The notes beneath the pieces are model-generated. The model was not told where the DNA came from. It saw nothing but the letters and a program-made list of their open reading frames with translations, and searched no databases. A program made the position numbers and the translations under genes. DNA of 64,000 bases from Methanoculleus taiwanensis (GTDB taxonomy: Archaea; Halobacteriota; Methanomicrobia; Methanomicrobiales; Methanoculleaceae): assembly GCF_004102725.1 (NCBI RefSeq), contig NZ_LHQS01000003.1, forward strand, positions 307,889 through 371,888, in the 5' to 3' direction. Numbering within the stretch: position 1 is the first letter of the stretch; the number at the start of each line of letters is the position of its first letter. Shown here one piece after another: positions 1-64,000 of the stretch.

Positions 1-824
1 GAGTCCGCATCATGGGCGAGCATGTCGATACCAGAGGTGCCGTCGAGTATGCAGAGAGCCTCGGCGGCGATCTCATCGTCGAGGAGCGGCTGATCGGCGA
101 GGAATTCACCCTGCAGGCGTTCGTCGACGGCACCCACCTCGTACCGATGCCGCTCGTTCAGGATCACAAACGCGCGTACGAAGGCGACATGGGCCCGAAC
201 ACCGGCGGGATGGGATCGTATTCGCTCCCCGACCATCGGCTCCCCTTCGTCAGCGCTAACGACTACGAAAAGGCTCTTTCCATCATGCAGGACGTCGTCG
301 CGGCAATGAAAGGTCGCGGCACGCCGTATCGGGGCATTCTGTACGGCCAGTTCATGAACACCCGGGAGGGGCCGAAGGTCATCGAGTTTAATGCACGGTT
401 CGGAGACCCCGAGGCGATGAACGTCCTTTCACTCCTCGAATCCGACTTCTCCGAGGTCGTCTGCCACCTCGTCGAAGGAAATCTCTCCGCTTCGAGCGTC
501 AGGTTCGCGAGGAAGGCAACGGTCTGCAAGTACCTCGTTCCGGAAGGATACCCCGACAACCCGATCTCCGGCCGCCCTCTTACCATAGGCGACGCCGGGA
601 AGGCGCTGACGTACTACGCGAACGTAGAGGAGCAGAACGGCACACTTCATACCCTGACCTCCCGTACGCTCGCCTTTGTCGGCATCGGCGATACACTCGA
701 AGAGGCGGAAGCAGTTGCGGAAGGCGCAGCCGCCTCGGTCAGCGGCCCGGTCTTCCACCGGCGGGATATCGGAACCCGCGAGCTCCTCGACCGGCGGTGC
801 AGGCATATGCAGGAGATTCTATGA
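1..824 (+). CDS. purD: Phosphoribosylamine-glycine ligase (GAR synthetase), 3' part
   Basis: This is the C-terminal part of the ATP-grasp enzyme that joins glycine to phosphoribosylamine in purine synthesis. The reading frame is open to the left edge of the window, so the start is missing. Visible family features are the [14 protein letters not shown] segment, the metal- and ATP-binding [11 protein letters not shown] segment, and the C-terminal GARS domain. The stop codon overlaps the start of argF as ATGA at 821-824, so the two genes are probably co-transcribed and translationally coupled. The identification follows from well-known family motifs; nothing looks damaged in the visible part. 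Confidence 0.93.
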
Positions 825-1747
825 AGAAAGATTTCGTCTCGATCATCGACCTCGACCGGGAAGAACTCGAGTCCCTTATCACCGAGGCGCGGCGGCTGAA
901 GACGCTGAAACAGGAGGGCACGCTGCACGAGCTCCTGCCGGGGCGAAACCTCGCCATGATCTTCGAGAAGGCCTCGACCCGGACACGGGTCTCCTTCGAG
1001 GTCGGGATGACCGATCTCGGCGGGCACGCTCTCTTCTTAAACCCGCACGACATGCAGCTCGGCCGGGGCGAGGAGATCCGCGACACCGCCCGGGTACTTT
1101 CACGCTACGTCGACGCGGTCATGATCCGGGCGTACCATCACGAAACCATCGAGGAGTTTGCCCGCTACTCGACGGTTCCGGTCATCAACGGACTCTCCGA
1201 CAGGCTGCACCCCTGCCAGGTGCTCTCCGACATCCTGACGATGAGAGAACACTTCACCTCGCTCGAGGGACTCCGCCTTGCCTGGATCGGTGACGGGAAC
1301 AATGTCTGCAATTCACTGATACTCGCTTCCGCGCTCACCGGAATGGAGATTGCCGTGGCAAGTCCACCCGGGTACCAGCCGAAGGACGATATCGTCGAAA
1401 TGGCACGCAAAGCAGGAGGGCACGTCAGTATCGGCAGTGACCCGATGGTTGCAGCGCAGGATGCGGATATCCTCTATACGGACATCTGGGTCTCGATGGG
1501 CGATGAACCCGAACGCGCCGCACGCCTGCGGGCATTCTCCGGATACACCATCGATACCGCACTCGTCAGGCATGCTTCCCCGGACGCCATCGTCATGCAT
1601 TGCCTGCCCGCACACCGGGGCGAGGAGATCACAGGCGAAGTGCTCGAAAGTCCGCAGAGCATCGTATGGGATCAGGCAGAGAACCGCCTCCACGCCCAGA
1701 AGGCGCTGCTCGCAAGGCTGATCGGCGGCTCCCGGCAGGAACAATAA
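821..1747 (+). CDS. argF: Ornithine carbamoyltransferase
   Basis: The enzyme condenses carbamoyl phosphate with ornithine to citrulline in arginine synthesis. The 308-residue product has the carbamoyl-phosphate-binding STRTR motif (residues 52-56), HPCQVLSD (130-137) and the ornithine-binding HCLPAHRG (260-267) with catalytic Cys261. I chose the ATG at 821 because an AGGAG ribosome site lies about 6 bases upstream and it makes the ATGA overlap with purD; an in-frame ATG at 797 would lie inside purD. carAB (11.6-15.8 kb), which makes carbamoyl phosphate, and argG (4.1 kb) lie nearby but are not in the same operon. Confidence 0.96.
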
Positions 1748-1766
1748 AAAAAAGAATATTCTTTAC
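1746..1766. terminator. Bidirectional A/T-rich palindrome between convergent genes
   Basis: The 16 bases between argF and the convergent small gene are an A-run followed by the perfect palindrome AAAGAATATTCTTT (1752-1765). T-runs therefore occur on both strands, which fits archaeal oligo-T termination for both converging transcripts. The function is inferred from position and composition. Confidence 0.45.
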
Positions 1767-2008
1767 TCTTCTTTTATGAACTCGGCGAGCTCGGTGAAGA
1801 GGTACTGCTGCACCTCCTCGACGACCTCACGTCGTCCGCGGAAAGCCAGCAGTTCCCGCGCATCGCCGTCCATATTGGCAAAGTACATCTTTCTCGGGCG
1901 CTTCACGACTTCGACATCGAATTTTTCCGGAATCTTGAAAATTATCGACCGGGGCACGCCCGGCGGAACGAGTAAATCAAAGAGTTCTTCGTCTGTCACC
2001 TGTATCAC
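1763..2008 (-). CDS. Small conserved-looking protein downstream of methanogenesis marker 14
   Basis: This 81-residue protein starts at a GTG (2006-2008) two bases after the marker 14 stop codon, on the same strand; another GTG at 1999 is possible. An upstream ATG in frame (2104) would put 97 bases inside marker 14 and is unlikely. The product is mixed alpha/beta with no membrane segment or cysteine, and ends in an acidic helix. I do not recognise a family. Its tight coupling to marker 14 suggests a role with that protein, but this is inference. Confidence 0.7.
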   Translation of the reverse strand: MIQVTDEELFDLLVPPGVPRSIIFKIPEKFDVEVVKRPRKMYFANMDGDARELLAFRGRREVVEEVQQYLFTELAEFIKEE

Positions 2009-2010
2009 CG

Positions 2011-3507
2011 TTACTTTCCAATCTTGATCCGCCTGGCCATAATGCACGGCCCGCCACAGACCCCGCCGAGCGGATCTTTCGGCTTTCCGATCGAGTTCAT
2101 GCACCGCCCCATCAGGGCTGCACCACGGGCAAGACCGTCATCGACGAAGACGAGGTGATCGTTCGGTACATCGTAGATCCCCCTCTCGGCAATGCCGTCG
2201 AGGATATACTCAGGCTTCCTCCCGGAGATTGCGGCTCTCCCGGTGAACCCGATCGCGGAGTTTGCAGGAACCATCCCCTGTGCGATGGCAACATCGACGA
2301 GACGGAGTGCCATCTCCGCACAGACGTGGTCAACGACCTGCGTGAGCAGGCCGATACCATGGTTATCATAGATCTCTTTCCCGATCTCTTTAAGGATGTC
2401 CATTTCACTGCCGTTGACGCCGCAGTCACACCCGATCAGTGCAACGCCCGACTCGGCGGCCGCGGCGGCGCAGACCGGCACTCGCCCGAACCGGGTGCGG
2501 TCAGGCGGAACGATGCGGATATCGATATGCTCGTGGCAGCGATCGACATATTCCTTGACAAGAGAGCCCTTCCGGTTCGAAAATCCGCTCCCGATGCTCT
2601 TATCCCCGAGGAGGTCGAGAGCGGTGCCGGTCCGCTCCCGGACAAGCCCCGTTCCCCGCACGATCGAGTCGGGTATCGCTCCGGCAAGCCCGCAGAAGTT
2701 GCCGATGGTCTTGGCGAACGGGTTCGGCTCGTCGGGTGCGACGTCGCTCGTTATCCGTCCGTCAAGCGTCGTCCCGAAGTCTATGGAGAGACAGGGGTTC
2801 CGGAAATCGACCGGCGTCCACTTCGCACCCTCCTTAATGCCTGCCATCGCAAGCTCGCCCTCCATCTCGTTCGCCACCATCTCGACACCGGTACACCCGA
2901 CCGGCGGGACGACTCCGGCAACCGCGCCGACAAAGACAACCCGGTCGGCAAAACTGTGCTCCCGCAGTTTCTTCGGAAGATTCTCGATCGACATAGGGGG
3001 CGTCATCTTCCGGGGCGGAACGCCTGCCTCAAGACACCCGTTCGCGAGCGCAATAATGAAATCCCCTACCTGGTCGGGGGAATCCATCGCCGCCACCACG
3101 CCCGTACTCCGGACGACGAAGTCGAGGTCGTCCTGAATAGAGAGGTTCGCCTCTTTATGGCACCGGATAAGGGTGTCGCGGACGAGCTCCGTTACCGACT
3201 CGCGGGTCAGCTCTGTCCCGTCGAGCGTGGCGCCGAAGACCTCCTCGCCCGGTCTCGGCGGCCGGACGTCGCGGCTCATGGTCACGTTCTTATTGATGAT
3301 ATACGTTCGACCGGTCTCGAGATTCGTACCGGTGAGGATGCACTTCGTCGTCGTATTTCCCATCTCGACGGAGGCCACGATAAAATAGGGTTTCACCTTA
3401 TACTCCGGCATCGTCATCCCGGCCCCGTGCGAGATCGACGGTGGAGGCGGGCTCTCCACGATATGTGGTTTGGGTTTGAAAAAGCGCTCCAAAAAGCGGG
3501 CACACAT
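2011..3507 (-). CDS. Methanogenesis marker protein 14
   Basis: This 498-residue protein matches the methanogenesis marker 14 family, which is found essentially only in methanogens. Segments near the N-terminus (VASVEMGNTTTKC) and middle (SIDFGTTLDG) look like the phosphate-binding loops of the ASKHA fold (acetokinase, Hsp70, actin), so an ATP-dependent activator role is plausible; that is inference. A TATA-like element (AGATATAAAG on the minus strand, 3531-3540) lies about 27 bases before the ATG at 3507, fitting a leaderless message from that start. An upstream ATG at 3603 precedes this promoter, and a later one near 3417 begins the best-conserved region. A small coupled gene follows. Confidence 0.85.
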   Translation of the reverse strand: MCARFLERFFKPKPHIVESPPPPSISHGAGMTMPEYKVKPYFIVASVEMGNTTTKCILTGTNLETGRTYIINKNVTMSRDVRPPRPGEEVFGATLDGTELTRESVTELVRDTLIRCHKEANLSIQDDLDFVVRSTGVVAAMDSPDQVGDFIIALANGCLEAGVPPRKMTPPMSIENLPKKLREHSFADRVVFVGAVAGVVPPVGCTGVEMVANEMEGELAMAGIKEGAKWTPVDFRNPCLSIDFGTTLDGRITSDVAPDEPNPFAKTIGNFCGLAGAIPDSIVRGTGLVRERTGTALDLLGDKSIGSGFSNRKGSLVKEYVDRCHEHIDIRIVPPDRTRFGRVPVCAAAAAESGVALIGCDCGVNGSEMDILKEIGKEIYDNHGIGLLTQVVDHVCAEMALRLVDVAIAQGMVPANSAIGFTGRAAISGRKPEYILDGIAERGIYDVPNDHLVFVDDGLARGAALMGRCMNSIGKPKDPLGGVCGGPCIMARRIKIGK

Positions 3508-3530
3508 AGTAGTCGTTTTCGCGTCTGTGT

Positions 3531-3540
3531 CTTTATATCT
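3531..3540 (-). promoter_or_regulatory. TATA box of the marker 14 gene
   Basis: AGATATAAAG on the minus strand lies 24-33 bases upstream of the ATG at 3507. Archaeal transcription starts about 25 bases after the box centre, so the mRNA would have little or no leader. This also decides against the longer reading frame that starts at 3603. Confidence 0.5.
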
Positions 3541-3633
3541 TTCCATAGTGAGGGTACAGGCCGGCATTCCTCCCGCTCCACCACCGGTTTTCCGGCGATG
3601 CACATGCCGGGAGCTGGATACCGGTACCAGCGG

Positions 3634-3646
3634 TATTATATATACC
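3634..3646 (+). promoter_or_regulatory. TATA box upstream of the flavin-binding protein gene
   Basis: The sequence TATTATATATACC stands out in an otherwise GC-rich region about 80 bases before the ATG at 3723. It is the only strong TATA-like element in the divergent gap between this gene and marker 14. Confidence 0.4.
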
Positions 3647-3722
3647 GGCGTCCGATACCCTACGTGACTGGCTTTAGCGCCCTGAATTTGCCGCTATGGC
3701 CATATCCGAGGAGATGGTGATT

Positions 3723-4127
3723 ATGGTTTCACTGAACGATGATATGAAGGCAGTCTTTTCGAAGACGAAAGTGTTCCCGATGGCAACAGCGTCTAAAACC
3801 GGGGTTCCGAACGTGGCTCCGATGGCATCGGTCGAGCTCGCCGACGATGCCACGATATGGATCATGGATAACTACATGCAAAAGACGCTCGAGAACCTCA
3901 AGGAGAACCCCGCAGTGGCGCTCTATGTCTGGGACCCCGACACCAAGCGGTGCTTCCAGGTAAAGGGATCGGCGGAGATCCAGACGTCGGGCGAGGCATA
4001 CGAAAAGTTCCGCGCCAAGATGAAGGCGAAGAGTGAAGCGTACCCGGCAAAGTCGCTTATCGTGATCTCGATCACCGAGGTCTTCGAGTGCACGCCGGGT
4101 AAAGAAGCAGGAAAGAAGGTGCTGTGA
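3723..4127 (+). CDS. Pyridoxamine 5'-phosphate oxidase-fold flavin-binding protein
   Basis: This 134-residue protein has the split-barrel FMN-binding pattern: an N-terminal strand set with PMATASKTGVPNVAPM, then DDATIWIMDN and TLENLKENPAVALYVWD, typical of small archaeal members of the PNPOx-like family. Such proteins bind FMN or F420-type cofactors; the substrate is unknown. I prefer the ATG at 3723, which has GAGGAG about 9 bases upstream, over the ATG at 3696. A second protein of the same fold is encoded at 49257. It is a single gene, convergent with argG. Confidence 0.82.
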   Translation: MVSLNDDMKAVFSKTKVFPMATASKTGVPNVAPMASVELADDATIWIMDNYMQKTLENLKENPAVALYVWDPDTKRCFQVKGSAEIQTSGEAYEKFRAKMKAKSEAYPAKSLIVISITEVFECTPGKEAGKKVL

Positions 4128-4142
4128 GCACCGATCTTCCAT

Positions 4143-5327
4143 CTATTTTTTCATATTCTTGCAGAGGCGGGCCTGCAGCCCGAAGTAATTCGAGAACCCG
4201 ACGGCGTGGTTCTGGTCGATGGTGCAGCTGTCAAAGGATACGAGATCGTCCGAGTAGATCGCCGAATCGGACGCCCTGCCGAGCACCTTGACGCTGCCCT
4301 TATAGAGGCCGACGTCGACTGTGCCGGTGACGCGCTCCTGCGTCGTGTCGATGAACGCGTTCAGGGCATGGTAGAGCGGTTCGTGGACGAGACCCATGTA
4401 GCCGAGTTCCGACCACTTGTCGTCGACGATATGCTTGAACGCCAGTTCGTTCCTGGTCAGCACGAGGTGCTCAAGGTCGTGGTGGGCGGCGAGGAGGACG
4501 GTTGCAGCCGGATGCTCGTAGATCTCGCGGGCTTTGAGCCCGAGGATACGATCTTCGATCATATCGTTTCTGCCGACGCCGTTCTGCCCTGCAATCAGGT
4601 TCAGGCGCTTGATAAGGGCAAGACCACTGAGCCTCTCTCCGTTGAGCGAGACGGGCACACCCTGCTCAAAGCCGATAGTGATCTCTTCCATCCTGTCGGG
4701 AGCATCCTTCGGCGAGACCGTCCACGCGTAGATATCATCGGGCGGGTGGAAGGACGGATCTTCGAGTTTGCCTCCTTCGATGCTTCGGCTCCAGCAGTTC
4801 TCGTCGATACTGTAGGGCTTATCCTTGACGACGGTCACCGGAATGTTGCGCTCCTGCGCGTACTGGATCTCCCACTCACGGGTCAGGTTCATCTCACGCA
4901 TCGGGGCAACGATATCGTACCCTCCCGCTCTGAATATGAAATCGAACCGGAGCTGGTCGTTGCCCTTACCCGTGCAGCCGTGAGCGATGCAGCGGGCGCC
5001 CTCCTTATCGGCGATCTTTACGATCTCTTCGGCAATGAGCGGCCGTGCAAGGGCGGTTCCCATCGGGTAACCTTCATACGACCCGTTCGCCTTGATCGAG
5101 CGGAAGAGGTACTCTTCGACGAACCTCTCCTTGACATCGATCGTATAGTGCTGGTCTGCGAGCAGTATTCCCTTCTCTGTTGCTCTCCGCATCTCTTCTT
5201 CGGGCTGACCGACGTCGACCGCGACGGTGACGACTTCATCGTAGCCATAGTGTTCCCGCAGAAGGGGGACACAGATGGAGGTATCAAGACCTCCGGAAAA
5301 TGCAAGGACGACTTTTCCCTTCTCCAT
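4143..5327 (-). CDS. argG: Argininosuccinate synthase
   Basis: The enzyme joins citrulline and aspartate using ATP, the step after argF. The 394-residue product begins [17 protein letters not shown], whose AFSGGLDTS is the N-type ATP pyrophosphatase P-loop, and continues with family segments such as [10 protein letters not shown] and [12 protein letters not shown]. The ATG at 5327 has GGGAG 9 bases upstream. The longer frame from 5405 adds 26 residues unlike the family. The length is normal. The gene is monocistronic as seen here, converging on the flavin-binding protein gene. Confidence 0.96.
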
Positions 5328-5853
5328 TCTCAAACTCCCGCGTCGCACTGGATATAGTTCTGTAGCAGAACGATACAGTCCACAGTAGTATGATCTTTCT
5401 CCCAATAAATGAATGGTATCGTAAATCAGCCCTCATAACGCACCACCGATAGTCCTTCAGGGAAACCGTGGGCGGCGGCCGGGCTATCAATGCTGCCAGT
5501 CTTCCGCCGTGTTAGCCATACAAAATGGGTCGCTTCCATTGCCTCATACAAAAAAAACGGGCGCGGGGTCGTCGACAGGCATCACGTTGACCGAGCGGAA
5601 CAGGGGCGCGACCTAAAATGCCATACTGCCCGTTATATTGCCCCTAACACCAGAATATCTGAAAATAGCCCGATTTACGGACAGTCTGTACAACGAACCA
5701 AAATTCCTTCCCAAAATGACGATTTTTTCAAAATTCCCAGTATAATCGCCCAATTTTCGAAACCGGAAATTATAAAGTGGCATGAATAGAAATCAGATCT
5801 ATCGGTGTCATATACACGCACATTCGAATATCCAGATTTTTTGAGAGGATTCC
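5328..5853. other. 526-base non-coding region between argG and the ABC transporter
   Basis: No convincing gene is present. The right half (from about 5640) is A/T-rich and should hold the promoter of the transporter operon; TTATAAAG lies at about 5770. Two short blocks, GCCTCATA (5541-5548) and GAAAATAGCCCGATTT (5661-5676), resemble in sequence and spacing the conserved blocks of the RNA-like element found near 9.4 kb and 44.7 kb, so this may hold a decayed copy. Confidence 0.4.
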
Positions 5854-7137
5854 ATGGAGCAGTACAGAGAAGAGAAACCAATAGTCCAGGTCGCGAATCT
5901 GGTAAAAATCTTCGGCCCAAAACCCGAAAAAGCCCTGCAGCTTCTGCAGTCGGGCTCATCAAAGCAGGAGATTAAAGAGAAGACCGATCATGTCGTCGCC
6001 CTGAAGGATGTATCGTTCTCGGTCTATCCGGGTGAAATATTCGTCCTGATGGGGCTGTCGGGATGCGGAAAGTCGACCCTGCTGCGCTGCCTCAACCGGC
6101 TCATCGAACCGACTGCCGGCATGGTGTCGCTCGAGGGCAGCAATATCGTAGCCCAGTCACCCGACGAGCTGCGGCAGACACGGCGGCGGAAGATCGGCAT
6201 GATCTTCCAGAACTTCGCCCTGCTTCCGCACCGGAACATCATCGGAAACGTTGCGTTCGGACTTGAGGTGCAGGGCATGCCTGAGGAGGAGCGCCGCCGG
6301 AAAGCCCGGGAAGCTCTCGCACTCGTCGGGCTTTCCGGTTATGAGGAGAGCATGCCTTCCGAGCTCTCGGGCGGTATGAAACAGCGTGTCGGGCTCGCCC
6401 GTGCGCTCGCGAGCGACCCGGACATTCTCCTGATGGACGAAGCATTCTCCGCCCTCGATCCGCTGATAAGGAGGGACATGCAGGACGAACTCATCGAACT
6501 GCAGCAGCGGCTCAACAAAACCATCGTCTTCGTCACGCACGACCTCGACGAGGCTTTGAAACTCGGCGACCGGATTGCACTGATGAAAGACGGTGAGATA
6601 GTCCAGGTCGGCAGTTCCGAGGATATCCTGACGAGGCCGAGCAACGCATACGTCGAGAAGTTCGTCGCCGATGTGGATATGGCAAAGGTGCTGACGGCAA
6701 ACGACGTGATGAAACGCCCGGAACCGGTGGCACCGAGCACCGCCGGCCCGAGAGTCGCCCTGCACCTGATGGAAGAGCACGACATCGCCAGCATCTTCGT
6801 CGTCAACCGGCAGCGGCAGGTCAGGGGGCTTGTACTGATCGACGACGCCGTCGAAGCACTCAAGTCAGGGAAACTGCTGGAAGACGTCCTGATCACCGAT
6901 ATCCCCACGGTCACCTGCGACACGCCCGTCGCGGATATCATCCCGGTGATCGCCGACAGCCGGTATCCCATTGGCGTCGTCGACGTGAACGGAAAGATCC
7001 GGGGGATCATCGTCCGTGGCTCGGTGCTCGCCGCCCTGGCACGCAAAGAGGTGGCTGTAGAGCAGCCGGCCGCACCGCCTACAACGGTCCAACACGCCGG
7101 CCCGGTGGAGAAGGAGGTCGATGCAGATGCTGCCTAA
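5854..7137 (+). CDS. proV: Glycine betaine/proline-type ABC transporter ATP-binding protein with CBS domains
   Basis: This 427-residue protein is the ATPase of an osmolyte importer of the QAT (quaternary amine) type. It shows Walker A GLSGCGKST (67-75), the Q-loop at Gln119, signature LSGGMKQ (171-177) and Walker B ILLMDE (191-196). The C-terminal part (about 280-400) holds two CBS repeats, which in OpuA and relatives sense ionic strength or adenine nucleotides. A GAGAGG ribosome site precedes the ATG. It overlaps the permease gene by 17 bases. The exact substrate (betaine, proline or another) cannot be read from sequence. Confidence 0.9.
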   Translation: MEQYREEKPIVQVANLVKIFGPKPEKALQLLQSGSSKQEIKEKTDHVVALKDVSFSVYPGEIFVLMGLSGCGKSTLLRCLNRLIEPTAGMVSLEGSNIVAQSPDELRQTRRRKIGMIFQNFALLPHRNIIGNVAFGLEVQGMPEEERRRKAREALALVGLSGYEESMPSELSGGMKQRVGLARALASDPDILLMDEAFSALDPLIRRDMQDELIELQQRLNKTIVFVTHDLDEALKLGDRIALMKDGEIVQVGSSEDILTRPSNAYVEKFVADVDMAKVLTANDVMKRPEPVAPSTAGPRVALHLMEEHDIASIFVVNRQRQVRGLVLIDDAVEALKSGKLLEDVLITDIPTVTCDTPVADIIPVIADSRYPIGVVDVNGKIRGIIVRGSVLAALARKEVAVEQPAAPPTTVQHAGPVEKEVDADAA

Positions 7138-7966
7138 GATCCCTCTTGGTGACGGCGTGGAGATGCTTGTCGACTGGATAGAGGATTATTTCGGCTGGCT
7201 GCTGGACGGGATCAGCGGCGGGCTCAAATTCCTGGTCGACGGGTTCCAGGACATTCTGCTCCTCATTCCGGCACCGGTCTTCATCGTCCTCGCCGCGATC
7301 CTGGTCTACTTCATGACCCGCCGGGATCTGAAGGTCACCCTGCTGACCGCTCTCGGCCTCTTGCTGATCTGGGATCTCCAGCTCTGGGATCTTGCGATAC
7401 TCACGTTCGCACTGGTGATCTCCGCGACCCTGCTGGCACTCGCCATCGCCATCCCGCTCGGCATCCTCTCTGCAACGAACGAGCAGATACATGCCGTACT
7501 GCGGGTGGGACTCGACTTCATGCAGACGATGCCCTCCTTCGTCTACCTCATTCCGGCCGTGATATTCTTCGGCCTCGGGAATGTCCCGGGCATCATCGCT
7601 ACGGTGATCTTTGCGATGCCTCCCGCGATGCGGCTCACGAATCTCGGAATCCGCCAGGTTCCGACAGAACTCATAGAAGTTGCGGACGCGTTCGGCACGA
7701 CTCCTGCACAGAAACTCATCAAGGTGCAGCTCCCGGTCGCTCTCCCGACGATCATGGCAGGCGTCAACCAGTGCATCATGCTTGCACTCTCGATGACGGT
7801 GATCGCCTCGATGATCGGTGCGGCGGGTCTCGGGCTTGAAGTGCTGAAAGGGATCCAGCGGGTCGATGTCGGGAGCGGATTTGAGGCAGGTCTTGCTATC
7901 GTCATCATCGCCATCATCCTCGATAGGATCACCCAGAACCTCCTCCCAAATAAAACCTCCCCATAA
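7121..7966 (+). CDS. proW: Glycine betaine/proline-type ABC transporter permease
   Basis: This 281-residue integral membrane protein has about six hydrophobic segments and the BPD_transp_1 EAA-type coupling loop (around VADAFGTTPAQKLIKVQLP), which contacts the ATPase. It starts within the end of proV, with GGAGG 5 bases upstream of the ATG at 7121; an ATG at 7127 is an alternative start. Together with the neighbours it forms a complete importer of the OpuA/ProU type. An amphipathic stretch before the first membrane segment is normal for the family. Confidence 0.9.
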   Translation: MQMLPKIPLGDGVEMLVDWIEDYFGWLLDGISGGLKFLVDGFQDILLLIPAPVFIVLAAILVYFMTRRDLKVTLLTALGLLLIWDLQLWDLAILTFALVISATLLALAIAIPLGILSATNEQIHAVLRVGLDFMQTMPSFVYLIPAVIFFGLGNVPGIIATVIFAMPPAMRLTNLGIRQVPTELIEVADAFGTTPAQKLIKVQLPVALPTIMAGVNQCIMLALSMTVIASMIGAAGLGLEVLKGIQRVDVGSGFEAGLAIVIIAIILDRITQNLLPNKTSP

Positions 7967-8040
7967 ATCCTTTATAAAGTCGGGATCTAATGTAAAAGAG
8001 GTCATTTCTGGCCTTTTTGACATGTCGTGCAGAACGGCCA

Positions 8041-8089
8041 AGAGAAAGGTTTCTCTATGATCACCGGCAGAACACCGGTGCATCCTTTT
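8041..8089 (+). terminator. Palindrome and terminator-like hairpin between permease and binding protein
   Basis: AGAGAAA-GG-TTTCTCT (8041-8056) is an inverted repeat with a 2-base centre. It is followed by the hairpin CACCGG/CCGGTG (8062-8067 and 8075-8080) and then TTTTT at 8085-8089. The arrangement resembles a hairpin-plus-U-tract terminator or an mRNA end-stabiliser. The function is inferred. Confidence 0.45.
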
Positions 8090-8122
8090 TCATCATGCAG
8101 ACTGTTCGGCATGCGACTATCG

Positions 8123-8153
8123 CTGCCCCGACGAACAGACAGATGCGGGGCAG
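8123..8153 (+). promoter_or_regulatory. 8-bp hairpin in the leader of the binding-protein gene
   Basis: CTGCCCCG (8123-8130) pairs perfectly with CGGGGCAG (8146-8153) around a 15-base loop, just before the AAGGTGA ribosome site of the binding-protein gene. A stable stem here could protect the proX message or mark a processing point, allowing more binding protein than permease to be made. Confidence 0.4.
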
Positions 8154-8174
8154 ATCAGTAAACAAGGTGAATTT

Positions 8175-9056
8175 ATGTTTTTCAAAAAAGGAAGCATCAT
8201 TGCGCTGGCCGGGTGCCTGCTCGTCCTCTGCGTTCTGGCGGCAGGCTGCACGACGCAGCCGACAACGACACAGACCGAATCGAAGGGCGAAGTCAGTATC
8301 GGCTACGTAACCTGGGATTCGGAGATTGCCAGCACCAATGTGCTTAAACAGACATTTGAGAAGGCCGGATACGACGTCGAGATCGTCGCCGTCGATGCAG
8401 GGCCGCTCTACCAGGCGGTTGCGAACGGCGATGTCGACTGTACGATCTCCGCATGGCTCCCCGCCACACAGGCAAACTACTGGGAGGAGTACGGTGACCG
8501 GATCGATATGGTCGGTAGGAACATGGAAGGAACGAAGATCGGACTTGTCGTTCCGTCGTATGTGACCATCGACTCCATCGACGAACTGAACAGTGTCACG
8601 GAGAAGTTCGGCGGAAAGATCACCGGCATTGAACCCGGTGCCGGTATCATGTCACGGACCGAAGAGGCGATCGACGCATACGGTCTTGATTACGAGATCG
8701 TCGCAAGCAGCAGCGCAGGCATGGCTGCCGAGCTCCGTTCCGCTGTCGCAGACGAGAGATGGATCGTCGTGACCGGATGGACGCCGCACTGGAAGTTCGC
8801 CCGGTGGGATCTGAAGTACCTCGACGACCCGAAGGGCATCTACGGCGGTGAAGAGTATATCGCGACGCTCGCCCGCCAGGGTCTCGCGACCGACAAGCCC
8901 GGTGTCTATGAGATCCTCACCCGGTTCAACTGGACAGCCGCCGACATGGAGTCGGTGATGGTCTCCATCGAGGAAGGCGCATCGGACGAGGAAGCGGCAA
9001 AGGCATGGGTCGATGCCCATCCCGACCAGGTGAACGCCTGGATCGGCACTCAATAA
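8175..9056 (+). CDS. proX: Glycine betaine/choline-type substrate-binding lipoprotein
   Basis: This 293-residue lipoprotein has a signal peptide ending in a LAAGC lipobox (Cys25), followed by a Thr/Gln-rich linker and an OpuAC-type binding domain. YVTWDSEIAST and the WLPATQANYWEEYGDR segment match the aromatic-cage family that binds quaternary ammonium compounds. It would be anchored outside the membrane and deliver substrate to the permease encoded upstream. The ribosome site AAGGTGA is well placed. The 208-base gap after the permease contains two hairpins, so expression may be set separately from the upstream genes. Confidence 0.9.
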   Translation: MFFKKGSIIALAGCLLVLCVLAAGCTTQPTTTQTESKGEVSIGYVTWDSEIASTNVLKQTFEKAGYDVEIVAVDAGPLYQAVANGDVDCTISAWLPATQANYWEEYGDRIDMVGRNMEGTKIGLVVPSYVTIDSIDELNSVTEKFGGKITGIEPGAGIMSRTEEAIDAYGLDYEIVASSSAGMAAELRSAVADERWIVVTGWTPHWKFARWDLKYLDDPKGIYGGEEYIATLARQGLATDKPGVYEILTRFNWTAADMESVMVSIEEGASDEEAAKAWVDAHPDQVNAWIGTQ

Positions 9057-9270
9057 CTCTTTTTTCCGACTCTGCCGGAACATACGGGCTGTCGGCCAGG
9101 TCTTTGCCCCGTGCCCGGTCAGCGGTGACGCGGACGAACTCCAGAGGTGCTCGGCTGATATCTATCAGCATTGCCTTCCGATTGCGGGCGTCGGTGAGCG
9201 GATGCACATGAGTAATAGCCACAGAATATCTCCGGGCAGATTTGTGCAACACAGCACCGGTTAAGCAACG

Positions 9271-9278
9271 CTTATATA
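9271..9278 (+). promoter_or_regulatory. TATA box of candidate RNA, copy A
   Basis: CTTATATA is preceded by AACG. The same AACG-CTTA-ATA arrangement (one base different) stands at the same distance before the second copy at 44.6 kb. The predicted transcription start is near 9300. Confidence 0.6.
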
Positions 9279-9299
9279 TCGGCAATCCAGGCCGAGATC

Positions 9300-9515
9300 T
9301 TCCGAATTTCGACCCACACAGAAGCCCTCAGACAGCCGATCTCGGGTCGATCCAGGGGGAGACATCCCCGGAAAATTACTCTGCCGCATATGGCCGACAT
9401 GGCTCTCCGATCCTGCCGTTTTACGGTGATCGGGGCGACATATACAGGATAATTTCCGGTACTGGAATCCGACATCCGAAGAGGGCGATAGAACCGGAAA
9501 ATAACGCCGATTTGA
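9300..9515 (+). ncRNA. Candidate structured small RNA, copy A
   Basis: This stretch shares sequence with 44667-44880. Seen here: a long-range stem TCGACCC (9309-9315)/GGGTCGA (9344-9350), a hairpin built from TCC-GGGG (9351-9358) and CCCC-GGA (9366-9372), a conserved AAAATTACTCTGCC (9372-9385) whose GCC pairs with GGC at 9392-9394 around an invariant CATAT loop, and CCGATC/GATCGG (9407-9412 and 9428-9433) enclosing CCGT/ACGG. A conserved block GAAAATAACGCCGAT closes the element. Indels between the copies break all reading frames, which argues for RNA rather than protein. I do not recognise the family, and the 3' end is uncertain. Confidence 0.55.
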
Positions 9516-9982
9516 CCTTCGTTCGGGAGGCCCGGAGGGTGACTTTCCCGCGGGGAGACGTGTTTCGCGATCCGCTGTTCGAAGAGATCCCGGCAAGCCC
9601 GGGAGAACGCAGAAAACAGGGCATTTTGCGTAATTACTGCCACAGTTATCGTCCATCCATAAGCCATACGCAGATCCAGATCGGCTGCGCACGCTCATCA
9701 GGCCTTCCTCTTCAGTCCGAAGAATTGCCGGACGAGCCCGGCATTCTCTTCCCGGATCCTGCTATGTCCACCAGCCAGTTTTTGCCCGACCTCTTCTGCG
9801 ATGCGGCTGAAAAGTTGTGACCAGGAAGGCGATTGAGAAAGGGATTTTATACCGTCTCATTACGGGTGCTGTTGCACATTGGAGTTATCACTCTTGGTTG
9901 TCGTGGAACTCTGTTTCCGTAGCCTTCTGAGTGCAGTCTCACTGCAAGAATTGCCTGGCGATTTCCCGCATGGCTTTCTTTG

Positions 9983-10690
9983 TCATGGCAGTTCACCCAT
10001 ATACCGTATACGTTCAAGCCGCCCCGGAATGCCGTTGGTTACGGACTCCCATGCCGTATCGCGGTAACGTTCGTAAGATCGGAAACGACAGGGAAGGCCG
10101 GTGGCTGTAAACGGGTCGTCTCCCTTCATGAGCTGGAAATGCAGATGCGGCGCCATTGTATTACCCGAATTGCCGACTTCGCCGATCAGAGCGCCTGCCT
10201 GTATCTGCTGCCCTTCTTCTACGTTCACTGAGCCGCTCCGGAGATGCGCCAGAAAAGCCGAGCAGCGTTCCGAGCGGACGACGACACAGTTTCCGGCGAT
10301 CCGGTGGAGATCGATCTTCCGGCGGGAGGGTGCACGCATGAACGAATAGGTGAGAAGGAGCGAGTGAAAGATATCCTTGAACGTGTTCACTTCCAGTATG
10401 TCGGGCCAGCCGTCGCGGACCATGACGACTTCGCCATCAAAGGGAGAATATATCGGCTGAGCCCAGCCATAGAAGTCATTTACCGAGACATGACCGTATA
10501 GTTGATGAAGCCTGTTTTTCGACGAAAACCGCATGGAAGGTTCCCATTTTGCCCTTACGAAATCGAAGGCATAGCGCAGGCCGAACTGCTCCGTGCCGTG
10601 GCTTGGTACACGGTATGCAGGCGTACGGACGGCCGTCCATTCACCACGGAGTGGGAACTCGACAGTATTGTTATCTTCCGCGTTGCGCAT
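9983..10690 (-). CDS. M23-family metallopeptidase (LytM-like), no signal peptide
   Basis: This 235-residue protein has the zinc-peptidase M23 pattern in a variant form: His31 and Asp43 (HGTEQFGLRYAFDF) as first metal ligands, His149 (FLAHL) and the hallmark HLH at 182-184 (PHLHF), with VEEGQQIQAGALIGEVGNSG between. M23 enzymes normally cut glycine-containing bonds in bacterial peptidoglycan, which methanogens of this type lack, so the substrate is unknown. No signal peptide or membrane segment is visible, which suggests a cytoplasmic role. It is a single gene flanked by long gaps. The start is the first ATG and could be later. Confidence 0.85.
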   Translation of the reverse strand: MRNAEDNNTVEFPLRGEWTAVRTPAYRVPSHGTEQFGLRYAFDFVRAKWEPSMRFSSKNRLHQLYGHVSVNDFYGWAQPIYSPFDGEVVMVRDGWPDILEVNTFKDIFHSLLLTYSFMRAPSRRKIDLHRIAGNCVVVRSERCSAFLAHLRSGSVNVEEGQQIQAGALIGEVGNSGNTMAPHLHFQLMKGDDPFTATGLPCRFRSYERYRDTAWESVTNGIPGRLERIRYMGELP

Positions 10691-10946
10691 GAATCTTCCA
10701 TCCCCTCCTCATCGCGGGCACAACTGTAAGAATGCACTTCTTTCGAATTAAATCCTGGGTATCAGCTTCTGCACGCTCCTGTTCCATCCGGGTGCCGGCA
10801 TCCCGGGAAGCACAGGCCCCTCCCCTTATCGCGACGGCAGACCAATCACCCCGGCCGCACCGCCACCATCCCCTGACGGACGAAGGCTGCCTGCATGCAT
10901 AAATAGTGCAAGCACAGTATGCAGTCCTGAACCAGAAGGTTTTACC

Positions 10947-11492
10947 ATGGATGGAACACAACAGAAATGGTATTATGTCCTGAGAGGCGTCATCGCGCTC
11001 CTCTTCGGGATTGCCGCCATCGTATGGCCGGCCGTCGTTCTCGAGTTCTTAGTCTACTTCTTCGGCTTCTTTGCCATCATCATCTCAGCATTCGCACTCA
11101 TCGCCGGAGCAACCTCCGGCCCTTCCGGCAGCGCAAAGTGGTCGATCATACTCCTCGGGCTCCTCGGGATTCTGATCGGCATCTTAACGCTTGTCTCACC
11201 GTACTTCTTTATCGTGATCATCATCTATCTTATCGCGTTCTGGGCATTGATCACCGGTGTCGGCGACTTTGTCGCCGCATTCACCGCATCGGCAGGAATG
11301 GGGATGCGCCTCTTACTCGTGCTCCTCGGCATCGTATCGCTGATCTTCGGAGGAGTTCTCCTCTTCTACCCGCTCCTCGGTGCAGCCACCATCGTCTGGG
11401 TGCTCGGGATCTACGCCATCATCTTCGGCATCCTCGGAATACTCTACGGAATCACCGGCGGAAGCACCGGGAGGGCGCCACTAGCGGCATAA
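10947..11492 (+). CDS. HdeD/DUF308-like membrane protein
   Basis: This 181-residue protein is almost entirely hydrophobic, with six predicted membrane segments in three hairpin pairs (VLRGVIALLFGIAAIVWP, then LLGLLGILIGILTLVSP and LLGIVSLIFGGVLLFYP). This internal threefold repeat is characteristic of the HdeD/DUF308 family. In enterobacteria HdeD is linked to acid resistance; the role in archaea is unknown. A TATA-like ATAAATA lies around 10898, with the start codon about 45 bases downstream. It is a single gene. Confidence 0.85.
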   Translation: MDGTQQKWYYVLRGVIALLFGIAAIVWPAVVLEFLVYFFGFFAIIISAFALIAGATSGPSGSAKWSIILLGLLGILIGILTLVSPYFFIVIIIYLIAFWALITGVGDFVAAFTASAGMGMRLLLVLLGIVSLIFGGVLLFYPLLGAATIVWVLGIYAIIFGILGILYGITGGSTGRAPLAA

Positions 11493-11580
11493 GTCCTGCG
11501 ACCGCTACCGTATCGTCATGAGAAAAAAGCGGAGGCGTCTTCTGCGGGGGAAGAATATCCCCCGCAGCATGATCTTCCGG

Positions 11581-14500
11581 TTATGCCGTTCCGATATAGT
11601 GGCCGAGCGGTTCGATGGTGATCTCCTCGCGCTGTATCGCGTCGATCGCCATCGCAGCGGCGCGGGCCGCCTGCAGCGTGGTGATGTAGGGAATGCCGTA
11701 GTCGATAGCCATGCGCATGATCTGGAGGTGATCCTGCCTTGAAGCCTTGTCCGCAGGCGTATTGATAATGAGACTGATGCCGCCGTGACGCATCATGTCG
11801 ATGACGTTCGGGGAACCTTCCTGGACTTTGCGCACCAGATTCGCCGCGATACCGTTCTGGCCGAGGAACTCCACCGTTCCACCGGTGCCGTAGAGGGAGA
11901 GACCCATCTCGCTAAGCTTCCGTGCGATCGGCATCATTTCTTCCTTCTGCTCGTCCGTCACCGAGATAAAGACATTGCCGCTGACCGGAAGGGTGTTGTC
12001 GGCAGCGGTGCAGGCCTTATAGTACGATCGGCCGAAATCGTAATCGATGCCCATGACCTCGCCCGTGCTCTTCATCTCGGGGCCGAGCACCGTATCGACG
12101 CCCGGCAGCTTGTTGAAGGGGAGCAGCACCTCCTTGACCGCTACATGGCCGATCTCCCGCTCGGTAACCCCGATATCGGCAAGTTTCCTGCCGATCATAA
12201 CTTTTGCCGCCACCTTGGCGAGCGGGATGCCGGTCGCCTTTGCAACGAAGGGAACCGTCCTGCTCGCACGCGGGTTGGCCTCGAGGACGTATACCACGTC
12301 GTTCTTGACCGCATACTGGATGTTGATGAGCCCGACGACACCGAGGCCGAGGGCGAGTTTCCGGGTGTAGTCCCGCACCTGCTGGATCACCGATGCGGAG
12401 AGCGACTGCGGCGGAATGACACAGGCGGAGTCTCCGGAGTGGACTCCCGCCTCCTCGATGTGCTCCATGATACCGCCGATCAGCACGTCGGTGCCGTCGC
12501 AGACGGCGTCGACGTCGATCTCGACGGCATTCTGGAGGAAGGAGTCGATCAGGACGGGGTGCTTTCTGCTCACCCGGACAGCCTCTTTGATGTAACTCTC
12601 AAGCTCCGTCTCGTCGTGGACGAGCTCCATCGCCCGGCCACCGAGGACGTAACTTGGACGCACCAGAACCGGGTAGCCGATCTTCTTCGCCATCGTCCGT
12701 GCTTCCTCTTCGGAGTATGCGGAGCTGTTCGGAGGACTCGGGATCTCGAGTTTCGCCAGGAGCTGGCTGAACCGGTCGCGGTCCTCGGCAACGTCCATGG
12801 CGTCGGGGCTGGTTCCGAGGATCCGCACAGGGAGATTGAGTTTCTGTATCGCCTCACCGAGCGGGACGGCAAGATTTACGGAGTTCTGGCCGCCGAACTG
12901 CACCATGACCCCGTAGTAGTCGTCCTTCTTCAGGATGTTCACCACATCCTCAAGCTGCATCGGCTCGAAGAAGAGGCGGTCGGAGGTGTCCGCGTCGGTC
13001 GAAACCGTCTCGGGGTTGTTGTTGACGATATGCACCTCGACTCCCTCCTCCTCCCGGAGCGCCATGACGGCGTGGACGGTGCAGTAGTCAAACTCAATCC
13101 CCTGTCCGATCCTTATCGGGCCTGAACCCAGGATCAGCACCTTCTTCATCCCGTTCTTCGTGATCTCGCACTCGTTTTCCCAGGTCGAGTAGAAGTACGG
13201 GGTCGTCGCCGGGAACTCCGCAGCGCAGGTATCGACCATCTTGTAGGTCGGCGAACCGGCAAGCGCGTCGATCTCCTCCGGGCTTCTGCCCGAGAGCTCG
13301 GCGATCTCCTCGGTCGTGAACCCGTAGCGCTTTGCGTTCCGGACATCTTCGGGCTCGAAATTCCTCTGCAGTTTCTGCTCCATCACGACGACGTTCTGCA
13401 TCTTCTCGAGGAAGAAGGGTGTGATGGCGGTAAGGCTCGCGATCTCCTCGACCGAGAAGCCCTCCCGGAAGGCATCGAAGAGACAGCCGAACCGCTCGTC
13501 GGTCGGTCGGGTGAGGATCATCCGGATCTCGCTCGGGCTCGTGTGCCGCTTCATATCCGTGTCGAGCGACCGGAGCGCCTTCTTAAAGCCTTCCTCAAGC
13601 GTCCGTCCGATCGCCATCACCTCGCCGGTGCTCTTCATGGCAGTGGTGAGCGTCCGGTCGGCGGACTTGAACTTGTCGAACGGCCAGCGGGGCACCTTCA
13701 CCACGATATAATCGATGGCAGGTTCGAAGGATGCCGGGGTGGCACCGGTGACGGTGTTCGTGATCTCGTCGAGGCGTAGGCCAATCGCTATTTTGGCTGC
13801 AACTCGTGCGATGGGGTACCCGGTCGCCTTGGAGGCGAGAGCGGACGACCGTGAGACACGGGGGTTTACCTCGATGACCCGGTAATCACCGTCGCGGAAG
13901 GCGAACTGGACGTTGCACCCGCCCTGAACGTCGAGCGCACGGATGATCTTGATTGCGGCGCTGCGCATCATCTGGAATTCATCGTCGCGGAGCGTCAGGA
14001 TAGGTGCCACGACGACGGACTCCCCGGTGTGGATCCCCATCGGATCGACGTTCTCCATACCGCAGACGATGATGCAGGTATCGGACGAGTCCCGCATCAC
14101 CTCGAACTCGATCTCCTTCCAGCCGGCGACGCTCTCTTCCACGAGAACCTGGTGGATGCGGGAACGGGCAAGGCCGAGTTCGATGATACGGCGCATATCC
14201 TCGGCGGTGTGCGCAACACCGCCGCCGGAGCCGCCGAGCGTGTATGCAGGCCGTATGATGGCGGGGAGACCGACCTCGGCAAGAGCCGTATCGATCTGGT
14301 CCAGCGATTCGAGGATCATGCTCTTTGGGATCGGCTCGCCGATAGCGTTCATCAGGTCGCGGAACTGCTCGCGGTCCTCGCCGCGGTAGATCGCTTCAAG
14401 AGGCGTGCCGAGGATCTCGACACCCTCAAGAGCTCCCATCTCTGCGAGCTCCGCGGTCATGTTGAGGCCGGTCTGCCCGCCCATGCCGGAGAGGATCCCA

Positions 14501-14751
14501 TCCGGCTTCTCCTTCTTGATAATCTTCGCGATTATTTCCGCCTTCAGCGGTTCGACGTAGATGGCGTCCGCCATATCGGGGTCGGTCTGGATCGTCGCCG
14601 GATTCGAGTTGACGAGGATTACTCGGATACCCTCTTCCTGGAGGGCGCGGCAAGCCTGGGAGCCGGAGAAGTCAAACTCCGCCGCCTGCCCTATCTGGAT
14701 CGGCCCCGAGCCGATGAGAAGGACCGATTTAATATGATCTTTTCGCGGCAT
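11581..14751 (-). CDS. carB: Carbamoyl-phosphate synthase, large subunit
   Basis: This 1056-residue subunit makes carbamoyl phosphate from bicarbonate, ammonia and two ATP. It has the duplicated ATP-grasp architecture (first half with GSGPIQIGQAAEFD and MGGQTGLN, second half with GSGPIRIGQGIEFD and FGGQNSVNLAVPLG) and a C-terminal MGS-like allosteric domain (about 920-1056, SLYGTGGTVEFL). The length is normal for an unsplit subunit, whereas some methanogens split carB in two. The start shares one base with the carA stop, so the two form a coupled carA-carB operon that supplies arginine and pyrimidine synthesis. Confidence 0.97.
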   Translation of the reverse strand: MPRKDHIKSVLLIGSGPIQIGQAAEFDFSGSQACRALQEEGIRVILVNSNPATIQTDPDMADAIYVEPLKAEIIAKIIKKEKPDGILSGMGGQTGLNMTAELAEMGALEGVEILGTPLEAIYRGEDREQFRDLMNAIGEPIPKSMILESLDQIDTALAEVGLPAIIRPAYTLGGSGGGVAHTAEDMRRIIELGLARSRIHQVLVEESVAGWKEIEFEVMRDSSDTCIIVCGMENVDPMGIHTGESVVVAPILTLRDDEFQMMRSAAIKIIRALDVQGGCNVQFAFRDGDYRVIEVNPRVSRSSALASKATGYPIARVAAKIAIGLRLDEITNTVTGATPASFEPAIDYIVVKVPRWPFDKFKSADRTLTTAMKSTGEVMAIGRTLEEGFKKALRSLDTDMKRHTSPSEIRMILTRPTDERFGCLFDAFREGFSVEEIASLTAITPFFLEKMQNVVVMEQKLQRNFEPEDVRNAKRYGFTTEEIAELSGRSPEEIDALAGSPTYKMVDTCAAEFPATTPYFYSTWENECEITKNGMKKVLILGSGPIRIGQGIEFDYCTVHAVMALREEEGVEVHIVNNNPETVSTDADTSDRLFFEPMQLEDVVNILKKDDYYGVMVQFGGQNSVNLAVPLGEAIQKLNLPVRILGTSPDAMDVAEDRDRFSQLLAKLEIPSPPNSSAYSEEEARTMAKKIGYPVLVRPSYVLGGRAMELVHDETELESYIKEAVRVSRKHPVLIDSFLQNAVEIDVDAVCDGTDVLIGGIMEHIEEAGVHSGDSACVIPPQSLSASVIQQVRDYTRKLALGLGVVGLINIQYAVKNDVVYVLEANPRASRTVPFVAKATGIPLAKVAAKVMIGRKLADIGVTEREIGHVAVKEVLLPFNKLPGVDTVLGPEMKSTGEVMGIDYDFGRSYYKACTAADNTLPVSGNVFISVTDEQKEEMMPIARKLSEMGLSLYGTGGTVEFLGQNGIAANLVRKVQEGSPNVIDMMRHGGISLIINTPADKASRQDHLQIMRMAIDYGIPYITTLQAARAAAMAIDAIQREEITIEPLGHYIGTA

Positions 14752-15806
14752 CAGGGAATCCCCCGGTAAATTCTGTCAAAGAAGTGTATTTCCGTATCGC
14801 GCGGCCCGCCGTGCGCTTCGGGATGGAACTGGACGCATGTGATGTTCAGATCCTTGTTCTCGAATCCCTCGACCGTACCGTCGTTGACGTTCCGGTAAGA
14901 GATCTCGCAACCCTCAGGAAGGGTATCAGCATCGACCGAAAACCCGTGGTTCTGCGTGGAAATGTAGATGCTGCCGTCTTTGTAGCGGACGGGCTGGTTC
15001 GTGCCCCGGTGGCCGAACTTCATCTTGTAAGTCTCGGCGCCGAGCGCGAGCCCGGTCACCTGGATCCCCATGCAGATACCGATGATGGGCAGCTCGCCCG
15101 CAAGATCGCGGATCAGCCTGATGACCGCCGTCGCCCTGCGGGGATCGCCGGGTCCGTTGCTGATGAAAAGGGCGGTGGGCTTGCATGCCATCACCTGATC
15201 GGCAGTCGCGTTGTGGGGGAAGATACAGAGGTCAGCGCCCCTTTTTGCAAGACTGACGAGGATATTGCGCTTGATACCGAGATCGATGACGGCTATCCGT
15301 TTCCCGGGTCCGGCCAGCCGGTACGGTTCCGGACAGGATACGCTGTCGATCAGATCCTGATCGGTTATCGGCGCGACCGACCGTGCGCGCTCGATCGCCG
15401 CTTCCTCGTTATCGTCGCCGACGATGAGCGATGCACGCAGCGTGCCGCTCATCCGCGTTTTGATCGTCAGCATACGTGTATCGACACCGGTTATACCAAA
15501 ATGCCCGTTCTCTTCGAAGAACCGGGCGAGAGAAGAGTTCGTAGAGGGTTTTGCGCAGATCTCGCGGGTGACGGAGCCCAGCGCATGAACCCGGGGACTC
15601 TCGAAATTTTGCGTGTCAACACCGTAATTTCCGATTGTAGGAAAGGTGAACATTAAGATCTGACCGGCATAACTCGGATCCGTCAGGGACTCCATGTAAC
15701 CGGTCATCTGTGTGGTGAAGACGAGTTCGCCCGAGCAGCTCCCTTCAACACCAAAACCATTTCCTTTTATAAAAGTGCCGTCTTCAAGACCCAGAACCGC
15801 CTTCAT
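14751..15806 (-). CDS. carA: Carbamoyl-phosphate synthase, small (glutaminase) subunit
   Basis: This 351-residue subunit hydrolyses glutamine and passes ammonia to CarB. The N-terminal CPSase_sm_chain domain (about 1-140) is followed by a class I glutamine amidotransferase domain with nucleophile Cys245 (GICMG) and the His328/Glu330 pair (FHPEAHGG). It lies directly upstream of carB with a one-base overlap. The start ATG at 15806 gives the family N-terminus (MKAVLGLEDG). The promoter should lie in the 120-base divergent gap before the flavoprotein gene. Confidence 0.97.
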   Translation of the reverse strand: MKAVLGLEDGTFIKGNGFGVEGSCSGELVFTTQMTGYMESLTDPSYAGQILMFTFPTIGNYGVDTQNFESPRVHALGSVTREICAKPSTNSSLARFFEENGHFGITGVDTRMLTIKTRMSGTLRASLIVGDDNEEAAIERARSVAPITDQDLIDSVSCPEPYRLAGPGKRIAVIDLGIKRNILVSLAKRGADLCIFPHNATADQVMACKPTALFISNGPGDPRRATAVIRLIRDLAGELPIIGICMGIQVTGLALGAETYKMKFGHRGTNQPVRYKDGSIYISTQNHGFSVDADTLPEGCEISYRNVNDGTVEGFENKDLNITCVQFHPEAHGGPRDTEIHFFDRIYRGIP

Positions 15807-15926
15807 GAATTACCATAGTACATGTGTCCGGGACCTTATTAACGGTAGTGACGGATCGGCGTCCTGCCGCATCCCGTCCGTCTTTCTATCGACCATCCTG
15901 CCGAAAGGACACCCCGTTACGTTCAT

Positions 15927-16817
15927 ATGGTATACCGCACACTGCGATGCATGGAGGTCAAGAGAGTTCCAGTCGAGAGCCGGACGGTCGAGACACCGAT
16001 CGGACCGTTCATCATCAGTCTCGTCCGCGAGGACCTTGGCGGCGTCTATCCGGGTATGCGGCGATATACGGTGGAGATCCGACATGCAGAGCAGTGCGTC
16101 TACCGGTACGTGATCAACTCATATGAGCAGCCGCCGCATACACTCTTCTCCACCGACGAGGTGGCTGAGATTGTATTCGGCAGACTCGCGTATGACGTAG
16201 CGGCACGCCCGCAGCACTATACGGAAGCTCTTGCGCCCGTTCACCGGGCGCTCCCGGGCGGAACCTACGACGTCGTCATCCTGCAGGGGAGCCCGCGGCA
16301 GTTCGGCAGTTCGGCAACCCTTGCCGGGTGGTGCGCCGACGAGGCATCACGGCAGAACCGGTCAGCGCATATCTTTTCCGTGCACGAGATGGAGATTCGG
16401 CCATGCTCCGGCTGCTATGTCTGCTACAACCAGGGGATCTGCCCAATCGATGACGATATGCCGGTTATTATCAAGGCCATCGAGACAGCGTCCCTCCTCA
16501 TCATCGCAACGCCGGTCTACACCAATACCGTTCCGGCAGGCCTCAAGGCCGTCATCGACCGCGGCCAGGCGCTCCATGCGCGGCATACGCTCCTCGGGAG
16601 ACCCTCTCCGGGCAATGGCCTTCTGATAGCCATCGCAGGGCGCCCGGGTCCTGAGCCGTTCGAATGCACGCGATCGGTCACAAACGCGTTTATGCGGAAC
16701 ATCGGCATCCATCCTGCCGGGGAGATCACGATCGACCGGATGGATACACGCCGGGATGTCAGGGCGATTGAAGGGCTCGAAGAACGGGTCAGGACGGCGG
16801 TCGCTTCGCTGCTTTAG
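15927..16817 (+). CDS. Iron-sulfur flavoprotein with N-terminal extension
   Basis: Residues from about 114 form an NADPH-dependent FMN reductase (flavodoxin-like) domain with the phosphate-loop segment LQGSPRQFGSSA. The compact cysteine motif CSGCYVCYNQGIC (Cys160, 163, 166 and 172) fits the C-X2-C-X2-C-X4-7-C pattern that holds a 4Fe-4S cluster in archaeal Isf proteins, which transfer electrons and reduce O2 or H2O2. The first 110 residues are not part of that family and I do not recognise them. The start is either ATG 15927 or ATG 15951. It may be co-transcribed with the thioredoxin-fold gene 48 bases downstream. Confidence 0.85.
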   Translation: MVYRTLRCMEVKRVPVESRTVETPIGPFIISLVREDLGGVYPGMRRYTVEIRHAEQCVYRYVINSYEQPPHTLFSTDEVAEIVFGRLAYDVAARPQHYTEALAPVHRALPGGTYDVVILQGSPRQFGSSATLAGWCADEASRQNRSAHIFSVHEMEIRPCSGCYVCYNQGICPIDDDMPVIIKAIETASLLIIATPVYTNTVPAGLKAVIDRGQALHARHTLLGRPSPGNGLLIAIAGRPGPEPFECTRSVTNAFMRNIGIHPAGEITIDRMDTRRDVRAIEGLEERVRTAVASLL

Positions 16818-16865
16818 CCTGCAGCGAGCCGAAGGCTGATATAGGGGGAACCGGGATGATGGTAT

Positions 16866-17210
16866 ATGGCAGATGTTATTGTTGAGATAGTCGGGCTCTC
16901 CGAGTCGGAATGCGGCCCGTTTCCCTGTGACGAGACGCGCAGCTGCGGCCTTGAGGTCTGTTATCCGTCGAACCGCATGATGGACGCCATAAGCGCCCTG
17001 CGCGACGAGCTGAAGAAGGAGTACGGCGATCGGGTCGAGGTTCAGCTGACCATCATCGACGAGGCCGTGCCCGATTACGTCAGAACCCTTATCGAAGAAC
17101 GGCAGCCACCCATTCCGATGATCCTCGTGAACGGGCGGCTCACGTCCATCGGTAGGATCTCATTCCCGTTGATAAAAGAGGAGGTCGATTATGCCCTGGA
17201 GGAGGCTTAA
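16866..17210 (+). CDS. Small thioredoxin-fold-like cysteine protein
   Basis: This 114-residue protein has four cysteines near the N-terminus (CGPFPCDETRSCGLEVC, residues 16-32), a helix, a strand ending in TIIDEAVPDY, and PIPMILVNGR, which resembles the cis-proline strand of thioredoxin-like proteins. It faintly resembles the YuzD/DUF1462 group, but I cannot assign a family with certainty. A redox or metal role is plausible from the cysteines. It follows the iron-sulfur flavoprotein gene on the same strand and its end overlaps the convergent carbonic anhydrase gene by 4 bases. Confidence 0.7.
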   Translation: MADVIVEIVGLSESECGPFPCDETRSCGLEVCYPSNRMMDAISALRDELKKEYGDRVEVQLTIIDEAVPDYVRTLIEERQPPIPMILVNGRLTSIGRISFPLIKEEVDYALEEA

Positions 17211-17788
17211 TAGACCTTTTTCAGCTCGCCGGTAGCGAGGTCGAAGTAGAGGCCGTGCACCCGGAGACGCCCCTCCTTCTCCGCCGCGCGAACCGGCGGG
17301 TAGGTGCGGAGGTGTTCGAGCTGCAATCCGATATTCTCAAGCTCGATGAGCCGCCGCCTGATCAGTTCCTCTTCAGGCGTCTTTGGAACCTGCATCCGCG
17401 TATCGACACGGCGCTTCGCTTCGATTGCGTTGTTGAGCCAGAGCGGGATGTAAGCATCCTTGCTCTCCTTGTCAAGCGCCTTCATCGCCCCGCAGTCGGA
17501 GTGTCCGCAGACGACGATGTCCCCGACTTTCAGGTGGTTTACGGCGTACTCAAGAACGGTGGCAAAATTCCAGTCGTGCACCGGGACGATGTTGCCGATG
17601 TTACGCTGGACGAATATCTCACCCGCCTTTGCCCCGGTGATCCGCTCGGGGTTGACGCGCGAGTCCGAGCAGCCAATCCAGAGGACGGTCGGGCTCTGGC
17701 TCGAGACGAGGCTCCCGTAGTGTTCGGGGTCCTGATTAAAATCCTCTTTGAGAAACGTCTTGTTACCTTCGAGAAACTTGTCGATCAT
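17207..17788 (-). CDS. cab: Beta-class carbonic anhydrase
   Basis: This 193-residue zinc enzyme interconverts CO2 and bicarbonate. It has Cys40, Asp42 and Arg44 (GCSDSRV) and His96 and Cys99 (GHSDCGA), the complete zinc-ligand and Asp/Arg dyad set of the beta class. The length fits the compact plant-like type known from methanogens. It may supply bicarbonate or CO2 for carboxylation, carbamoyl phosphate synthesis or methanogenesis. It is a single gene, converging with a 4-base overlap on the thioredoxin-fold gene. Confidence 0.95.
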   Translation of the reverse strand: MIDKFLEGNKTFLKEDFNQDPEHYGSLVSSQSPTVLWIGCSDSRVNPERITGAKAGEIFVQRNIGNIVPVHDWNFATVLEYAVNHLKVGDIVVCGHSDCGAMKALDKESKDAYIPLWLNNAIEAKRRVDTRMQVPKTPEEELIRRRLIELENIGLQLEHLRTYPPVRAAEKEGRLRVHGLYFDLATGELKKVY

Positions 17789-17923
17789 TACATCACCACG
17801 GTATCATATTAGAGGCTTCCCTCGGAGGGGTTTGCCTGGAAGAGACTGTATCGCCAGGGGATACATATACCCTCCGCCTTTTCCCGTTTGAAAAAAAAGA
17901 GAACAAATGGAGATTAAAAGGCG

Positions 17924-19567
17924 CTAACGCTGCACAGCGCCGAGATTTGCCTGCTCGACCGTTCGTGCGTAGCGGGCGAGCACGCCGGAGAGGTTCCGCT
18001 GCCTTGGAGTCCAGGATCTCCTCCTCTCCTCAAGGATTACCGGATCCACGAGCAAATCAAGGCGTTTCTCGTAGAGATCGACCTCGATCGGGTCACCTTC
18101 CCGCACCAGCGCGATCGGGCCGCCGACTTCGGCCTCGGGAGCGACGTGCCCGATGCACGGGCCGCGTGTGCCGCCGGAGAACCGACCGTCGGTGACGAGG
18201 ACGACACGGGTATACCCAAGCCCCATCAGCGCCGATGTCGGGGAGAGCATCTCGGCCATCCCCGGCCCTCCGCGCGGCCCTTCGTAGCGGATGACGAGAA
18301 CGTCCCCTTCGGTGATCTCCCGGCTCAAAATGGCCGCCATCGCTGCCTGCTCACCGTCGAAGACCCGGGCAGGCCCCCGGTGCCGCCACATTGCCTCCGG
18401 AACGGCAGCGCACTTCACGACGGCGCCGTCGGGGGCGAGCGACCCCGCGAGAATCTTGAGCCCGCCGGCAGGGCTGACCGGGCCTGCGACGGTCTTTAAG
18501 ATCTCGCCGTCGGCCTCCTTCGCCTCACGGGCGATGGAAAGGATGCTCTTCCCCGCTACGGTCGGAGAGTCGTCGAGGTACGCACTGAGCTCCCGCAGAA
18601 CCGCAGGGATTCCGCCTACCCGGTGGAGCGCGAGCATCGAGTGCGGCCCTGCGGGCTGCATATGGCAGATATGCGGTGTCTGCTCACTGATGGCGTTGAA
18701 GGTCTCAAGATCGAGAGGCACCTTGGCCTCACCGGCTATCGCCATCAGGTGAAGAACGGTGTTCGTCGACCCGCCGAGTGCCATATCCACCCGCACCGCG
18801 TTCTTCAGGCTCTCGAGCGTAATGATCGAACGCGGTCGGATATCCTCTCTGACGAGTTCGACGACGCGCTCGCCGCTCTCGCGCGCGATCCGGAGTTTAC
18901 CTGCATCCACCGCCGGGGTTGCGGCACACCCAGGGAGGCTCATTCCAACCGCCTCGGTCATGCACGCCATGGTATTTGCGGTATAGAGACCCTGGCAGCT
19001 GCCGCAGCCCGGCATCGCCGCACACTCGAGCTCGCAGAGTTCGTCCTCCCCCATCACGCCGGCGGCGACCTTCCCGACTCCCTCGAAGACATCGATAAGC
19101 GAGAGGTCGCGCCTGTCCTGGTAGCCGGGGAGCATCGGCCCACCGGTGACGACGATCGCCGGGATGTTGCAGCGTGCCGCGGCCATCAGCATCCCCGGGA
19201 CGATCTTGTCGCAGGTGCCGACGCAGACGAGGCCGTCGAACCGGTGCGCCTCGACCATCAGCTCAATCGAGTCGGCAATATTCTCCCGCGACGGGAGGGA
19301 ATAGCGCATCCCCTCATGCCCCATCGCGATGCCGTCGCAGATCCCGATCGTCCCGAACTCAAAGGGAACACCGCCTGCCGCAACGATCCCTTCGTTCACC
19401 TTCGCCGCGACCGACCGGAGGTGTATGTGCCCCGGGACGATCGTATTCCAGGCGTTCGCAACACCGATGAACGGAAGACCCATCTCCTTATCCGTCACCC
19501 CGAGCGACCGGAGCAGCGATCGGTTCGGCGCTCTCTGGTAACCTGTCTTAACAGTCTCACTCCGCAT
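17924..19567 (-). CDS. ilvD: Dihydroxy-acid dehydratase
   Basis: This 547-residue enzyme dehydrates dihydroxy acids in valine, leucine and isoleucine synthesis and carries an Fe-S cluster. Cluster cysteines are visible in [12 protein letters not shown] and [16 protein letters not shown], and the C-terminal half has [12 protein letters not shown] and GRFSGGTRG. The start [19 protein letters not shown] (ATG 19567) matches the family; an ATG at 19573 is two codons earlier, and the longer frame to 19696 adds an unrelated hydrophobic stretch. The length is normal and the gene is apparently monocistronic. Confidence 0.95.
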
Positions 19568-19846
19568 GATCATCGTATCCGTTGGAAGGTACGTGGGACG
19601 TACGCCTGTATAAGATCTCGGTGCACCACACGGGGCAGGATCGTTCCCCAAAAGACACACCGCAACGATGAAGAGCAGCAGGATTGCGTCAGGCAACGAA
19701 TCCCCGAGCGGAAAGAGAGACCATAAAAATACGTCCTGTCGGGGTTATCGGCAGGTCTGCCGCCAGGAACCCTCTTCCCAGCCTCACTGTAACCAGTCTG
19801 GAGAGAGGCCGCAGGGACAAGGGGAGGGGAAAAAGAGCTGGAGGCT

Positions 19847-20590
19847 CTACTCCGCAGGGAGAGAACCGTCGTAGAGGTTGACCACGCCGCCGATGACGAT
19901 GACGGCGGGCGGGCGGACACCTGCCTCCCGGCACTGCCCGACGATCGTCGCGAGCGTTCCGACCGTGACACGCTGGTCGGGGCGCATCCCGCGCTCGATA
20001 ACGGCGACCGGCGTGGCGGGATCTTTCCCGCCCTCAACGAGCGCCGAGGCGATCTCCGGCAGGTTCTTAACGCCCATCAGGATGACGAGCGTCCCCGCGC
20101 TCCGAGCGAGAAGTTCCCAGTTCAGAGCCGATTCGGGCTTTGTCGGATCCTCGTGGCCGGTGAGGATCGTCACCTGCGAGGCGTACTTCCTGTGCGTGAC
20201 CGGGATTCCGACGCACTCCGGCACGGCAATGGCGCTCGTTATCCCCGGGACAATCTCCACCGCTATCCCATGCTCCCGCAGCACCTCGACCTCCTCGCCG
20301 CCGCGCCCGAAGAGGAACGGATCGCCTCCTTTCAGGCGGACGACCGTCTTTCCTTCCCTGACACGGGCGACCATCAGATCCTCGATCTCGTGTTGCTCGA
20401 GGGTGTGGTTGCTGCCGTACTTCCCGCAGTCGATCAGCTCTGCACCGGCAGGGAGCGTTGATAAGATCTCCTCGCCCGGAAGCTGATCGTAGAGCACCAC
20501 GTCGGCCGCATCGATGACTTCGCGCGCCCGCAGGGTCAGAAGCCCGAGACTCCCGGGACCCGACCCGACCAGATATGCCTTTCCGCTCAT
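19847..20590 (-). CDS. cobA: Uroporphyrinogen-III C-methyltransferase
   Basis: This 247-residue SAM-dependent enzyme methylates uroporphyrinogen III twice to precorrin-2, the branch point for siroheme, F430 and cobamides. Visible motifs are VGSGPGSLGLLTLRA near the start and VVRLKGGDPFLFGRGGEE, both typical. The ATG at 20590 overlaps the hemC stop as ATGA. It is the last gene of the tetrapyrrole operon. A uroporphyrinogen-III synthase gene (hemD), which must act before it, is not found in the window. Confidence 0.95.
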   Translation of the reverse strand: MSGKAYLVGSGPGSLGLLTLRAREVIDAADVVLYDQLPGEEILSTLPAGAELIDCGKYGSNHTLEQHEIEDLMVARVREGKTVVRLKGGDPFLFGRGGEEVEVLREHGIAVEIVPGITSAIAVPECVGIPVTHRKYASQVTILTGHEDPTKPESALNWELLARSAGTLVILMGVKNLPEIASALVEGGKDPATPVAVIERGMRPDQRVTVGTLATIVGQCREAGVRPPAVIVIGGVVNLYDGSLPAE

Positions 20591-21471
20591 TGTGCTATCC
20601 CCAGTGTCTCGTATGCGTCCCGGATCAGGTCTTCGGAGAGAGCATGGAGTTCCCGCCCGCATTCCCGCGCATCTTCGAGCGTCCTGATATGCTGCTCGAC
20701 CCGTTCGAAACGCGTCCCGTCGAGCGCGAGTACCTCCGCGATCAGGTCGCCGCCCCGGCAGTAGATCCCCTGCGGGGTGAAGCACCCGCCGCCCACCTCT
20801 TCCATGACCGCACGCTCTATCTCGGCGTCGAATCGTGTCGCGGCGTGATCGAGGAACGAAAGCGTCTCGACAAGTGACGGGTCGTCCCGGCAGACGACGG
20901 CGATCGCTCCCTGGTTCGGTGACGGAACGAACTCGCTGACCGGGAGGCGATTCCCCGCGAGGCGGTACCCGAGCCGCTCGATCCCCGCTTCCGCAAGGAC
21001 GATGGCGTCGTACTGCTTCTCCCGGAGCTTGCGGATCCTTGTATCGACGTTACCGCGGAGCGGATTGACCGTGATCGAGGGATCGAACCGGAGGAGTTGG
21101 GCACGGCGCCGGGTGCTCGACGAACCGACAATCCGGACATCATCGATCGCTCCTTCGTAGGCGAGGAAATCCGCCGGGGAGTCACGCTCCAGTACCGCAC
21201 CGAGCGTGAGCCCTGCAGGGCGGGCGGCAGGGATATCCTTCATGCTGTGGACGGCAAGGTCGATCTCACCCCGGAGAATGGCATCGTCGAGTGCCCTGAC
21301 AAAGACACCCTGCCCGCCGATCTCGTGGAGCGGGACGCCCGTCGTCGTGTCGCCTTCCGTGCTGATAACGAACGTCTCCACCTCGATATCCCGGTCGGCA
21401 AGCATTCTGCAGACCCGTTCGGTCTGCACCAGCGCAAGAGCGCTGCCCCGTGTACCTATTCTGACAGACAT
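20587..21471 (-). CDS. hemC: Hydroxymethylbilane synthase (porphobilinogen deaminase)
   Basis: This 294-residue enzyme polymerises four porphobilinogens. The N-terminus ([13 protein letters not shown]), the Asp/Arg-rich active site ([27 protein letters not shown]) and the dipyrromethane-binding Cys230 (EEVGGGC) are all present, so it should be active. It overlaps hemL upstream by 16 bases and cobA downstream by 4 bases, which implies coupled translation. Confidence 0.96.
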
Positions 21472-22703
21472 GTTACATACGCCGCAATAATCTGGTCGAC
21501 ATCCTGGTTCGTGTGCACGGCAGAGAGGAAGTTCGTCTCAAACTGGGAGGCGGGGAGGAAGACACCCGCATCGAGCATGCCTTTCCAGAATTTCCCGAAG
21601 GCCGTGGTATCGCACTCCTGCACCTCCCGATAGTCCCGCGGCACTTCCGGGCGGAAGTAGTGCTTGAACATCGAACCGAGTCTGACGAACGAACCCCGGC
21701 CACTCCTCGGGATCGCCTCTTCTATCGCCCGAGCAGCCTCGTCCATCCTCCGGTAGAGGTCGCTGTGTGCGTGAAGATGCCGGATGGTCGCTATCCCCGC
21801 GGCGAGGCTTAGCGGGTTGCCGCTGAAGGTGCCTGCCTGGTAGACCGGCCCTAAAGGCGCGATCATCTCCATGATCTCGCGCCTCCCGCCGAATGCACCG
21901 ATGGGGAGTCCGCCGCCGATGATCTTGCCGAAGGTGGAGAGGTCAGGCTTCACCCCGTAGGCGGCCTGCGCACCCCCGATACCGACCCGGTATCCGGTGA
22001 TCACCTCGTCGAAGATGAGGAGGACGTCATGGGCGGCGGTGATCTCCCTGACCGCCGCAAGATAGCCTTCATCCGGGAGGATGAGCCCGACGTTCCCCAT
22101 GACCGGTTCGAGGATGAACGCGGCGATATCATCGTTCGCGGAGAGCAGGGTCTCGAGCGCCTCAGGGTTGTTGAACGGCACCTGCCGGGTGTGTTCCACA
22201 AGCTCCGGGAGCACGCCCGCCGAGTTCGGGATCCCGAGCGTTGTGGCACCGGAACCCGCTTTCACGAGCACCGCATCGTGCGCTCCGTGGAACCCGCCCT
22301 CGACCTTGACGATATCCTTCTTTCCGGTGTATCCCCGGGCGAGCCGGATGGCGGACATCGTCGCCTCGGAACCCGACGAGACGAACCGGATCATCTCAAG
22401 ACCCGGGTGGTCGCCGACTATCAGCCCGGCAAGCTCGATCTCAAGCGGCGTGGGTGTCCCGTACAGCCACCCGGAGGCGAGCTGCCGCTCTATTGCCTCA
22501 CGGATTCCGGGATGAGCATGTCCAAGGATCAGCGGCCCAAACCCGAGACAGCAGTCGATAAGATCGGTGCCGTCCGCCGTCGTCAATCGCGAACCCGCCG
22601 CACCGGTCGTGTAGAAGGGATAGGGTCTGATGGCGCGCACCGGGCTGCTGACACCCCCCGGCATCAGCATCTTCGCTCGTTCGTAATAATCACTGCTCTT
22701 CAT
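21456..22703 (-). CDS. hemL: Glutamate-1-semialdehyde 2,1-aminomutase
   Basis: This 415-residue PLP enzyme makes 5-aminolevulinate from glutamate semialdehyde. The PLP lysine lies in [17 protein letters not shown], and the N-terminal [11 protein letters not shown] and [10 protein letters not shown] segments are typical. I chose the ATG at 22703 ([10 protein letters not shown]), which overlaps the end of hemB by 14 bases; an upstream ATG would extend 9 residues further into hemB. It works directly with HemA, encoded in the same operon. Confidence 0.96.
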
Positions 22704-23673
22704 CAAGCCACCTCGCTGCGTCTTCGGCAAAATAGGTCAGAATGAGATCCGCTCCCGCCCTTTTGATGCAGAGCAGGCTCTCCATCACCACGGCGCGCTC
22801 GTCGATCCAGCCCCGCTCGGCGGCGGCCTTGATCTGGGCGTACTCGCCGCTGACCTGATAGGCGGCGATTGGGAGCCCGAGCTCTGCGAGCGAAGAGAGG
22901 ATATCCAGGTACAGTCCTGCCGGTTTGACCATCAGGATATCCGCACCTTCGTCCGCATCGAGCGCCGACTCCAGATACGCCTCGCGGGCGTTGCCCGGAT
23001 TCATCTGGTAAGTGCTCCGGTCGCCGAAGGAGTACCCGGAGCCTGCCGCATCCCGGAACGGCCCGTAGAGAGCGCTCGAAAACTTCGTAGAGTAGGACAT
23101 GATCAGGACGTCCTGATACCCGGCGCCATCGAGCGCCTCCCGGATCGCCTGCACCATGCCGTCGAGCATGCAGGACGGCGCGACGACATCGGCGCCGCTC
23201 TCTGCCTGGCTGACGGCGATCTTCGCCATCAGGTCGAGCGAAGGATCGTTTAAAAGGTCGGGACCATCGCAGGTTTCACCGACGATACCGCAGTGACCGT
23301 GATCGGTGTACTCGCAGGCGCAGAGGTCGGTGCAGACCACCATATCCGGCACGGTGGTTTTGATCGCCCTGACCGCCCGCTGGACGACGCCGCCTGCGGC
23401 ATACGCCCCGCTCGCCTCGCAATCTTTCTGTCCGGGTATCCCGAAGAGGATCACCGCACGGATGCCGGCATCCCGGAGCCGTCTGACGTACGTCGCAACA
23501 CCGTCGACCGGGTGGCGGTACTGCCCGGGCATCGATCCGATAGGCTGCGGCTCTTCGATCGATTCGTCGACAAAGATCGGAGCAATCAGGTCTTTCTTCG
23601 AGAGCGTTGTCTCCGAGAGCAGAGGCTGAATAGTCCTCCGCCGGAGCCGTCTCATTCGTCGCGTGGGAAACAT
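22690..23673 (-). CDS. hemB: Delta-aminolevulinic acid dehydratase (porphobilinogen synthase)
   Basis: This 327-residue enzyme condenses two aminolevulinates to porphobilinogen. It has the zinc-site cysteine motif ([16 protein letters not shown]), the segment [12 protein letters not shown], and the Schiff-base lysines in [15 protein letters not shown] and [14 protein letters not shown]. The cysteine-rich site indicates a zinc-dependent form. The start overlaps the end of hemA by 22 bases, an unusually long overlap, but the N-terminus ([12 protein letters not shown]) matches the family. Confidence 0.96.
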
Positions 23674-24926
23674 AACGGTTCACCTTGAATCATCGCCCGT
23701 ACGAGGGCTTCCGCCGTAGCCAGATCGCCGCATTCAGCGCTCGACCGGATGGCAACGGTCATATCCGAGAGGATTTTTTTAATCACCGACCGGGTCAGGT
23801 CGTCGACGACGGAGGCGACCCGGGGATCGGCCGCCCCGAGGCGGTGCAGCGCACGGTCGCGCTCCCGTAGCCGGATCGACTCCGCCCAGGTATAGAGGAG
23901 GGCGAGCGTCTCGTCCGCTGCCGCCCGCTTCATCTGGCGGACGAACTGATCGAGTTCTTCGTTTATTATCCCCTGAGCCCGTTCCGCCTCCGTTTTGCGG
24001 GAATTTAAGTTTGTATCGCTCACTTCACGGAGATCGTCGATGGTAAAGAGGTGAACGCCGTCTATCGACCGGACATCCTCCTCCACGTCCCGGGGCTGAG
24101 CGATATCGATCAGGATGAGGTGGCGCGGGTGAACGTCGAGCGGCCAGAGCCGCTCCTCCATCACCGCCCGGATCTCACCAGCGTGGATCACTGGGTGCGG
24201 TGCTGCGGTGCAGGAGATGACGACGTCCGAAAGGGCTATGTATCGATAGAGATCATCGAACTTGACCGCTTTGCCGCCGATCTTCCCGGCAAGGATCTCC
24301 GCACGCCGGGGTGTTCTGTTGGTGACGTAGATGGCAGTCAGATCCTTTGCGGCAAGCGCCTGCGCGACGAGCATTCCCATCTCGCCCGTCCCCACGACAA
24401 GGATATGCCGATCTTTCAGGCTCCCGAGGAGCTTCTCCGCCAGCGTCACCGCCGCAGATCCTATGGAGACGGCGCCCCGGTTTATCTCCGTCTGCCTGCG
24501 CACGCGGACACCGACGTGGACGGCCTTCGTCACGCAGAGCTCGATGAGCGTGCTGCAGGCACCGGCAGTCTGCGACAGGGAGAGCGCTTTTTTGAGCTGG
24601 CCGAGGATCTGATCTTCCCCGACGATCATGGAGTCGACACCGGAGGCGAGCTCGAGGAGGTGCCGGGGGACGCTCGCCCCTTCGAGGACGAAGAAACCCT
24701 CCCGCCCCTGTTCCTGCAGGAACTCGGTGAGCGCGGCACCCTCGCCCTGCACCACGACCTCCACCCGGTTGCAGGTCTGCAGGAGCAGGGCACCCTTGAA
24801 ATATGCCCGGGCAAGCCGGAGGAACTCATCCTCGTCGGGAAAACGGAACCGCTCGAGGGTGGCGATATCGGCGGAATGGTGGTTTACGCCCGCAAGCGCG
24901 AGCGGTGAGAAGGTCGATTCAGGCAC
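23652..24926 (-). CDS. hemA: Glutamyl-tRNA reductase
   Basis: This 424-residue enzyme reduces glutamyl-tRNA(Glu) to glutamate semialdehyde, the first committed step. It has the catalytic Cys52 (LLQTCNRVEVV), the substrate segment SMIVGEDQILGQ and the NADPH-binding VGTGEMGMLVAQAL. I place the start at GTG 24926 (MPESTFSPLALAGVNHH), overlapping the precorrin-2 dehydrogenase stop by 8 bases; the longer frame to 24998 adds residues unlike the family. It is the second gene of the operon. Confidence 0.95.
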   Translation of the reverse strand: MPESTFSPLALAGVNHHSADIATLERFRFPDEDEFLRLARAYFKGALLLQTCNRVEVVVQGEGAALTEFLQEQGREGFFVLEGASVPRHLLELASGVDSMIVGEDQILGQLKKALSLSQTAGACSTLIELCVTKAVHVGVRVRRQTEINRGAVSIGSAAVTLAEKLLGSLKDRHILVVGTGEMGMLVAQALAAKDLTAIYVTNRTPRRAEILAGKIGGKAVKFDDLYRYIALSDVVISCTAAPHPVIHAGEIRAVMEERLWPLDVHPRHLILIDIAQPRDVEEDVRSIDGVHLFTIDDLREVSDTNLNSRKTEAERAQGIINEELDQFVRQMKRAAADETLALLYTWAESIRLRERDRALHRLGAADPRVASVVDDLTRSVIKKILSDMTVAIRSSAECGDLATAEALVRAMIQGEPLCFPRDE

Positions 24927-25545
24927 GCAGATACCTCTCCTCTGCAATCCGCCGTGCGTCGGCGTAGTCGGATGCAAGAGCCGTCCAGATCTCCTCATCG
25001 GAGAGGATGCTCCAGAGTGCCGCCGACCGCTTCTCCTGCGACGGCTCGGTCTCCTTCAGCATGGCTCGAAGTTCCCCCTGCAGCTCGATCATACCGTCCA
25101 GTTCTCCATACTCTTCCTCAAGCCTCATCCGTATATACCGCGGCACGGCGGGGCTCATCCCGAACGTGGTTATCGCCATCAGGTAGCGGCGTCCCCGGAT
25201 CACCGACGGGATCAGCACATCTCCCTGCTCCCCTGCCGCATTGTTGAAGTGAACACCCCTTCTCCTGCAGATCCTGCCGATCCGGTCGTTCAGTCCGGCA
25301 TCGGGAGTCGCGGCCACGACGAGGAAGGCATCCCCGACCAGTCGCTCAAGATCGTCGTCCGGCATCCCGGCGAGGTCTGTCCGGCGCCGCCGTACCGCAA
25401 GATCGTCGAAGGCAGGCGCAAAAGAACGGCTGATCACCGTTACATCTGCCTCATGACGAAAGAACGCAGCCTTTCGAGCCCCGACCTCTCCCCCTCCGAA
25501 GATAAGTACCGCCCTGCCCGTAAGATCAAGCATGAGAGGGATCAT
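24919..25545 (-). CDS. Precorrin-2 dehydrogenase / siroheme synthase N-terminal domain protein
   Basis: This 208-residue protein has the NAD-binding Rossmann motif RAVLIFGGGEVGARKAA and NNAAGEQGDVLIPSVI with the family's central domain, like the N-terminal half of CysG and Met8. It would oxidise precorrin-2 to sirohydrochlorin. A possible TATA element (CTTAATC on the minus strand, about 25575) lies about 30 bases before ATG 25545, suggesting a leaderless start. ATG 25533 is an alternative. It is the first gene of a six-gene tetrapyrrole operon with hemA, hemB, hemL, hemC and cobA. Confidence 0.9.
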   Translation of the reverse strand: MIPLMLDLTGRAVLIFGGGEVGARKAAFFRHEADVTVISRSFAPAFDDLAVRRRRTDLAGMPDDDLERLVGDAFLVVAATPDAGLNDRIGRICRRRGVHFNNAAGEQGDVLIPSVIRGRRYLMAITTFGMSPAVPRYIRMRLEEEYGELDGMIELQGELRAMLKETEPSQEKRSAALWSILSDEEIWTALASDYADARRIAEERYLRA

Positions 25546-25694
25546 CTGATGTATATGTGGTGAAACGTCCAGATTAAGGTGTTGGATTTCGGCCTGGGGC
25601 GTGGAAATACCCCCCAGGAGCACTATTCCCAAAGCCCGTCAGCGTGGTTTCAGAACGCTTAACCGGCGGGAGATCCGATCATCTTCCGATTTAT

Positions 25695-26642
25695 ATGGCA
25701 GACGATACCTACGCATTCGACGAACTCGAGGGGACGCTGAACCGCACGAAAAACCTCCTCTGGCCGATAAACTGGGCGATATGGTTCCGCCTCGCAGTTA
25801 TCACCCTCTTTGTCGGCGGGGGTTTCAGTTTCCCGAACGTCTTTCAGTACAACTTCCCCGGAGACGACTACGGAGCACCCATGGCCGGAGGATTTGACGG
25901 TTTCGCACCGCTCTTCTTCGGCGTCATCGCTCTTGTCCTGATCCTCGCACTCTTCTTCATGTTCGTCAGCGCGACGGTTCAGTTCGTCTTCGTCGAGAGC
26001 CTTGCCTCCCGGTCGTTCCGGCTGGCGCCGCTCTTTTCGAAGCACCTCGGGAAAGGTGCGCGGCTCTTCGCCTTTCAGCTGGCACTATCCGTACTCATGC
26101 TGCTCGCCATGGCCGCAATCTTCCTCGTCATCTTCGCTCCCATGGTTCTTGGCGGCGGTTCGATCGGGGTATCGTTCTCGCTCCTTCTGCTGGTCCTCAT
26201 CCCCGCAGCCATACTGGTAGCCCTCATATTCGGCCTGGTCATCCAGCTGACCGTCGACTTTGTCGTCCCCATCATGCTCCACGACGACTGCGGCGTCATC
26301 TCCGGATGGCGGCACCTCTGGCCGGCAGTCTCGTCGCAGGTGCTGCAGACGGTCGTCTACATCGTCGTAAAACTCATCCTCGCAGTTCTCGCAGCGATCG
26401 TCGAGGCGATACTCATCATCCTCGCCTTGATCGTCATCGCCATACCCTTCGCCCTGATCGGGATTGCCCTGATCGCCCTCGGAGTCCAGAATATCGCAAT
26501 CTTCCTGATCCTGCTCATCCCCTACCTCATCATCGCTATCCCCGCAGCGCTCCTCATCCAGGTGCCGTTCGTCACCTTCCTGCGGTACTACTCGCTTCTC
26601 GTCCTCGGAAGACTGGCACCGCGGTACACTCTCCTCGCATAA
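25695..26642 (+). CDS. DUF7544-like integral membrane protein
   Basis: This 315-residue protein starts with an acidic, soluble stretch (MADDTYAFDELEGTLNRTKN) followed by LLWPINWAIWFRLAVITLFVGG. That opening resembles a family common in haloarchaea and methanogens whose members start with an acidic helix, then an LLxPFxxxxWxRLA-type motif. Five or more further membrane segments follow. The function is unknown. The ATG at 25695 gives this family-like N-terminus; the upstream ATG at 25644 does not. It lies alone between the tetrapyrrole operon (divergent) and trkH. Confidence 0.75.
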   Translation: MADDTYAFDELEGTLNRTKNLLWPINWAIWFRLAVITLFVGGGFSFPNVFQYNFPGDDYGAPMAGGFDGFAPLFFGVIALVLILALFFMFVSATVQFVFVESLASRSFRLAPLFSKHLGKGARLFAFQLALSVLMLLAMAAIFLVIFAPMVLGGGSIGVSFSLLLLVLIPAAILVALIFGLVIQLTVDFVVPIMLHDDCGVISGWRHLWPAVSSQVLQTVVYIVVKLILAVLAAIVEAILIILALIVIAIPFALIGIALIALGVQNIAIFLILLIPYLIIAIPAALLIQVPFVTFLRYYSLLVLGRLAPRYTLLA

Positions 26643-26702
26643 CCCTTTTTTCGGGGAGGGAAATCTTCTAAATAATAATCCGCAGTATATCGCCGAAGGA
26701 GC

Positions 26703-28190
26703 ATGCACGAACTGGTCTCCCCGGTGAATTCACGGTCGATCCTGAAATACACGGGCTACCTTCTGCTGATGATCGGCGCTATCATAGCAGTGCCGGTCGC
26801 TGCCGCGCTTATTCTCGGCGAGATTGTCCCGGCAGCGATCTACGCGGCGAGCAGCGGCGTCACCCTGCTTGCCGGCGGCCTTCTGATCCGTCTCCTCCCC
26901 GAGTGCGAGCTTCACCAGAAAGAGGCGATTGTCATCGCCGCTATCGTCTTCCCCTTAAGTTCGATCATCAATGCCGTCCCCCTCGCTCTCGTAAACAACC
27001 TGCCGGCACTCGATGCGCTCTTTGAGAGCGTATCCGGACTGACGACGACCGGCCTCTCCGTCGCACCGGCAGGGGTGAGCGCCCTCTTCCTCTTCACCCG
27101 GTCATGGGCGCAGTGGGTCGGCGGCATCGGTATCGCCGTCCTTGCACTCTCCATTCTCGTAACACCAGGAACAAGCGCGTTCCGGCTCTTTGACGCAAAT
27201 ATCGGCGAGACGCGCCTTCGACCGAACGTCGCCGGGACGGCCAGGGTACTCGGGACGGTCTATGCAGGGATCACCATCCTCACCTTCATACTGCTGCTCC
27301 TCGCAGGCATGCCGATCTTCGATGCAGTCTGTCAAGCATTCACAACGGTATCTACAGGAGGATTCTCAACCAAACCTGAGAGTATCGCCGGGTTTTCGGG
27401 GGGCGGCATCCCCATCATCATCGCGTTCGGGTGCATCATGGGAGCGGCCAACTTCGCCCTCTACCCAAAACTCTTCAGAGCGCCGCGAACTGCTCTCGCG
27501 AGCATCCAGTTGCGCTACTTCATACTCTTCCTCACTCTCGGGACAGTCGGCCTCGCTGTCACCATTCCAGGAGCTGCGCCCGGGATCATCGTCTCGGAGG
27601 CAGCCTTCCAGGCAATCTCGGCACTGACGACAGCGGGCTTCTCGACGATCGATATCGGCGCTCTCCCGGATACATCGAAAGCCGTGCTGACGGCGCTGAT
27701 GTGGATCGGCGGGGGGGTCGGTTCGACGGCGGGCGGGATTAAGATCGTCCGCATTGTGATACTGGTACAACTCGTCCGGATTGTATTCGTCAGATTCTTT
27801 GTACCGCGGGAGACCGTCATCCCGCTGAAGATAAGAGACCATATCGTCGACGAACAGAAGCTCACGTACCTCTTCACCTTCGTCCTGCTCTACTTCGCCG
27901 CCGTCGCTCTCTCAGCGTTCGCCGTTATGCTCCACGGAGTTCCCATGGTCGATGCAGTCTTCGAAGTCTCGAGCGCTCTTGGGACCGTCGGCCTCTCCTC
28001 CGGCATTACCGGGGCGGAGATGGCAGGAACACTGAAAGCCGTCCTGATCGCCGATATGCTGCTCGGAAGAATTGAGATAATCCCTCTTCTCATCTTCCTC
28101 ATGCCCAGCACGTGGCGAAGGAGGCCTGACCGCGCCGCCGGAACAGGCGCCGGGAAGGCGCCTGCAGCCCAAATTCCGATCGTCAGGTAG
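26703..28190 (+). CDS. trkH: TrkH-family potassium uptake membrane protein
   Basis: This 495-residue protein is the ion-conducting subunit of a Trk/Ktr potassium uptake system. Four pore-type segments with selectivity-filter glycines are visible: SVSGLTTTGLSV, TTVSTGGFSTK, ALTTAGFSTID and SSALGTVGLSSG. These match the fourfold M1-P-M2 arrangement, and there are about ten membrane segments in all. AAGGAG precedes the ATG. The regulatory TrkA protein is encoded 0.9 kb downstream after a PrsW gene, and the three genes run in one direction. Confidence 0.93.
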   Translation: MHELVSPVNSRSILKYTGYLLLMIGAIIAVPVAAALILGEIVPAAIYAASSGVTLLAGGLLIRLLPECELHQKEAIVIAAIVFPLSSIINAVPLALVNNLPALDALFESVSGLTTTGLSVAPAGVSALFLFTRSWAQWVGGIGIAVLALSILVTPGTSAFRLFDANIGETRLRPNVAGTARVLGTVYAGITILTFILLLLAGMPIFDAVCQAFTTVSTGGFSTKPESIAGFSGGGIPIIIAFGCIMGAANFALYPKLFRAPRTALASIQLRYFILFLTLGTVGLAVTIPGAAPGIIVSEAAFQAISALTTAGFSTIDIGALPDTSKAVLTALMWIGGGVGSTAGGIKIVRIVILVQLVRIVFVRFFVPRETVIPLKIRDHIVDEQKLTYLFTFVLLYFAAVALSAFAVMLHGVPMVDAVFEVSSALGTVGLSSGITGAEMAGTLKAVLIADMLLGRIEIIPLLIFLMPSTWRRRPDRAAGTGAGKAPAAQIPIVR

Positions 28191-28278
28191 CGGGGCGGGA
28201 GCGCCCGGCGGGCGAATCCTGCCGGGAAAGACTCATCAGCGATCAGGACAGTGACTGGCAGAGAACTCCGGAGCAAAA

Positions 28279-28968
28279 ATGGTGCAGATAGACCTCCTCG
28301 TCCTGTTTACACTGGCACTCGGCCCGGGAATCTTCTGGGTCTGGTACTTCTACCACCGGGACCGGTACGACCCCGAACCGGCGTATCTGGTTCTGCGGAT
28401 GTTCCTCCTCGGCATCGCCGTCACGTTTCCGGTCGCTTTCATTGAAGGGGTCGTCGGCATCCTGATAGCCTCACCGCTCGTTCTCGCGGTTATCGTCGCA
28501 CCTATAGTCGAAGAGTACGGGAAGTATTTCGTTGTCCGGAAAGGGATCTATCGCGACCGAGAGTTCGACGAACCCATGGACGGTATCGTCTACGCGGCGT
28601 CGGCAGCACTCGGATTCGCATCGCTCGAGAACCTGATATACGTATTCTCGGCCTATACCCTCTCTCCGGAAGCGGCGGTAGGAACGATCGTCGTTCGTGC
28701 ACTCTTCTCGGTTCCTGCACACGCCCTCTTTGCATGCATCTGGGGATACGCCCTTGGGAGAGCGAAGTTCGCTCCCCCCGAGCAGCGCCGGGGGATCGTT
28801 GCCCGCGGCCTCGTCGTTGCGATGGTTCTCCACGCCCTCTTCAATTTTCTGCTCATCACGGCAGAAGTTTACGCGCTTGCGATGCTCGTCTTTATTCTGG
28901 TGCTGATACCGGGGATGTGGCTGCTCGCCAACCGGAACATCGGCAGGGCGCTTGGCAGGGAGCGGTGA
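28279..28968 (+). CDS. prsW: PrsW-family intramembrane metalloprotease
   Basis: This 229-residue protein with about seven membrane segments carries the family motifs: the glutamate pair in APIVEEYGKY (Glu78, Glu79), EPMDGIVYAASAALGFASLEN (Glu98 and nearby residues) and a later His148 (VPAHALF) as a metal ligand. In Bacillus, PrsW cuts an anti-sigma factor; archaea have no sigma factors, so the substrate here is unknown. It lies between trkH (88 bases upstream) and trkA (72 bases downstream), probably in one transcript. Confidence 0.88.
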   Translation: MVQIDLLVLFTLALGPGIFWVWYFYHRDRYDPEPAYLVLRMFLLGIAVTFPVAFIEGVVGILIASPLVLAVIVAPIVEEYGKYFVVRKGIYRDREFDEPMDGIVYAASAALGFASLENLIYVFSAYTLSPEAAVGTIVVRALFSVPAHALFACIWGYALGRAKFAPPEQRRGIVARGLVVAMVLHALFNFLLITAEVYALAMLVFILVLIPGMWLLANRNIGRALGRER

Positions 28969-29040
28969 AGAGACGGAGACGACCGGCAGGTATAAGGGGA
29001 TAGGCCGGGGTAACATCCGGATTACGGAAGCGAACCATAC

Positions 29041-29709
29041 ATGCGTATCATCATCGTCGGTGCGAGCCCGCTCGGACAGCATCTGGCACAGCGCCTGATC
29101 CGCGAGCGGCATGAAGTTATCCTGATCGACAGGGATGCCGGGCGTGCCCGGGAACTTGCAGAGATCCTCGACTGCACCGTTATCAATGCGGAGGGTACCC
29201 GGCCGGACGTGCTCGAAAAAGCAGAGATTGGAGACGCAGATGCCGTGGTGGCATGCACCGACCACGACCAGGACAACATCATCATCGGCCTGGTTGCGCG
29301 TAAATCGGACGTCCCCGAGATCGTGCTTCGAACCGACGATGAACAGTTCCTGGCGGTGGCGAAGAAACTCGGGTTCCACCACATCATCAACCCGGCGCAG
29401 ATCGGATCGATGATCATCACCGATGCGCTCAGGGGCGTGGATACCACCGAGCTCTCCACACTCATCCGCGGCGATGTCCGATTTATCAGTATTATCGTTG
29501 AAAAGCGGCTTAAAGGAACCAGAATGGACGATATCAACCTTCCCGAGGATAGCGCCGTCATCGGCATCTACCGTGACGGCCGGTTCCTCCTGGCAAGAGA
29601 GAAACCCGCGCTTCGGCCGGAGGATGAGCTCATCATCGTCACCCGAAGCGCGTATGTCAGGGAGATCTGCGAGAATCTCTGCGAGGAGACGGAGAATATC
29701 ATCATCTAG
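29041..29709 (+). CDS. trkA: TrkA-family potassium uptake regulator
   Basis: This 222-residue cytoplasmic protein has an N-terminal Rossmann RCK domain (MRIIIVGASPLGQHLAQRL, with GASPLG in place of the usual GxGxxG spacing, and VILIDRD at strand 2). Its C-terminal TrkA_C domain begins around residue 140 (RFISIIVEKRLKGT). It would bind NAD(H) or ATP and gate TrkH. The conserved HxxNP segment (HHIINPAQIGS) is present. Its place 0.9 kb after trkH supports a functional Trk system. Confidence 0.92.
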   Translation: MRIIIVGASPLGQHLAQRLIRERHEVILIDRDAGRARELAEILDCTVINAEGTRPDVLEKAEIGDADAVVACTDHDQDNIIIGLVARKSDVPEIVLRTDDEQFLAVAKKLGFHHIINPAQIGSMIITDALRGVDTTELSTLIRGDVRFISIIVEKRLKGTRMDDINLPEDSAVIGIYRDGRFLLAREKPALRPEDELIIVTRSAYVREICENLCEETENIII

Positions 29710-29728
29710 CGTGCACCATTTCGATAGG

Positions 29729-29736
29729 CTTATATC
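29729..29736 (+). promoter_or_regulatory. TATA box of the tRNA-Gly gene
   Basis: CTTATATC lies 36-43 bases before the first base of the tRNA, so a short 5' leader removed by RNase P is expected. It resembles the CTTATATA box at 9271. Confidence 0.55.
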
Positions 29737-29771
29737 CTACCGGATACCACGTTGTAAGGCACACGATGTGT

Positions 29772-29843
29772 GCGCCGATAGTGTAGTGGTTATCACTAGG
29801 CGTTGCCAACGCCTAAACCCGGGTTCGAGTCCCGGTCGGCGCA
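29772..29843 (+). tRNA. tRNA-Gly (anticodon GCC)
   Basis: The acceptor stem GCGCCGA (from 29772) pairs with TCGGCGC (29836-29842), followed by discriminator A at 29843. The D arm is GTGTAGTGGTTATCAC, the anticodon loop carries GCC at 29805-29807 between the pairing arms AGGCG and CGCCT, and the T arm is CCGGG-TTCGAGT-CCCGG. The gene is 72 bases long, has no intron and no encoded CCA, and is followed by T-rich sequence suitable for termination. Confidence 0.97.
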
Positions 29844-30020
29844 TCGATTCTTTCTGTTCTTTGCATCTTCTTTCCGGCATCGTCACATAGATTCTGCCCG
29901 CATCGACCCAAAATGGCCGGAGACATGTGAAGTGCGGGGATGAAGCGGTTCATGCCTCCTTTGCCCAATACGCCCGGTAGAGAGCGGAGCTCCCCATAAC
30001 AGACAGAAAACAGGAGGGGA

Positions 30021-30329
30021 CTACCGTTCGCCCAGGGCGTGCGGCACCATTACCATCCCTTTCAGGCATTCCTGCACGAACTCACGCACCTTCCACGCAC
30101 TCAGCGTATCGCTCTGGACAAGCACCTTATCACCGATCTTGATGACGGGAACGCCGTATAGATTTATCTGACGGAGTTCTTCGATCTCTGCAGATCCCTC
30201 ACCAACGATCCTTTCAAGAACCACCTCATCGTAATCGATGCCGAGCTCGGCAAGTATCAATCGGACGTTGTCCGTCGCCTGCGCACAGATGTTGCAGCCT
30301 GAACTTCGGTATATTACAATGACGCTCAC
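30021..30329 (-). CDS. Glutaredoxin-like thiol protein
   Basis: This 102-residue protein has a thioredoxin fold with a CNIC active site near the N-terminus (IYRSSGCNICAQA), a beta strand with DYDEVVLE, and the cis-proline YGVPVIKIGDKV, as in glutaredoxins and NrdH. I place the start at GTG 30329 with GGTGG upstream. The longer frame to 30428 adds residues without family resemblance. It is a likely cytoplasmic disulfide reductase; the electron donor is unknown. It is a single gene. Confidence 0.82.
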   Translation of the reverse strand: MSVIVIYRSSGCNICAQATDNVRLILAELGIDYDEVVLERIVGEGSAEIEELRQINLYGVPVIKIGDKVLVQSDTLSAWKVREFVQECLKGMVMVPHALGER

Positions 30330-30588
30330 CGGAACCACCGGAGCAGCATTACAGGCAGATGTAAAAAAGGTTCCTTCGAGGCAGATGCATCCGGAATCTC
30401 CGTCGTGCACTACGACAGAGGATGCCACCCAGGACAGGACTTCGCCGGAGCTCGGGGATCAATCATAGATGATTCCACCACCAGCCCGACAGCCGGGCAT
30501 GATCGGCACCGTCGGGAGAGTCGGGCAGGGACGGTTCATCCCGCCGCATGACTCTCCCGCTGCCCCTCCTCTTAAGAATGGCCGTTGA

Positions 30589-31170
30589 TCAGGTCGTATT
30601 CACCGTTACGTTGCCGGTCTCATTCCCTCCGCCGACAGAGACCGTCGGGGGCACCATCACTGCATTCACAACATGGATGACACCGTTGCTCGCCTCGATA
30701 TCACTCGTCGTCACCATGGCTCCGTCAACCGTCACGACACCGTTCGTCGTGTTGACGGAGAGTGTGCTGCCTTCAAGGGTCTCAAGGGAGTTTAACTGTG
30801 CCAGATCCGAGGACATGTACTGTCCGGGAACAACGTGGTACAGCAGAATCTGCTGCAGATCGCCCTCTGGATCCTGCATCAGCTGATCCAGCGTGCCTGC
30901 AGGCAATTGCTCGAAAGCACTGTTCGGCGGTGCAAAGACCGTATACGGCCCCTCCTGACTCAGCGTATCGGTCAGATTCGCAGCCACAAGTGCATCGACG
31001 AGTGTCGAGAACTGGGAATCGTTCGCTGCGATATCGACGATTGTCTGATCCGCAGTCTCGTTTGCAGTCTCGTTTGCAGTCTCATTGCCGGGCAGCTCGG
31101 TCGTGCACCCGCAGCATACGGTCAGTGCCCCGAGCACCAGAGCAACCAACACCATTCCATACAATCTCAT
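30589..31170 (-). CDS. Fasciclin-domain lipoprotein
   Basis: This 193-residue exported protein begins with a signal peptide ending in VCCGC (lipobox-like), then a short NETA repeat (three copies, potential N-glycosylation sites), then one fasciclin (FAS1) domain with QEGPYTVFAPPNSAF and the closing SNGVIHVVNAVMVPP. It is thought to be a cell-surface adhesion module. A GGAGG-type site lies upstream of the ATG, and the TATA box sits inside an inverted repeat. Another FAS1 protein is encoded at 35597. Confidence 0.92.
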   Translation of the reverse strand: MRLYGMVLVALVLGALTVCCGCTTELPGNETANETANETADQTIVDIAANDSQFSTLVDALVAANLTDTLSQEGPYTVFAPPNSAFEQLPAGTLDQLMQDPEGDLQQILLYHVVPGQYMSSDLAQLNSLETLEGSTLSVNTTNGVVTVDGAMVTTSDIEASNGVIHVVNAVMVPPTVSVGGGNETGNVTVNTT

Positions 31171-31214
31171 ACCTACCCCCTCCGTTTCAAACGGATGTAC
31201 AGTGCGCTACGACG

Positions 31215-31235
31215 CACTCCTCATATATAAGAGTG
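31215..31235 (-). promoter_or_regulatory. Inverted repeat spanning the TATA box of the fasciclin gene
   Basis: CACTC (31215-31219) and GAGTG (31231-31235) frame an 11-base spacer containing TATATA. The minus-strand TATA lies about 50 bases from the ATG at 31170. A symmetrical pair around a core promoter is what a repressor site would look like; no regulator is known. Confidence 0.4.
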
Positions 31236-31331
31236 ACTCACAGGAGGCGGCCAGATGATTGCGCCCGAAGCCGGGAGAGACCTCGCGGCCCGGAAGGATC
31301 GGGAGGAGAAACTCCGGGAGGCGGTTTGAAC

Positions 31332-32795
31332 TCATTTCCAGATCGCCAGCGTCGAGATGAGATGCCGTACCGGGTCGTACACCCGGATAGCGTGGTTGCC
31401 GGTATCCGCAATGTAAAAAAGCCCGCCGAAGGCTACAAGCCCGCCCGGTTCACTCAGCATACCGTCCCCGGCGAGACCGTCCCGGTAGCCGCGTCTCCCG
31501 TTCCCTGCCATGGAGATGACCCAGTCCGTCGCCACATCGAGCCATTTGATCTTGTGGTTCCCGGTGTCCGCAATGTAAATGCGGCCGTCCGCGAACGTCA
31601 CACCGAGCGGGTGGTGAACTCGTGCCATCCGTGCGATAGTATCGAGGTCACCGAAATCGGTGAGGCCGTGACCGATGCGTGTCGTGACCATCCCACGACA
31701 GATCTGCCTGATCGCGGAGGCATCGCTGTCCGCCACATAAAGCACCTCGCCGTCCGTCGTAATGCCGGTAGGCTCTGCAAACGCTGCTTCCTCAAGCGGC
31801 CCGTCGATGAGTGCCGCGGCTCCGGTGCCGGCATACGGCCGGACCTCGTGCGTAGCAAGATCCATCCTCCATATCTGGCGCGTTCCCGCCATGGCTATCC
31901 AGAGATCCTCGCCGAGCAGCACGAGATCCCGGGGAGAACTGAGCGCGACGTCGGTATCCCCGCCGATGTCCCTCCCGGGCATCGCCTCAAGCCCCGTGCC
32001 GGCGATCGTTTCCACCGTCCTTTCCCGGAGAGAGACTCTTCGGATGAGGTGATTGCCGGTATCGGCAACATACAGAACCGACTCCCGGCCGTCGTATGCA
32101 AGTCCCTGCGGCATGTAGAAGGCAGCCTCCTCGAAGGATCCGTCCCGGCGACCGGGTTTACCGGATCCGATAGCCTCGAGTATCTTTCCGTCCGGCCTGA
32201 CAAGAAGAATACGGTGGTGATTCGAGTCGGATATAAAGAGCCTCTCTCCCCCGTAGTCGGCCTCGATCTTCCCCGGATAGTAGAGCATGCCTCCTCGTGC
32301 GGTATCCCGAATGAATCCGAAGGCCATACGCTCCTTCTTCAGCGTTCCCCGTCCTTCATACGTCCTGCTTATCTTCGCGATCATCGGATCGAGCCGCTCA
32401 TAGATCCCTTCGCCCTCTATCTTGCCGACAACAGCTCCCTCGGGATCGATCAGGACGAACGACGGCCACGACCTGATACCGAAGCGGCGCCAGAAGGTCA
32501 GATCGCGGTCGACGATAACGGGATGCTCAAAGCCAGTATGGAGGATAGCCTCCCTGATATTCCCGGTCACACGCTCAAGCTCGTATCGCGGGGAGTGCAC
32601 CCCGATGACGACGAGCTCCGGATACTTCTCGACAAGCCGCGTAATATCCGGCATCACCTGCATACAGCTGACGCAGCAGAATGTCCAGAAATCGAGCAGC
32701 ACGATCTTTCCTGCCAGATCCTGCATCGAGAGAGGGCGATCCGTATTGAACCATTCAAGGTCTGCGGGAAACTCGAAGAGAGAGATCTGCTCCAT
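31332..32795 (-). CDS. Thioredoxin-like/NHL-repeat protein (NHLRC2-like)
   Basis: This 487-residue protein has an N-terminal thioredoxin-like domain (about 1-150) with FWTFCCVSCMQV, where Cys41 and Cys44 form a CxxC, and RSWPSFVLIDPEG at the cis-proline site. A C-terminal beta-propeller of NHL repeats follows, recognisable by repeated LYVADTGNHLIR, IYIADTGNHKIK and FYIADTGNHAIR. The layout matches NHLRC2-type proteins of bacteria and animals. No signal peptide is visible from ATG 32795, so it is probably cytoplasmic. The function is unknown; redox signalling is an inference. It lies 92 bases downstream of a gene of unknown function on the same strand. Confidence 0.88.
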   Translation of the reverse strand: MEQISLFEFPADLEWFNTDRPLSMQDLAGKIVLLDFWTFCCVSCMQVMPDITRLVEKYPELVVIGVHSPRYELERVTGNIREAILHTGFEHPVIVDRDLTFWRRFGIRSWPSFVLIDPEGAVVGKIEGEGIYERLDPMIAKISRTYEGRGTLKKERMAFGFIRDTARGGMLYYPGKIEADYGGERLFISDSNHHRILLVRPDGKILEAIGSGKPGRRDGSFEEAAFYMPQGLAYDGRESVLYVADTGNHLIRRVSLRERTVETIAGTGLEAMPGRDIGGDTDVALSSPRDLVLLGEDLWIAMAGTRQIWRMDLATHEVRPYAGTGAAALIDGPLEEAAFAEPTGITTDGEVLYVADSDASAIRQICRGMVTTRIGHGLTDFGDLDTIARMARVHHPLGVTFADGRIYIADTGNHKIKWLDVATDWVISMAGNGRRGYRDGLAGDGMLSEPGGLVAFGGLFYIADTGNHAIRVYDPVRHLISTLAIWK

Positions 32796-32887
32796 GATGG
32801 CAGTGTCTACAGCGGGCGGATTATATGAATGTTGGGATGTGGCGGAAAGGGACTCATCCGCCGCAGGGGGAGCTCCGGCACGGAGTA

Positions 32888-33775
32888 TCATGCAGGAGGC
32901 AGTTCTCTCCCGGCCCTCCGGAGCATCCCGGCAGCAAACCTGACGCCATCCTCCACCCGGCTCTGCTGGATGACATCCGGTTTGACGAAAAATTCGTGCC
33001 GGAGCGAGAGCATGGTTGCAGATACCGAATCCCAGAAGGTGCTCTCATTACCCGGCTCCCGAGGACCTGCCGGCATATGGAACCCTTTCAGTGATTCCGG
33101 GAAAATCCGGGCGAATGCCGCGGCAGATTCGTCTCCCTTTGCGATCCGGAACTGCCTGATATCAAGGGCAACACCGGCGAAAGTCTCAATATCAGGGCAG
33201 TGGTCGGTGAGGTGCAGCCAGAACGAACGCAGCTGCGTTTCGGAGAAGACGGCCTGTTCAGCCCGGTTCACGAGGAGGAAGATCGGTGACGAACCGAGCG
33301 CATCCAGATACGCACCGGAGAGGACGGCGATAGCCCGAACGATATCCGCGACGGTGTTTTTCCGATCCCCGGAGTAGATCTCGACGGCGTGCGGGGAAGT
33401 GCCGAGGTAGTCGGAGAGACCGAGGAGCATATCGGCGTAGGCGCTCACCCACGCAGGGTCATGCCACCGCAGAGGCGGTACGATCCGCCGCCCGTGACGA
33501 TCATTCCTCGGGATCGACGGATCTGTATGGAGAGAATACTTCAGATCGGCGGGAACCGGCCGGTCACGCTGATAAAGCAGTTCTATCGAAGATTGCGTAA
33601 GAAATGCACCGACATCCTGTCCGGTACGCTCCACCTCGGTCTTGTTCTTGATCAGGTCTGCGGGAACCTCGACGATATCACACCGGGCATTCCGTGCCCG
33701 TTCCCAACGTTCGATCAGCCCTCCCCGCTGCTTCAGTTCGGTGACATTGGGGTAGACAAAATGTACTCGTGCCAT
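32888..33775 (-). CDS. Uncharacterised protein, possibly TIM-barrel-like
   Basis: This 295-residue soluble protein has no family I can name. Alternating segments (VHFVYPNVTEL, SPHAVEIYSG, SPIFLLVNRAEQ, FAGVALDIRQF, LKGFHMPAG) and buried histidines suggest an alpha/beta barrel, but this is only an impression. A GTG immediately precedes the ATG at 33775 and could be the start. It lies upstream of the NHLRC2-like gene on the same strand and divergent from a peptide-deformylase-like gene. Confidence 0.7.
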   Translation of the reverse strand: MARVHFVYPNVTELKQRGGLIERWERARNARCDIVEVPADLIKNKTEVERTGQDVGAFLTQSSIELLYQRDRPVPADLKYSLHTDPSIPRNDRHGRRIVPPLRWHDPAWVSAYADMLLGLSDYLGTSPHAVEIYSGDRKNTVADIVRAIAVLSGAYLDALGSSPIFLLVNRAEQAVFSETQLRSFWLHLTDHCPDIETFAGVALDIRQFRIAKGDESAAAFARIFPESLKGFHMPAGPREPGNESTFWDSVSATMLSLRHEFFVKPDVIQQSRVEDGVRFAAGMLRRAGRELPPA

Positions 33776-33880
33776 CACTCATCGGCATACCCATACCTCC
33801 CGGTGAGAAATAAGTTGGCACTCAGGAAGGTTCGGCCTCCCCGGCACCTTTATGGACAGCATCGGTCTTACGGAAGGACG

Positions 33881-34402
33881 ATGGATACCAGTGAGCTCCA
33901 GAAGCAGCTCTCCTTTCTGAAGGCGGAGAGGGACCTTCCGGAACGGTTCGGCATTCCGACGGATGCATTTCTTCCCCTTTTCTTCTCGCTCCGGTTCGGA
34001 GGAGACTGGAGTTATGCTGCAGAAGAGATCCAAACGATCTCGATAGCGAAGAAGACGTCCATATACGACGACGAGACGAGGGTTGGGTATACACGCGAGG
34101 AGATCTTCCTCCTCGTCAACCCGCAGATCATCGAGAGCGAGGGGACAGTTCACCGGCTCGAGAAGTGTGGTGATGAACAGATTCGGATGCTGGTTGCGCG
34201 ACCGTTTCAGGTGAAGGTGCAGGCCGAGCAGATCATCATAATGACCGTCAACCCCCTCCGGCGCGAGATCGTCACGGAGAGACTCCCGGAGACGAAGATG
34301 ACCTTTTCAGGATCGACGGCATACGATCTCGCCCACGAGATGGAGCATCTCAGCGAGGGAAAGGTCTCGGGAGAGAGTCTCTGGGAGTTTCGGATCCGAT
34401 AA
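33881..34402 (+). CDS. Peptide-deformylase-like metalloprotein
   Basis: This 173-residue protein ends with the zinc motif AHEMEHL (His152, Glu153, His156), and a cysteine in LEKCGDE (Cys96) lies where the EGCLS motif of peptide deformylases supplies the third ligand. The strand LLVNPQIIES before it matches LINPxI of that family. The first motif, GxGLAAxQ, is not recognisable. Archaea do not start proteins with formyl-methionine, so the role must differ. The start ATG has GGAAGGA upstream. Alternative view: an unrelated HExxH hydrolase. Confidence 0.72.
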   Translation: MDTSELQKQLSFLKAERDLPERFGIPTDAFLPLFFSLRFGGDWSYAAEEIQTISIAKKTSIYDDETRVGYTREEIFLLVNPQIIESEGTVHRLEKCGDEQIRMLVARPFQVKVQAEQIIIMTVNPLRREIVTERLPETKMTFSGSTAYDLAHEMEHLSEGKVSGESLWEFRIR

Positions 34403-34504
34403 CCGGATGAACCGGGCGATGCAGGTTGCCTGCGTCTCCGGGTGTCGTCCCGGAGCATACGCAACGCCACCGGCATACCTGCCGCATTCTCCACCGTAAA
34501 GCGG

Positions 34505-34675
34505 TTAATCGTCGTACATGTCGAGTGCTTCGAGATCGTCATCGATACTGTCGGGATACGGAACATCCATCACCACGGCACCGTCCTCGAGGACGTCGCC
34601 GATCTCAAAGTACAAGCCGGGTGGGTACTCCCGTTCTTCCATCTTTCCGCTTGATTGCCTGACAAGTAGCCACAT
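34505..34675 (-). CDS. Small acidic protein of 56 residues
   Basis: The protein begins MWLLVRQSSGKMEEREYPPG and ends with a strongly acidic tail (DSIDDDLEALDMYDD). A perfect GGAGGT ribosome site lies 6 bases before the ATG, and codon use is like the neighbours, so I consider it a real gene. I do not recognise it. There is no cysteine, signal or membrane segment. It may be a small regulatory or binding partner; nothing in the surroundings says of what. A 13-bp hairpin lies 28 bases upstream. Confidence 0.75.
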   Translation of the reverse strand: MWLLVRQSSGKMEEREYPPGLYFEIGDVLEDGAVVMDVPYPDSIDDDLEALDMYDD

Positions 34676-34702
34676 ACGCTACCTCCATATTGCACTCCGT
34701 CC

Positions 34703-34736
34703 GGCCGTATGCCGCGTGCAAGAGCGGCATACGGCC
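34703..34736. repeat. 13-bp perfect inverted repeat
   Basis: GGCCGTATGCCGC (34703-34715) and GCGGCATACGGCC (34724-34736) are exact complements around an 8-base loop. This lies in the 271-base gap between the 56-residue gene (minus) and the phosphodiesterase gene (plus), 28 bases upstream of the former. It could be an operator or an RNA hairpin. I see no other feature in this gap apart from the promoter region of the phosphodiesterase. Confidence 0.7.
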
Positions 34737-34946
34737 TGAGGAGATCTGCCATACTCTTGTATCGCCAGAAGGGGAATATGGAGTTTACGATCCGGGAACG
34801 ATTCAATCCAGTGTACATTCTAAAAATCCCGGATGATTTGACCTCCAGCCAGGAGCGCGCCCCGCACTCCGGAAGAATGGCAGGCCGGAACGGTATCAGC
34901 AGGTATAAGAGCACGGCCGTAATCGGGATACCCGGGTGAGAACCAT

Positions 34947-35447
34947 ATGCTCATCGGCCTGATCTCTGATACGCATGACAATCTGGAAATGGTCGACCTG
35001 GCCGTCGGGAGGCTGAATGATGAGGGTGTCGACCTTGTCCTGCATGCCGGCGACTACGTCTCTCCGTTCGTCATTCCCCGCCTCGGAAGACTGAACGCTC
35101 CGCTTATCGGCGTACTCGGGAATAATGACGGAGATCACGCACTGCTGAAGGTCCGGTTCGCCGAGGCGGACGATCTCGAACTGCGGGGTCGGTTTGCCGC
35201 CGTTACGGCAGGCGGGATTACGCTAGGTCTGCTGCATGGCGAAGAGATCGAACTCCTCTCAGCACTTACCGAACGGCAGGCCTTCGATGTCGTCGTCCAC
35301 GGCCATACTCACCGGGCAGGGATGCAGATGAGCGGGGAGACTCTCGTCATCAACCCGGGCGAGGTCTGCGGCTACCTCTTCGGGGAACCTTCGATCGCAC
35401 TGCTGGAGACGGGTACCCGAAGCGCAACGATCGTGAACCTCCGGTGA
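34947..35447 (+). CDS. YfcE/MJ0936-type metallophosphodiesterase
   Basis: This 166-residue calcineurin-like phosphoesterase has the dimetal motifs ISDTHDN, HAGDY, LGNNDGD, LHGEE and HGHTHRAG in the usual order, and ends in the family's INPGEVCGYL segment. Archaeal MJ0936 and bacterial YfcE hydrolyse phosphodiesters in vitro; the natural substrate is unknown. The length is normal, with no signal peptide, and the gene stands alone. Confidence 0.92.
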   Translation: MLIGLISDTHDNLEMVDLAVGRLNDEGVDLVLHAGDYVSPFVIPRLGRLNAPLIGVLGNNDGDHALLKVRFAEADDLELRGRFAAVTAGGITLGLLHGEEIELLSALTERQAFDVVVHGHTHRAGMQMSGETLVINPGEVCGYLFGEPSIALLETGTRSATIVNLR

Positions 35448-35596
35448 GGACGGCGTGGCCTGCAGAAGAGCCCGGGGGCGCCCACCCCGGCACGCGGCGT
35501 ATAGCAGCTGCTATACCGGATCACAGGCTCATACCGAGTATAATAATGGTTAAATATAATTGGTGCATTCTCCGCTTCACGTAAAGGGGGAGCGTA

Positions 35597-36832
35597 ATGA
35601 GACAGATTTTGCTTTTGAGCGTAGTATTCCTTTTTCTGGCGTTACCTGCCACGACAGGGGCAGATCCCGCCGGAGAGGAGAATACAACGGGAGATCTGAC
35701 GACGGATACCGTGACAGGGGATATGACCCTGATCGGCGCCATCGAGGCGGACCGGAATCTGACCGAGTTCGCCCGGGCGCTCGACGCGACCAACCTGACC
35801 GCGACACTTCAAATCGGCGGCCCCTATACCGTCTTTGCACCGGAAGATTCCGCCTTCGCAGCCCTGGGCAACGAAACCGCGGGAGAACTTATGAACGACA
35901 CCGAGCGACTCAGAACAACTCTCGAGTCTCACGTTGTCAGGGGAGACCTCACAGCAGAGCAGCTCAAAGAGATGGTGCAGGATAGGAACATGACCGGCAG
36001 GGAAGCCGGGATCACGCTGCAGACGCTCTCCGGAGAGAATCTGACAATCGATCTCGACGAGACGAACAACCGGTTGACGGTGAGCGGCGCGATGATTCTC
36101 ACGCCCGATATCAATACAAGCAACGGCACCATCCACACCATCGATCAGGTGCTGATGCCTGCAGACGAATCGAAGGTGCAGGACTATATCGTCACCGGGG
36201 CGGACAACAACGAGACGGTGGTCATCCCGCTCACGAGCGCCATCACCGTCCGGCTCCCGGAAAACCCGTCGACCCCATATTTCTGGAACGTAACGGTCAC
36301 ACGGGGCATGGAGCTTGTCGGTGAGACGTTCATACCCGAATCCGGGAACGAAAGCGCCGCGGCTCCCGGTATCCGGGAGTGGCACCTTGTGCCGAACGAT
36401 ACGGGCACCCACCAGTTCACGGCGCTCCTCCAGGAACCCGGGGAGAATACCACCGAAACCGTGGAACGGTTCCAGATCACCATGCAGGTCGTCGAGAACC
36501 GGACCGACGTCTTCACCGGGGCGGATAACGGAGGCACGGTGACCCTTTCGCCCGGCACCTATGCCACCGTCAGACTGGATGAAAATCCGTCGACGGGGTA
36601 CGTATGGAATGTCTCGACGACCGACGGGCTTACCATCGTCGGCGATCTCTTCACCGAAAACGAGACAGGTCTCGTCGGGGCGGGCGGAACCCATGAATGG
36701 TTCTTCAGAACAGCGGACGGGGGAAGAGAAACCTTCTCGGCCGTGTATAAACGCCCATGGGAGAACGCCACAAGCACCGATGACAGATTCATCCTCGCCG
36801 TAAACGTCTCGGACACCGCAACCGGGATCTAA
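35597..36832 (+). CDS. Secreted fasciclin protein with two chagasin-like inhibitor domains
   Basis: This 411-residue protein has a signal peptide (about 1-22), one fasciclin domain (about 40-170, GGPYTVFAPEDSAF to NGTIHTIDQVL), and then two copies of a chagasin/I42-type domain (about 180-290 and 295-405). The second has the inhibitor loops ENPSTGYVW and KRPWEN; the first has ENPSTPYFW. Chagasins block papain-type cysteine proteases. Many N-glycosylation sites are present. There is no C-terminal anchor, so it is secreted or held by interaction. GGGGGAG precedes the ATG. It stands first in a surface-protein island. Confidence 0.88.
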   Translation: MRQILLLSVVFLFLALPATTGADPAGEENTTGDLTTDTVTGDMTLIGAIEADRNLTEFARALDATNLTATLQIGGPYTVFAPEDSAFAALGNETAGELMNDTERLRTTLESHVVRGDLTAEQLKEMVQDRNMTGREAGITLQTLSGENLTIDLDETNNRLTVSGAMILTPDINTSNGTIHTIDQVLMPADESKVQDYIVTGADNNETVVIPLTSAITVRLPENPSTPYFWNVTVTRGMELVGETFIPESGNESAAAPGIREWHLVPNDTGTHQFTALLQEPGENTTETVERFQITMQVVENRTDVFTGADNGGTVTLSPGTYATVRLDENPSTGYVWNVSTTDGLTIVGDLFTENETGLVGAGGTHEWFFRTADGGRETFSAVYKRPWENATSTDDRFILAVNVSDTATGI

Positions 36833-36905
36833 GGGAGGCATGAGGCAATCCCACGCCTGCATCCGGAGATCCCGCAATACCGGATAAGAAAAGAAGATCC
36901 GGGGG

Positions 36906-38051
36906 TTACTGTCTGCGCAGGAAGAAGATGCCTCCGACAGCAGCCACAGCCAGAATGACCACGCCGATGATCGCGAGCATCGGAACCTCGCCGATCGGGG
37001 CGGAGGTCTCGCTGCCGGTAGTAACCGGCGCCGTTGCAGTCTCCTCCGGCTGAACAGTCACCGTTTCGGTCGGGGTGATCTCCGGGGTCTCCGTCACGTT
37101 GGACGGTTGGGTGTCGGAACTGCCGGTTTCCACCAGATCGCCGGAGAAGATACTGCCCCCGGTCCCACCGCTCGGTACAGGCAATCCGCCGCCACCACTG
37201 CCACCGCCGCCACCGCCGGGCGTCGGTGTGGGGGGTACGGCAGGTGCGCCGAAGAGTCCGTAGATGCTGAAGTGGTCAACGACGGCTTCGACGTAGTTTT
37301 GATCCATGTTCCGTCCGGTCGTGACATCCTGCCAGGCAGACCCGTCCCACCAGGTGATCTTCAGGCTGTCTTCAGAGAGGCCCGCAGCAGCGATCTCGGC
37401 ATCGGTATAGTACATCCGGAAGGTGACTTTGGAGATGGCGCTGGCCGGGATCGTCGTCGAGATAGCGACGAACTTCATGCCGCTCAGGCCGGCGATACCG
37501 GCGTTCACGGGGTTCTGGTCGCCGGGATACCGGGCGACGCTCAGCTGTTCACCGCTCAGCGGAGTTTCCGTCACAAGACCGATCCAGAGACCGGCACCGG
37601 GGAACGAAAAGGGCGTCTCCTGCCCTGCCGGCATGGTAACCTCCACCGACTCGATCGAGCCGGGCGGAACTGCCGGAATGGCTTCCCGGGTGGTCAGGCT
37701 GAGGCGAGTGACCTCTCCGGACGCGAACGTTGTGGTCTGCTGTGCAGAGATACCGTTCACATAGAAGGTGATCTGCTGGCCGGATTTATCACCGACAACA
37801 ATGAGTGTCGGCTCTCCGGGATAGACCCACCCATAGGCTCCGGTCTTGGTCGTCACGATACTGCCGCACTCTTTCCCGTCGATATATGCCGCGATCTCCG
37901 TCCCCGCCAGTGCAGGATTGCCGAGGTTATCGGCGACCGAGCCGTTGAAGAACTGCGGGAGCGGCGGGTTCGACGCATCCTCTGCCAGAACGGTGGTGAC
38001 CAGAGCGCAGGAGACCACGAGACAGATGAGCATTACGTATCCTTTTTTCAT
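36906..38051 (-). CDS. Membrane-anchored cell-surface protein
   Basis: This 381-residue protein has an N-terminal signal (1-23), a beta-sandwich-type domain (about 30-125, with FFNGSVADNLGNPALAG and YGWVYPGEPTLIVVG), and a second domain (about 128-265) ending in VVDHFSIYGLFG, like the pre-anchor domain of archaeal surface proteins. A Gly/Pro and Thr/Glu-rich linker follows, then a single C-terminal membrane segment with an Arg-rich tail (FFLRRQ). This is the plan of S-layer-associated proteins. It lies 90 bases downstream of the giant beta-helix gene on the same strand. Confidence 0.82.
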   Translation of the reverse strand: MKKGYVMLICLVVSCALVTTVLAEDASNPPLPQFFNGSVADNLGNPALAGTEIAAYIDGKECGSIVTTKTGAYGWVYPGEPTLIVVGDKSGQQITFYVNGISAQQTTTFASGEVTRLSLTTREAIPAVPPGSIESVEVTMPAGQETPFSFPGAGLWIGLVTETPLSGEQLSVARYPGDQNPVNAGIAGLSGMKFVAISTTIPASAISKVTFRMYYTDAEIAAAGLSEDSLKITWWDGSAWQDVTTGRNMDQNYVEAVVDHFSIYGLFGAPAVPPTPTPGGGGGGSGGGGLPVPSGGTGGSIFSGDLVETGSSDTQPSNVTETPEITPTETVTVQPEETATAPVTTGSETSAPIGEVPMLAIIGVVILAVAAVGGIFFLRRQ

Positions 38052-38141
38052 GTTTTATCCCCACATAAAGAAAAAGCGGGAACCGGGGTTCCCGCCGTTT
38101 GCTGTCAGTTTCTGCATCCCCTTCTCGGACGTGCAGTATTC

Positions 38142-41100
38142 CTAGCAGCAGAGGTTCACTGCCGGGATGTTCAGGGGTGTTGAGGAGAAGCCTGCAAGCG
38201 TGTCGCAGTTCTTCATGAAGACCCAGTATCCTCGTCCGACATCCATGGTCGGCGCCTCATCGCACCCGGCGGTGTAGACCCAGCAGTCCTCGTTCACGGA
38301 CGGGCTGACGACGAGTGTGTAGCCAATCTTCCCGTCGGGAGTCTCCGCCACGGAGACGAGCGTCTTGTCGACCGGCAGGGTCTCCCACAGAAGGCAGTCC
38401 TGGTCGAGGCAGTATGCAGGCCCGATCAGGTTCCAGCCGGGCTTAAGGCACTTTACGGCCGGGCTTGTGATCTCCGGGTTGATCGCGAGCGGCACACGGT
38501 CGTCGCGGATCATCTTGATGAAGATCGCATCAAGCGGCCCTATCTCGGTCGAGTCGATGACCTGCACCCAGGTCTGCTGCTCGGCATCCCACGTGACTGC
38601 AGCGCAATAGTCAAGGCCGTCGCCGAGCTTGCTGATCGATCCCCAGCTGCTGTTGACGAGCGAGATCGGAGTGGAGAGCGTGTTCCAGCCCATCTTAAGG
38701 GCGTAGTAGTCGTACTCACCCTTCAGCTCAAAGCCGAAGGCAGCCTTCTGCTCGCCGATGACGACTGCAAAGGGCTGAGTCAGCCACGGCTCGTAGGTGC
38801 AGGTTCCGTAGACGGCATCACCGATGCCAGGTCCGACACCGGAGGGGCCGCTGATAGCGCCGTAGTAGTTGTAGGTCGCATCGGTGGGATCGAAGTCCTC
38901 GGCACCGACCTCAGTGGGCAGAGCGATGGAATCGACCACGAAGAGGCCGGCATCGTCGCTCCCGACGAGGTCGTTGAAGTTCACGTCGCCACCGTAGGTG
39001 AAGACGCCGATGCCTGCAGAGAACGCAAGGGATGCTGCGTCGGTGCGGTAACCTTCGGCGATAGCCTCGGCAACCGCGCACCCGTGGCCCTCGACGGTGT
39101 TCTGCTCGATGGCAGACTCGTGGTCAAGGATACCGATACCGAGGCCGGCGCTGAGCGCGTAACCGCACGCATTCTCAAGGAGCGCTTCGGTCTCGGCGAT
39201 GGCCGCGGCGTTCGCGCTTGCGTCCGCGAGGACGTTGTTGCAGGTGACGATCGAGTTGATCGAGGCAATACCCACGGCAAGGCCGGCGGCACCGCTCGCA
39301 GATCCGACCTCAAGAGCGGATGCTTCGTAGGTCTCCGCAGTCGCTCCCTCAACGCAGGCAGTGACGTTCACGTCGTTGCCGTCGATGGAGGACCTCGGAG
39401 CGACGATACCGACGCTCGCACCAAGACCGCCCGCAAGAGCGACCGGGTCGCCGATACCCTCGGCGTAGAGGTTCATCGAGAGGCAGTTTTCAACGGTTAC
39501 GTCATTCTTTTTCACGGTGTTCTGGTAGTAGTTCTCTTCGATAGTGCTCTGACCGACGGGGATGTCGATCTGATCAAGGGTGTTCAGCGTTACGATACCG
39601 ATACCGGCCGAGCCGAGGAGGCCGTATGCGCCGGAATACTCGTTCGGGACGCCCTCGATGGAGGCGCCGTCGTACTCACCGCAGATATCGATATCGACGG
39701 TGTTTTCGGAGATGTCGTTGATATACGCGAGAGCAGTGATACCGACCGCAGCCACGCCGTTCAGGCCGGTCGTGACGGCATCCCTGGTGCCGACGAGCTC
39801 CTCTTCGGCATATGCAGCGGCCTTGAGAGCGCTGCTGACGGAGACATCGTTCCCGGTGATGACTGCAGAGTAACCCGAGGGGCCGATGATACCGAACCCG
39901 GCACCGAGCCCGGTCTGACCGGCCAGGGCATCTTCAATACCTACTTCGGCGTACGAGGCGGCGACCGCCGCGGTATCGACGCAGACATCGACGGCATTGT
40001 CGTTGATCTCAACATTTCCGCAGGTATCCGCAAAGACACCGATGACGGCGCTCGACGATCTCACGGTAGCGAATGCATCGGTGGAACCGATGATCGAGTT
40101 TACCGATTCATTCACCAGCATGGCCTGCTCCTGCACGAACATGCCCTCACGGGCGAGCCGTGCCATCAGGCAGTCGGGCGTCATGCCGGAGTAGGATGCG
40201 ACCGCAACACCGACGACGGCGTTGCTGCCGCCGACATCGACGCAGTTGCCGATGACGGTCGTGTCGTAGGTGTCATAGAGCGTGATACCGAGTACCTCGG
40301 TTGCTGCAAGACCAACGGTGTTCGCATAGCCGGTCTCGTCTCCCGCAGCAGAAGCAACCTCGGTGTCGAGGAGCACGGTGACACTGTTTTCGTAAACGTC
40401 GGAGTCGTAGCCACCCCAGAGGCTCAGGCCTTCCGCCCAGATGCCGCCGTAGGCAAGGGCAAAGGCCTCACTCTCGTCGGCAGCCTCGATGCAGAGGTCG
40501 ACACTGATAATGTTGTCGTGAACGTCCGCATCGCCGCAGGCATCGATATCGACACCGGTGGTGCCCGACCACTCTGCAACCGATTCACCGGCGACCTCGG
40601 CGTGCATCGCGTCCATTACCTGGGCACGCTCGGAGGTTCCGACGGCGATCGCTCCGTTAAGGGACGAAGCCGCAACATTGGCTTCCATATCGACACAGTT
40701 CCCGGCAATCTGAGACTGGTAACTGTCACAGACATAGATGCCCTCCATCCAGAAGGCTGCACTGCATCCTGCATCGAGGTTGTCGACGACTCCGTTGCGG
40801 ACAAGGCTCTCAAGACAGGCGTCGATACCGACGGTGTTGCCGATGACCTGAACCTTCTCGGCGGAGTCGACGTTGATGCCATATCCGGTGGCAACGACAC
40901 CAAAGACCTTCATGCAGATCTCGTTGCCGACGATCTGGCCTTTCTCGGCGTCCCATACATCGATACCGTACGGGTCGGCGGTGTACGCCTCGGTACAGGA
41001 GTCGATCGTGTTGGAGTCGACAAGGACTTTCAGGCCGGTCGCATAGATGCCGTCGGCGTAGGCGTAGTCAGCCGCTGCAGTCGAAGTGATCTCGTTGCAG

Positions 41101-42035
41101 GAGACCTCGGCGAAGTCGCCTTCGACATCGATACCGACGGTTCCGGCGAAGCTCCCGATAACGCAGACATCACAGGTTGCGGTAACGTCGACGACGTTCT
41201 CTTCAACCACCGCGGAGTATCCGTAGACCGAGATACCGGCGGCATACGCGTAGCAGGACTGCTCAACCGCTGCCGAGATCTCAGAGGATCTCATCCCTGA
41301 CCGGTGGTCTGCCTTATATCCGGTCTCAAGAACGCTGACAATCGATTCTTCGGTCGCGACGGTGTTCCCGGAACCAATGACGTTAATACAGATGGCGTTG
41401 CAGTTTACCTGAGGATTCTCAGAGTCGTCGACGTAGATACCGTACGCTTCCGCGCAGGCATCGATCGTGATGCCGTTGCCGGATATGACGGCATTATCAG
41501 AGCAGTAGACAGCGATACCGTCGCCAAACAGTACATCGAGGTCTATGCAGTTGTCGGTTATCCGAACATTGTCGGCATACTCAGCGAGAATCCCGACCTC
41601 TTCGGCATTGATGATGGTAAAACCGCTGACGGTAACGTCCGCCGCATCGTGGATGTAAATGCCGATCGGCTCTCCCGTCGCGTCGAGGACCGTACCCTCA
41701 TCGGCGATCACGGAGACCCCGCACTTGGTGATCTCGACCGACTCATAGTAGGTCGCGTCGCCAACATGCACAATGCCGTATTCTGCGACGGCATCGACTG
41801 CCTCCTGGATGGTCGCGAAGTGATCGCATCCGTATCCCGGAGTAGATGGTCCGTAGCTCGGACAGACCCAGACCTCACATGGCGCAGGCGCCGAGGCAGT
41901 TTGAGCCGACACAGCAGGCGTGGTATTCTCCACATCCGCTGCACTTACGGGCACGAACAGCAGTGCCGCAATGGCCAGTGCAAACACCGACCAGAGAAGC
42001 AACCGGTTTGATTGCCCGGATTTTGATTTCGTCAT
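38142..42035 (-). CDS. Giant secreted parallel beta-helix protein
   Basis: This 1297-residue exported protein has a signal peptide (about 10-35). A long region (about 70-1080) of right-handed beta-helix turns of the NosD/pectate-lyase type follows, recognisable by recurring N-x-I or N-x-V turns (NVVDVTATCDV, NCVDVGGSN, NDVTVENCL). A spacer with YYGAISGPSGVGPG comes next, then a C-terminal module with MGWNTLSTP and GWNLIGPAY found in archaeal surface proteins. It is very acidic and Ala-rich, and there is no membrane anchor. I chose ATG 42035. It may bind polysaccharide or form a filament at the surface, which is inference. Confidence 0.85.
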   Translation of the reverse strand: MTKSKSGQSNRLLLWSVFALAIAALLFVPVSAADVENTTPAVSAQTASAPAPCEVWVCPSYGPSTPGYGCDHFATIQEAVDAVAEYGIVHVGDATYYESVEITKCGVSVIADEGTVLDATGEPIGIYIHDAADVTVSGFTIINAEEVGILAEYADNVRITDNCIDLDVLFGDGIAVYCSDNAVISGNGITIDACAEAYGIYVDDSENPQVNCNAICINVIGSGNTVATEESIVSVLETGYKADHRSGMRSSEISAAVEQSCYAYAAGISVYGYSAVVEENVVDVTATCDVCVIGSFAGTVGIDVEGDFAEVSCNEITSTAAADYAYADGIYATGLKVLVDSNTIDSCTEAYTADPYGIDVWDAEKGQIVGNEICMKVFGVVATGYGINVDSAEKVQVIGNTVGIDACLESLVRNGVVDNLDAGCSAAFWMEGIYVCDSYQSQIAGNCVDMEANVAASSLNGAIAVGTSERAQVMDAMHAEVAGESVAEWSGTTGVDIDACGDADVHDNIISVDLCIEAADESEAFALAYGGIWAEGLSLWGGYDSDVYENSVTVLLDTEVASAAGDETGYANTVGLAATEVLGITLYDTYDTTVIGNCVDVGGSNAVVGVAVASYSGMTPDCLMARLAREGMFVQEQAMLVNESVNSIIGSTDAFATVRSSSAVIGVFADTCGNVEINDNAVDVCVDTAAVAASYAEVGIEDALAGQTGLGAGFGIIGPSGYSAVITGNDVSVSSALKAAAYAEEELVGTRDAVTTGLNGVAAVGITALAYINDISENTVDIDICGEYDGASIEGVPNEYSGAYGLLGSAGIGIVTLNTLDQIDIPVGQSTIEENYYQNTVKKNDVTVENCLSMNLYAEGIGDPVALAGGLGASVGIVAPRSSIDGNDVNVTACVEGATAETYEASALEVGSASGAAGLAVGIASINSIVTCNNVLADASANAAAIAETEALLENACGYALSAGLGIGILDHESAIEQNTVEGHGCAVAEAIAEGYRTDAASLAFSAGIGVFTYGGDVNFNDLVGSDDAGLFVVDSIALPTEVGAEDFDPTDATYNYYGAISGPSGVGPGIGDAVYGTCTYEPWLTQPFAVVIGEQKAAFGFELKGEYDYYALKMGWNTLSTPISLVNSSWGSISKLGDGLDYCAAVTWDAEQQTWVQVIDSTEIGPLDAIFIKMIRDDRVPLAINPEITSPAVKCLKPGWNLIGPAYCLDQDCLLWETLPVDKTLVSVAETPDGKIGYTLVVSPSVNEDCWVYTAGCDEAPTMDVGRGYWVFMKNCDTLAGFSSTPLNIPAVNLCC

Positions 42036-42227
42036 GCTTTCTTCACCTGTTTTCATACCCATCGCCTGAACGATGTTAGACGCGCATAGACGTAACTCAC
42101 ATATATAACTTTCTCATACAGGGGAATCTGCGAGAAATAATTAAATAAAATAATCATTGTCCTGACCAACCCCTTTTATTCGCAGGTTAATAATAATAAT
42201 CAAAATATGCGTCTGCCCCAAGAAACG

Positions 42228-42235
42228 TTTAAATA
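42228..42235 (+). promoter_or_regulatory. TATA box of the subtilase gene
   Basis: TTTAAATA, preceded by AAACG, lies 26-33 bases before the ATG at 42261, predicting an almost leaderless message. The surrounding 42063-42227 is unusually A/T-rich and must also hold the promoter of the divergent beta-helix gene. Confidence 0.6.
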
Positions 42236-42260
42236 ATAGGTTCAGGCATACGGCACACCC

Positions 42261-44507
42261 ATGAAACGGAGACACTTCCTGTGCCTGATAGCCCTTTTAC
42301 TGATAGCGGGCACGTTCGTTACAGTAGCCGGGGCGGAGCGGGTCATAATCGGGTTTCGGGGCGACCCCGATCAGACAATGCTCCGGCACGGCACAGGCAT
42401 GCATCTGCATCACGGAATTTCGGCAGTATCGGTGGATATGCCAGTATACGCCATCGAGAGGATTGCACGCGACCCCAGGATAGCTTATATCGAACCGGAC
42501 TACCAGGTGCATGCCCTCGGGGATACCGTTCCCTGGGGTATCGAGAGAGTCGGGGCACCGACGGTGCACGAGGCGGTCGACGGGGACGGAGTACGCGTGG
42601 CCGTGCTCGATACGGGCATCGATTACACTCACCCGGATCTCGAAGGAAACTACCGGGGCGGATACGACTTCGTCAACGACGATGCCGATCCCATGGATGA
42701 CAACGGCCATGGAACACACTGTGCAGGCATCATTGCAGCAGAGAGAGATGAGAGCGGTATCATCGGTGTCGCTCCGAAGGCCGATCTCTATGCGGTCAAG
42801 GTGCTAAGCAGCGGCGGCGGCGGATACATCAGCGATGTCGTATCAGGCATCGAATGGGCGATCGAGAACGACATACAGATCATATCGATGAGCCTTGGCA
42901 GCAACTCCGACTCCTATGCCCTTCGCTCGGCCTGCGACGCAGCATACGAGGCGGGGATCGTTCTCGTCGGGGCCGCAGGCAATGACGGCAGGTATTCCGG
43001 GTACGGCGATACGGTCGACTATCCGGCCAGGTACGGCTCCGTGATTGCGGTCTCTGCAATCGACGAGAACAATCAGCGGGCATCATGGTCGAGTACCGGG
43101 CCTGCCGTGGAACTCGCTGCACCGGGCGTCGGGATCTACTCGACCTATCCTGACGGGTACCGCTCGGTGAGCGGAACGTCAATGGCATGCCCGCATGTCG
43201 CCGGCGTTGCGGCACTCGTCCTTGCAGCTCACCCTGACCTCGGCAACACCGAAGTGCGGGAGCTGCTCACCACCACTGCAACCGATCTCGGGCGCTCGGC
43301 GTGGTACGGCTACGGGTTGGTGAACGCCGCCGGGGCGGTAGGCGATGTCGTCGTCACGGATACGACCCCGCCGGGTATTACCGGCGTGACCGTGAAGGAG
43401 ATAACCGGAACCGGTGCGGTGATCACCTGGCAGACCGATGAACCGGCATCGGGCACCCTCCGGTACGGCACCTCCCCCTCAGCCCTGAACGACCAGGTCT
43501 CAGAAACCGCTTCAGGCGTTTCGCACCGCATCACACTCGCAAACCTCGAAAAAGGCGTCACATATTCCTATACAGTCTCATCGACAGATGCGTATGGGAA
43601 TACCGCCACCGACCCGGCCGGGGAGATCCCGTACACCTTCACGACATTGACAAACGATCTCCCGGTTGCCGATGCAGGCGCCGATAAGTCGGCAGGCGAT
43701 GCGGACGGTGACGGCCTTGAGGCCGTCCTGCTCGACGGATCAGGGTCATCCGACCCCGACGGTTCCATCGTCGCCTACGAATGGCTGGAGGGAGACGCTA
43801 CCCTTGGCACCGGAGAGCAGATCACCTATGCGTTTGCCGTCGGAACACACACGGTCACGCTCCGGGTCACCGATACCGACGGTGCAGCTGCAACCGACTC
43901 GGTACAGGTGGTTGTAAAAGCCAATCAGCCACCGGTTGCAGTTCTCAGCGGAGACGGCACCGCACATGTGGACAGTCCGGCAGCCTTCGACGCCGCGGGA
44001 TCGTACGATCCGGACGGTATGATCGTGCAGTGCGACTGGGAGTTCGGCGACGGCACGAGCGGAACCGGGACGGCGGCAACCCACATCTATGATTCGGCGG
44101 GCACCTATGCCGTTACACTCACCGTCACCGATAACGGAGGCAGATCGTCCACGGAGACGCAGGCCGTCACCGTTATCGGGGTGAACGAAGCACCCGGGAT
44201 GCACGTTTGGGATATCGATATGCTGGTAGAGGAGAACTCGTATCGCACCTACTGCATCGCGACCGTCACAATCGTCGATGACGGCAACAACCCGGTTCCG
44301 GGAGCTGAGGTCACCGGATACTGGGGCGGCCTTGGAAGGGGCACAGGATTCGGAACGACGGACAGCGCCGGTTCGGTAACCTTTACGTCGAACGCGGTGC
44401 GCCGGAACGGCGGGCTCTTCATCTTCACCGTCGATCTGGTAGAAAAAGAAGGCCGGACGTATACGCCTGCTCTGAACCTCGAGACATTCGATTCGGTTTC
44501 GGCCTGA
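42261..44507 (+). CDS. Secreted subtilisin-family (S8) serine protease with PKD domains
   Basis: This 748-residue protein has a signal peptide (1-25), a short inhibitor-like propeptide (about 26-85) and a subtilase domain (about 90-365) with Asp117 (VLDTGIDYTHP), His150 (NGHGTHCAG), Asn241 (GAAGND) and Ser307 (GTSMACPHVAG), all present. A fibronectin-like domain (about 375-460), two PKD domains (about 463-640, with SSDPDGSIVAYEW and DPDGMIVQCDWEFGDG), and a C-terminal domain that may bind surface polymers follow. It should be an active exoprotease. The gene has a clear TATA box and stands alone. Confidence 0.94.
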   Translation: MKRRHFLCLIALLLIAGTFVTVAGAERVIIGFRGDPDQTMLRHGTGMHLHHGISAVSVDMPVYAIERIARDPRIAYIEPDYQVHALGDTVPWGIERVGAPTVHEAVDGDGVRVAVLDTGIDYTHPDLEGNYRGGYDFVNDDADPMDDNGHGTHCAGIIAAERDESGIIGVAPKADLYAVKVLSSGGGGYISDVVSGIEWAIENDIQIISMSLGSNSDSYALRSACDAAYEAGIVLVGAAGNDGRYSGYGDTVDYPARYGSVIAVSAIDENNQRASWSSTGPAVELAAPGVGIYSTYPDGYRSVSGTSMACPHVAGVAALVLAAHPDLGNTEVRELLTTTATDLGRSAWYGYGLVNAAGAVGDVVVTDTTPPGITGVTVKEITGTGAVITWQTDEPASGTLRYGTSPSALNDQVSETASGVSHRITLANLEKGVTYSYTVSSTDAYGNTATDPAGEIPYTFTTLTNDLPVADAGADKSAGDADGDGLEAVLLDGSGSSDPDGSIVAYEWLEGDATLGTGEQITYAFAVGTHTVTLRVTDTDGAAATDSVQVVVKANQPPVAVLSGDGTAHVDSPAAFDAAGSYDPDGMIVQCDWEFGDGTSGTGTAATHIYDSAGTYAVTLTVTDNGGRSSTETQAVTVIGVNEAPGMHVWDIDMLVEENSYRTYCIATVTIVDDGNNPVPGAEVTGYWGGLGRGTGFGTTDSAGSVTFTSNAVRRNGGLFIFTVDLVEKEGRTYTPALNLETFDSVSA

Positions 44508-44637
44508 AACAATCCATTTTTCACCCGAAGCGGGCAACAGCCGGAACCGGATACAATAGAACCGTCTTCAGATGCCTCCTGCGGATATCACCGGCTCGAT
44601 GACCGGGCATGCAGGCTCTTGTTCTGGCCAGGGAACG

Positions 44638-44645
44638 CTTAAATA
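44638..44645 (+). promoter_or_regulatory. TATA box of candidate RNA, copy B
   Basis: CTTAAATA is preceded by AACG. It stands exactly 39 bases before the CGACC arm of the first stem, the same spacing as in copy A. Confidence 0.6.
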
Positions 44646-44666
44646 CCCGGAATCCGGGTACAATCC

Positions 44667-44882
44667 GCCGGAAAAACGACCATCACAGAAGCCCGCAGAC
44701 GGACGATCTCCGGTCGGGGTATGCTATCCATCCCCTCAAAATTACTCTGCCTCATATGGCCAGTATACCTCACAATTTTCCGAGTATTTTCAAAATAGGG
44801 CAGAGATAATCCGGCATCCTCTTTTAGCAGAATCGGTCACAAAAAACTCCGGTAAAATCGAAAATGAACGCCGATAGGCCCT
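44667..44882 (+). ncRNA. Candidate structured small RNA, copy B
   Basis: It aligns with copy A at 9300-9515. CGACC (44677-44681) pairs with GGTCG (44712-44716) across the same 30-base loop. GGGG (44716-44719) can pair with CCCC (44732-44735). AAAATTACTCTGCC (44738-44751) is identical to copy A, and its GCC pairs with GGC (44758-44760) around CATAT. The closing block GAAAATGAACGCCGAT (44860-44875) matches copy A with one inserted base. Between the blocks the copies differ by substitutions and short indels. The RNA would run towards the 3' end of the convergent paralogue gene. Confidence 0.55.
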
Positions 44883-45048
44883 TATTTTACAATGGAAGAT
44901 GGTGCTCCCCGGGCACGACTGCGCCCCGGATACCGGACGAAGCGGTGCAGGGCGGACACCGGATCCATCGAGAGTACCCGAATGTTTTAAACCCGGTAGA
45001 ATGGCCACCCCGAACAAAAAAGTGAACTTGCCAGACGGGATCGGCAGA

Positions 45049-46152
45049 TCACCGCAGATTCATAAGCCGCCAGATAGGCTTGCCCAATCCGAGATCGGCT
45101 TTGAGATAGGCGTCCGAGACATTTATCGATTCGGGAACCTCGAAAAAGAGGAAGCCCTCCAGTCCCTGGTATCGATCAAGCTGTCCGCCGAGGTATGACT
45201 GCCCATGCGAGGTCACCGCGGGGACATCGATCGGCTGATAGGTCGAGTCCTGGTGTACAAGCGTGAACGACCGTGCTCCGGGAAGCCTGACACGGTAGTT
45301 ACTTCCGTCCCCTTTATACCCGAGGTGCGTGTACTTGAGCGCGATGAGGAGATACTGCTGCCCGAATCCGGCCTCGAACCGTTTCTCCGGCGAGTCTGCT
45401 GCCGTAAACACATGCGCCAGCCTCGTTGATTCGACGATGAGCGAGAGCATGTTGTCCCCGCTCGAGTCGTCATAGCAGTAGCGTTCGCCAAGGCCTAAAG
45501 CACCGGGAAATGCGGGAGTCGGTATCGGAGAGGGCGCTGCCTGCAGCAAGAACTCATCCGGAGCGACATCTGCCGTATCGCTGAGCGATGCCATTGCCAC
45601 GTGCAGACGCTCCGTTCCCACGGCGATGCGGTCGAGTGCTGTCTCGACCGCGGCAGGGTCTCGGAGCCCGCTCTCGGTGAGCATCCTGCCGGCCGCGCTG
45701 TACTCGTCAAGAGCTGCAATAAAGTCCGTTCTGGCCGATTCGTTTTCAGGGGAGACCGTGCAGGCCTCGGCATCCCGAAGTGTCGAGAGAGCCAGATCGG
45801 ATAGCGCCGGAGCCAGTTCAGAAAGTGCCCTTTCATCCTGGTAGTATGCGGCGTGAATATTCTGGACAGAGAGCATCAGGAGTGGGAGACTCGAATCCGC
45901 CATCAGCAGGGCGAACGCATCGTCGCCCGAGAGGGGGGCGAGACTGCCGCTCTCACCCGCTACATCGGAAGCATTCTGAACCGGAGCGGCAGGGGTGGAT
46001 GCATCGACGGCGAACAGATTCAGCGGGAGCGGAATGAAACCGGCATAGACGGTGCCTGCCGAGGCTTCTCCGGGCACGACCGCCGTAAAGACGATCCCGC
46101 CGAGTAGACCAACGAGCACCAGCGTTGCCAGGAGGGAGTTTTGCAACCGCAT
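45049..46152 (-). CDS. Secreted protein, tandem paralogue 3 of an unrecognised family
   Basis: This 367-residue exported protein (signal peptide about 1-30) has a helical domain with LPLLMLSVQNIHAAYYQDE and VGTERLHVAM, then a beta-rich C-terminal domain starting CYDDSSGDNMLSLIVES and including LLIALKYTHLGYKGDGS and ESINVSDAYLKADLG. The C-terminal part recalls extracellular DUF4352-type beta-sandwich domains. The two upstream genes encode proteins with the same plan. I chose ATG 46152 because it directly precedes the signal peptide. The function is unknown. Confidence 0.78.
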   Translation of the reverse strand: MRLQNSLLATLVLVGLLGGIVFTAVVPGEASAGTVYAGFIPLPLNLFAVDASTPAAPVQNASDVAGESGSLAPLSGDDAFALLMADSSLPLLMLSVQNIHAAYYQDERALSELAPALSDLALSTLRDAEACTVSPENESARTDFIAALDEYSAAGRMLTESGLRDPAAVETALDRIAVGTERLHVAMASLSDTADVAPDEFLLQAAPSPIPTPAFPGALGLGERYCYDDSSGDNMLSLIVESTRLAHVFTAADSPEKRFEAGFGQQYLLIALKYTHLGYKGDGSNYRVRLPGARSFTLVHQDSTYQPIDVPAVTSHGQSYLGGQLDRYQGLEGFLFFEVPESINVSDAYLKADLGLGKPIWRLMNLR

Positions 46153-46296
46153 ACCGCAGAATACCAGAAGATAACATATAATTTTTTCTGATTTCAATAA
46201 AACGATCCGTATCGGCAAAATCCTCAACCCGGAGAGGGGAAGAACCCGCAGCGTGTCGGAACACCGCATATCTCCCATTCGATCCCGGGAAACTGC

Positions 46297-47502
46297 CTAC
46301 TGCATGGTCTTGCCGAGTGCCCAGACAGGAGAACCCTGATCCCCGAGGTTCACGGAGATGCAGGCATCGGAGACGTTGAGCGACGCGGGTACGTCGTAGA
46401 TAAGGTAACCCTCGGTCGTCTCGTACCGGCTCAGCGTAACTGTCCGGTATGGAGCGCCGTAGGAAGTGGAAGAGGTTACCGTGAGCGGTGAATACGTCGC
46501 ATCGTAATAGTGGAGGGTGAACGAACCGAGACCCGGCGTCTTTATGCTGTACGTCCGGCTCTCCCCCTTGTGTCCGATGTTGGTGACCTGCACGGCAACC
46601 AGCAGGAACATCCGCCCCGGTTCTGCGGTGGCGATATCGTGGTCGCCTCCGAGAAGCTGATATGATCCGGTCCTCCGTGCCGACTCGATGATCAGAGAGA
46701 CCATATTCGCACCGGTCCGGTCATCGAAGGTGTATCGCTGCCGGAGCGGCAGTGCGTTCCGGAACAGGGAGGCCGACGGTAAACGGGGGGCGAGTTCACC
46801 TATACCGGAGACCTCCTGCGGGATCTCAGGTGCCCGGTCGGAGATCCCGTCGATTGCTTCCCGGAGGTGATCCGTACCCACAGTAATATTTTCAAAGGCA
46901 GTATCCACCTCGGTCTTGTTCAGGAGCGACGCCTCCCGAAGAAGATTCCCGGCCGACGCATACGACTCGAGAGCAGCAACGAATGCGGATCGGGTACCTT
47001 CCCGTTCGGGCGAGATCTCGAGTGGCTTCACTCTCTCAAGAACGCCCGTGGCCATATCCGCAAGGCCACTACCGGCATCACTCACGCCCGCCTCATCCCA
47101 GTAGTACAGCGCATACACATTCTGCACCGAGAGCATCGTCAGGGGAATACTGGTGTTGGCGATGAGATCTACCAGAATATCATCGTCATATTCGGGCATC
47201 TCCACGGTGGCATTGCCCGTATCGACAGAGGTCGTATTCGCAGCTCCGCTCTCCACGGGTTCAGCGGGCGGCGGCACCGCCGGCAGGGGCTCTCCGGAGA
47301 GCGCACTTCCTTCAGCAAGCCGGACATACGTGTCGGAGAAAAGGGGAGCAGAATCGGCCTGGAAGACCCATCCCTCTGCTGCCGGGTGCGGCACCGACGC
47401 GTTGAGCAGCCCGTCCGGCTCCGAAGCGGCAAGGGAGAAGACCAGGATACCTGCAAAGATGATCAGGGCGACGACCATTGCGACAGAATCCCCACGCTCC
47501 AT
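46297..47502 (-). CDS. Secreted protein, tandem paralogue 2 of an unrecognised family
   Basis: This 401-residue protein has a hydrophobic N-terminal signal or anchor (MERGDSVAMVVALIIFAG). The helical domain has IPLTMLSVQNVYALYYWDE and VGTDHLREAI, and the C-terminal beta domain has TFDDRTGANMVSLIIES, LLVAVQVTNIGHKGES and ASLNVSDACISVNLG. These correspond block for block to both neighbours. The start is uncertain: ATG 47532 and an ATG eight codons further in are alternatives. It is the most similar in the helical part to paralogue 3. Confidence 0.77.
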   Translation of the reverse strand: MERGDSVAMVVALIIFAGILVFSLAASEPDGLLNASVPHPAAEGWVFQADSAPLFSDTYVRLAEGSALSGEPLPAVPPPAEPVESGAANTTSVDTGNATVEMPEYDDDILVDLIANTSIPLTMLSVQNVYALYYWDEAGVSDAGSGLADMATGVLERVKPLEISPEREGTRSAFVAALESYASAGNLLREASLLNKTEVDTAFENITVGTDHLREAIDGISDRAPEIPQEVSGIGELAPRLPSASLFRNALPLRQRYTFDDRTGANMVSLIIESARRTGSYQLLGGDHDIATAEPGRMFLLVAVQVTNIGHKGESRTYSIKTPGLGSFTLHYYDATYSPLTVTSSTSYGAPYRTVTLSRYETTEGYLIYDVPASLNVSDACISVNLGDQGSPVWALGKTMQ

Positions 47503-47601
47503 GAATGGGTACAGTGTTCCGTTCTGCCACATAAAACCTTGCAGATCCGGATTGCCGGTGTGGTGCCGGCAACCGGAAGAGAAAGGGCTCTGAAAAGAGA
47601 A

Positions 47602-48864
47602 TCAGGCCTGAGCCTCTCTGAGGCTCCAGACCGCGATACCAGGTGATCCGAAATCTACCTGCAGGCGTGCCTCGGAGACGTTCAGCGTGGCAGGCACGTC
47701 GAAGAGAAGGAAGCTCTTCTTTGATTCGTACCGCTCCAGGCGGGCACCGGCATACGATTCGCCGAGAGAGGTCGTAGGCGGAAGCGCAACCGGCGAGTAT
47801 ACGTCGGTGCGATGGTGAAGCGTTACGGCGGCAAGGTCTGGAGTATCCGCTTCATACAGATCTCCATCTCCCTTATGCCCGACGTTCGTGGCTTTCACGA
47901 CGACGAGGAGGAACTGGCGCCCGAGCCCTGCGGTGACGGCCACTTTCTCCTCGTCGCGGGTGTAGGTATACGAGCGAACTTTTCCGGTGGATTCGGCCAT
48001 GAACGAGAGCATGTTCTCACCCTCCGGATCATCGTAGCTGAACCGCTCGAGAAGAGGGAGGGCGTCCCGTGACGCTGTAGAAACGTCCTGATACGGCATG
48101 CTGCCGGCCTGCAGGCGCGAACCGGAAGCTGCCGCCACGATCATCGCCTCCTGCCCGGGCCCCTGCAGCGCTGTCCGCAGGTAGCTGCAGCCTTCCGTGA
48201 TCTGCACGAATGCCGCATCAGTCGCAGAGGCGTTCCCGATACCGGTCTCCTTCAGGACAGAACCTGCCTCGATAAAGTCTTCAAGTGCACGCATGAAATC
48301 TGCCCGGACAGGTTCCATACCGGTGGATACGGTGAGCAATGCTGCTTTATCGCGAGCATCGACGGCGAGGCTATACATTTCAGCACCCCCTTTGTTCAGG
48401 GAGACAGTATCGTTGCCGTGCTCCGCGTACATGCACTGCACGGCAGAGATCATCAGGGGCACCCCGGACTCGGCGATGAGACTGAGCAGCATCTCATCGG
48501 CGTATGCATCGTCGTACGAGGTCTCGCCCACGGACGGTGGAGTGGCGGCATCGAGATCCTGGTTCATCACCGACACGTTATTGTCTGAGGCGACCTCTGC
48601 AGAGTTATCCTCCACCGCACCGCCGCCAATCCCGCCCTCGACAGAGGCGTTTGCCGTCTGATTCGGTGTGAGGTATGACGATAGCGGACTCGAGGCGGGG
48701 AATGAACCCTGACCCGGAATCGTGACAGAACCGAACGCCCCCGGATGCCCGGTCGGGACGGCAGTTGCATAGACAGGTGTGTCCAGAGCCGATGCAGGAA
48801 GCAGGAACCCGGACAGTCCGATGATTCCGATGACAAACAGCGCAGATGAAAGATGAACGCGCAT
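47602..48864 (-). CDS. Secreted protein, tandem paralogue 1 of an unrecognised family
   Basis: This 420-residue protein has a clear signal peptide (1-27). The helical domain has VPLMISAVQCMYAEHGND and the C-terminal beta domain has SYDDPEGENMLSFMAES, LLVVVKATNVGHKGDGD and ATLNVSEARLQVDFG. It is first of the three tandem genes, all on the minus strand with 99- and 144-base gaps. The upstream region is very A/T-rich (48870-48940), consistent with a strong promoter. No enzyme motif is visible, so a surface or ligand-binding role is likelier. Confidence 0.78.
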   Translation of the reverse strand: MRVHLSSALFVIGIIGLSGFLLPASALDTPVYATAVPTGHPGAFGSVTIPGQGSFPASSPLSSYLTPNQTANASVEGGIGGGAVEDNSAEVASDNNVSVMNQDLDAATPPSVGETSYDDAYADEMLLSLIAESGVPLMISAVQCMYAEHGNDTVSLNKGGAEMYSLAVDARDKAALLTVSTGMEPVRADFMRALEDFIEAGSVLKETGIGNASATDAAFVQITEGCSYLRTALQGPGQEAMIVAAASGSRLQAGSMPYQDVSTASRDALPLLERFSYDDPEGENMLSFMAESTGKVRSYTYTRDEEKVAVTAGLGRQFLLVVVKATNVGHKGDGDLYEADTPDLAAVTLHHRTDVYSPVALPPTTSLGESYAGARLERYESKKSFLLFDVPATLNVSEARLQVDFGSPGIAVWSLREAQA

Positions 48865-49256
48865 GCCTGAGTATTTTATGCGGCAACATATAATAATATC
48901 GCAATATAAAATAGCCCAATATAATTAATATGTCAATAAATAGGAAAAGTATGCGCATTTATTCCGGGAACCGGCCGCAGAAACAAATCCTATGACGTGG
49001 AAGACGGTGAAGCCGGGTGCATATGGTCGCAAGGCGTGAAATTTCGCACCCGTATCCGGCACCGGGATTCTCCTTCCGGCGACTGTAAACCGCAGGACAA
49101 ACCTCCGGCCGGGCTCTCCTGCATGAAAGAGCGAAGAGAGTTCTGCTTTCCGGTTTATTCCTGGCCCGGAGGAGAAACGTCCGTAAAGCAGGTATAACGC
49201 GCAATAGAGAAACATTTAAATACGGTTTCGAGTAATCGACAGTGTGAGGAATGTAA
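48865..49256. other. 392-base region between divergent genes
   Basis: The left end (48870-48960) is A/T-rich promoter DNA for the tandem paralogues. GGGTGC (49015-49020) and GCACCC (49047-49052) can pair around a loop containing GAAATTTC, a possible structured leader or small RNA. The right end holds the TATA box TTTAAATA (49215-49222) for the flavin-binding protein gene. No gene is seen. Confidence 0.45.
49215..49222 (+). promoter_or_regulatory. TATA box of the second flavin-binding protein gene
   Basis: TTTAAATA lies 35-42 bases before the ATG at 49257; transcription would start near 49242, leaving a short leader that contains the GAGGA ribosome site (49246-49250). Confidence 0.55.
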
Positions 49257-49733
49257 ATGGAAATTGTTAAAATTCCACGGATGGACAAAGCAGAATACGA
49301 CAACCTCATCGAAGAGGGCTATGTCTCCAGGATCGCATTCCAGGGGAACAAGTATCCCTACATCGCTCCGTTTCTCTACGTCTTCGACGGGAGATTCCTC
49401 TACTTCCTGGCAACCAAATACGGCCGAAAGAACGACCTCTTCCGGCAGCACCCCTATGTCTCGGTGGAGGTCGAGCGCTACACCAAAGACCTCTCCTCAT
49501 ACACCTTCGTGACCATGCAGGGGTACCTCGTCCAGCTTGAGGATGCCATCGAGAAGAAGATCATCAGGCAGAAGTTCATCGAGATGATCAAGAAGAGGAA
49601 CCTCTCCCAGAATATCCTCGCAGCACTCGGCCATAAACCGGAGGAGCCGCTCGAGGCGATAGCGTCCGAAGAGCGCTCGAACATCTGGAAACTGACGGGC
49701 GTCACGGATATCGTCGCCCTGAAAAACCTGTAA
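49257..49733 (+). CDS. Pyridoxamine 5'-phosphate oxidase-fold flavin-binding protein
   Basis: This 158-residue split-barrel protein resembles the NimA/PNPOx-like group: MDKAEYDNLIEEGYVSRIAF at the start, YPYIAPFLYVFDGRFLYF in the core and HPYVSVEVERY. Such proteins bind FMN and often reduce or protect against small oxidants; the substrate here is unknown. The length is normal, there is no signal peptide, and the TATA box and ribosome site are clear. It is related in fold but not closely in sequence to the protein at 3723. Confidence 0.85.
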   Translation: MEIVKIPRMDKAEYDNLIEEGYVSRIAFQGNKYPYIAPFLYVFDGRFLYFLATKYGRKNDLFRQHPYVSVEVERYTKDLSSYTFVTMQGYLVQLEDAIEKKIIRQKFIEMIKKRNLSQNILAALGHKPEEPLEAIASEERSNIWKLTGVTDIVALKNL

Positions 49734-49816
49734 TACCTTTCTTTTTGAGGTGCTGATCGGGCAGGCAGGGCACGTCCCGATATACCTATATACTATCCTG
49801 CCGGCGTTGCTCTGCT

Positions 49817-50806
49817 ATGTCGGCACGGAGCACTATCTTCTGCATCATCATCGTATGCTGCGTCCTCCTCTCTATCGCCTCGGCGCATGTTCCCGTCATG
49901 GTCGAGGGCGAGCATAACCGGCCCGCTACCGCAGTCGTCATCGACGACCCGACCAAGTCGTGGGTGATCTATGCGGGGCTGCCCACGAACGATACCGTCG
50001 ACTACTACCGGCTCCGCATGGAGGCGGGAGAGCAGATCCGGCTATCCGTCCAGACGCCCGAGGAAGGAGCGTTTGCTCCGGGGCTGGTGGTGATGGGGCC
50101 GGGGATCGAGTCCGCCGGAACACCGCCACCGTTCATCCGGCTGCCCGGCACCGGCGGTGCGGCGGTCATCCCCGGAGAAAGACCGGATAGCCCGTTCTTC
50201 GAGCCGTTCACCCCTTCAAAAACCTACGAAACCGCCGAGATCACCATCCCGGCACCGGAGACGGGTGACTATTACGTTGCGGTCTATGCCGATGAATACG
50301 CAGGACCGTATGCCCTCGCCGTCGGCACCCGGGAGAGTTACACGCTCACCGAGTGGCTGACGATACCCGTAGACGTCATCGGCATCCATCTCTGGGAAGG
50401 TCAGTCGCTCGCCGTCATTCTGGCACCCCTGATCGTTGTGGTCGCCGCCGGACTCCTTCTGATCGGCGGTCGGCAGAGAAGAACCCTATCCGCATTCGCG
50501 TGGGCAGCAGTGCTCGCCGGCCTGCTCTCTATCGGCAGCGGCGCCATGACGATCGTCCAGCTGATCATCGCTGCCATGGGTTCCCCCCTGACGGCTGCGA
50601 TACTGGTGACGCTGATCGTCGCCCTCATCCCGATCGTGCTCGGCACCGCAATGTTGCTGATCGGACTCCGGCGGAGGAGCGGCATCACCGATCGTGCCGC
50701 CATGGTAGTGCTCGGCATCATCGGGCTATTCACCTGGGCAGGCATGATCGCAGGACCGGTAATCGCCATTCTCTCCGCAGTGCTGCCCGGGGACGGGAAG
50801 CGCTGA
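49817..50806 (+). CDS. Exported membrane protein with extracytoplasmic beta domain
   Basis: This 329-residue protein has a signal peptide (1-23). An extracytoplasmic domain (about 25-180) follows, whose pattern (DTVDYYRLRMEAGEQIRLSV, APETGDYYVAVYADEYAGPY) recalls pre-peptidase C-terminal (PPC-like) beta domains. At least four membrane segments (about 200-320) come after it. I do not recognise a family and see no catalytic motif. It may be a sensor or scaffold at the envelope. It is a single gene, converging on the thioredoxin-fold gene. Confidence 0.75.
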   Translation: MSARSTIFCIIIVCCVLLSIASAHVPVMVEGEHNRPATAVVIDDPTKSWVIYAGLPTNDTVDYYRLRMEAGEQIRLSVQTPEEGAFAPGLVVMGPGIESAGTPPPFIRLPGTGGAAVIPGERPDSPFFEPFTPSKTYETAEITIPAPETGDYYVAVYADEYAGPYALAVGTRESYTLTEWLTIPVDVIGIHLWEGQSLAVILAPLIVVVAAGLLLIGGRQRRTLSAFAWAAVLAGLLSIGSGAMTIVQLIIAAMGSPLTAAILVTLIVALIPIVLGTAMLLIGLRRRSGITDRAAMVVLGIIGLFTWAGMIAGPVIAILSAVLPGDGKR

Positions 50807-50816
50807 ACGCCCCGGC

Positions 50817-51332
50817 CTACCTGAACTCCTCGAGTATCGTTCGTGCGGCATTCAGGAGCGAGTCGACCCCTTTGGGAGTTGTCGTTCCCTTCTCAGCCCA
50901 CCGGATGGTGCCCTCCCCGTCCAAGAGGTAGAGGTAGGCGAGTGAGATGTCGCCAAAGCCGAGCTGCCGGGCGTAGTCGTCAAAATTGCCGGCGTAGGTG
51001 AGAACCCGATCGTGCTTTTCAGGGGGCAGGGCGCCCCGCAGGGTCTCATCGACCCGCGATGTGAGTGCCTCTCCCAGCCGTCCGGCGACAACCGTGACCA
51101 GATAGGCCTTCACGCGCGGATTTCCGGAAAAAGCGTACTCAAAAGGCCCAGTCCAGGTCTCCTGTACCTGCTGCACCCACCGGGGAAAGGCGATGACAAT
51201 GAGCGAGAGATCCCCTGAAAGATCTTCCGGAAGCGCCATCGTCTTTCCGTCGAGTGTCGTTGCCGTCAGCGACGGGAACCTCCGCCCTTCAACCGCGAAG
51301 ATCGGTTCGGTAGTGCCTGATCCTATGTCCAT
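50817..51332 (-). CDS. Thioredoxin-fold protein without cysteines
   Basis: This 171-residue protein has the outline of the redoxin/ATP10-like thioredoxin fold: FPSLTATTLDGKTMALPEDL, a hydrophobic strand LSLIVIAFPRW where the CxxC would be, and LAYLYLLDGEGTIRWAEKG near the end. It contains no cysteine at all, so it cannot be a redox enzyme and may be a chaperone-like or assembly protein, as proposed for ATP10. The family assignment is tentative. No signal peptide is visible. It is divergent from the Clp1-like gene. Confidence 0.7.
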   Translation of the reverse strand: MDIGSGTTEPIFAVEGRRFPSLTATTLDGKTMALPEDLSGDLSLIVIAFPRWVQQVQETWTGPFEYAFSGNPRVKAYLVTVVAGRLGEALTSRVDETLRGALPPEKHDRVLTYAGNFDDYARQLGFGDISLAYLYLLDGEGTIRWAEKGTTTPKGVDSLLNAARTILEEFR

Positions 51333-51497
51333 GCCCGTGCAGTGGAATGGAGATACTATAAAATCTCTGTCCAGGGATCGGATCGTGCATGGGAATGTGG
51401 GAAAGGAGAGCAGAGCTGCTAATACCCCTCAGGGAGAGAGACCATTCAAGCATCCCTGATCCATGAGAAGCGTGTGCCGGATGGAGGAGAAGAGCAG

Positions 51498-52436
51498 ATG
51501 AGCGAGCACCAGATCCAGCGGGAAGATACCTGGGATGCGATCGCCGATGCACTCAGGGCGGGGGAAGAGCTGCAGTCGGTCTACGTCCTCGGGGGAACCG
51601 ATAGCGGAAAGAGCACGCTCTGTCGGTACCTCATTGACGAGACGAAAGATCAGCGAATATGCGCATACCTCGACTGCGATACGGGACAGTCGGTCGTCGG
51701 CGTCCCGACGACCCTGGGCCTCCGGATGTACCACCCCCACACGGCAGAGAGCGGCACCAGACTTCGCTTCGTCGGTTCTACGTCGCCGCGCGGCCACCTG
51801 CTACAGACGGTGACCGGAGCGAAACGGCTGTTTGAGGCCGCAATTGCCGCGGATGCATCCGCCATCGTCATCGATTCTCCGGGGTATATCCACGGTGACG
51901 CGGCGTTTGAGTTCCAGTTCCAGATGATCGACCTCCTGCAGCCGTCCGGCATTGCCGTCCTCGGATACGGCCGGGAGTTCGACCGCCTCTGCGCACACTT
52001 CAGGCATCATCCGGGGATGACGATCCATCGTCTCCGCATCTCACCTGCCGTCGTGAGGCGATCGGCTGCGGAACGGCGAAAATACCGTGAACAGAAGTTC
52101 AGAAAGTACTTCCAGGATGCAGAACCGCGCGAGATCGCCTATTCCGGACTCGGCCTGCAGGGAAGAGTCCCCGATCTCTACGACGCACGCCAGGTACGGC
52201 ACCGCCTGATTGCCGTATGCGATGCCGGAAACTTCGTTCTCACACTGGGCATCCTGAAAACCATCGACACAGAGAGAAAGGAGGCACGGTTCATATCTCC
52301 TCCCACCGATCTTATCCGGGCGGCATCTATCCGGTTCGGTTCGATCTTCCTCGATCCCCGGGCGGCCGCAGGCGAAATGGAATCCCATACGCCGTTCCCG
52401 CTACCAGGGAATGACCGCAAGGAACACCCAGTATAG
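51498..52436 (+). CDS. Clp1/Grc3-family polynucleotide kinase-like protein
   Basis: This 312-residue P-loop protein has Walker A GGTDSGKST (32-40), the Clp1-type second motif YLDCDTGQS (about 58-66) and IVIDSPGYIHG. These match the kinase domain of Clp1, Grc3 and NOL9, which phosphorylate RNA 5'-OH ends. In archaea such enzymes may act in RNA processing or repair. The C-terminal region (about 180-300) is divergent. I chose ATG 51498, which has GAGGAG upstream, over ATG 51474. Its 3' end overlaps the convergent transporter gene by 36 bases. Confidence 0.85.
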   Translation: MSEHQIQREDTWDAIADALRAGEELQSVYVLGGTDSGKSTLCRYLIDETKDQRICAYLDCDTGQSVVGVPTTLGLRMYHPHTAESGTRLRFVGSTSPRGHLLQTVTGAKRLFEAAIAADASAIVIDSPGYIHGDAAFEFQFQMIDLLQPSGIAVLGYGREFDRLCAHFRHHPGMTIHRLRISPAVVRRSAAERRKYREQKFRKYFQDAEPREIAYSGLGLQGRVPDLYDARQVRHRLIAVCDAGNFVLTLGILKTIDTERKEARFISPPTDLIRAASIRFGSIFLDPRAAAGEMESHTPFPLPGNDRKEHPV

Positions 52437-53663
52437 TATCGCCTGCAGCACCGTCAGCGGCACACCGACCTCTGCAAACTCCCGGAACGTCAGTGTTGCC
52501 CCCTGTTTTTCTGCGTTCTGAATAATGATGACGTTGCTTGCCGCTCCCATGATCAGCATGTTGCCCGCAATCGTGCTTCCGGCTGCAAGCGCCATCATCT
52601 GTGCAGTGGAAGAACCGGCGTGAGTGAGAAGCGGGAGGTAGAGCGCGACAAACGGGACGTTCGAGACGAGCTGTGAGACGAGCACACCGCTTGCAAGGAT
52701 GACCGGAATGCTGGTGAAATCGACCGGCGCCTCCGTGACAAGAGGCTCAAAGATTCCCGACTGCCAGACGCTTCCCATCAGGATGAAGAGAGCGGCGAAG
52801 AATACCAGCGTTGTCCAGTCGATCGACTTCACCACTTCAAGCCGCCTCTTGCTCCCGACAAGCACCGGAAGCGCCCCTATGAGCGCGATATACGTCAGCG
52901 GGAGGTCAGGTCCGGTGCCGAGCAGCACGGAGAGTACCTTGATACCTATCATCGCGCCGAGCAGGAGGAGTGAGATACGCGAGAGGAGGGCAAGCCGCGT
53001 ATCCGAGATCTCTTCACGGACGAAGACGAGCGGCATATCCCGGAGCTCGCCACCGTAACGGACGATGAGAAGAAGATAGGCCATCATCAGGCAGAGCAGC
53101 GTCGGGACAGCAAGAGAGACGAAAAAGGTGATGAACGGGTTTGCAACATCACCGCCAAGCGCGATAAGGAGATTCTGCGGGTTCCCGGTAGGGCTTGCAA
53201 CGCTCCCCGTCGTGATTCCGAACGCCAGTGCAAGCAGCAGCACCTTTTCGGAGATACCGAACCGCGTGCTATAGTAGAGCATGAGCGGCGTTGCAATGAT
53301 CGCCAGGGTGTCGTTCATCAGCAGCGCGGAGAGAGCGCCGGAAGCAACGATCACCAGGAGAATCAGGCGCCGGGGGCTCCGTGCCCGCCGGAAGATACCA
53401 TGGGCGAGGTGGAAGAGGTACCCGCTCCGCAGGAGCGCTTCCCCGATGACGAACATGCCGAAGAGAAAGAGCATGATCTCAATGTTGATGGAAGCCAGGG
53501 CAGCCGCCGGGGAGATCTGACCGAGAATAAGTACGGCAAGAGCTCCGGCGACCATAATCTGCCAGATCCGGAGATGAATGCCGCCAACCTTCCGGACGGC
53601 GATCAGGAGAAGTACGCAGACGAGGATGATGATAGGAATGAGTGAACCCATACGCTGCATCAC
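52401..53663 (-). CDS. ArsB/SLC13-type anion transporter
   Basis: This 420-residue membrane protein has about eleven membrane segments. It shows the ion transporter superfamily signatures: MNDTLAIIATPLML and GSVASPTGNPQNLLIAL in the first half, and SNVPFVALYLPLL and AASNVIIIQNAEK in the second. The SPTGNPQN and AASNVIII hairpins are the substrate- and sodium-binding loops of the SLC13/ArsB group. The substrate could be a di- or tricarboxylate, sulfate or arsenite; no neighbour decides this. The start is one of two closely spaced ATGs. Confidence 0.85.
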   Translation of the reverse strand: MMQRMGSLIPIIILVCVLLLIAVRKVGGIHLRIWQIMVAGALAVLILGQISPAAALASINIEIMLFLFGMFVIGEALLRSGYLFHLAHGIFRRARSPRRLILLVIVASGALSALLMNDTLAIIATPLMLYYSTRFGISEKVLLLALAFGITTGSVASPTGNPQNLLIALGGDVANPFITFFVSLAVPTLLCLMMAYLLLIVRYGGELRDMPLVFVREEISDTRLALLSRISLLLLGAMIGIKVLSVLLGTGPDLPLTYIALIGALPVLVGSKRRLEVVKSIDWTTLVFFAALFILMGSVWQSGIFEPLVTEAPVDFTSIPVILASGVLVSQLVSNVPFVALYLPLLTHAGSSTAQMMALAAGSTIAGNMLIMGAASNVIIIQNAEKQGATLTFREFAEVGVPLTVLQAILYWVFLAVIPW

Positions 53664-53747
53664 CGGCAGGCGGGGAGGCGACTGCCGCAGACCTTCGCTA
53701 TCAGGTTGACCGTGCGGCGTAAAAAGAGAGAGGGGCGATGCCGAAGA

Positions 53748-54755
53748 TCAGAGTTCCTTTCCGATAAGGTGATTGATGATGTTCTCACAGATGTCGCCGG
53801 AGTACTCGCCGATCCTTCTGACACTATCCGCGACCGAACCGAGCGGGATCGCCGTGACTGCGTCGTACTGCAGCGACCGTCCGCTGATCTGCCGTGACTG
53901 CTCCTCAAGGTCGGGGACCATCTTCAGGATCTCGTTTGCTTTGACGATGTCGCTGCAGTAGAATGCCTCCATGCTCTTCTGGAAGATCTCGAGCGCGAGC
54001 GTGCTCGCAGTCCCGATCATGGCAAGAATCTCGCCGTCGACCTCCCGATCTTTCAGGATGAGGGCATTCCTTGCGACCCGGGTCGCGTGATCTCCCATCC
54101 GTTCGATGATCCTGCTGATCAGGAAGTAGTACATCGCCGTACCGGTAGGGATGCTCATCTTCCGCGACAGAGTCATATCGAGGAGGATGAGATGGTTCTG
54201 GCGCGCTATCAGCCAGTGCAGCCGGTCGACCTCGGTATCCCGCGCAACCACGTCCTCTGCCAGGACTGCATCCCGGGTCGCGAGCGCTGTGACCGCGTCC
54301 TCCTGCATGGATTTGACGATGACCGACATCCGCCGGAGGGTATTGCAGAAAGGCATCTCCGCAGGGTTCAAGAGGTCTTTGAGCGTTATCGAATCGTCAG
54401 TCTCGTTAATTACCTCCTGACCGACCGCCATCTGCGTAAAGTCCCTCACGAGTTTCCGAACAAACGCCGGGAGACGCCCCTTCGACCGGATCCTGATCGT
54501 CGTATATCCGGCAATATAGGCGCCGACGAGGTAACGGAGCAGATATGTCCGATCCGTGCTCCCACTCACTTCAAACTCTTTCACACGCTGCACTGCTTCG
54601 CCGCTGATCTTGGGAGTGATCAGCAGAGAGCCGTCAGGCTGGACGATCAGACCAACCGGATCGTTCTTCTGGATATTTGTAGATTTTATCCACTCTTTCG
54701 GCAGAGAGACGATGTACGACGACCCTCCGGTTATCTGCACTTTCCTGATCTCCAT
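53748..54755 (-). CDS. Phosphate uptake regulator, AbrB-PhoU type
   Basis: This 335-residue protein has an N-terminal SpoVT/AbrB-type DNA-binding domain (1-50, MEIRKVQITGGSSYIVSLPK) followed by two PhoU three-helix repeats with the metal-binding pattern ERMGDHATRVARN and RRIGEYSGDICENI. It is a known archaeal layout for regulators of the pst genes. It is divergent from pstCA, and the shared 246-base promoter region has an inverted repeat that may be its binding site. A paralogue of very similar plan is encoded at 60099. Confidence 0.92.
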   Translation of the reverse strand: MEIRKVQITGGSSYIVSLPKEWIKSTNIQKNDPVGLIVQPDGSLLITPKISGEAVQRVKEFEVSGSTDRTYLLRYLVGAYIAGYTTIRIRSKGRLPAFVRKLVRDFTQMAVGQEVINETDDSITLKDLLNPAEMPFCNTLRRMSVIVKSMQEDAVTALATRDAVLAEDVVARDTEVDRLHWLIARQNHLILLDMTLSRKMSIPTGTAMYYFLISRIIERMGDHATRVARNALILKDREVDGEILAMIGTASTLALEIFQKSMEAFYCSDIVKANEILKMVPDLEEQSRQISGRSLQYDAVTAIPLGSVADSVRRIGEYSGDICENIINHLIGKEL

Positions 54756-55001
54756 GAATGCAGTACCGTGGGGATTACAAAGATATATACATTCCGTACT
54801 GATATATATAGCAATAGCGTATATGGAGCTTACATATACACATATATTTTCTTTCGAGAACTAATTTACCTCCCCCCACCCCAGCGTTAAGAGGTGAAAA
54901 ACCTCCCATGCACTCTGCCGCAGGACTGATCCGCGATCGAACCGGAAAACCCGTGCCGTCATTCAAAACCGGCGGGTTCCTGGCTCTGGAAGAGCCTGCC
55001 G
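54756..55001. promoter_or_regulatory. Divergent A/T-rich control region of regulator and pst operon
   Basis: 54778-54860 is rich in TATATA runs on both strands, giving promoters for the AbrB-PhoU regulator (minus) and pstCA (plus). GTATATG (54819-54825) and CATATAC (54833-54839) form a perfect 7-base inverted repeat with a 7-base spacer, a likely operator. The remainder up to 55001 has no visible gene. Confidence 0.5.
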
Positions 55002-57062
55002 ATGAGCATGAGCAGGAGAGACATGATCGATCCTACGCATAAAAATCAGGCGGCAGCGCCAAGTGGAGACGGAGAGGCACGCACCGGAGGCTATCCGCCC
55101 GAACCTTCGCCTATAACCGAGAAGGTATCCTCCTCGCTGCATATATTTTTTACCGGCAATGCTGCACGGAAGTACCGGGAAAGCGGCATCCGAAGTCTCT
55201 GGTTTATCACAGCCATATTTGCGGTTCTTGCCATATTCTTCATCCTATTCTTCCTCGTCGCCGATGCCTATCCTATCTTTGAGACGAACGGTGTCGCAGA
55301 CTTTCTTGCCGGGGAGACCTGGAACCCAAGCGGAGCGGTTCCCACCTACGGCATTTACCCGCTCATTGTCGGGACACTGCTCGTGACAATCGGTGCAATG
55401 GCTATCGCCATCCCGCTCGGGATCGGCAGCGCGATCTTCATCGCCGAGCTGGCTTCACCCCGGGTCAGGGCAGTTGCAAAGCCCGCGGTCGAACTGCTGG
55501 CCGGAATCCCCTCGGTTGTATACGGTTTCTTCGGCCTCGTGGTTTTGACAAACTGGCTACGGCTTTCCTTTAATGTTCCCTCCGGCGAGAGCTGGCTTGC
55601 AGGCTCTATCCTTCTCGGCATTATGGCTCTTCCTACGATCGTCAGCGTCTCGGAAGACGCCATCACCGCCGTCCCGCGCACGTTCAAAGAAGGCTCGCTT
55701 GCCATGGGGGCAACGCACTGGCAGACGATACAGCGTGTCATCCTTCCGGCAGCGCTCTCAGGAATTACTGCCGCGATCATCCTCGGGGTGGGGAGAGCCA
55801 TCGGCGAGACGATGGCCGTCATCATGGTGACCGGAAACGCTGCCATCATTCCCGATCCGGCCTGGAATGTCCTCTCGCCGGTCAGGACACTCACCGGAAC
55901 CCTGGGGATAGAGATGGGAGAGGTCGCCATAGGAAGCACACACTATCACGCCCTCTTCGGCGTCGCCGTCGTGCTCCTCGCGATAGCACTCATCGTTAAC
56001 CTCGGTGCACGGGTCATCTTAAAGAAAGTCAGGGAAAGGCACACGGCAACCGGGAAACGGCGCCAGTGGCTCCCACCTGAGACGGCAGAGACCGTAAAGC
56101 CGTACTTCTTCGCGGGGCTCGGGATCGTGCTCGCAATCCTGCTGCTCTTTGCCGTAGGCCTCATCACCACCGGAGCCATCATCGCCACCGTCCTTGCTCT
56201 GGCCTTTATTAAGAACAGGATCTCCCCAAAGACCGGACAGAAAGTGGCATTCGGACTGGTGTATACTTCAATCGCGATGGTTCTTGTCTTCCTCGCCGTC
56301 ATTCTCTTCGATATCATCATCAACGGCCTCCCGGCGCTGAGCTGGGAGTTCCTGACCGAACCTCCCCGCAACCTCGGGCGGGAGGGCGGTATCGGCCCGG
56401 CCATCGTCGGCACCCTCTACCTCGTCGCCGGAGCGATCCTGTTCGCACTCCCGATCGGCGTCGGCGCTGCGATCTATCTCAACGAGTATACCAGAGAGGG
56501 ACGTGTAACCGAGATCATCCGCTCAGGCGCCGACCTTCTGAACGGTACGCCTTCCATCGTCTTCGGCCTCTTCGGGTTTGCGTTCCTCGTCCTCTACCTC
56601 AACTTCGGCGTCTCTCTCCTCGCCGGCATGATAACCCTCGGCCTGATGGTTCTGCCGACGATCATCCGGACGACAGAGGAGACACTCAAGAGCATCCCGG
56701 ACTCCATTCGTGAAGGGAGTCTTGCCCTCGGAGCGACCAAATGGCAGACGATCTGGAGAGTCGTGCTTCCGCCGGCAGTGCCGGGAATCCTGACCGGGAC
56801 TATTCTCAGTGTAGGGCGGGCAGCAGGAGAGACGGCGCCGATCCTCTTCACGGCGGTCATCTTCTCGAAGCGCTTCCTCCCGACCTCCCTCTCCGAACCG
56901 GTGATGGCACTCCCCTACCACCTCTTCATCCTCGCAACCAACGTCCCCGGTGCCGGTCGGAACCAGTACGGTACGGCGCTCGTGCTCCTGATGCTGGTGA
57001 TGAGCATCTACCTCGTTGCGATCGTCCTTCGAAACCACTACCAGAAGACCATCAAGTGGTGA
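55002..57062 (+). CDS. pstCA: Fused phosphate ABC transporter permease (PstC-PstA)
   Basis: This single 686-residue frame encodes both permease halves of the high-affinity phosphate importer. The PstC-like part (about 60-350) has SITEK-type cytoplasmic start, membrane segments and an EAA loop near [17 protein letters not shown]. The PstA-like part (about 365-686) has the second EAA loop [17 protein letters not shown] and ends YQKTIKW. In most organisms these are two proteins. No stop or frameshift separates them. An ATG at 55023 (MIDPTHKNQ) is an alternative start. pstB follows 4 bases downstream; no phosphate-binding pstS gene is seen here. Confidence 0.92.
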
Positions 57063-57066
57063 ACCT

Positions 57067-57831
57067 ATGCAGAATAACGGCAGCATTCTCACGGCAAACG
57101 GATTAAACCTCCACTACGGCGAGAGCCACGCGCTGATCGATATTACGATCAGTATCCCAAGGAACCGGGTTACCGCCCTGATAGGACCTTCCGGATGCGG
57201 CAAATCAACGCTTCTCCGGTGTTTCAACCGCATGAACGACCTCGTGGATATCGTCACAATCACGGGAGAGATCATCTTCGACGGGAGGTCGATCCTCGGA
57301 TCGGGTACCGACGTCGTCGAACTCCGGAAGAAGATCGGCATGGTCTTCCAGAAGCCAAACCCCTTCCCTTCCTCGATCTACGACAACGTCGCCTACGGCC
57401 CGAGAGTACACGGGACGAAAGATCGCAGGAAACTCGATGAGATCGTGGAAAAGAGCCTTCGTAAAGCCGCACTCTGGGAGGAGGTGAAAGACCGTCTCCA
57501 CGACTCCGCCATGGGGCTCTCGGGCGGGCAGCAGCAGCGCCTCTGTATCGCAAGGACACTCGCCGTCGAGCCTGAGATTATCCTCATGGACGAACCCTGC
57601 TCCGCACTCGACCCGATTGCAACCGCAAAGATCGAGGATCTCATCGACGAGCTGAAGCAGAACTACACCGTGATTATCGTGACACATAATATGCAGCAGG
57701 CCGCCCGCGTCAGCGACTATACCGGCTTTATGTACCTCGGAAAGCTCATCGAGTTTGACGAAACGACACAGATCTTCGAATCTCCCGCAGAAGAACTGAC
57801 GAATAATTACATCACGGGACGCTTTGGATAG
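57067..57831 (+). CDS. pstB: Phosphate ABC transporter ATP-binding protein
   Basis: This 254-residue ATPase has Walker [10 protein letters not shown], the PstB-typical CFNRMNDL just after it, Q-loop FQKPNPFP, signature [16 protein letters not shown] and Walker [13 protein letters not shown]. The start ATG at 57067, four bases after the pstCA stop, gives the normal N-terminus ([18 protein letters not shown]). It energises phosphate import through the fused permease. phoU follows 8 bases downstream, so pstCA-pstB-phoU is one operon. Confidence 0.95.
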
Positions 57832-57839
57832 GTGAAAAG

Positions 57840-58490
57840 ATGGCCGGCAAATTTCGTGATGAACTCACAGTCTTAAAGGTCTCCGTCCTCGATATGGGAA
57901 CCTTCTCGACCGATATGCTCCACAACTCGATACTAGCCTTAAAGACTCAGGATCCCGACCTTGCGGAGCGGGTGCACGCAAAGAAGACCGAACTTGCGGA
58001 GAGGAACCACCAGATCGAGGAGCAGGCACTCCGGCTTATCGCTCTCTACCAGCCGATGGCACAGGACCTCCGCGCAATTACGTGCGCTCTCAGCATGAAC
58101 TACTCCCTCTTTCGGATCGGCAGATACGGAAAAGACATCGCCAACCTGGTGGAAGGGTTCACCGCTGCACCGCACATCGCCAATATGATGAACCTTCCTC
58201 ACATGGCAGATCTGGTCTTCGGGATGATCGACGACACCCTCAAAGCCTACCGGTATGGGGATATCGCACCGCTGAAGAACTTCACGGCACGCGACGATAC
58301 GATCGATGCCATGCGCTACTCCATCTTCCGCGAGAGCGTCACCTACATGATGGAAGACCCCCGGAGCATCACGCGGTGTATCGACTACGTTATGATCGCA
58401 CGATATCTGGAGCGCTGCGGCGATCACGGGTGCGATATGGCAGAGAAGATCTACTATATGATCACCGGGGAGCGCCTGGCAGTCAAATAG
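57840..58490 (+). CDS. phoU: PhoU phosphate-signalling protein
   Basis: This 216-residue all-helical protein has two PhoU three-helix repeats with metal-binding patterns FRIGRYGKDIANL and ERCGDHGCDMAEKI. It is the short, DNA-domain-free form, which in bacteria represses phosphate uptake through PstB. GGTGA precedes the ATG. It is the last gene of the pst operon. The two longer AbrB-PhoU proteins nearby may do the DNA-binding part. Confidence 0.94.
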   Translation: MAGKFRDELTVLKVSVLDMGTFSTDMLHNSILALKTQDPDLAERVHAKKTELAERNHQIEEQALRLIALYQPMAQDLRAITCALSMNYSLFRIGRYGKDIANLVEGFTAAPHIANMMNLPHMADLVFGMIDDTLKAYRYGDIAPLKNFTARDDTIDAMRYSIFRESVTYMMEDPRSITRCIDYVMIARYLERCGDHGCDMAEKIYYMITGERLAVK

Positions 58491-58534
58491 ACGCACCTGC
58501 CCCGGATTCCCCCATCCATTGCATAGAACCTTTT

Positions 58535-59524
58535 TTACAGAAGTTCTCCGTTCGGTCCGAGCAGCAGGGATATGGCCACGAGAAGACCGAGGAGAAGAGC
58601 GAAGATCACCGCCGACCGGACAACGTACTTCTCGGCGGCGATCTGCTCGCGGGAATCCCGCGGCCCGATACGCAGCACCAGAACGGCAAGGAGACCCCCG
58701 GCCATGAGCCCGATGATCTGATCGAGCACAAGGACGCCGGATGAGATGGCGCTGATCGGCTGGAGCACGATGACGATACCGGTCACCACGACCGGCGGGA
58801 GCAGGGCGGCGGCTATTGCCACACCCGCAATAGTTTCCGGTGTTTCCCGGGTGAACGCGAGTACCGCGGCAAACCCGAGCAGCAGCGCCATGACGATATA
58901 GATGGGATTCGTGATGATACGCGCGACGATCTCATCCGTGATCGGGAGCGGGATGAAGAAGTTAATGATAAATGTCGCAATCGCCGAGAGCAGGAGTACG
59001 GCGCCGAGGAGCGCTAAAAGGACCCCCACGCTGCGGAGGGCATCCTCGAGCCTTCCGAGAGCGATGTTGATGGCAAAACTGTATACCGGCCCGATGATCG
59101 GCGAGAGGAGCATGGCGCCGATGATGATGACCGAGTTGTTCAGAAAGAGCCCGGAAAGAGCAACCAGTCCGGCGATAGATGTCAGAGCGACTTTGGTCAG
59201 GTCAAGTTCGGCGTACGGTTTCGCGGATCGCAGGAGCTTCTCGACGGGAGTGTTCTCCTCTTTCTCCTCGGCTTTCTTCTCGGCACGCTGCAGGTAGGTC
59301 GAGACCACGAACTCCGGCGACGTGACCTCGATCATATTCTCATGATACCGCAGGTCAATAGCCCCGCGAATCTTCTCGATGAGATCGTTAACCTCTTCGT
59401 CCGGGGTAAAGACGATGATCTCGTAGATATCGCCCACGTGATCGGTGACGTAATAGAGCCCTCCAAGAGCCGCCTTTACGCCCTCATAATCCTCATTTCT
59501 TACGTGAACCAGAATCTTCTTCAT
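58535..59524 (-). CDS. DUF389 (TIGR00341-type) membrane protein
   Basis: This 329-residue protein has an N-terminal soluble domain (about 1-110, MKKILVHVRNEDYEGVKAAL), then a membrane domain of about six segments with the family signature GAMLLSPIIGPVYSFA and LLPPVVVTGI. The family is widespread in archaea and cyanobacteria and its function is unknown; a transport or sensing role is sometimes suspected. I chose ATG 59524, which starts the conserved N-terminus. It is convergent with phoU and lies downstream of a thioredoxin gene on the same strand. Confidence 0.9.
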   Translation of the reverse strand: MKKILVHVRNEDYEGVKAALGGLYYVTDHVGDIYEIIVFTPDEEVNDLIEKIRGAIDLRYHENMIEVTSPEFVVSTYLQRAEKKAEEKEENTPVEKLLRSAKPYAELDLTKVALTSIAGLVALSGLFLNNSVIIIGAMLLSPIIGPVYSFAINIALGRLEDALRSVGVLLALLGAVLLLSAIATFIINFFIPLPITDEIVARIITNPIYIVMALLLGFAAVLAFTRETPETIAGVAIAAALLPPVVVTGIVIVLQPISAISSGVLVLDQIIGLMAGGLLAVLVLRIGPRDSREQIAAEKYVVRSAVIFALLLGLLVAISLLLGPNGELL

Positions 59525-59637
59525 GCTGCCGTAGAGCCCATCATAAACTGAAATGCTATAATTTTTGCCGGAGATGCCCTCCAGACCAAACCCTTCAAAA
59601 AAGGGAGTCGGCAGGCCGCTCGAGATTCTTTCCGGGA

Positions 59638-60027
59638 CTATCCATAGCCGGTGATCTCGTAATCGATGGCGGTGGAACTCCGGACGCACGCCTCACCATG
59701 CTCGAGGAGATCTTCGATCCGCCTTTCCAGCATCGCAGGATAAACCGCTCCCACCAGTTCCTCGATAGGGCGTCCCATGCAGAAGAACTTGAACGTCGGC
59801 GTCCCCCGAACACCGTACCGCTCGGCGGTCCACATACTCGATGCGATATTTAACCGGCCGAAGAGAATAACCTCGCCGTACTGCTCGGCTAAGCTCCTGA
59901 AGGAGGGCTCCATAGTCCGGCAGTGGACGCATCCAGGACTGTAGAACATGATAACAGCTGGTTTTTCTCCTTTTTCGACAGCCTTCTCCCAGGTCTGATC
60001 TGAAATCTCAACGATCTCCGCACTCAC
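59638..60027 (-). CDS. Thioredoxin-family protein
   Basis: This 129-residue protein has a thioredoxin domain with a CVHC active site (Cys33, Cys36 in FYSPGCVHCRTMEP) and the cis-proline VRGTPTFKFF. The non-standard CVHC and the Pro preceding the site (SPGC) differ from the usual WCGPC. I place the start at GTG 60027 with GGAGGGTG upstream; the longer frame starts inside the intergenic gap. It probably acts as a protein disulfide reductase in the cytoplasm. Confidence 0.88.
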   Translation of the reverse strand: MSAEIVEISDQTWEKAVEKGEKPAVIMFYSPGCVHCRTMEPSFRSLAEQYGEVILFGRLNIASSMWTAERYGVRGTPTFKFFCMGRPIEELVGAVYPAMLERRIEDLLEHGEACVRSSTAIDYEITGYG

Positions 60028-60098
60028 GCAGGCCACCCTCCGGTGCGGTATACTCAAGAGAAGTAATTGATACTTTCCCCGACCGCCGGGAGAGGGGC

Positions 60099-61115
60099 TT
60101 ACCGCATCTCTGCTTCTTCGCTCACAAGATCATTGATCACGTTCTCGGAGATATCCTTGGAGTACTCACCGAGCCTGCGTATGCTCTCGGCTATATATCC
60201 GACAGAGACGGCAATGGCGGTCTTCTGCCGGAGCGCGGTATGGCTGATCTCCTCGCACTGCACAGCGAGCGTTTGAACGGCCAGGATACTCCCGTTTGCT
60301 TCCACAATATCCTTTTTAAAGAGCGACCGGATGCTTGCATCATAAATGGCAAGGGCAACCCTGCTCGCACTCTCGATGTCGACGATCAGGGACGCATCCG
60401 GTTCTTCGCAAAACAGCGGGATTGAGTTCTTCGCAATATTGACGGCATGATCCCCGATCCGCTCGATGATCCTGCTGATCATCAGGTAGTTCGTCGCCGT
60501 CCCGGTGGAGACACCCATCCGCTTTGCGAGGCTGCCGTCACTCATAATAAGGCGATATTGACGGGCGATAAGCCATTGCAACCTATCGACGTCGTTGTCC
60601 CGGGCAATGACATCTTCGGCGAGCACCCGGTTCCCGGCCTTGAGCCCGATTATCGCATCCTCGTGCATCCCCCTGACGATGATATACATCCGCTGCAAGG
60701 TGCTGTCAAAAGGCATCTCAACCGGATTGAGGAGATCTTTGATAGTGATGGAGGCGTCACTCTCCTCGCCGACCTCCTGCCCGATAGCAATCCGGGTGAA
60801 GTCCCGCACGGCAATACGCACGGCAGGCGGGATACGACCGGTCGACGCCACGGTGATGGTGGTGTACCCCGTAATATATGCAGCAATCAGGCAGCGGAAG
60901 AAGAGTTCGGGGTTGGTCGATCTACCGACACGGAACAGCTTCGTGCGATGAGCGGTCTCACCGGATAGCTTCGTCGTAATGAGCAGCGTCCCGTCATTCT
61001 GTGCAACGAGCCCCAGAGGATCGTTCTTCTTGATTCTCATCGATGTTGCCCACTCTTTCGGGAGCGAGACGACATACGAGGAACCGCCGGTGATCTGAAC
61101 TTTCCGAATCTCCAT
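60099..61115 (-). CDS. Phosphate uptake regulator, AbrB-PhoU type, second paralogue
   Basis: This 338-residue protein begins MEIRKVQITGGSSYVVSLPK, nearly identical over 20 residues to the regulator at 53748, and has the same AbrB plus double PhoU layout (ERIGDHAVNIAKN, RRLGEYSKDISENV). The two proteins are alignable over their whole length but clearly diverged elsewhere, so they may bind related sites with different triggers. I chose ATG 61115. A minus-strand TATA (CTTATATAGC, 61171-61180) lies about 60 bases upstream. The pst operon stands between the two paralogues. Confidence 0.92.
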   Translation of the reverse strand: MEIRKVQITGGSSYVVSLPKEWATSMRIKKNDPLGLVAQNDGTLLITTKLSGETAHRTKLFRVGRSTNPELFFRCLIAAYITGYTTITVASTGRIPPAVRIAVRDFTRIAIGQEVGEESDASITIKDLLNPVEMPFDSTLQRMYIIVRGMHEDAIIGLKAGNRVLAEDVIARDNDVDRLQWLIARQYRLIMSDGSLAKRMGVSTGTATNYLMISRIIERIGDHAVNIAKNSIPLFCEEPDASLIVDIESASRVALAIYDASIRSLFKKDIVEANGSILAVQTLAVQCEEISHTALRQKTAIAVSVGYIAESIRRLGEYSKDISENVINDLVSEEAEMR

Positions 61116-61276
61116 ACCTACCACATGACCCGACGAGGCGACATAGACAAAGGAGAGGTTTTCATGCCACGCTATATAAGTGTCTTCATTCTATAGAGAG
61201 TATCGGAGCGTGAATAGTGCACGCCCAAAAGCCCCGACACCCGGGAAAGCCGGGAACACCCGCCGAAGAAGTTCGT

Positions 61277-62896
61277 CTACGGCGTCTCGAGATCGCGGAA
61301 GAGGAACATAATCCGCCAGTCCTGCTGCTCCCGAAGCGTAATCTCATTGGCTTCTTTGAGGAGGTCGATCAGTTCATCCATATCTTCCGCCCGCTTAATC
61401 TGGCTGCTAAGGGTAGAAAGATGCCGCATCATGTGCGCGTAACGCTCCGAGTTCCTCAGATACTCGCGCTGAACCCGGATGCCTGCAAGGGCCGCACCGA
61501 TCGCGGGAAGGATGATTGTTATCGCCGCAAGCGCACCCGGATAGTGCAGCAATGAGAGAAACTCGGAGTTATCAAACTCGGAAGCATGGATTGCGGCGGC
61601 AACGAGCGTAACGGCAAAAAGGATCTCTCCAATCTGCGAAATCAGGGTATACCGCTGCCGATTCCACTCACTGCTCTTCGTATACGAGGCGAGCCGATCG
61701 TCGATCCATGCAGCTGCCAGAAATGCCTTCAGCGGTTCAAAGGGGATAGCAAGATTGCAGTACTCGAGCGGGCGCCGGTCGAGGATCCCCTCGAATGCAA
61801 GCAGCATCCAGTCGTTCGACCGATGAGAGAGGCTCATATGGCCTGGCGCAGTCGGTTTTTCGCACCGCACGCAGATGATGCTCATGAAGAAACCTGCCCT
61901 GATCCGTTCGGTCAGAAATCGGTAATCGATCCATTTCCGATGCCATCCTCCCGTCCGTGATGCCATCAGCAGAAGCAGGATGATACCGATCTCGGCGACC
62001 TCAAGCCAGAGCAACTGGGGATATTCAGGGAAGAAGAGAGTCTGGATGGTGACCGTTGCGACGGCGAGGGCAGCGAGGGCATAGACCGCGCTCCCCGCGC
62101 GCATATACCGTCGCCGGTACCGGGCGGTCAGCAGGTGTGCGCGTGCGTAGTCCCGGAGCATGGTGCGGGAGAGCGGTTTGAGCAGATCCGCGGGAAGCCC
62201 CGAGGCCTGCATCTTCCGGGCGAGCCAGTCGCGCAGTTCCGCACAGGTTCTGCCGATCTCTTCAGCTCCGGCCTCTTCGCCGTTGTAGGCATTAAGATCC
62301 TCAAGCGACTCGAGAATGCCGTCCTCGTGCCGCTCCTCAACCACTCTGCCGGTCACGGAGTGAACCCAGAAGAGCGTTCTGCCGGCCACTCTGGCATACC
62401 GGACCAGCTGGGTGGTGCTGCCGGGGTCAGGGTCGCCGAGACCATCCCAGATAACGAGGAGGAGATCGCAGGTGTTCACGATATTCTGGCCGGTGATCTC
62501 GTGGGCAGTACCCCCGGCAGCTCCAGACTCACCGATCACCCTGACCGACGAAGCACGTCCGACGAGACGTCTGAAGGCATCCCGCTCCCGATCGGTCTCG
62601 AGGTTCAGAACGCACTCGGCAGGGGAGGAGAGAAGGACGGCTTCGTATTGTGAGGTCCCCCTCTCCGCCCCGCCGGATGTCGCCAGAATCTCCTCAATAA
62701 CCGGCTCAAAAGCTTCATCGATGCATGACGAGACCACCGTGAACGAATGAGGGGTTTTTCGCAGGATCTCGTCCAGGCGGCGCAGCACTGTCCGTATCCC
62801 GTCGCGCACATGCTCTTCGCCAAAGACGGCAACGTGCCCGATAACACCGATGCGAAGGGAGAACGGTATTGCAAAGTCGCTCCGGGGGTCGTCCAT
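61277..62896 (-). CDS. SLOG-SLATT-like four-helix membrane protein
   Basis: This 539-residue protein has an N-terminal Rossmann-like domain (about 14-185) with the outline of SLOG nucleotide-sensing domains: RIGVIGHVAVFG at the first strand, CDLLLVIWDG and GSTTQLVRYAR. Two hydrophobic pairs (about 268-288 with 295-313, and 418-437 with 452-474) follow, each flanked by charged helices, as in SLATT (DUF4231) two-TM effectors linked to SMODS/SLOG defence systems. GGTGA precedes ATG 62896 and a TATA-like CCTATATGG lies at about 62946-62954. No nucleotide cyclase is seen nearby. The family call is by pattern only. Confidence 0.7.
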   Translation of the reverse strand: MDDPRSDFAIPFSLRIGVIGHVAVFGEEHVRDGIRTVLRRLDEILRKTPHSFTVVSSCIDEAFEPVIEEILATSGGAERGTSQYEAVLLSSPAECVLNLETDRERDAFRRLVGRASSVRVIGESGAAGGTAHEITGQNIVNTCDLLLVIWDGLGDPDPGSTTQLVRYARVAGRTLFWVHSVTGRVVEERHEDGILESLEDLNAYNGEEAGAEEIGRTCAELRDWLARKMQASGLPADLLKPLSRTMLRDYARAHLLTARYRRRYMRAGSAVYALAALAVATVTIQTLFFPEYPQLLWLEVAEIGIILLLLMASRTGGWHRKWIDYRFLTERIRAGFFMSIICVRCEKPTAPGHMSLSHRSNDWMLLAFEGILDRRPLEYCNLAIPFEPLKAFLAAAWIDDRLASYTKSSEWNRQRYTLISQIGEILFAVTLVAAAIHASEFDNSEFLSLLHYPGALAAITIILPAIGAALAGIRVQREYLRNSERYAHMMRHLSTLSSQIKRAEDMDELIDLLKEANEITLREQQDWRIMFLFRDLETP

Positions 62897-63259
62897 CGTT
62901 TCACCCGCCACCAGTACTACGGAGAGAGCGTATGCTCATTGCGTTCCATATAGGTTTGGATACCCGGGCATGTGGGGGTCGCCAACACAATTACCGCGCC
63001 CGAACCGGATCTTCCGACCTTCCGAAGCACGGAGCAGGGGACGTCCCGGGAAAACCGACGGAAAAGAGCAAAGAACAATCGAAAGCAGCAATATAGAGAG
63101 AATAGGACTCACAAGAAGACGACGTCAAGGGGGGAAGTGTCTTGCATGGATCCGATATTCTCTCTATGCCGTACGTTGTACACATACCATATATATAAAT
63201 TCCGGTTTTGGGAAAAATGAGAAATAAATGTTTTGTTTGCTTGCCGGGCTCAGAGTACC
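62897..63259. other. 363-base region with promoter and candidate RNA
   Basis: The left end carries the promoter of the SLOG-SLATT gene (minus-strand TATA-like element at about 62946-62954). 63093-63167 is a candidate RNA bounded by 12-base complementary ends, with its own minus-strand TATA at about 63185-63198. The rest shows no gene. Confidence 0.5.
63093..63167 (-). ncRNA. Candidate 75-base RNA closed by a 12-bp terminal stem
   Basis: On the minus strand the sequence begins ATAGAGAGAATA (63167 to 63156) and ends TATTCTCTCTAT (63104 to 63093); these are exact complements. The interior can pair further (CAAGA with TCTTG) around a C-run. A strong TATA run (about 63185-63198) places transcription start at or next to the first arm. 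No family is recognised. It could instead be a leader or a small mobile element, although I see no target-site duplication. Confidence 0.4.
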
Positions 63260-64000
63260 TTAGCTTGTCTGAGCAGCCGCAACCCGCTGTTTTCGCGGCT
63301 CCTTGCCTTCTACGGTCTCATTCTCCGGATGCGCGACCCATTCAGTATAGGATCCTTCGTAGAGCCTGACCTTCGGATACTCGAAGTACCATTTGAAGAG
63401 GATAAACTCATTCGTAGCCTCCCTGCCGGTGCCGCAGGAGCAGATGACCGTTTTGTTCCGGTCGATACCATGCTGCTCCAGGATAGCAACCACCTCGCTG
63501 TTCGGCTTGAGGAGCATGGGATTGTCGTCATCCATCAGGCTTCGCCACGGCAGACTTATCGCGCCGGGTATATGCCCGGGTTTCCGCCAGGGTCCCTGAC
63601 CCTCATAGACCTTCGCGGGGCGTGCATCGAGAACCACGACATCGTCGCGATCTTTCATCTGTTTGAAGTCTTCATACCCGATCGGGTACTCGCCACGCAC
63701 CTCTGCAGTAAACCCGGACGGCTCGACCGACGGGTAATCCAGGGAGAGGCTCCGCCCCTCGTTCTTCCATTTATCAAGGCCGCCGTCGAGAACATAGACA
63801 GTGTTGTGGCCGAATTTTGCAAGCGAGTATGCCATCATGGTCTGTGCAAGGCCGTCACCCCACCCCGAGAACACTCCCTTTCCCGTGTAGACGACGACCG
63901 GCGAGTCCGCCTCAAGCCCGACACGCCGGAACGACTCCTGCAGGCAGGCAATCGGCCCATATGATGTCGGGAACCCGTGGGCGGGTACGCGAAGAATCCC
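63260..64000 (-). CDS. Thiosulfate sulfurtransferase (rhodanese), 5' end missing
   Basis: The frame is open to the right edge of the window (247 codons visible). Two rhodanese domains are seen in part: an incomplete first one (SPVVVYTGKGVFSGWGDG), in which Val replaces the usual active-site residue, and a complete second one (about the last 150 residues) with DARPAKVYEG and the active loop CSCGTGREAT, whose Cys carries persulfide sulfur. It transfers sulfane sulfur to cyanide or other acceptors and may serve Fe-S or thionucleotide synthesis. The true start lies outside the window. Confidence 0.88.
   Translation of the reverse strand, partial: GILRVPAHGFPTSYGPIACLQESFRRVGLEADSPVVVYTGKGVFSGWGDGLAQTMMAYSLAKFGHNTVYVLDGGLDKWKNEGRSLSLDYPSVEPSGFTAEVRGEYPIGYEDFKQMKDRDDVVVLDARPAKVYEGQGPWRKPGHIPGAISLPWRSLMDDDNPMLLKPNSEVVAILEQHGIDRNKTVICSCGTGREATNEFILFKWYFEYPKVRLYEGSYTEWVAHPENETVEGKEPRKQRVAAAQTS

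Follow-up and report, generated by a model that had tools for sequence, protein, structure and literature searches.

Two intergenic stretches of the Methanoculleus taiwanensis DNA analysed here (64,000 nucleotides in all, hereafter the window) resemble each other closely, which raises the question of what kind of element they represent. A sequence-only reading of the window had taken them for two members of an undescribed family of structured small RNAs, or for a mobile non-coding repeat that brings its own promoter. The observation behind that reading was right, but the family is far larger than two copies, and the property that stands out in it is a helical phasing of the DNA.

Two copies of a large family

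Copies A and B can be aligned end to end, and they do have in common the TATA box, the CACAGAAGCCC block, AAAATTACTCTGCC and the terminal GAAAAT..ACGCCGAT that had been listed for both. The span first given for copy A, 9267-9513, lies on a real copy, but the true limits are wider, from about 9260 to about 9551. The single-base indels described between A and B are also real, and no reading frame stays open in all copies. The features in the window are as follows.

9260..9551, plus strand: element copy A, whole (profile positions 1-290, nhmmer 249.5 bits; further copies in the genome)
9260..9278, plus strand: BRE and TATA box of copy A, GTTAAGCAACGCTTATATA (TATA at 9271-9278), from the sequence and the count of TATA boxes at the fixed place
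9300 (about 9298-9302), plus strand: predicted transcription start of copy A, placed 26 bp after the TATA centre
9310..9343, plus strand: most conserved block of copy A, CGACCCACACAGAAGCCCTCAGACAGCCGATCTC, from near-invariant alignment columns
9231..9458, no strand: strongest 11.2-bp A/T phasing in the window, at copy A (power 15.1, top of 64 kb)
44629..44912, plus strand: element copy B, whole (profile positions 3-287, nhmmer 203.6 bits)
44638..44645, plus strand: TATA box of copy B, CTTAAATA, from the sequence, the alignment and the count
44677..44710, plus strand: conserved block of copy B, CGACCATCACAGAAGCCCGCAGACGGACGATCTC, from the sequence and the alignment
44646..44873, no strand: second-strongest 11.2-bp A/T phasing in the window, at copy B (power 11.9, second of 64 kb)

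With copy A as the query, blastn found 16 places in the same genome, a second copy at 8e-39, and 19 in the sister species Methanoculleus sp. FWC-SCC1, the best at 4e-38; matches of this strength exclude a chance origin of the likeness between A and B. A profile search raised the number of matches to 26 in M. taiwanensis and 45 in FWC-SCC1 (best E 2e-70), and the same profile detected relatives in several families of the order Methanomicrobiales, so the copies in related genomes that had been looked for are many. A second profile, built for the Methanogenium group, found 24, 60, 64, 41, 59 and 12 copies in six genomes, among them Methanogenium sp. MK-MG, and a 25-base pattern of the element also occurs in Methanogenium cariaci. 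Copy number is patchy, from 0 to 64 per genome, and in two genomes of the Methanogenium group some 60 copies of 235-300 bp occupy, by estimate, at least half a percent of the chromosome. One divergent subfamily of about nine copies (L073, L086, L089 and L093, in genome G004) keeps the promoter and the 5′ block, while its 3′ half is different and its phasing is weak.

Outside Methanomicrobiales, no matches were found in three samples of 159-393 genomes, the widest of which covered the phylum (393 genomes). The viral contigs, plasmids and phages searched held no match to the element, and we rejected a viral or plasmid origin accordingly. Occurrence in bacteria was also rejected, as the two non-archaeal contigs concerned have only the 25-base pattern, by chance. 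A search of Rfam 15 at the gathering score returned only a tRNA in the 64-kb window and no match to the element, relaxed searches with copy A and 10 other loci gave sub-threshold matches at chance level only, and we found nothing like the element in the literature searched. It thus appears that this is a large, undescribed, non-coding family of promoter-bearing elements of about 270 bases, present in 12 to 64 copies per genome in many methanogens.

Anatomy of the element and its promoterless units

Across about 295 columns, 36 copies align with nearly no gaps. The 66 copies compared have a mean identity of about 0.56, so that they have diverged by about 44%, yet indels are almost absent, which fits a constraint on spacing; copies so diverged could hardly have kept their spacing and promoter almost free of indels without selection. 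Each copy begins at its 5′ end with a BRE and a TATA box, GGTTAAGCAACGCTTAAATA, and in 52 of 63 Methanoculleus copies the fixed position holds YTTAWATA, allowing at most one mismatch (chance 0.0006 per position). The promoter that the sequence-only reading had seen in two copies is therefore a property of most of them. A near-invariant block of about 30 bp, which reads CGACCCTCACAGAAGCCCTCAGACGGCCGATCTC in most copies, starts about 10 bases past the expected start of transcription and is followed by CATCC, itself near-invariant, AAAATTACC, CTCATAT and other short words. The 3′ end is G-rich/C-rich and terminator-like, and conservation stops at the BRE upstream and just past this end downstream, leaving a module of about 235 bp from transcription start to terminator-like end. 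An own promoter and an intergenic position, as expected of an independent small-RNA gene, are both present, and transcription from the built-in promoter is predicted.

In Methanogenium, the promoter is absent from 23 of the 58 copies studied, many of which are second or later units in tandem arrays. The likeness between promoterless and promoter-bearing copies starts at the transcription start predicted from the TATA box, and upstream of that point the agreement of the promoterless copies drops to background. This supports the promoter prediction and suggests that the RNA, or a copy of the RNA, is the module that is reused. Two promoterless tandem units were also seen directly 3′ of a type I restriction specificity (HsdS)-like gene (L244).

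These features are what one would expect if the copies encoded sibling trans-acting small RNAs, about 230-240 nt long, unfolded and acting through linear conserved words, an explanation that we consider possible but doubtful. The promoter at a fixed place, the repeated unit that coincides with the predicted transcript, the highly conserved block just past the start with its near-invariant CATCC, the terminator-like 3′ ends and the intergenic position of copies irrespective of the direction of their neighbours all speak for it. The word CAUCCUCC, a complement of the Shine-Dalgarno sequence GGAGG, could block ribosome binding on many mRNAs; titration of a protein is a possible alternative action, and tandem units would raise the dose.

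RNA folding and coding potential

The element does not behave as a conserved structured RNA, which we rejected. RNAalifold, mutual information and a search for stems in the copies were all negative, and the best stems did not exceed those of a column-permuted null, with 53 effective sequences in Methanoculleus and 32 in Methanogenium. Folding energy is ordinary, with a mean z of -0.49 on the plus strand and -0.51 on the minus strand (66 copies). It had been claimed that the arms of three hairpins stay paired between copies A and B, but in 36 copies these hairpins have 53.0% paired cells, against 52.1% after shuffling. In neither genus does a helix covary beyond chance. Hence, the family is undescribed and non-coding as the sequence-only reading had proposed, but "structured" does not hold, since stems, covariation and energy all fail. 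The same absence of covarying helices in the two genera, and of surplus folding stability, weighs against small RNAs as the explanation, even in an unfolded form.

A small protein-coding gene on either strand is very improbable, and this explanation is largely refuted already. Over stretches of 75 bp, certain frames lack stops in as many as 92% of the copies, which would favour it, with a wide null spread. Nevertheless, every reading frame over the element has stops in many copies, the frames with the fewest stops show no clear or consistent synonymous excess, single-base indels vary among copies and no start codon is conserved. A short ORF on the minus strand, with a GGAGG site and its end in the TATA box, was considered and rejected because it has stops in many copies and an unstable start. 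No conserved protein frame, a finding that would have spoken against a non-coding family, was detected.

Helical phasing of the DNA

Along about 230 bp of the element, patches rich in A/T alternate with patches rich in G/C, roughly once in each turn of the helix. The A/T profile of the alignments has a period of 11.2, with a power of 18.8 in Methanoculleus and 21.5 in Methanogenium, and the phasing power of the aligned copies was reached by none of 1000 shuffles at any period. It is the distinction of A/T from G/C that carries the 11.2 signal, which is absent from the purine and keto classes; the main contributor is T in Methanoculleus and A in Methanogenium. This exchange of A for T, combined with the class pattern, points to double-stranded DNA rather than to a word in RNA.

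When the whole window was scanned at 11.2, copy A came first (from 9231) and copy B second (from 44646). The median power of the copies was reached by 0.07% of 4549 background windows, and most of the distant copies are phased as well. The background of Methanoculleus has instead a weak A/T peak at 10.0 bp, in both coding and intergenic DNA; a genome-wide A/T periodicity of about 10 bp has been reported for histone-using archaea (PMC10128011).

A strictly regular 11.2-bp wave was rejected, as a better fit is given by about three arms per element, with local periods mostly of 10.0-11.2 and, in both genera, phase jumps of about half a turn near +53 to +78 and +145 from ACAGA. The arms are significant one by one (p<=0.0005). 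Because the spacing between crests is irregular, from 8 to 16 bp, we take 11.2 as a coherent average and deduce from it neither the handedness of wrapping nor a single geometry. The distances between tandem units fall on integer multiples of 11.2 bp (R=0.73, p about 0.003). Between the two genera, the phasing of the diverged 3′ part shows a correlation that is no more than suggestive (p 0.059), with the limitation that common ancestry keeps the phasing of the two from being fully independent. Taken together, the near-fixed length and the A/T patches once per turn suggest that the DNA itself is shaped for wrapping. The small-RNA explanation leaves the A/T phasing, the exchange of A for T and the scarcity of indels unaccounted for.

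Candidates for a wrapping protein are present in the cells. One to four histone genes were found in each of the 8 genomes tested, and a gyrase with the wrapping domain (GyrA C-terminal domain) in all 8; MC1 was rejected for this role, being absent from all 8.

Genomic placement and spread

All copies are intergenic, in either orientation. By gap type, 19 copies lie between convergent, 30 between tandem and 12 between divergent genes; there is a mild preference for convergent gaps, and the orientation of the element is independent of its neighbours. A role as leader or terminator of neighbouring genes was rejected, given that in tandem gaps 14 copies run with and 16 against the direction of the genes, and that the neighbours vary.

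Within a local cluster, copies are more closely related to one another than to any others. In some cases true orthologs occupy the same site in two species (L127/L152, 74% identical, and L141/L119), and two gene gaps are filled in both species by copies of opposite orientation and non-orthologous sequence (copy B/L149 and L144/L151). The latter suggest repeated arrival in suitable gaps in addition to vertical descent. The earlier proposal of a mobile repeat thus finds support in part, from local tandem copies and from these unrelated copies in the same gap. A selfish or tolerated non-autonomous repeat, which would multiply by duplicating locally and by inserting between genes, perhaps after reverse transcription of its own RNA in the manner of a SINE, is nevertheless unlikely. 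Promoterless copies that start at the predicted transcription start, mutually closest local clusters, the two gaps with non-orthologous opposite copies and the patchy distribution all agree with it; the orthologs kept at their sites do not, nor does the retention of spacing and promoter in indel-poor copies at about 44% divergence, for which selection is needed. No transposase was found among the recurring clusters of neighbours, and a search for an empty site with the neighbour of copy A (9983-10690) gave no match in four relatives.

Some neighbourhoods are conspicuous in their own right. For instance, six direct copies lie within 21 kb of contig 7 of the sister species (L117 and L118, about 137-159 kb), interleaved with toxin-antitoxin-like genes of nucleotidyltransferase/HEPN and HicAB-like types, and a cluster of four copies surrounds an ATPase and a VapBC-like pair (L119). 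A cassette that adjoins several copies (L041, at 2291-3159; L048, L052, L056 and L064; and beside L072 and L074) encodes two proteins, an orphan of about 170-180 aa (MADFV..TKTAVREL..) and a small one that looks like a coiled-coil/membrane protein (MxEEKTTRELVYE..). The orphan gene is convergent to the element, and single copies in other Methanoculleus species adjoin it as well. The proteins of the cassette had no Pfam matches, and the orphan had none among PHROGs. We rejected the idea that the element is the RNA partner of one gene, as the orphan family of 170-180 aa adjoins only five or six copies.

Possible roles

Our preferred explanation, put forward tentatively and rated somewhat short of probable, is that of a dispersed, transcribed DNA element with helical phasing, which an architectural protein or gyrase wraps. 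Each copy would be a short non-coding transcription unit with a built-in archaeal promoter ahead of a module of about 235 bp, whose phased DNA may be wrapped or bent by an architectural protein, the candidates present being archaeal histones and DNA gyrase. A wrapped copy could then form a local site of chromatin or topology between genes, and transcription from the built-in promoter might be part of making or controlling that site. The analysis establishes the family, its promoter consensus and near-fixed length, the lack of a reading frame and of a conserved fold, the helical phasing, and the promoterless tandem units that start at the predicted site; the transcription, the wrapping, the partner in it and the purpose of the element we infer. 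A site that acted purely at the level of DNA leaves unexplained why the promoter is retained and why tandem units begin at the transcription start. We therefore rank wrapped, transcribed DNA first, unfolded sibling small RNAs second and a repeat copied through RNA third, and the three are not fully exclusive.

A bolder claim, which we regard as rather improbable, would be that this is a new kind of prokaryotic element, fixed in length and bearing a promoter, under selection for the phasing of its DNA with the helix and not for a fold or a protein, multiplying in part as promoterless units copied from the transcription start onward, and organising the chromatin or supercoiling of methanogens. 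If the copies are wrapped, they would provide defined, countable sites for shaping the chromosome in archaea equipped with histones as well as gyrase; if it is the transcript that counts, the family would rank with the largest families of small RNAs in any one archaeal genome. In either case, the predictions are sharp, concerning start sites, 5-bp insertions and occupancy, and make the question directly testable.

Comparison with known systems

Several known systems have some of these properties, each with differences. The sibling small RNAs of the cuckoo/CcsR type comprise several related genes per genome and are short and folded, with a C/U-rich anti-Shine-Dalgarno word. The element likewise occurs as several related non-coding members per genome, with a C/U-rich word that could base-pair with ribosome binding sites, but it is longer, unfolded and of nearly fixed length, it occurs in dozens of copies and its DNA is helically phased.

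The REP and BIME sequences of enterobacteria resemble it in having many intergenic copies per genome (about 26 for the element in its own genome). REPs are palindromes of 20-40 bp (PMC3733652), to which roles in cell physiology have been attributed and which may be non-autonomous mobile elements (PMC8266576), and BIMEs are preferred gyrase sites (PMC6379681). In contrast, the element is about 270 bp long, has its own promoter and has neither a palindrome nor a covarying stem.

Closer to it are strong gyrase sites, such as the Mu SGS and the E. coli Topo-Seq motif, with which it has in common helically phased GC/AT arms. The E. coli gyrase motif is a degenerate sequence of 130 bp whose GC content follows the helix, with a period of 10.75 bp, in arms around a centre (PMC6379681). 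Unlike this motif, the element is about twice as long, and it has about three arms with half-turn shifts, a near-invariant block of 30 bp and a TATA promoter. DNA bound by archaeal histones has A/T phasing near 10 bp and wraps in multiples of 30-60 bp (PMC10128011). The element may resemble such (hyper)nucleosome positioning DNA in its A/T phasing, in its local period, mostly 10.0-11.2, in the histones present in the cell and in the 10.0-bp peak of the genome background, but DNA that positions nucleosomes does not come as a conserved, dispersed family that carries a promoter and a fixed block of sequence. The E. coli gyrase motif (PMC6379681) and the DNA preferences of archaeal histones (PMC10128011) are the closest physical models for the element.

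Follow-up and report, generated by a model that had tools for sequence, protein, structure and literature searches.

Three tandem paralogous genes in Methanoculleus taiwanensis encode putative envelope proteins with a helical and a DUF4352-like domain

The gene trio and its domain plan

In the window, a stretch of 64,000 nucleotides from Methanoculleus taiwanensis, three adjacent genes on the minus strand encode the diverged paralogues P0003, P0002 and P0001. The first gene of the tandem, P0003 (47602..48864), codes for a predicted exported protein of 420 aa. It is followed by P0002 (ORF 46297-47532, 411 aa) and P0001 (ORF 45049-46278, 409 aa). Because a hydrophobic segment comes right after an internal ATG in both reading frames, P0002 probably starts at the ATG at 47499 (M12) and P0001 at the ATG at 46152 (M43), which would give spans of 46297..47499 and 45049..46152. 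Pairwise BLASTP comparisons yielded identities of 40% over 294 aa (E 8e-70), 37% over 296 aa (E 2e-60) and 36% over 305 aa (E 1e-52), and three tandem paralogues between 45049 and 48864, as proposed in an earlier sequence-only reading, were thereby borne out. Tandem counterparts of all three genes are present in another genome (G001), and dN/dS was 0.25-0.38 across nine ortholog pairs, the ratios being derived from computed dN and dS values. Thus, the gene trio is far beyond chance. Between the paralogue types, identity is 27-30% in the helical domain as compared to 35-43% in the beta domain. Low identity between types together with the dN/dS ratios reflects constraint with fast divergence.

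A hydrophobic N-terminus was recognized by eye in all three proteins, in agreement with the signal peptide attributed to them before. In P0003 it covers 48787..48864 (minus strand) and, again by eye, has an ASA-L like cleavage site. Residues 27-116 (48517..48786, minus strand) form a low-confidence stalk that is probably disordered, pLDDT being below 50 for residues 17-90 and 92-110. The AF2 model of P0003 places four helices at residues 117-234, followed by a beta-sandwich at residues 268-415, so that the plan of a helical and a beta domain was confirmed. At least 90 pLDDT was reached by 245 of the 420 residues, and 128 residues, mostly within 17-110, fell below 50. The pTM was 0.47, and the mutual placement of bundle and beta-sandwich is uncertain. 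Modelled by itself, the bundle reached a pLDDT of 89.9 and a pTM of 0.84. The plan of stalk, bundle and beta-sandwich is taken from the model of P0003, one of the three proteins.

The motifs said to unite the trio are found in all three proteins, with some variation in wording. DD..G.NM.S...ES occurs throughout, P0002 reading NMVS instead of NMLS. In the helical domain P0001 and P0002 have SVQ where P0003 has AVQ, and the loop reads NxGHKG in P0002 and P0003 and LGYKG in P0001.

Two domains with separate relatives

Searches of Pfam, NCBIfam and PDB sequences returned no match to the full-length plan and hence no strong full-length match to a characterised family; P0002 as a PDB query had no match at all. 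Literature searches, judged from the search results, revealed no paper evidently on this family, and among 46 members there were stray matches but no credible match to a catalytic family. The claim that the family is unrecognised therefore stands for the plan as a whole, but its beta domain is a divergent DUF4352 relative, and the helical domain, absent from Pfam, is a wider archaeal one.

Modelling, fold matches and profile-profile comparison identify the beta domain as an Ig-like domain of the DUF4352 type, though a divergent one. It lies on the minus strand at 47620..48063 in P0003, 46327..46767 in P0002 and 45076..45513 in P0001. With hhalign, the beta-domain profile matched 20 archaeal DUF4352 domains with a probability of 96.4% (E 1.1e-9, 77 columns), while the helical profile, compared to the same 20 domains as a control, gave 0.1%. 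In VIA the beta domain reached Z 13.6 to B. subtilis YjhA (3cfu; 124 aligned, rmsd 3.0), Z 11.8 to MPT63 (1lmi) and Z 11.0 to YcdA (4r4g), and Foldseek matched 5bxg (E 2.9e-4) and 9a4z (E 7.6e-4). DUF4352 (PF11611) is the family of Bacillus YjhA (3cfu), whose fold is shared by MPT63 (1lmi). P0002 matched DUF4352 (E 0.029) with 15.1 bits, below the curated Pfam cut-off of 25.9 bits, and the own-genome score of 17.7 bits also lay under it; P0001 and P0003 had no DUF4352 match. Among the 46 family members, 15 had DUF4352 matches at E <= 1 (best 6.1e-4). A PDB sequence search with the beta domain returned nothing credible (best E 0.84). The domain also occurs alone, in small lipoprotein-like proteins, and as the C-end of large PKD proteins (L047-L050), with DUF3344 in two of the three scanned.

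The helical domain, located on the minus strand at 48163..48516 in P0003 (residues 117-234, from the AF2 model and a profile match), 46825..47196 in P0002 (residues 113-236) and 45571..45933 in P0001 (residues 116-236), is by profile comparison a wider archaeal exported domain that often stands alone in small proteins. A profile of eight exported proteins from other genera matched P0001 (1.3e-11), P0002 (4.6e-11) and P0003 (5.6e-11), the best reversed and shuffled controls being 0.091 and 1.4, and the match over this domain is reciprocal between the trio and standalone small exported proteins. With the full-length family counted in, 83 of the 392 Halobacteriota genomes searched with profiles carry the domain. 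The standalone proteins are unnamed in Pfam and NCBIfam. An NCBIfam scan of the domain gave stray matches alone (best E 0.015), and a PDB sequence search found nothing credible (the best match, a repeat protein, had E 0.0071, and none of its stretches passed singly). When neighbours were grouped at 20 further loci of standalone helical genes, none was common to more than six. The remaining fold matches, to receptor fusions, respiratory and photosystem subunits and OspC, were set aside as generic helical similarities.

Distribution and gene neighbourhood

Full-length relatives were matched in all 35 Methanoculleus genomes. A scan of genome contigs with P0003 alone detected no relatives, whereas an alignment query did. 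Paralogue types were assigned by the analyst in 24 near-complete Methanoculleus genomes, using gene neighbourhoods and a tree. The P0003 type is present in 22 of these; P0002-like and P0001-like genes occur together in eight and are both missing from 16, and neither was ever met alone. The P0002 and P0001 types are thus passed on as one adjacent pair, a pattern suggesting joint action, and since 16 genomes do without it the pair is dispensable. The three types apparently arose before the window's genus and Methanoculleus proper parted, in line with the old duplications assumed previously. In the tree, which has long branches among the outgroup rows, the two P0001-like groups were not joined with support and the P0003 clade had a support of only 85/79; that the P0001 type of the window's genus is orthologous to that of Methanoculleus proper is concluded from gene order.

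The description of the trio as the bulk of a surface island was correct only in part. In sister genera, the orthologue of P0003 occupies the same conserved housekeeping locus without NosD or subtilase neighbours, and the P0002/P0001-like pair is located elsewhere. The flanks of both loci (Clp1-type kinase, CitMHS transporter, PhoU, NAD synthase and others) are housekeeping genes and give no functional clue. In 14 of 41 source loci a histidine kinase-like gene is found at a distance of a few genes, but not beside P0001-P0003 in the window. In two genomes (L111, L112) a family pair adjoins genes whose homologues lie 20 kb away in the window and encode an aminotransferase, ALAD and glutamyl-tRNA reductase; this link was rejected as it comes from just two genomes of one genus.

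A possible role in the envelope

The trio has, in our estimate, an even chance of representing lineage-specific exported, non-catalytic envelope binding proteins, of which P0002 and P0001 act as a pair; we infer export, anchoring, the binding role, the pairing and the partner. The N-terminal hydrophobic segment would carry each protein across the membrane and then either anchor it or be cleaved. About 40-90 residues of low complexity would serve as a stalk that raises the four-helix bundle and the DUF4352-type Ig-like domain under or within the surface layer, where both may bind envelope partners, be it a protein, a glycan or a small ligand. P0002 and P0001 would act together and might form a heteromer, and P0003 would be the type retained in most Methanoculleus genomes.

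An unlikely alternative is that the proteins are soluble ligand sensors or carriers, the bundle binding a small molecule like chemoreceptor four-helix domains and the Ig-like domain presenting it to a membrane partner. The bundle matches the ligand-binding domain of PcaY (Z 10.8, 126 aligned, rmsd 3.5), the MCP domain 6db1 (Z 10.2) and the aspartate receptor (Z 10.0), and DUF4352, to which PMC4520260 assigns an Ig fold, is proposed in PMC3924330 as a possible participant in extracellular ligand recognition. However, de novo designed bundles, talin and GIT1 domains reach Z 11-13.5, so that the chemoreceptor matches may reflect no more than a common arrangement. Moreover, comparison of the neighbourhoods revealed no transmembrane signalling partner adjoining the genes, and helical positions conserved in at least 90% of the 46 rows carry for the most part hydrophobic or structural residues and outline no obvious pocket.

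Slightly less probable still are structural coat proteins, i.e. abundant surface-layer accessories using the Ig-like domain as a packing module. The termination of large surface-type, in part DUF3344-containing PKD proteins by this domain, its being the best conserved part and the near-universal P0003 type are in line with such a role, but the proteins are small and single-copy in many genomes, and in our judgement the helical part has diverged more than expected for a lattice contact. Metal binding in the manner of the small metal-binding protein SMBP is very improbable. SMBP (3u8v; fold comparison Z 8.9) ranked second in Foldseek for the lone bundle and Pfam SMBP matched one standalone relative (L182), but neither value is significant (E 0.13 and E 0.092), and no His or Met occupies a helical position conserved in at least 90% of rows.

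To the poorly annotated envelope of hydrogen-using methanogens the trio adds a family that spans the order and has a clear domain plan, and it would put a name on hypothetical proteins present in each Methanoculleus genome searched. It also brings in a helical domain found across the phylum and absent from Pfam and NCBIfam, and the co-inherited P0002/P0001-type gene pair makes complex formation directly testable.

In other Methanomicrobiales families a long form is common (L118, L120, L128, L131, L137, L140 and others), which has the helical and then the beta domain as in the trio but differs by an extra N-terminal domain of about 155 aa. No Pfam match and no credible PDB match was obtained for this domain (best PDB hits T-cell receptor chains, E 0.17), and it was not detected in 40 genomes of the window's family in a search without a positive control genome. 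It is a speculative, rather improbable scenario that an ancestral extended receptor shed this domain and underwent triplication within the Methanoculleus lineage, and that a near-universal P0003-type subunit and an optional, obligate P0002/P0001-type pair form a heteromeric surface complex, part of a Methanomicrobiales-wide envelope system, and one without a described counterpart in methanogens.

Standalone helical proteins of Halobacteriota (such as L182, L183, L119 and L225) share the four-helix domain of the trio but are mostly 150-200 aa long and lack the beta domain; in some, a lipobox-like N-terminus or an anchor at the C-terminus is visible by eye. With the chemoreceptor domains of PcaY and Tar the trio has the up-down-up-down arrangement of four helices in common (Z about 10-11), whereas it has no signalling domain and no sequence link was seen. 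Like DUF4352, the modelled Ig-type beta-sandwich belongs to exported proteins, and the alignment of the two has a common core of a strand, an N-x-G turn, F-x-L and an x-V-P ending. Unlike DUF4352, it adds a conserved H/Y-K/R-G loop and a TP segment and, in the full-length family, is preceded by a helical bundle.

Three diverged paralogues in a surface island

As read from the open reading frames, the three tandem minus-strand genes occupy positions 45049-46278 (P0001), 46297-47532 (P0002) and 47602-48864 (P0003). Since the hydrophobic segment begins there, the true start of P0001 is probably the internal ATG at 46152 and that of P0002 the ATG at 47499. All three proteins are acidic (pI 4.4-4.7). 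Pairwise comparison revealed 36-40% mutual identity across approx. 300 residues, in agreement with the sequence-only reading, which had taken them for much diverged paralogues. Between the types, identity averages 35-43% for the beta domain, 27-30% for the helical domain and 14-16% for the first approx. 110 residues, which show no conservation from type to type. Evolution of the family is constrained yet fast, as reflected by dN/dS values of 0.25-0.38 (nine ortholog pairs; the three pairs between the window's genome and its nearest relative, G001, are near saturation).

An AlphaFold2 model of P0003, calculated from 39 sequences (the window and named Methanoculleus and Methanomicrobiales records), has a pLDDT of at least 90 at 245 of 420 residues. 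Four helices (117-149, 153-175, 181-207 and 212-234) are followed towards the C-terminus by a beta-sandwich (approx. 268-415). Residues 17-110, with a pLDDT below 50 nearly throughout, are read as a putative flexible stalk. With a pTM of 0.47, the model does not fix the mutual placement of bundle and beta-sandwich. The domain plan of P0001 and P0002 is that suggested by alignment.

Upstream in the window lie genes for a 381-aa protein (36906-38051), a 1306-aa beta-helix protein (38142-42062) and a subtilase with PKD domains (42261-44507), all with counterparts at the same places in G001. In many of the Methanoculleus loci compared, a metallophosphoesterase gene (34947-35447 in the window) directly adjoins the P0003 orthologue; thus, in the window's genus these surface genes and two paralogues sit between. 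A 329-aa secreted protein (49817-50806, plus strand) has a weak PPC match and C-terminal hydrophobic segments; of the 41 sources compared, namely 40 loci plus the window, 12 have a member of its cluster at the P0003 locus. Two further minus-strand genes (53748-54755 and 60099-61124) have one common homologue (L142, 3478-4491); the former encodes a MazE-like N-terminus and then PhoU domains. Genes for aminotransferase class III, ALAD and glutamyl-tRNA reductase stand in a row at 21456-24998 (minus strand; tetrapyrrole synthesis), and homologues of such genes adjoin the helical/Ig pair in two f6 genomes (L111 and L112).

Inheritance and spread of the three types

G001 carries all three types in tandem in the same order as the window. 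In the tree, P0002 groups with its counterparts from G001 and Methanoculleus (support 100/99), and P0003 joins its own more weakly (85/79). P0001-like sequences from the window's genus and from Methanoculleus proper form no supported grouping, so that orthology of P0001 is based on gene order. The P0003 type of Methanoculleus proper resides at a conserved locus also present in the window, with genes for a pyridoxamine oxidase-like, a secreted PPC-like and an ATP10-like protein, a Clp1-type kinase, CitMHS and PhoU; the P0002 and P0001 types of that genus lie together at a separate locus. Assigning types from locus comparison, tree and genus search, we found the P0003 type in 22 of 24 near-complete Methanoculleus genomes. 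Eight of the 24 have both the P0002 and the P0001 type, and the remaining 16 have neither. Although these genomes are related and hence not independent, this is good evidence for inheritance of the two types as a single unit. One P0001-like gene (G030:C309:253-1203, plus strand) contains one internal TGA and may be a copy in decay or an artefact of assembly.

Within the family, a profile of the three proteins matches 38 of 40 genomes, including all 26 near-complete ones; the two unmatched genomes are small (genera g4 and g5). In the genus of G003, which the named records suggest to be Methanoculleus proper, 35/35 genomes match. Named records of relatives come from Methanoculleus species and MAGs. 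Of 150 genomes searched in the order, 52 have a match to the helical profile and 79 to the beta profile. A longer form (520-620 aa) is common in the remaining families of the order: here, an extra N-terminal domain of approx. 155 aa precedes bundle and beta domain (L118, 5977-6438, minus strand, and 18 relatives, alignment A10). This domain has no Pfam match and no credible PDB match, and a search of the window's family (40 genomes), run without a positive control, did not find it.

A widespread helical domain and its possible role

Judged by Pfam and NCBIfam, where it gave stray matches only, the helical domain is undescribed yet widespread in archaea. A broad profile (20 sequences) detected it in 83 of 392 genomes and 33 of 137 genera of the phylum, outside the window's order mostly in reading frames of 150-200 aa. 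A profile built outside the family from eight relatives, seven of them small without other recognised part and the eighth (L192) extended at its C-terminal end, matched the three window proteins at E 1.3e-11, 4.6e-11 and 5.6e-11 (best reversed control 0.091, best shuffled 1.4). In the window's genome, only these three are significant; the fourth row has E 0.29. Two copies occur in a 411-aa protein (L239, 7797-9032, minus strand) that also has a hydrophobic segment and CxxC motifs resembling a zinc ribbon.

Folded alone, the domain gives a simple four-helix bundle (pLDDT 89.9). Its top structural matches, designed bundles and domains of talin, GIT1 or chemoreceptors, are spread over unrelated proteins at similar Z, and the fold is therefore uninformative on function. 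We propose that the hydrophobic N-terminus would export the proteins, which may be held or released near the membrane, the stalk bearing two folded, non-catalytic modules that would bind envelope partners; P0002 and P0001 might act as a pair. Taken as a whole, this reading is in our view evenly poised between right and wrong. That the three proteins instead sense ligands appears unlikely, a structural coat role slightly more so, and metal binding would be very surprising. At the level of titles and abstract openings, none of the papers that the literature searches brought up is evidently on these proteins.

A divergent relative of DUF4352

The sequence-only reading had assigned the proteins to an unrecognised family. 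This holds for the combination of helical and beta domain, which has no family in Pfam or NCBIfam, but not for the beta domain itself, which is of a known kind. Small proteins whose starts resemble those of lipoproteins (L042, L043 and L059) have it as their sole domain, one of them encoded elsewhere in the window's genome (G000:C1:197246-197746), and it also forms the C-terminal end of large Methanoculleus surface-type proteins (L047, 3486-9133; L048, 3276-8992; L049, 871-5001; and the partial L050, 8889-11099). Two of the three scanned, L048 and L049, contain DUF3344, PKD and CARDB, the third, L050, PKD only. In L047-L050, hydrophobic segments precede the terminal domain.

DUF4352 is described as an immunoglobulin fold (PMC4520260). 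Against the Pfam model, P0002 alone of the three gave a match, at E 0.029 and 15.1 bits, below the curated cut-off of 25.9 bits, and a scan of the window's whole genome gave 17.7 bits, likewise below it; formal membership in PF11611 was accordingly not assigned. Fifteen of 46 family members matched at E of at most 1 (best 6.1e-4). The beta domain is nevertheless a divergent DUF4352 relative, since profile-profile and fold comparisons agree. The family beta profile matched a profile built from 20 DUF4352 domains of archaea with 96.4% probability (E 1.1e-9, 77 columns), as against 0.1% for the helical profile as a control. Consistent with this, the beta domain of the P0003 model resembles YjhA (3cfu, Z 13.6), YxkC in the integrative model 9a4z (Z 13.4), MPT63 (1lmi, Z 11.8), YcdA (4r4g, Z 11.0) and 4les (Z 10.7).
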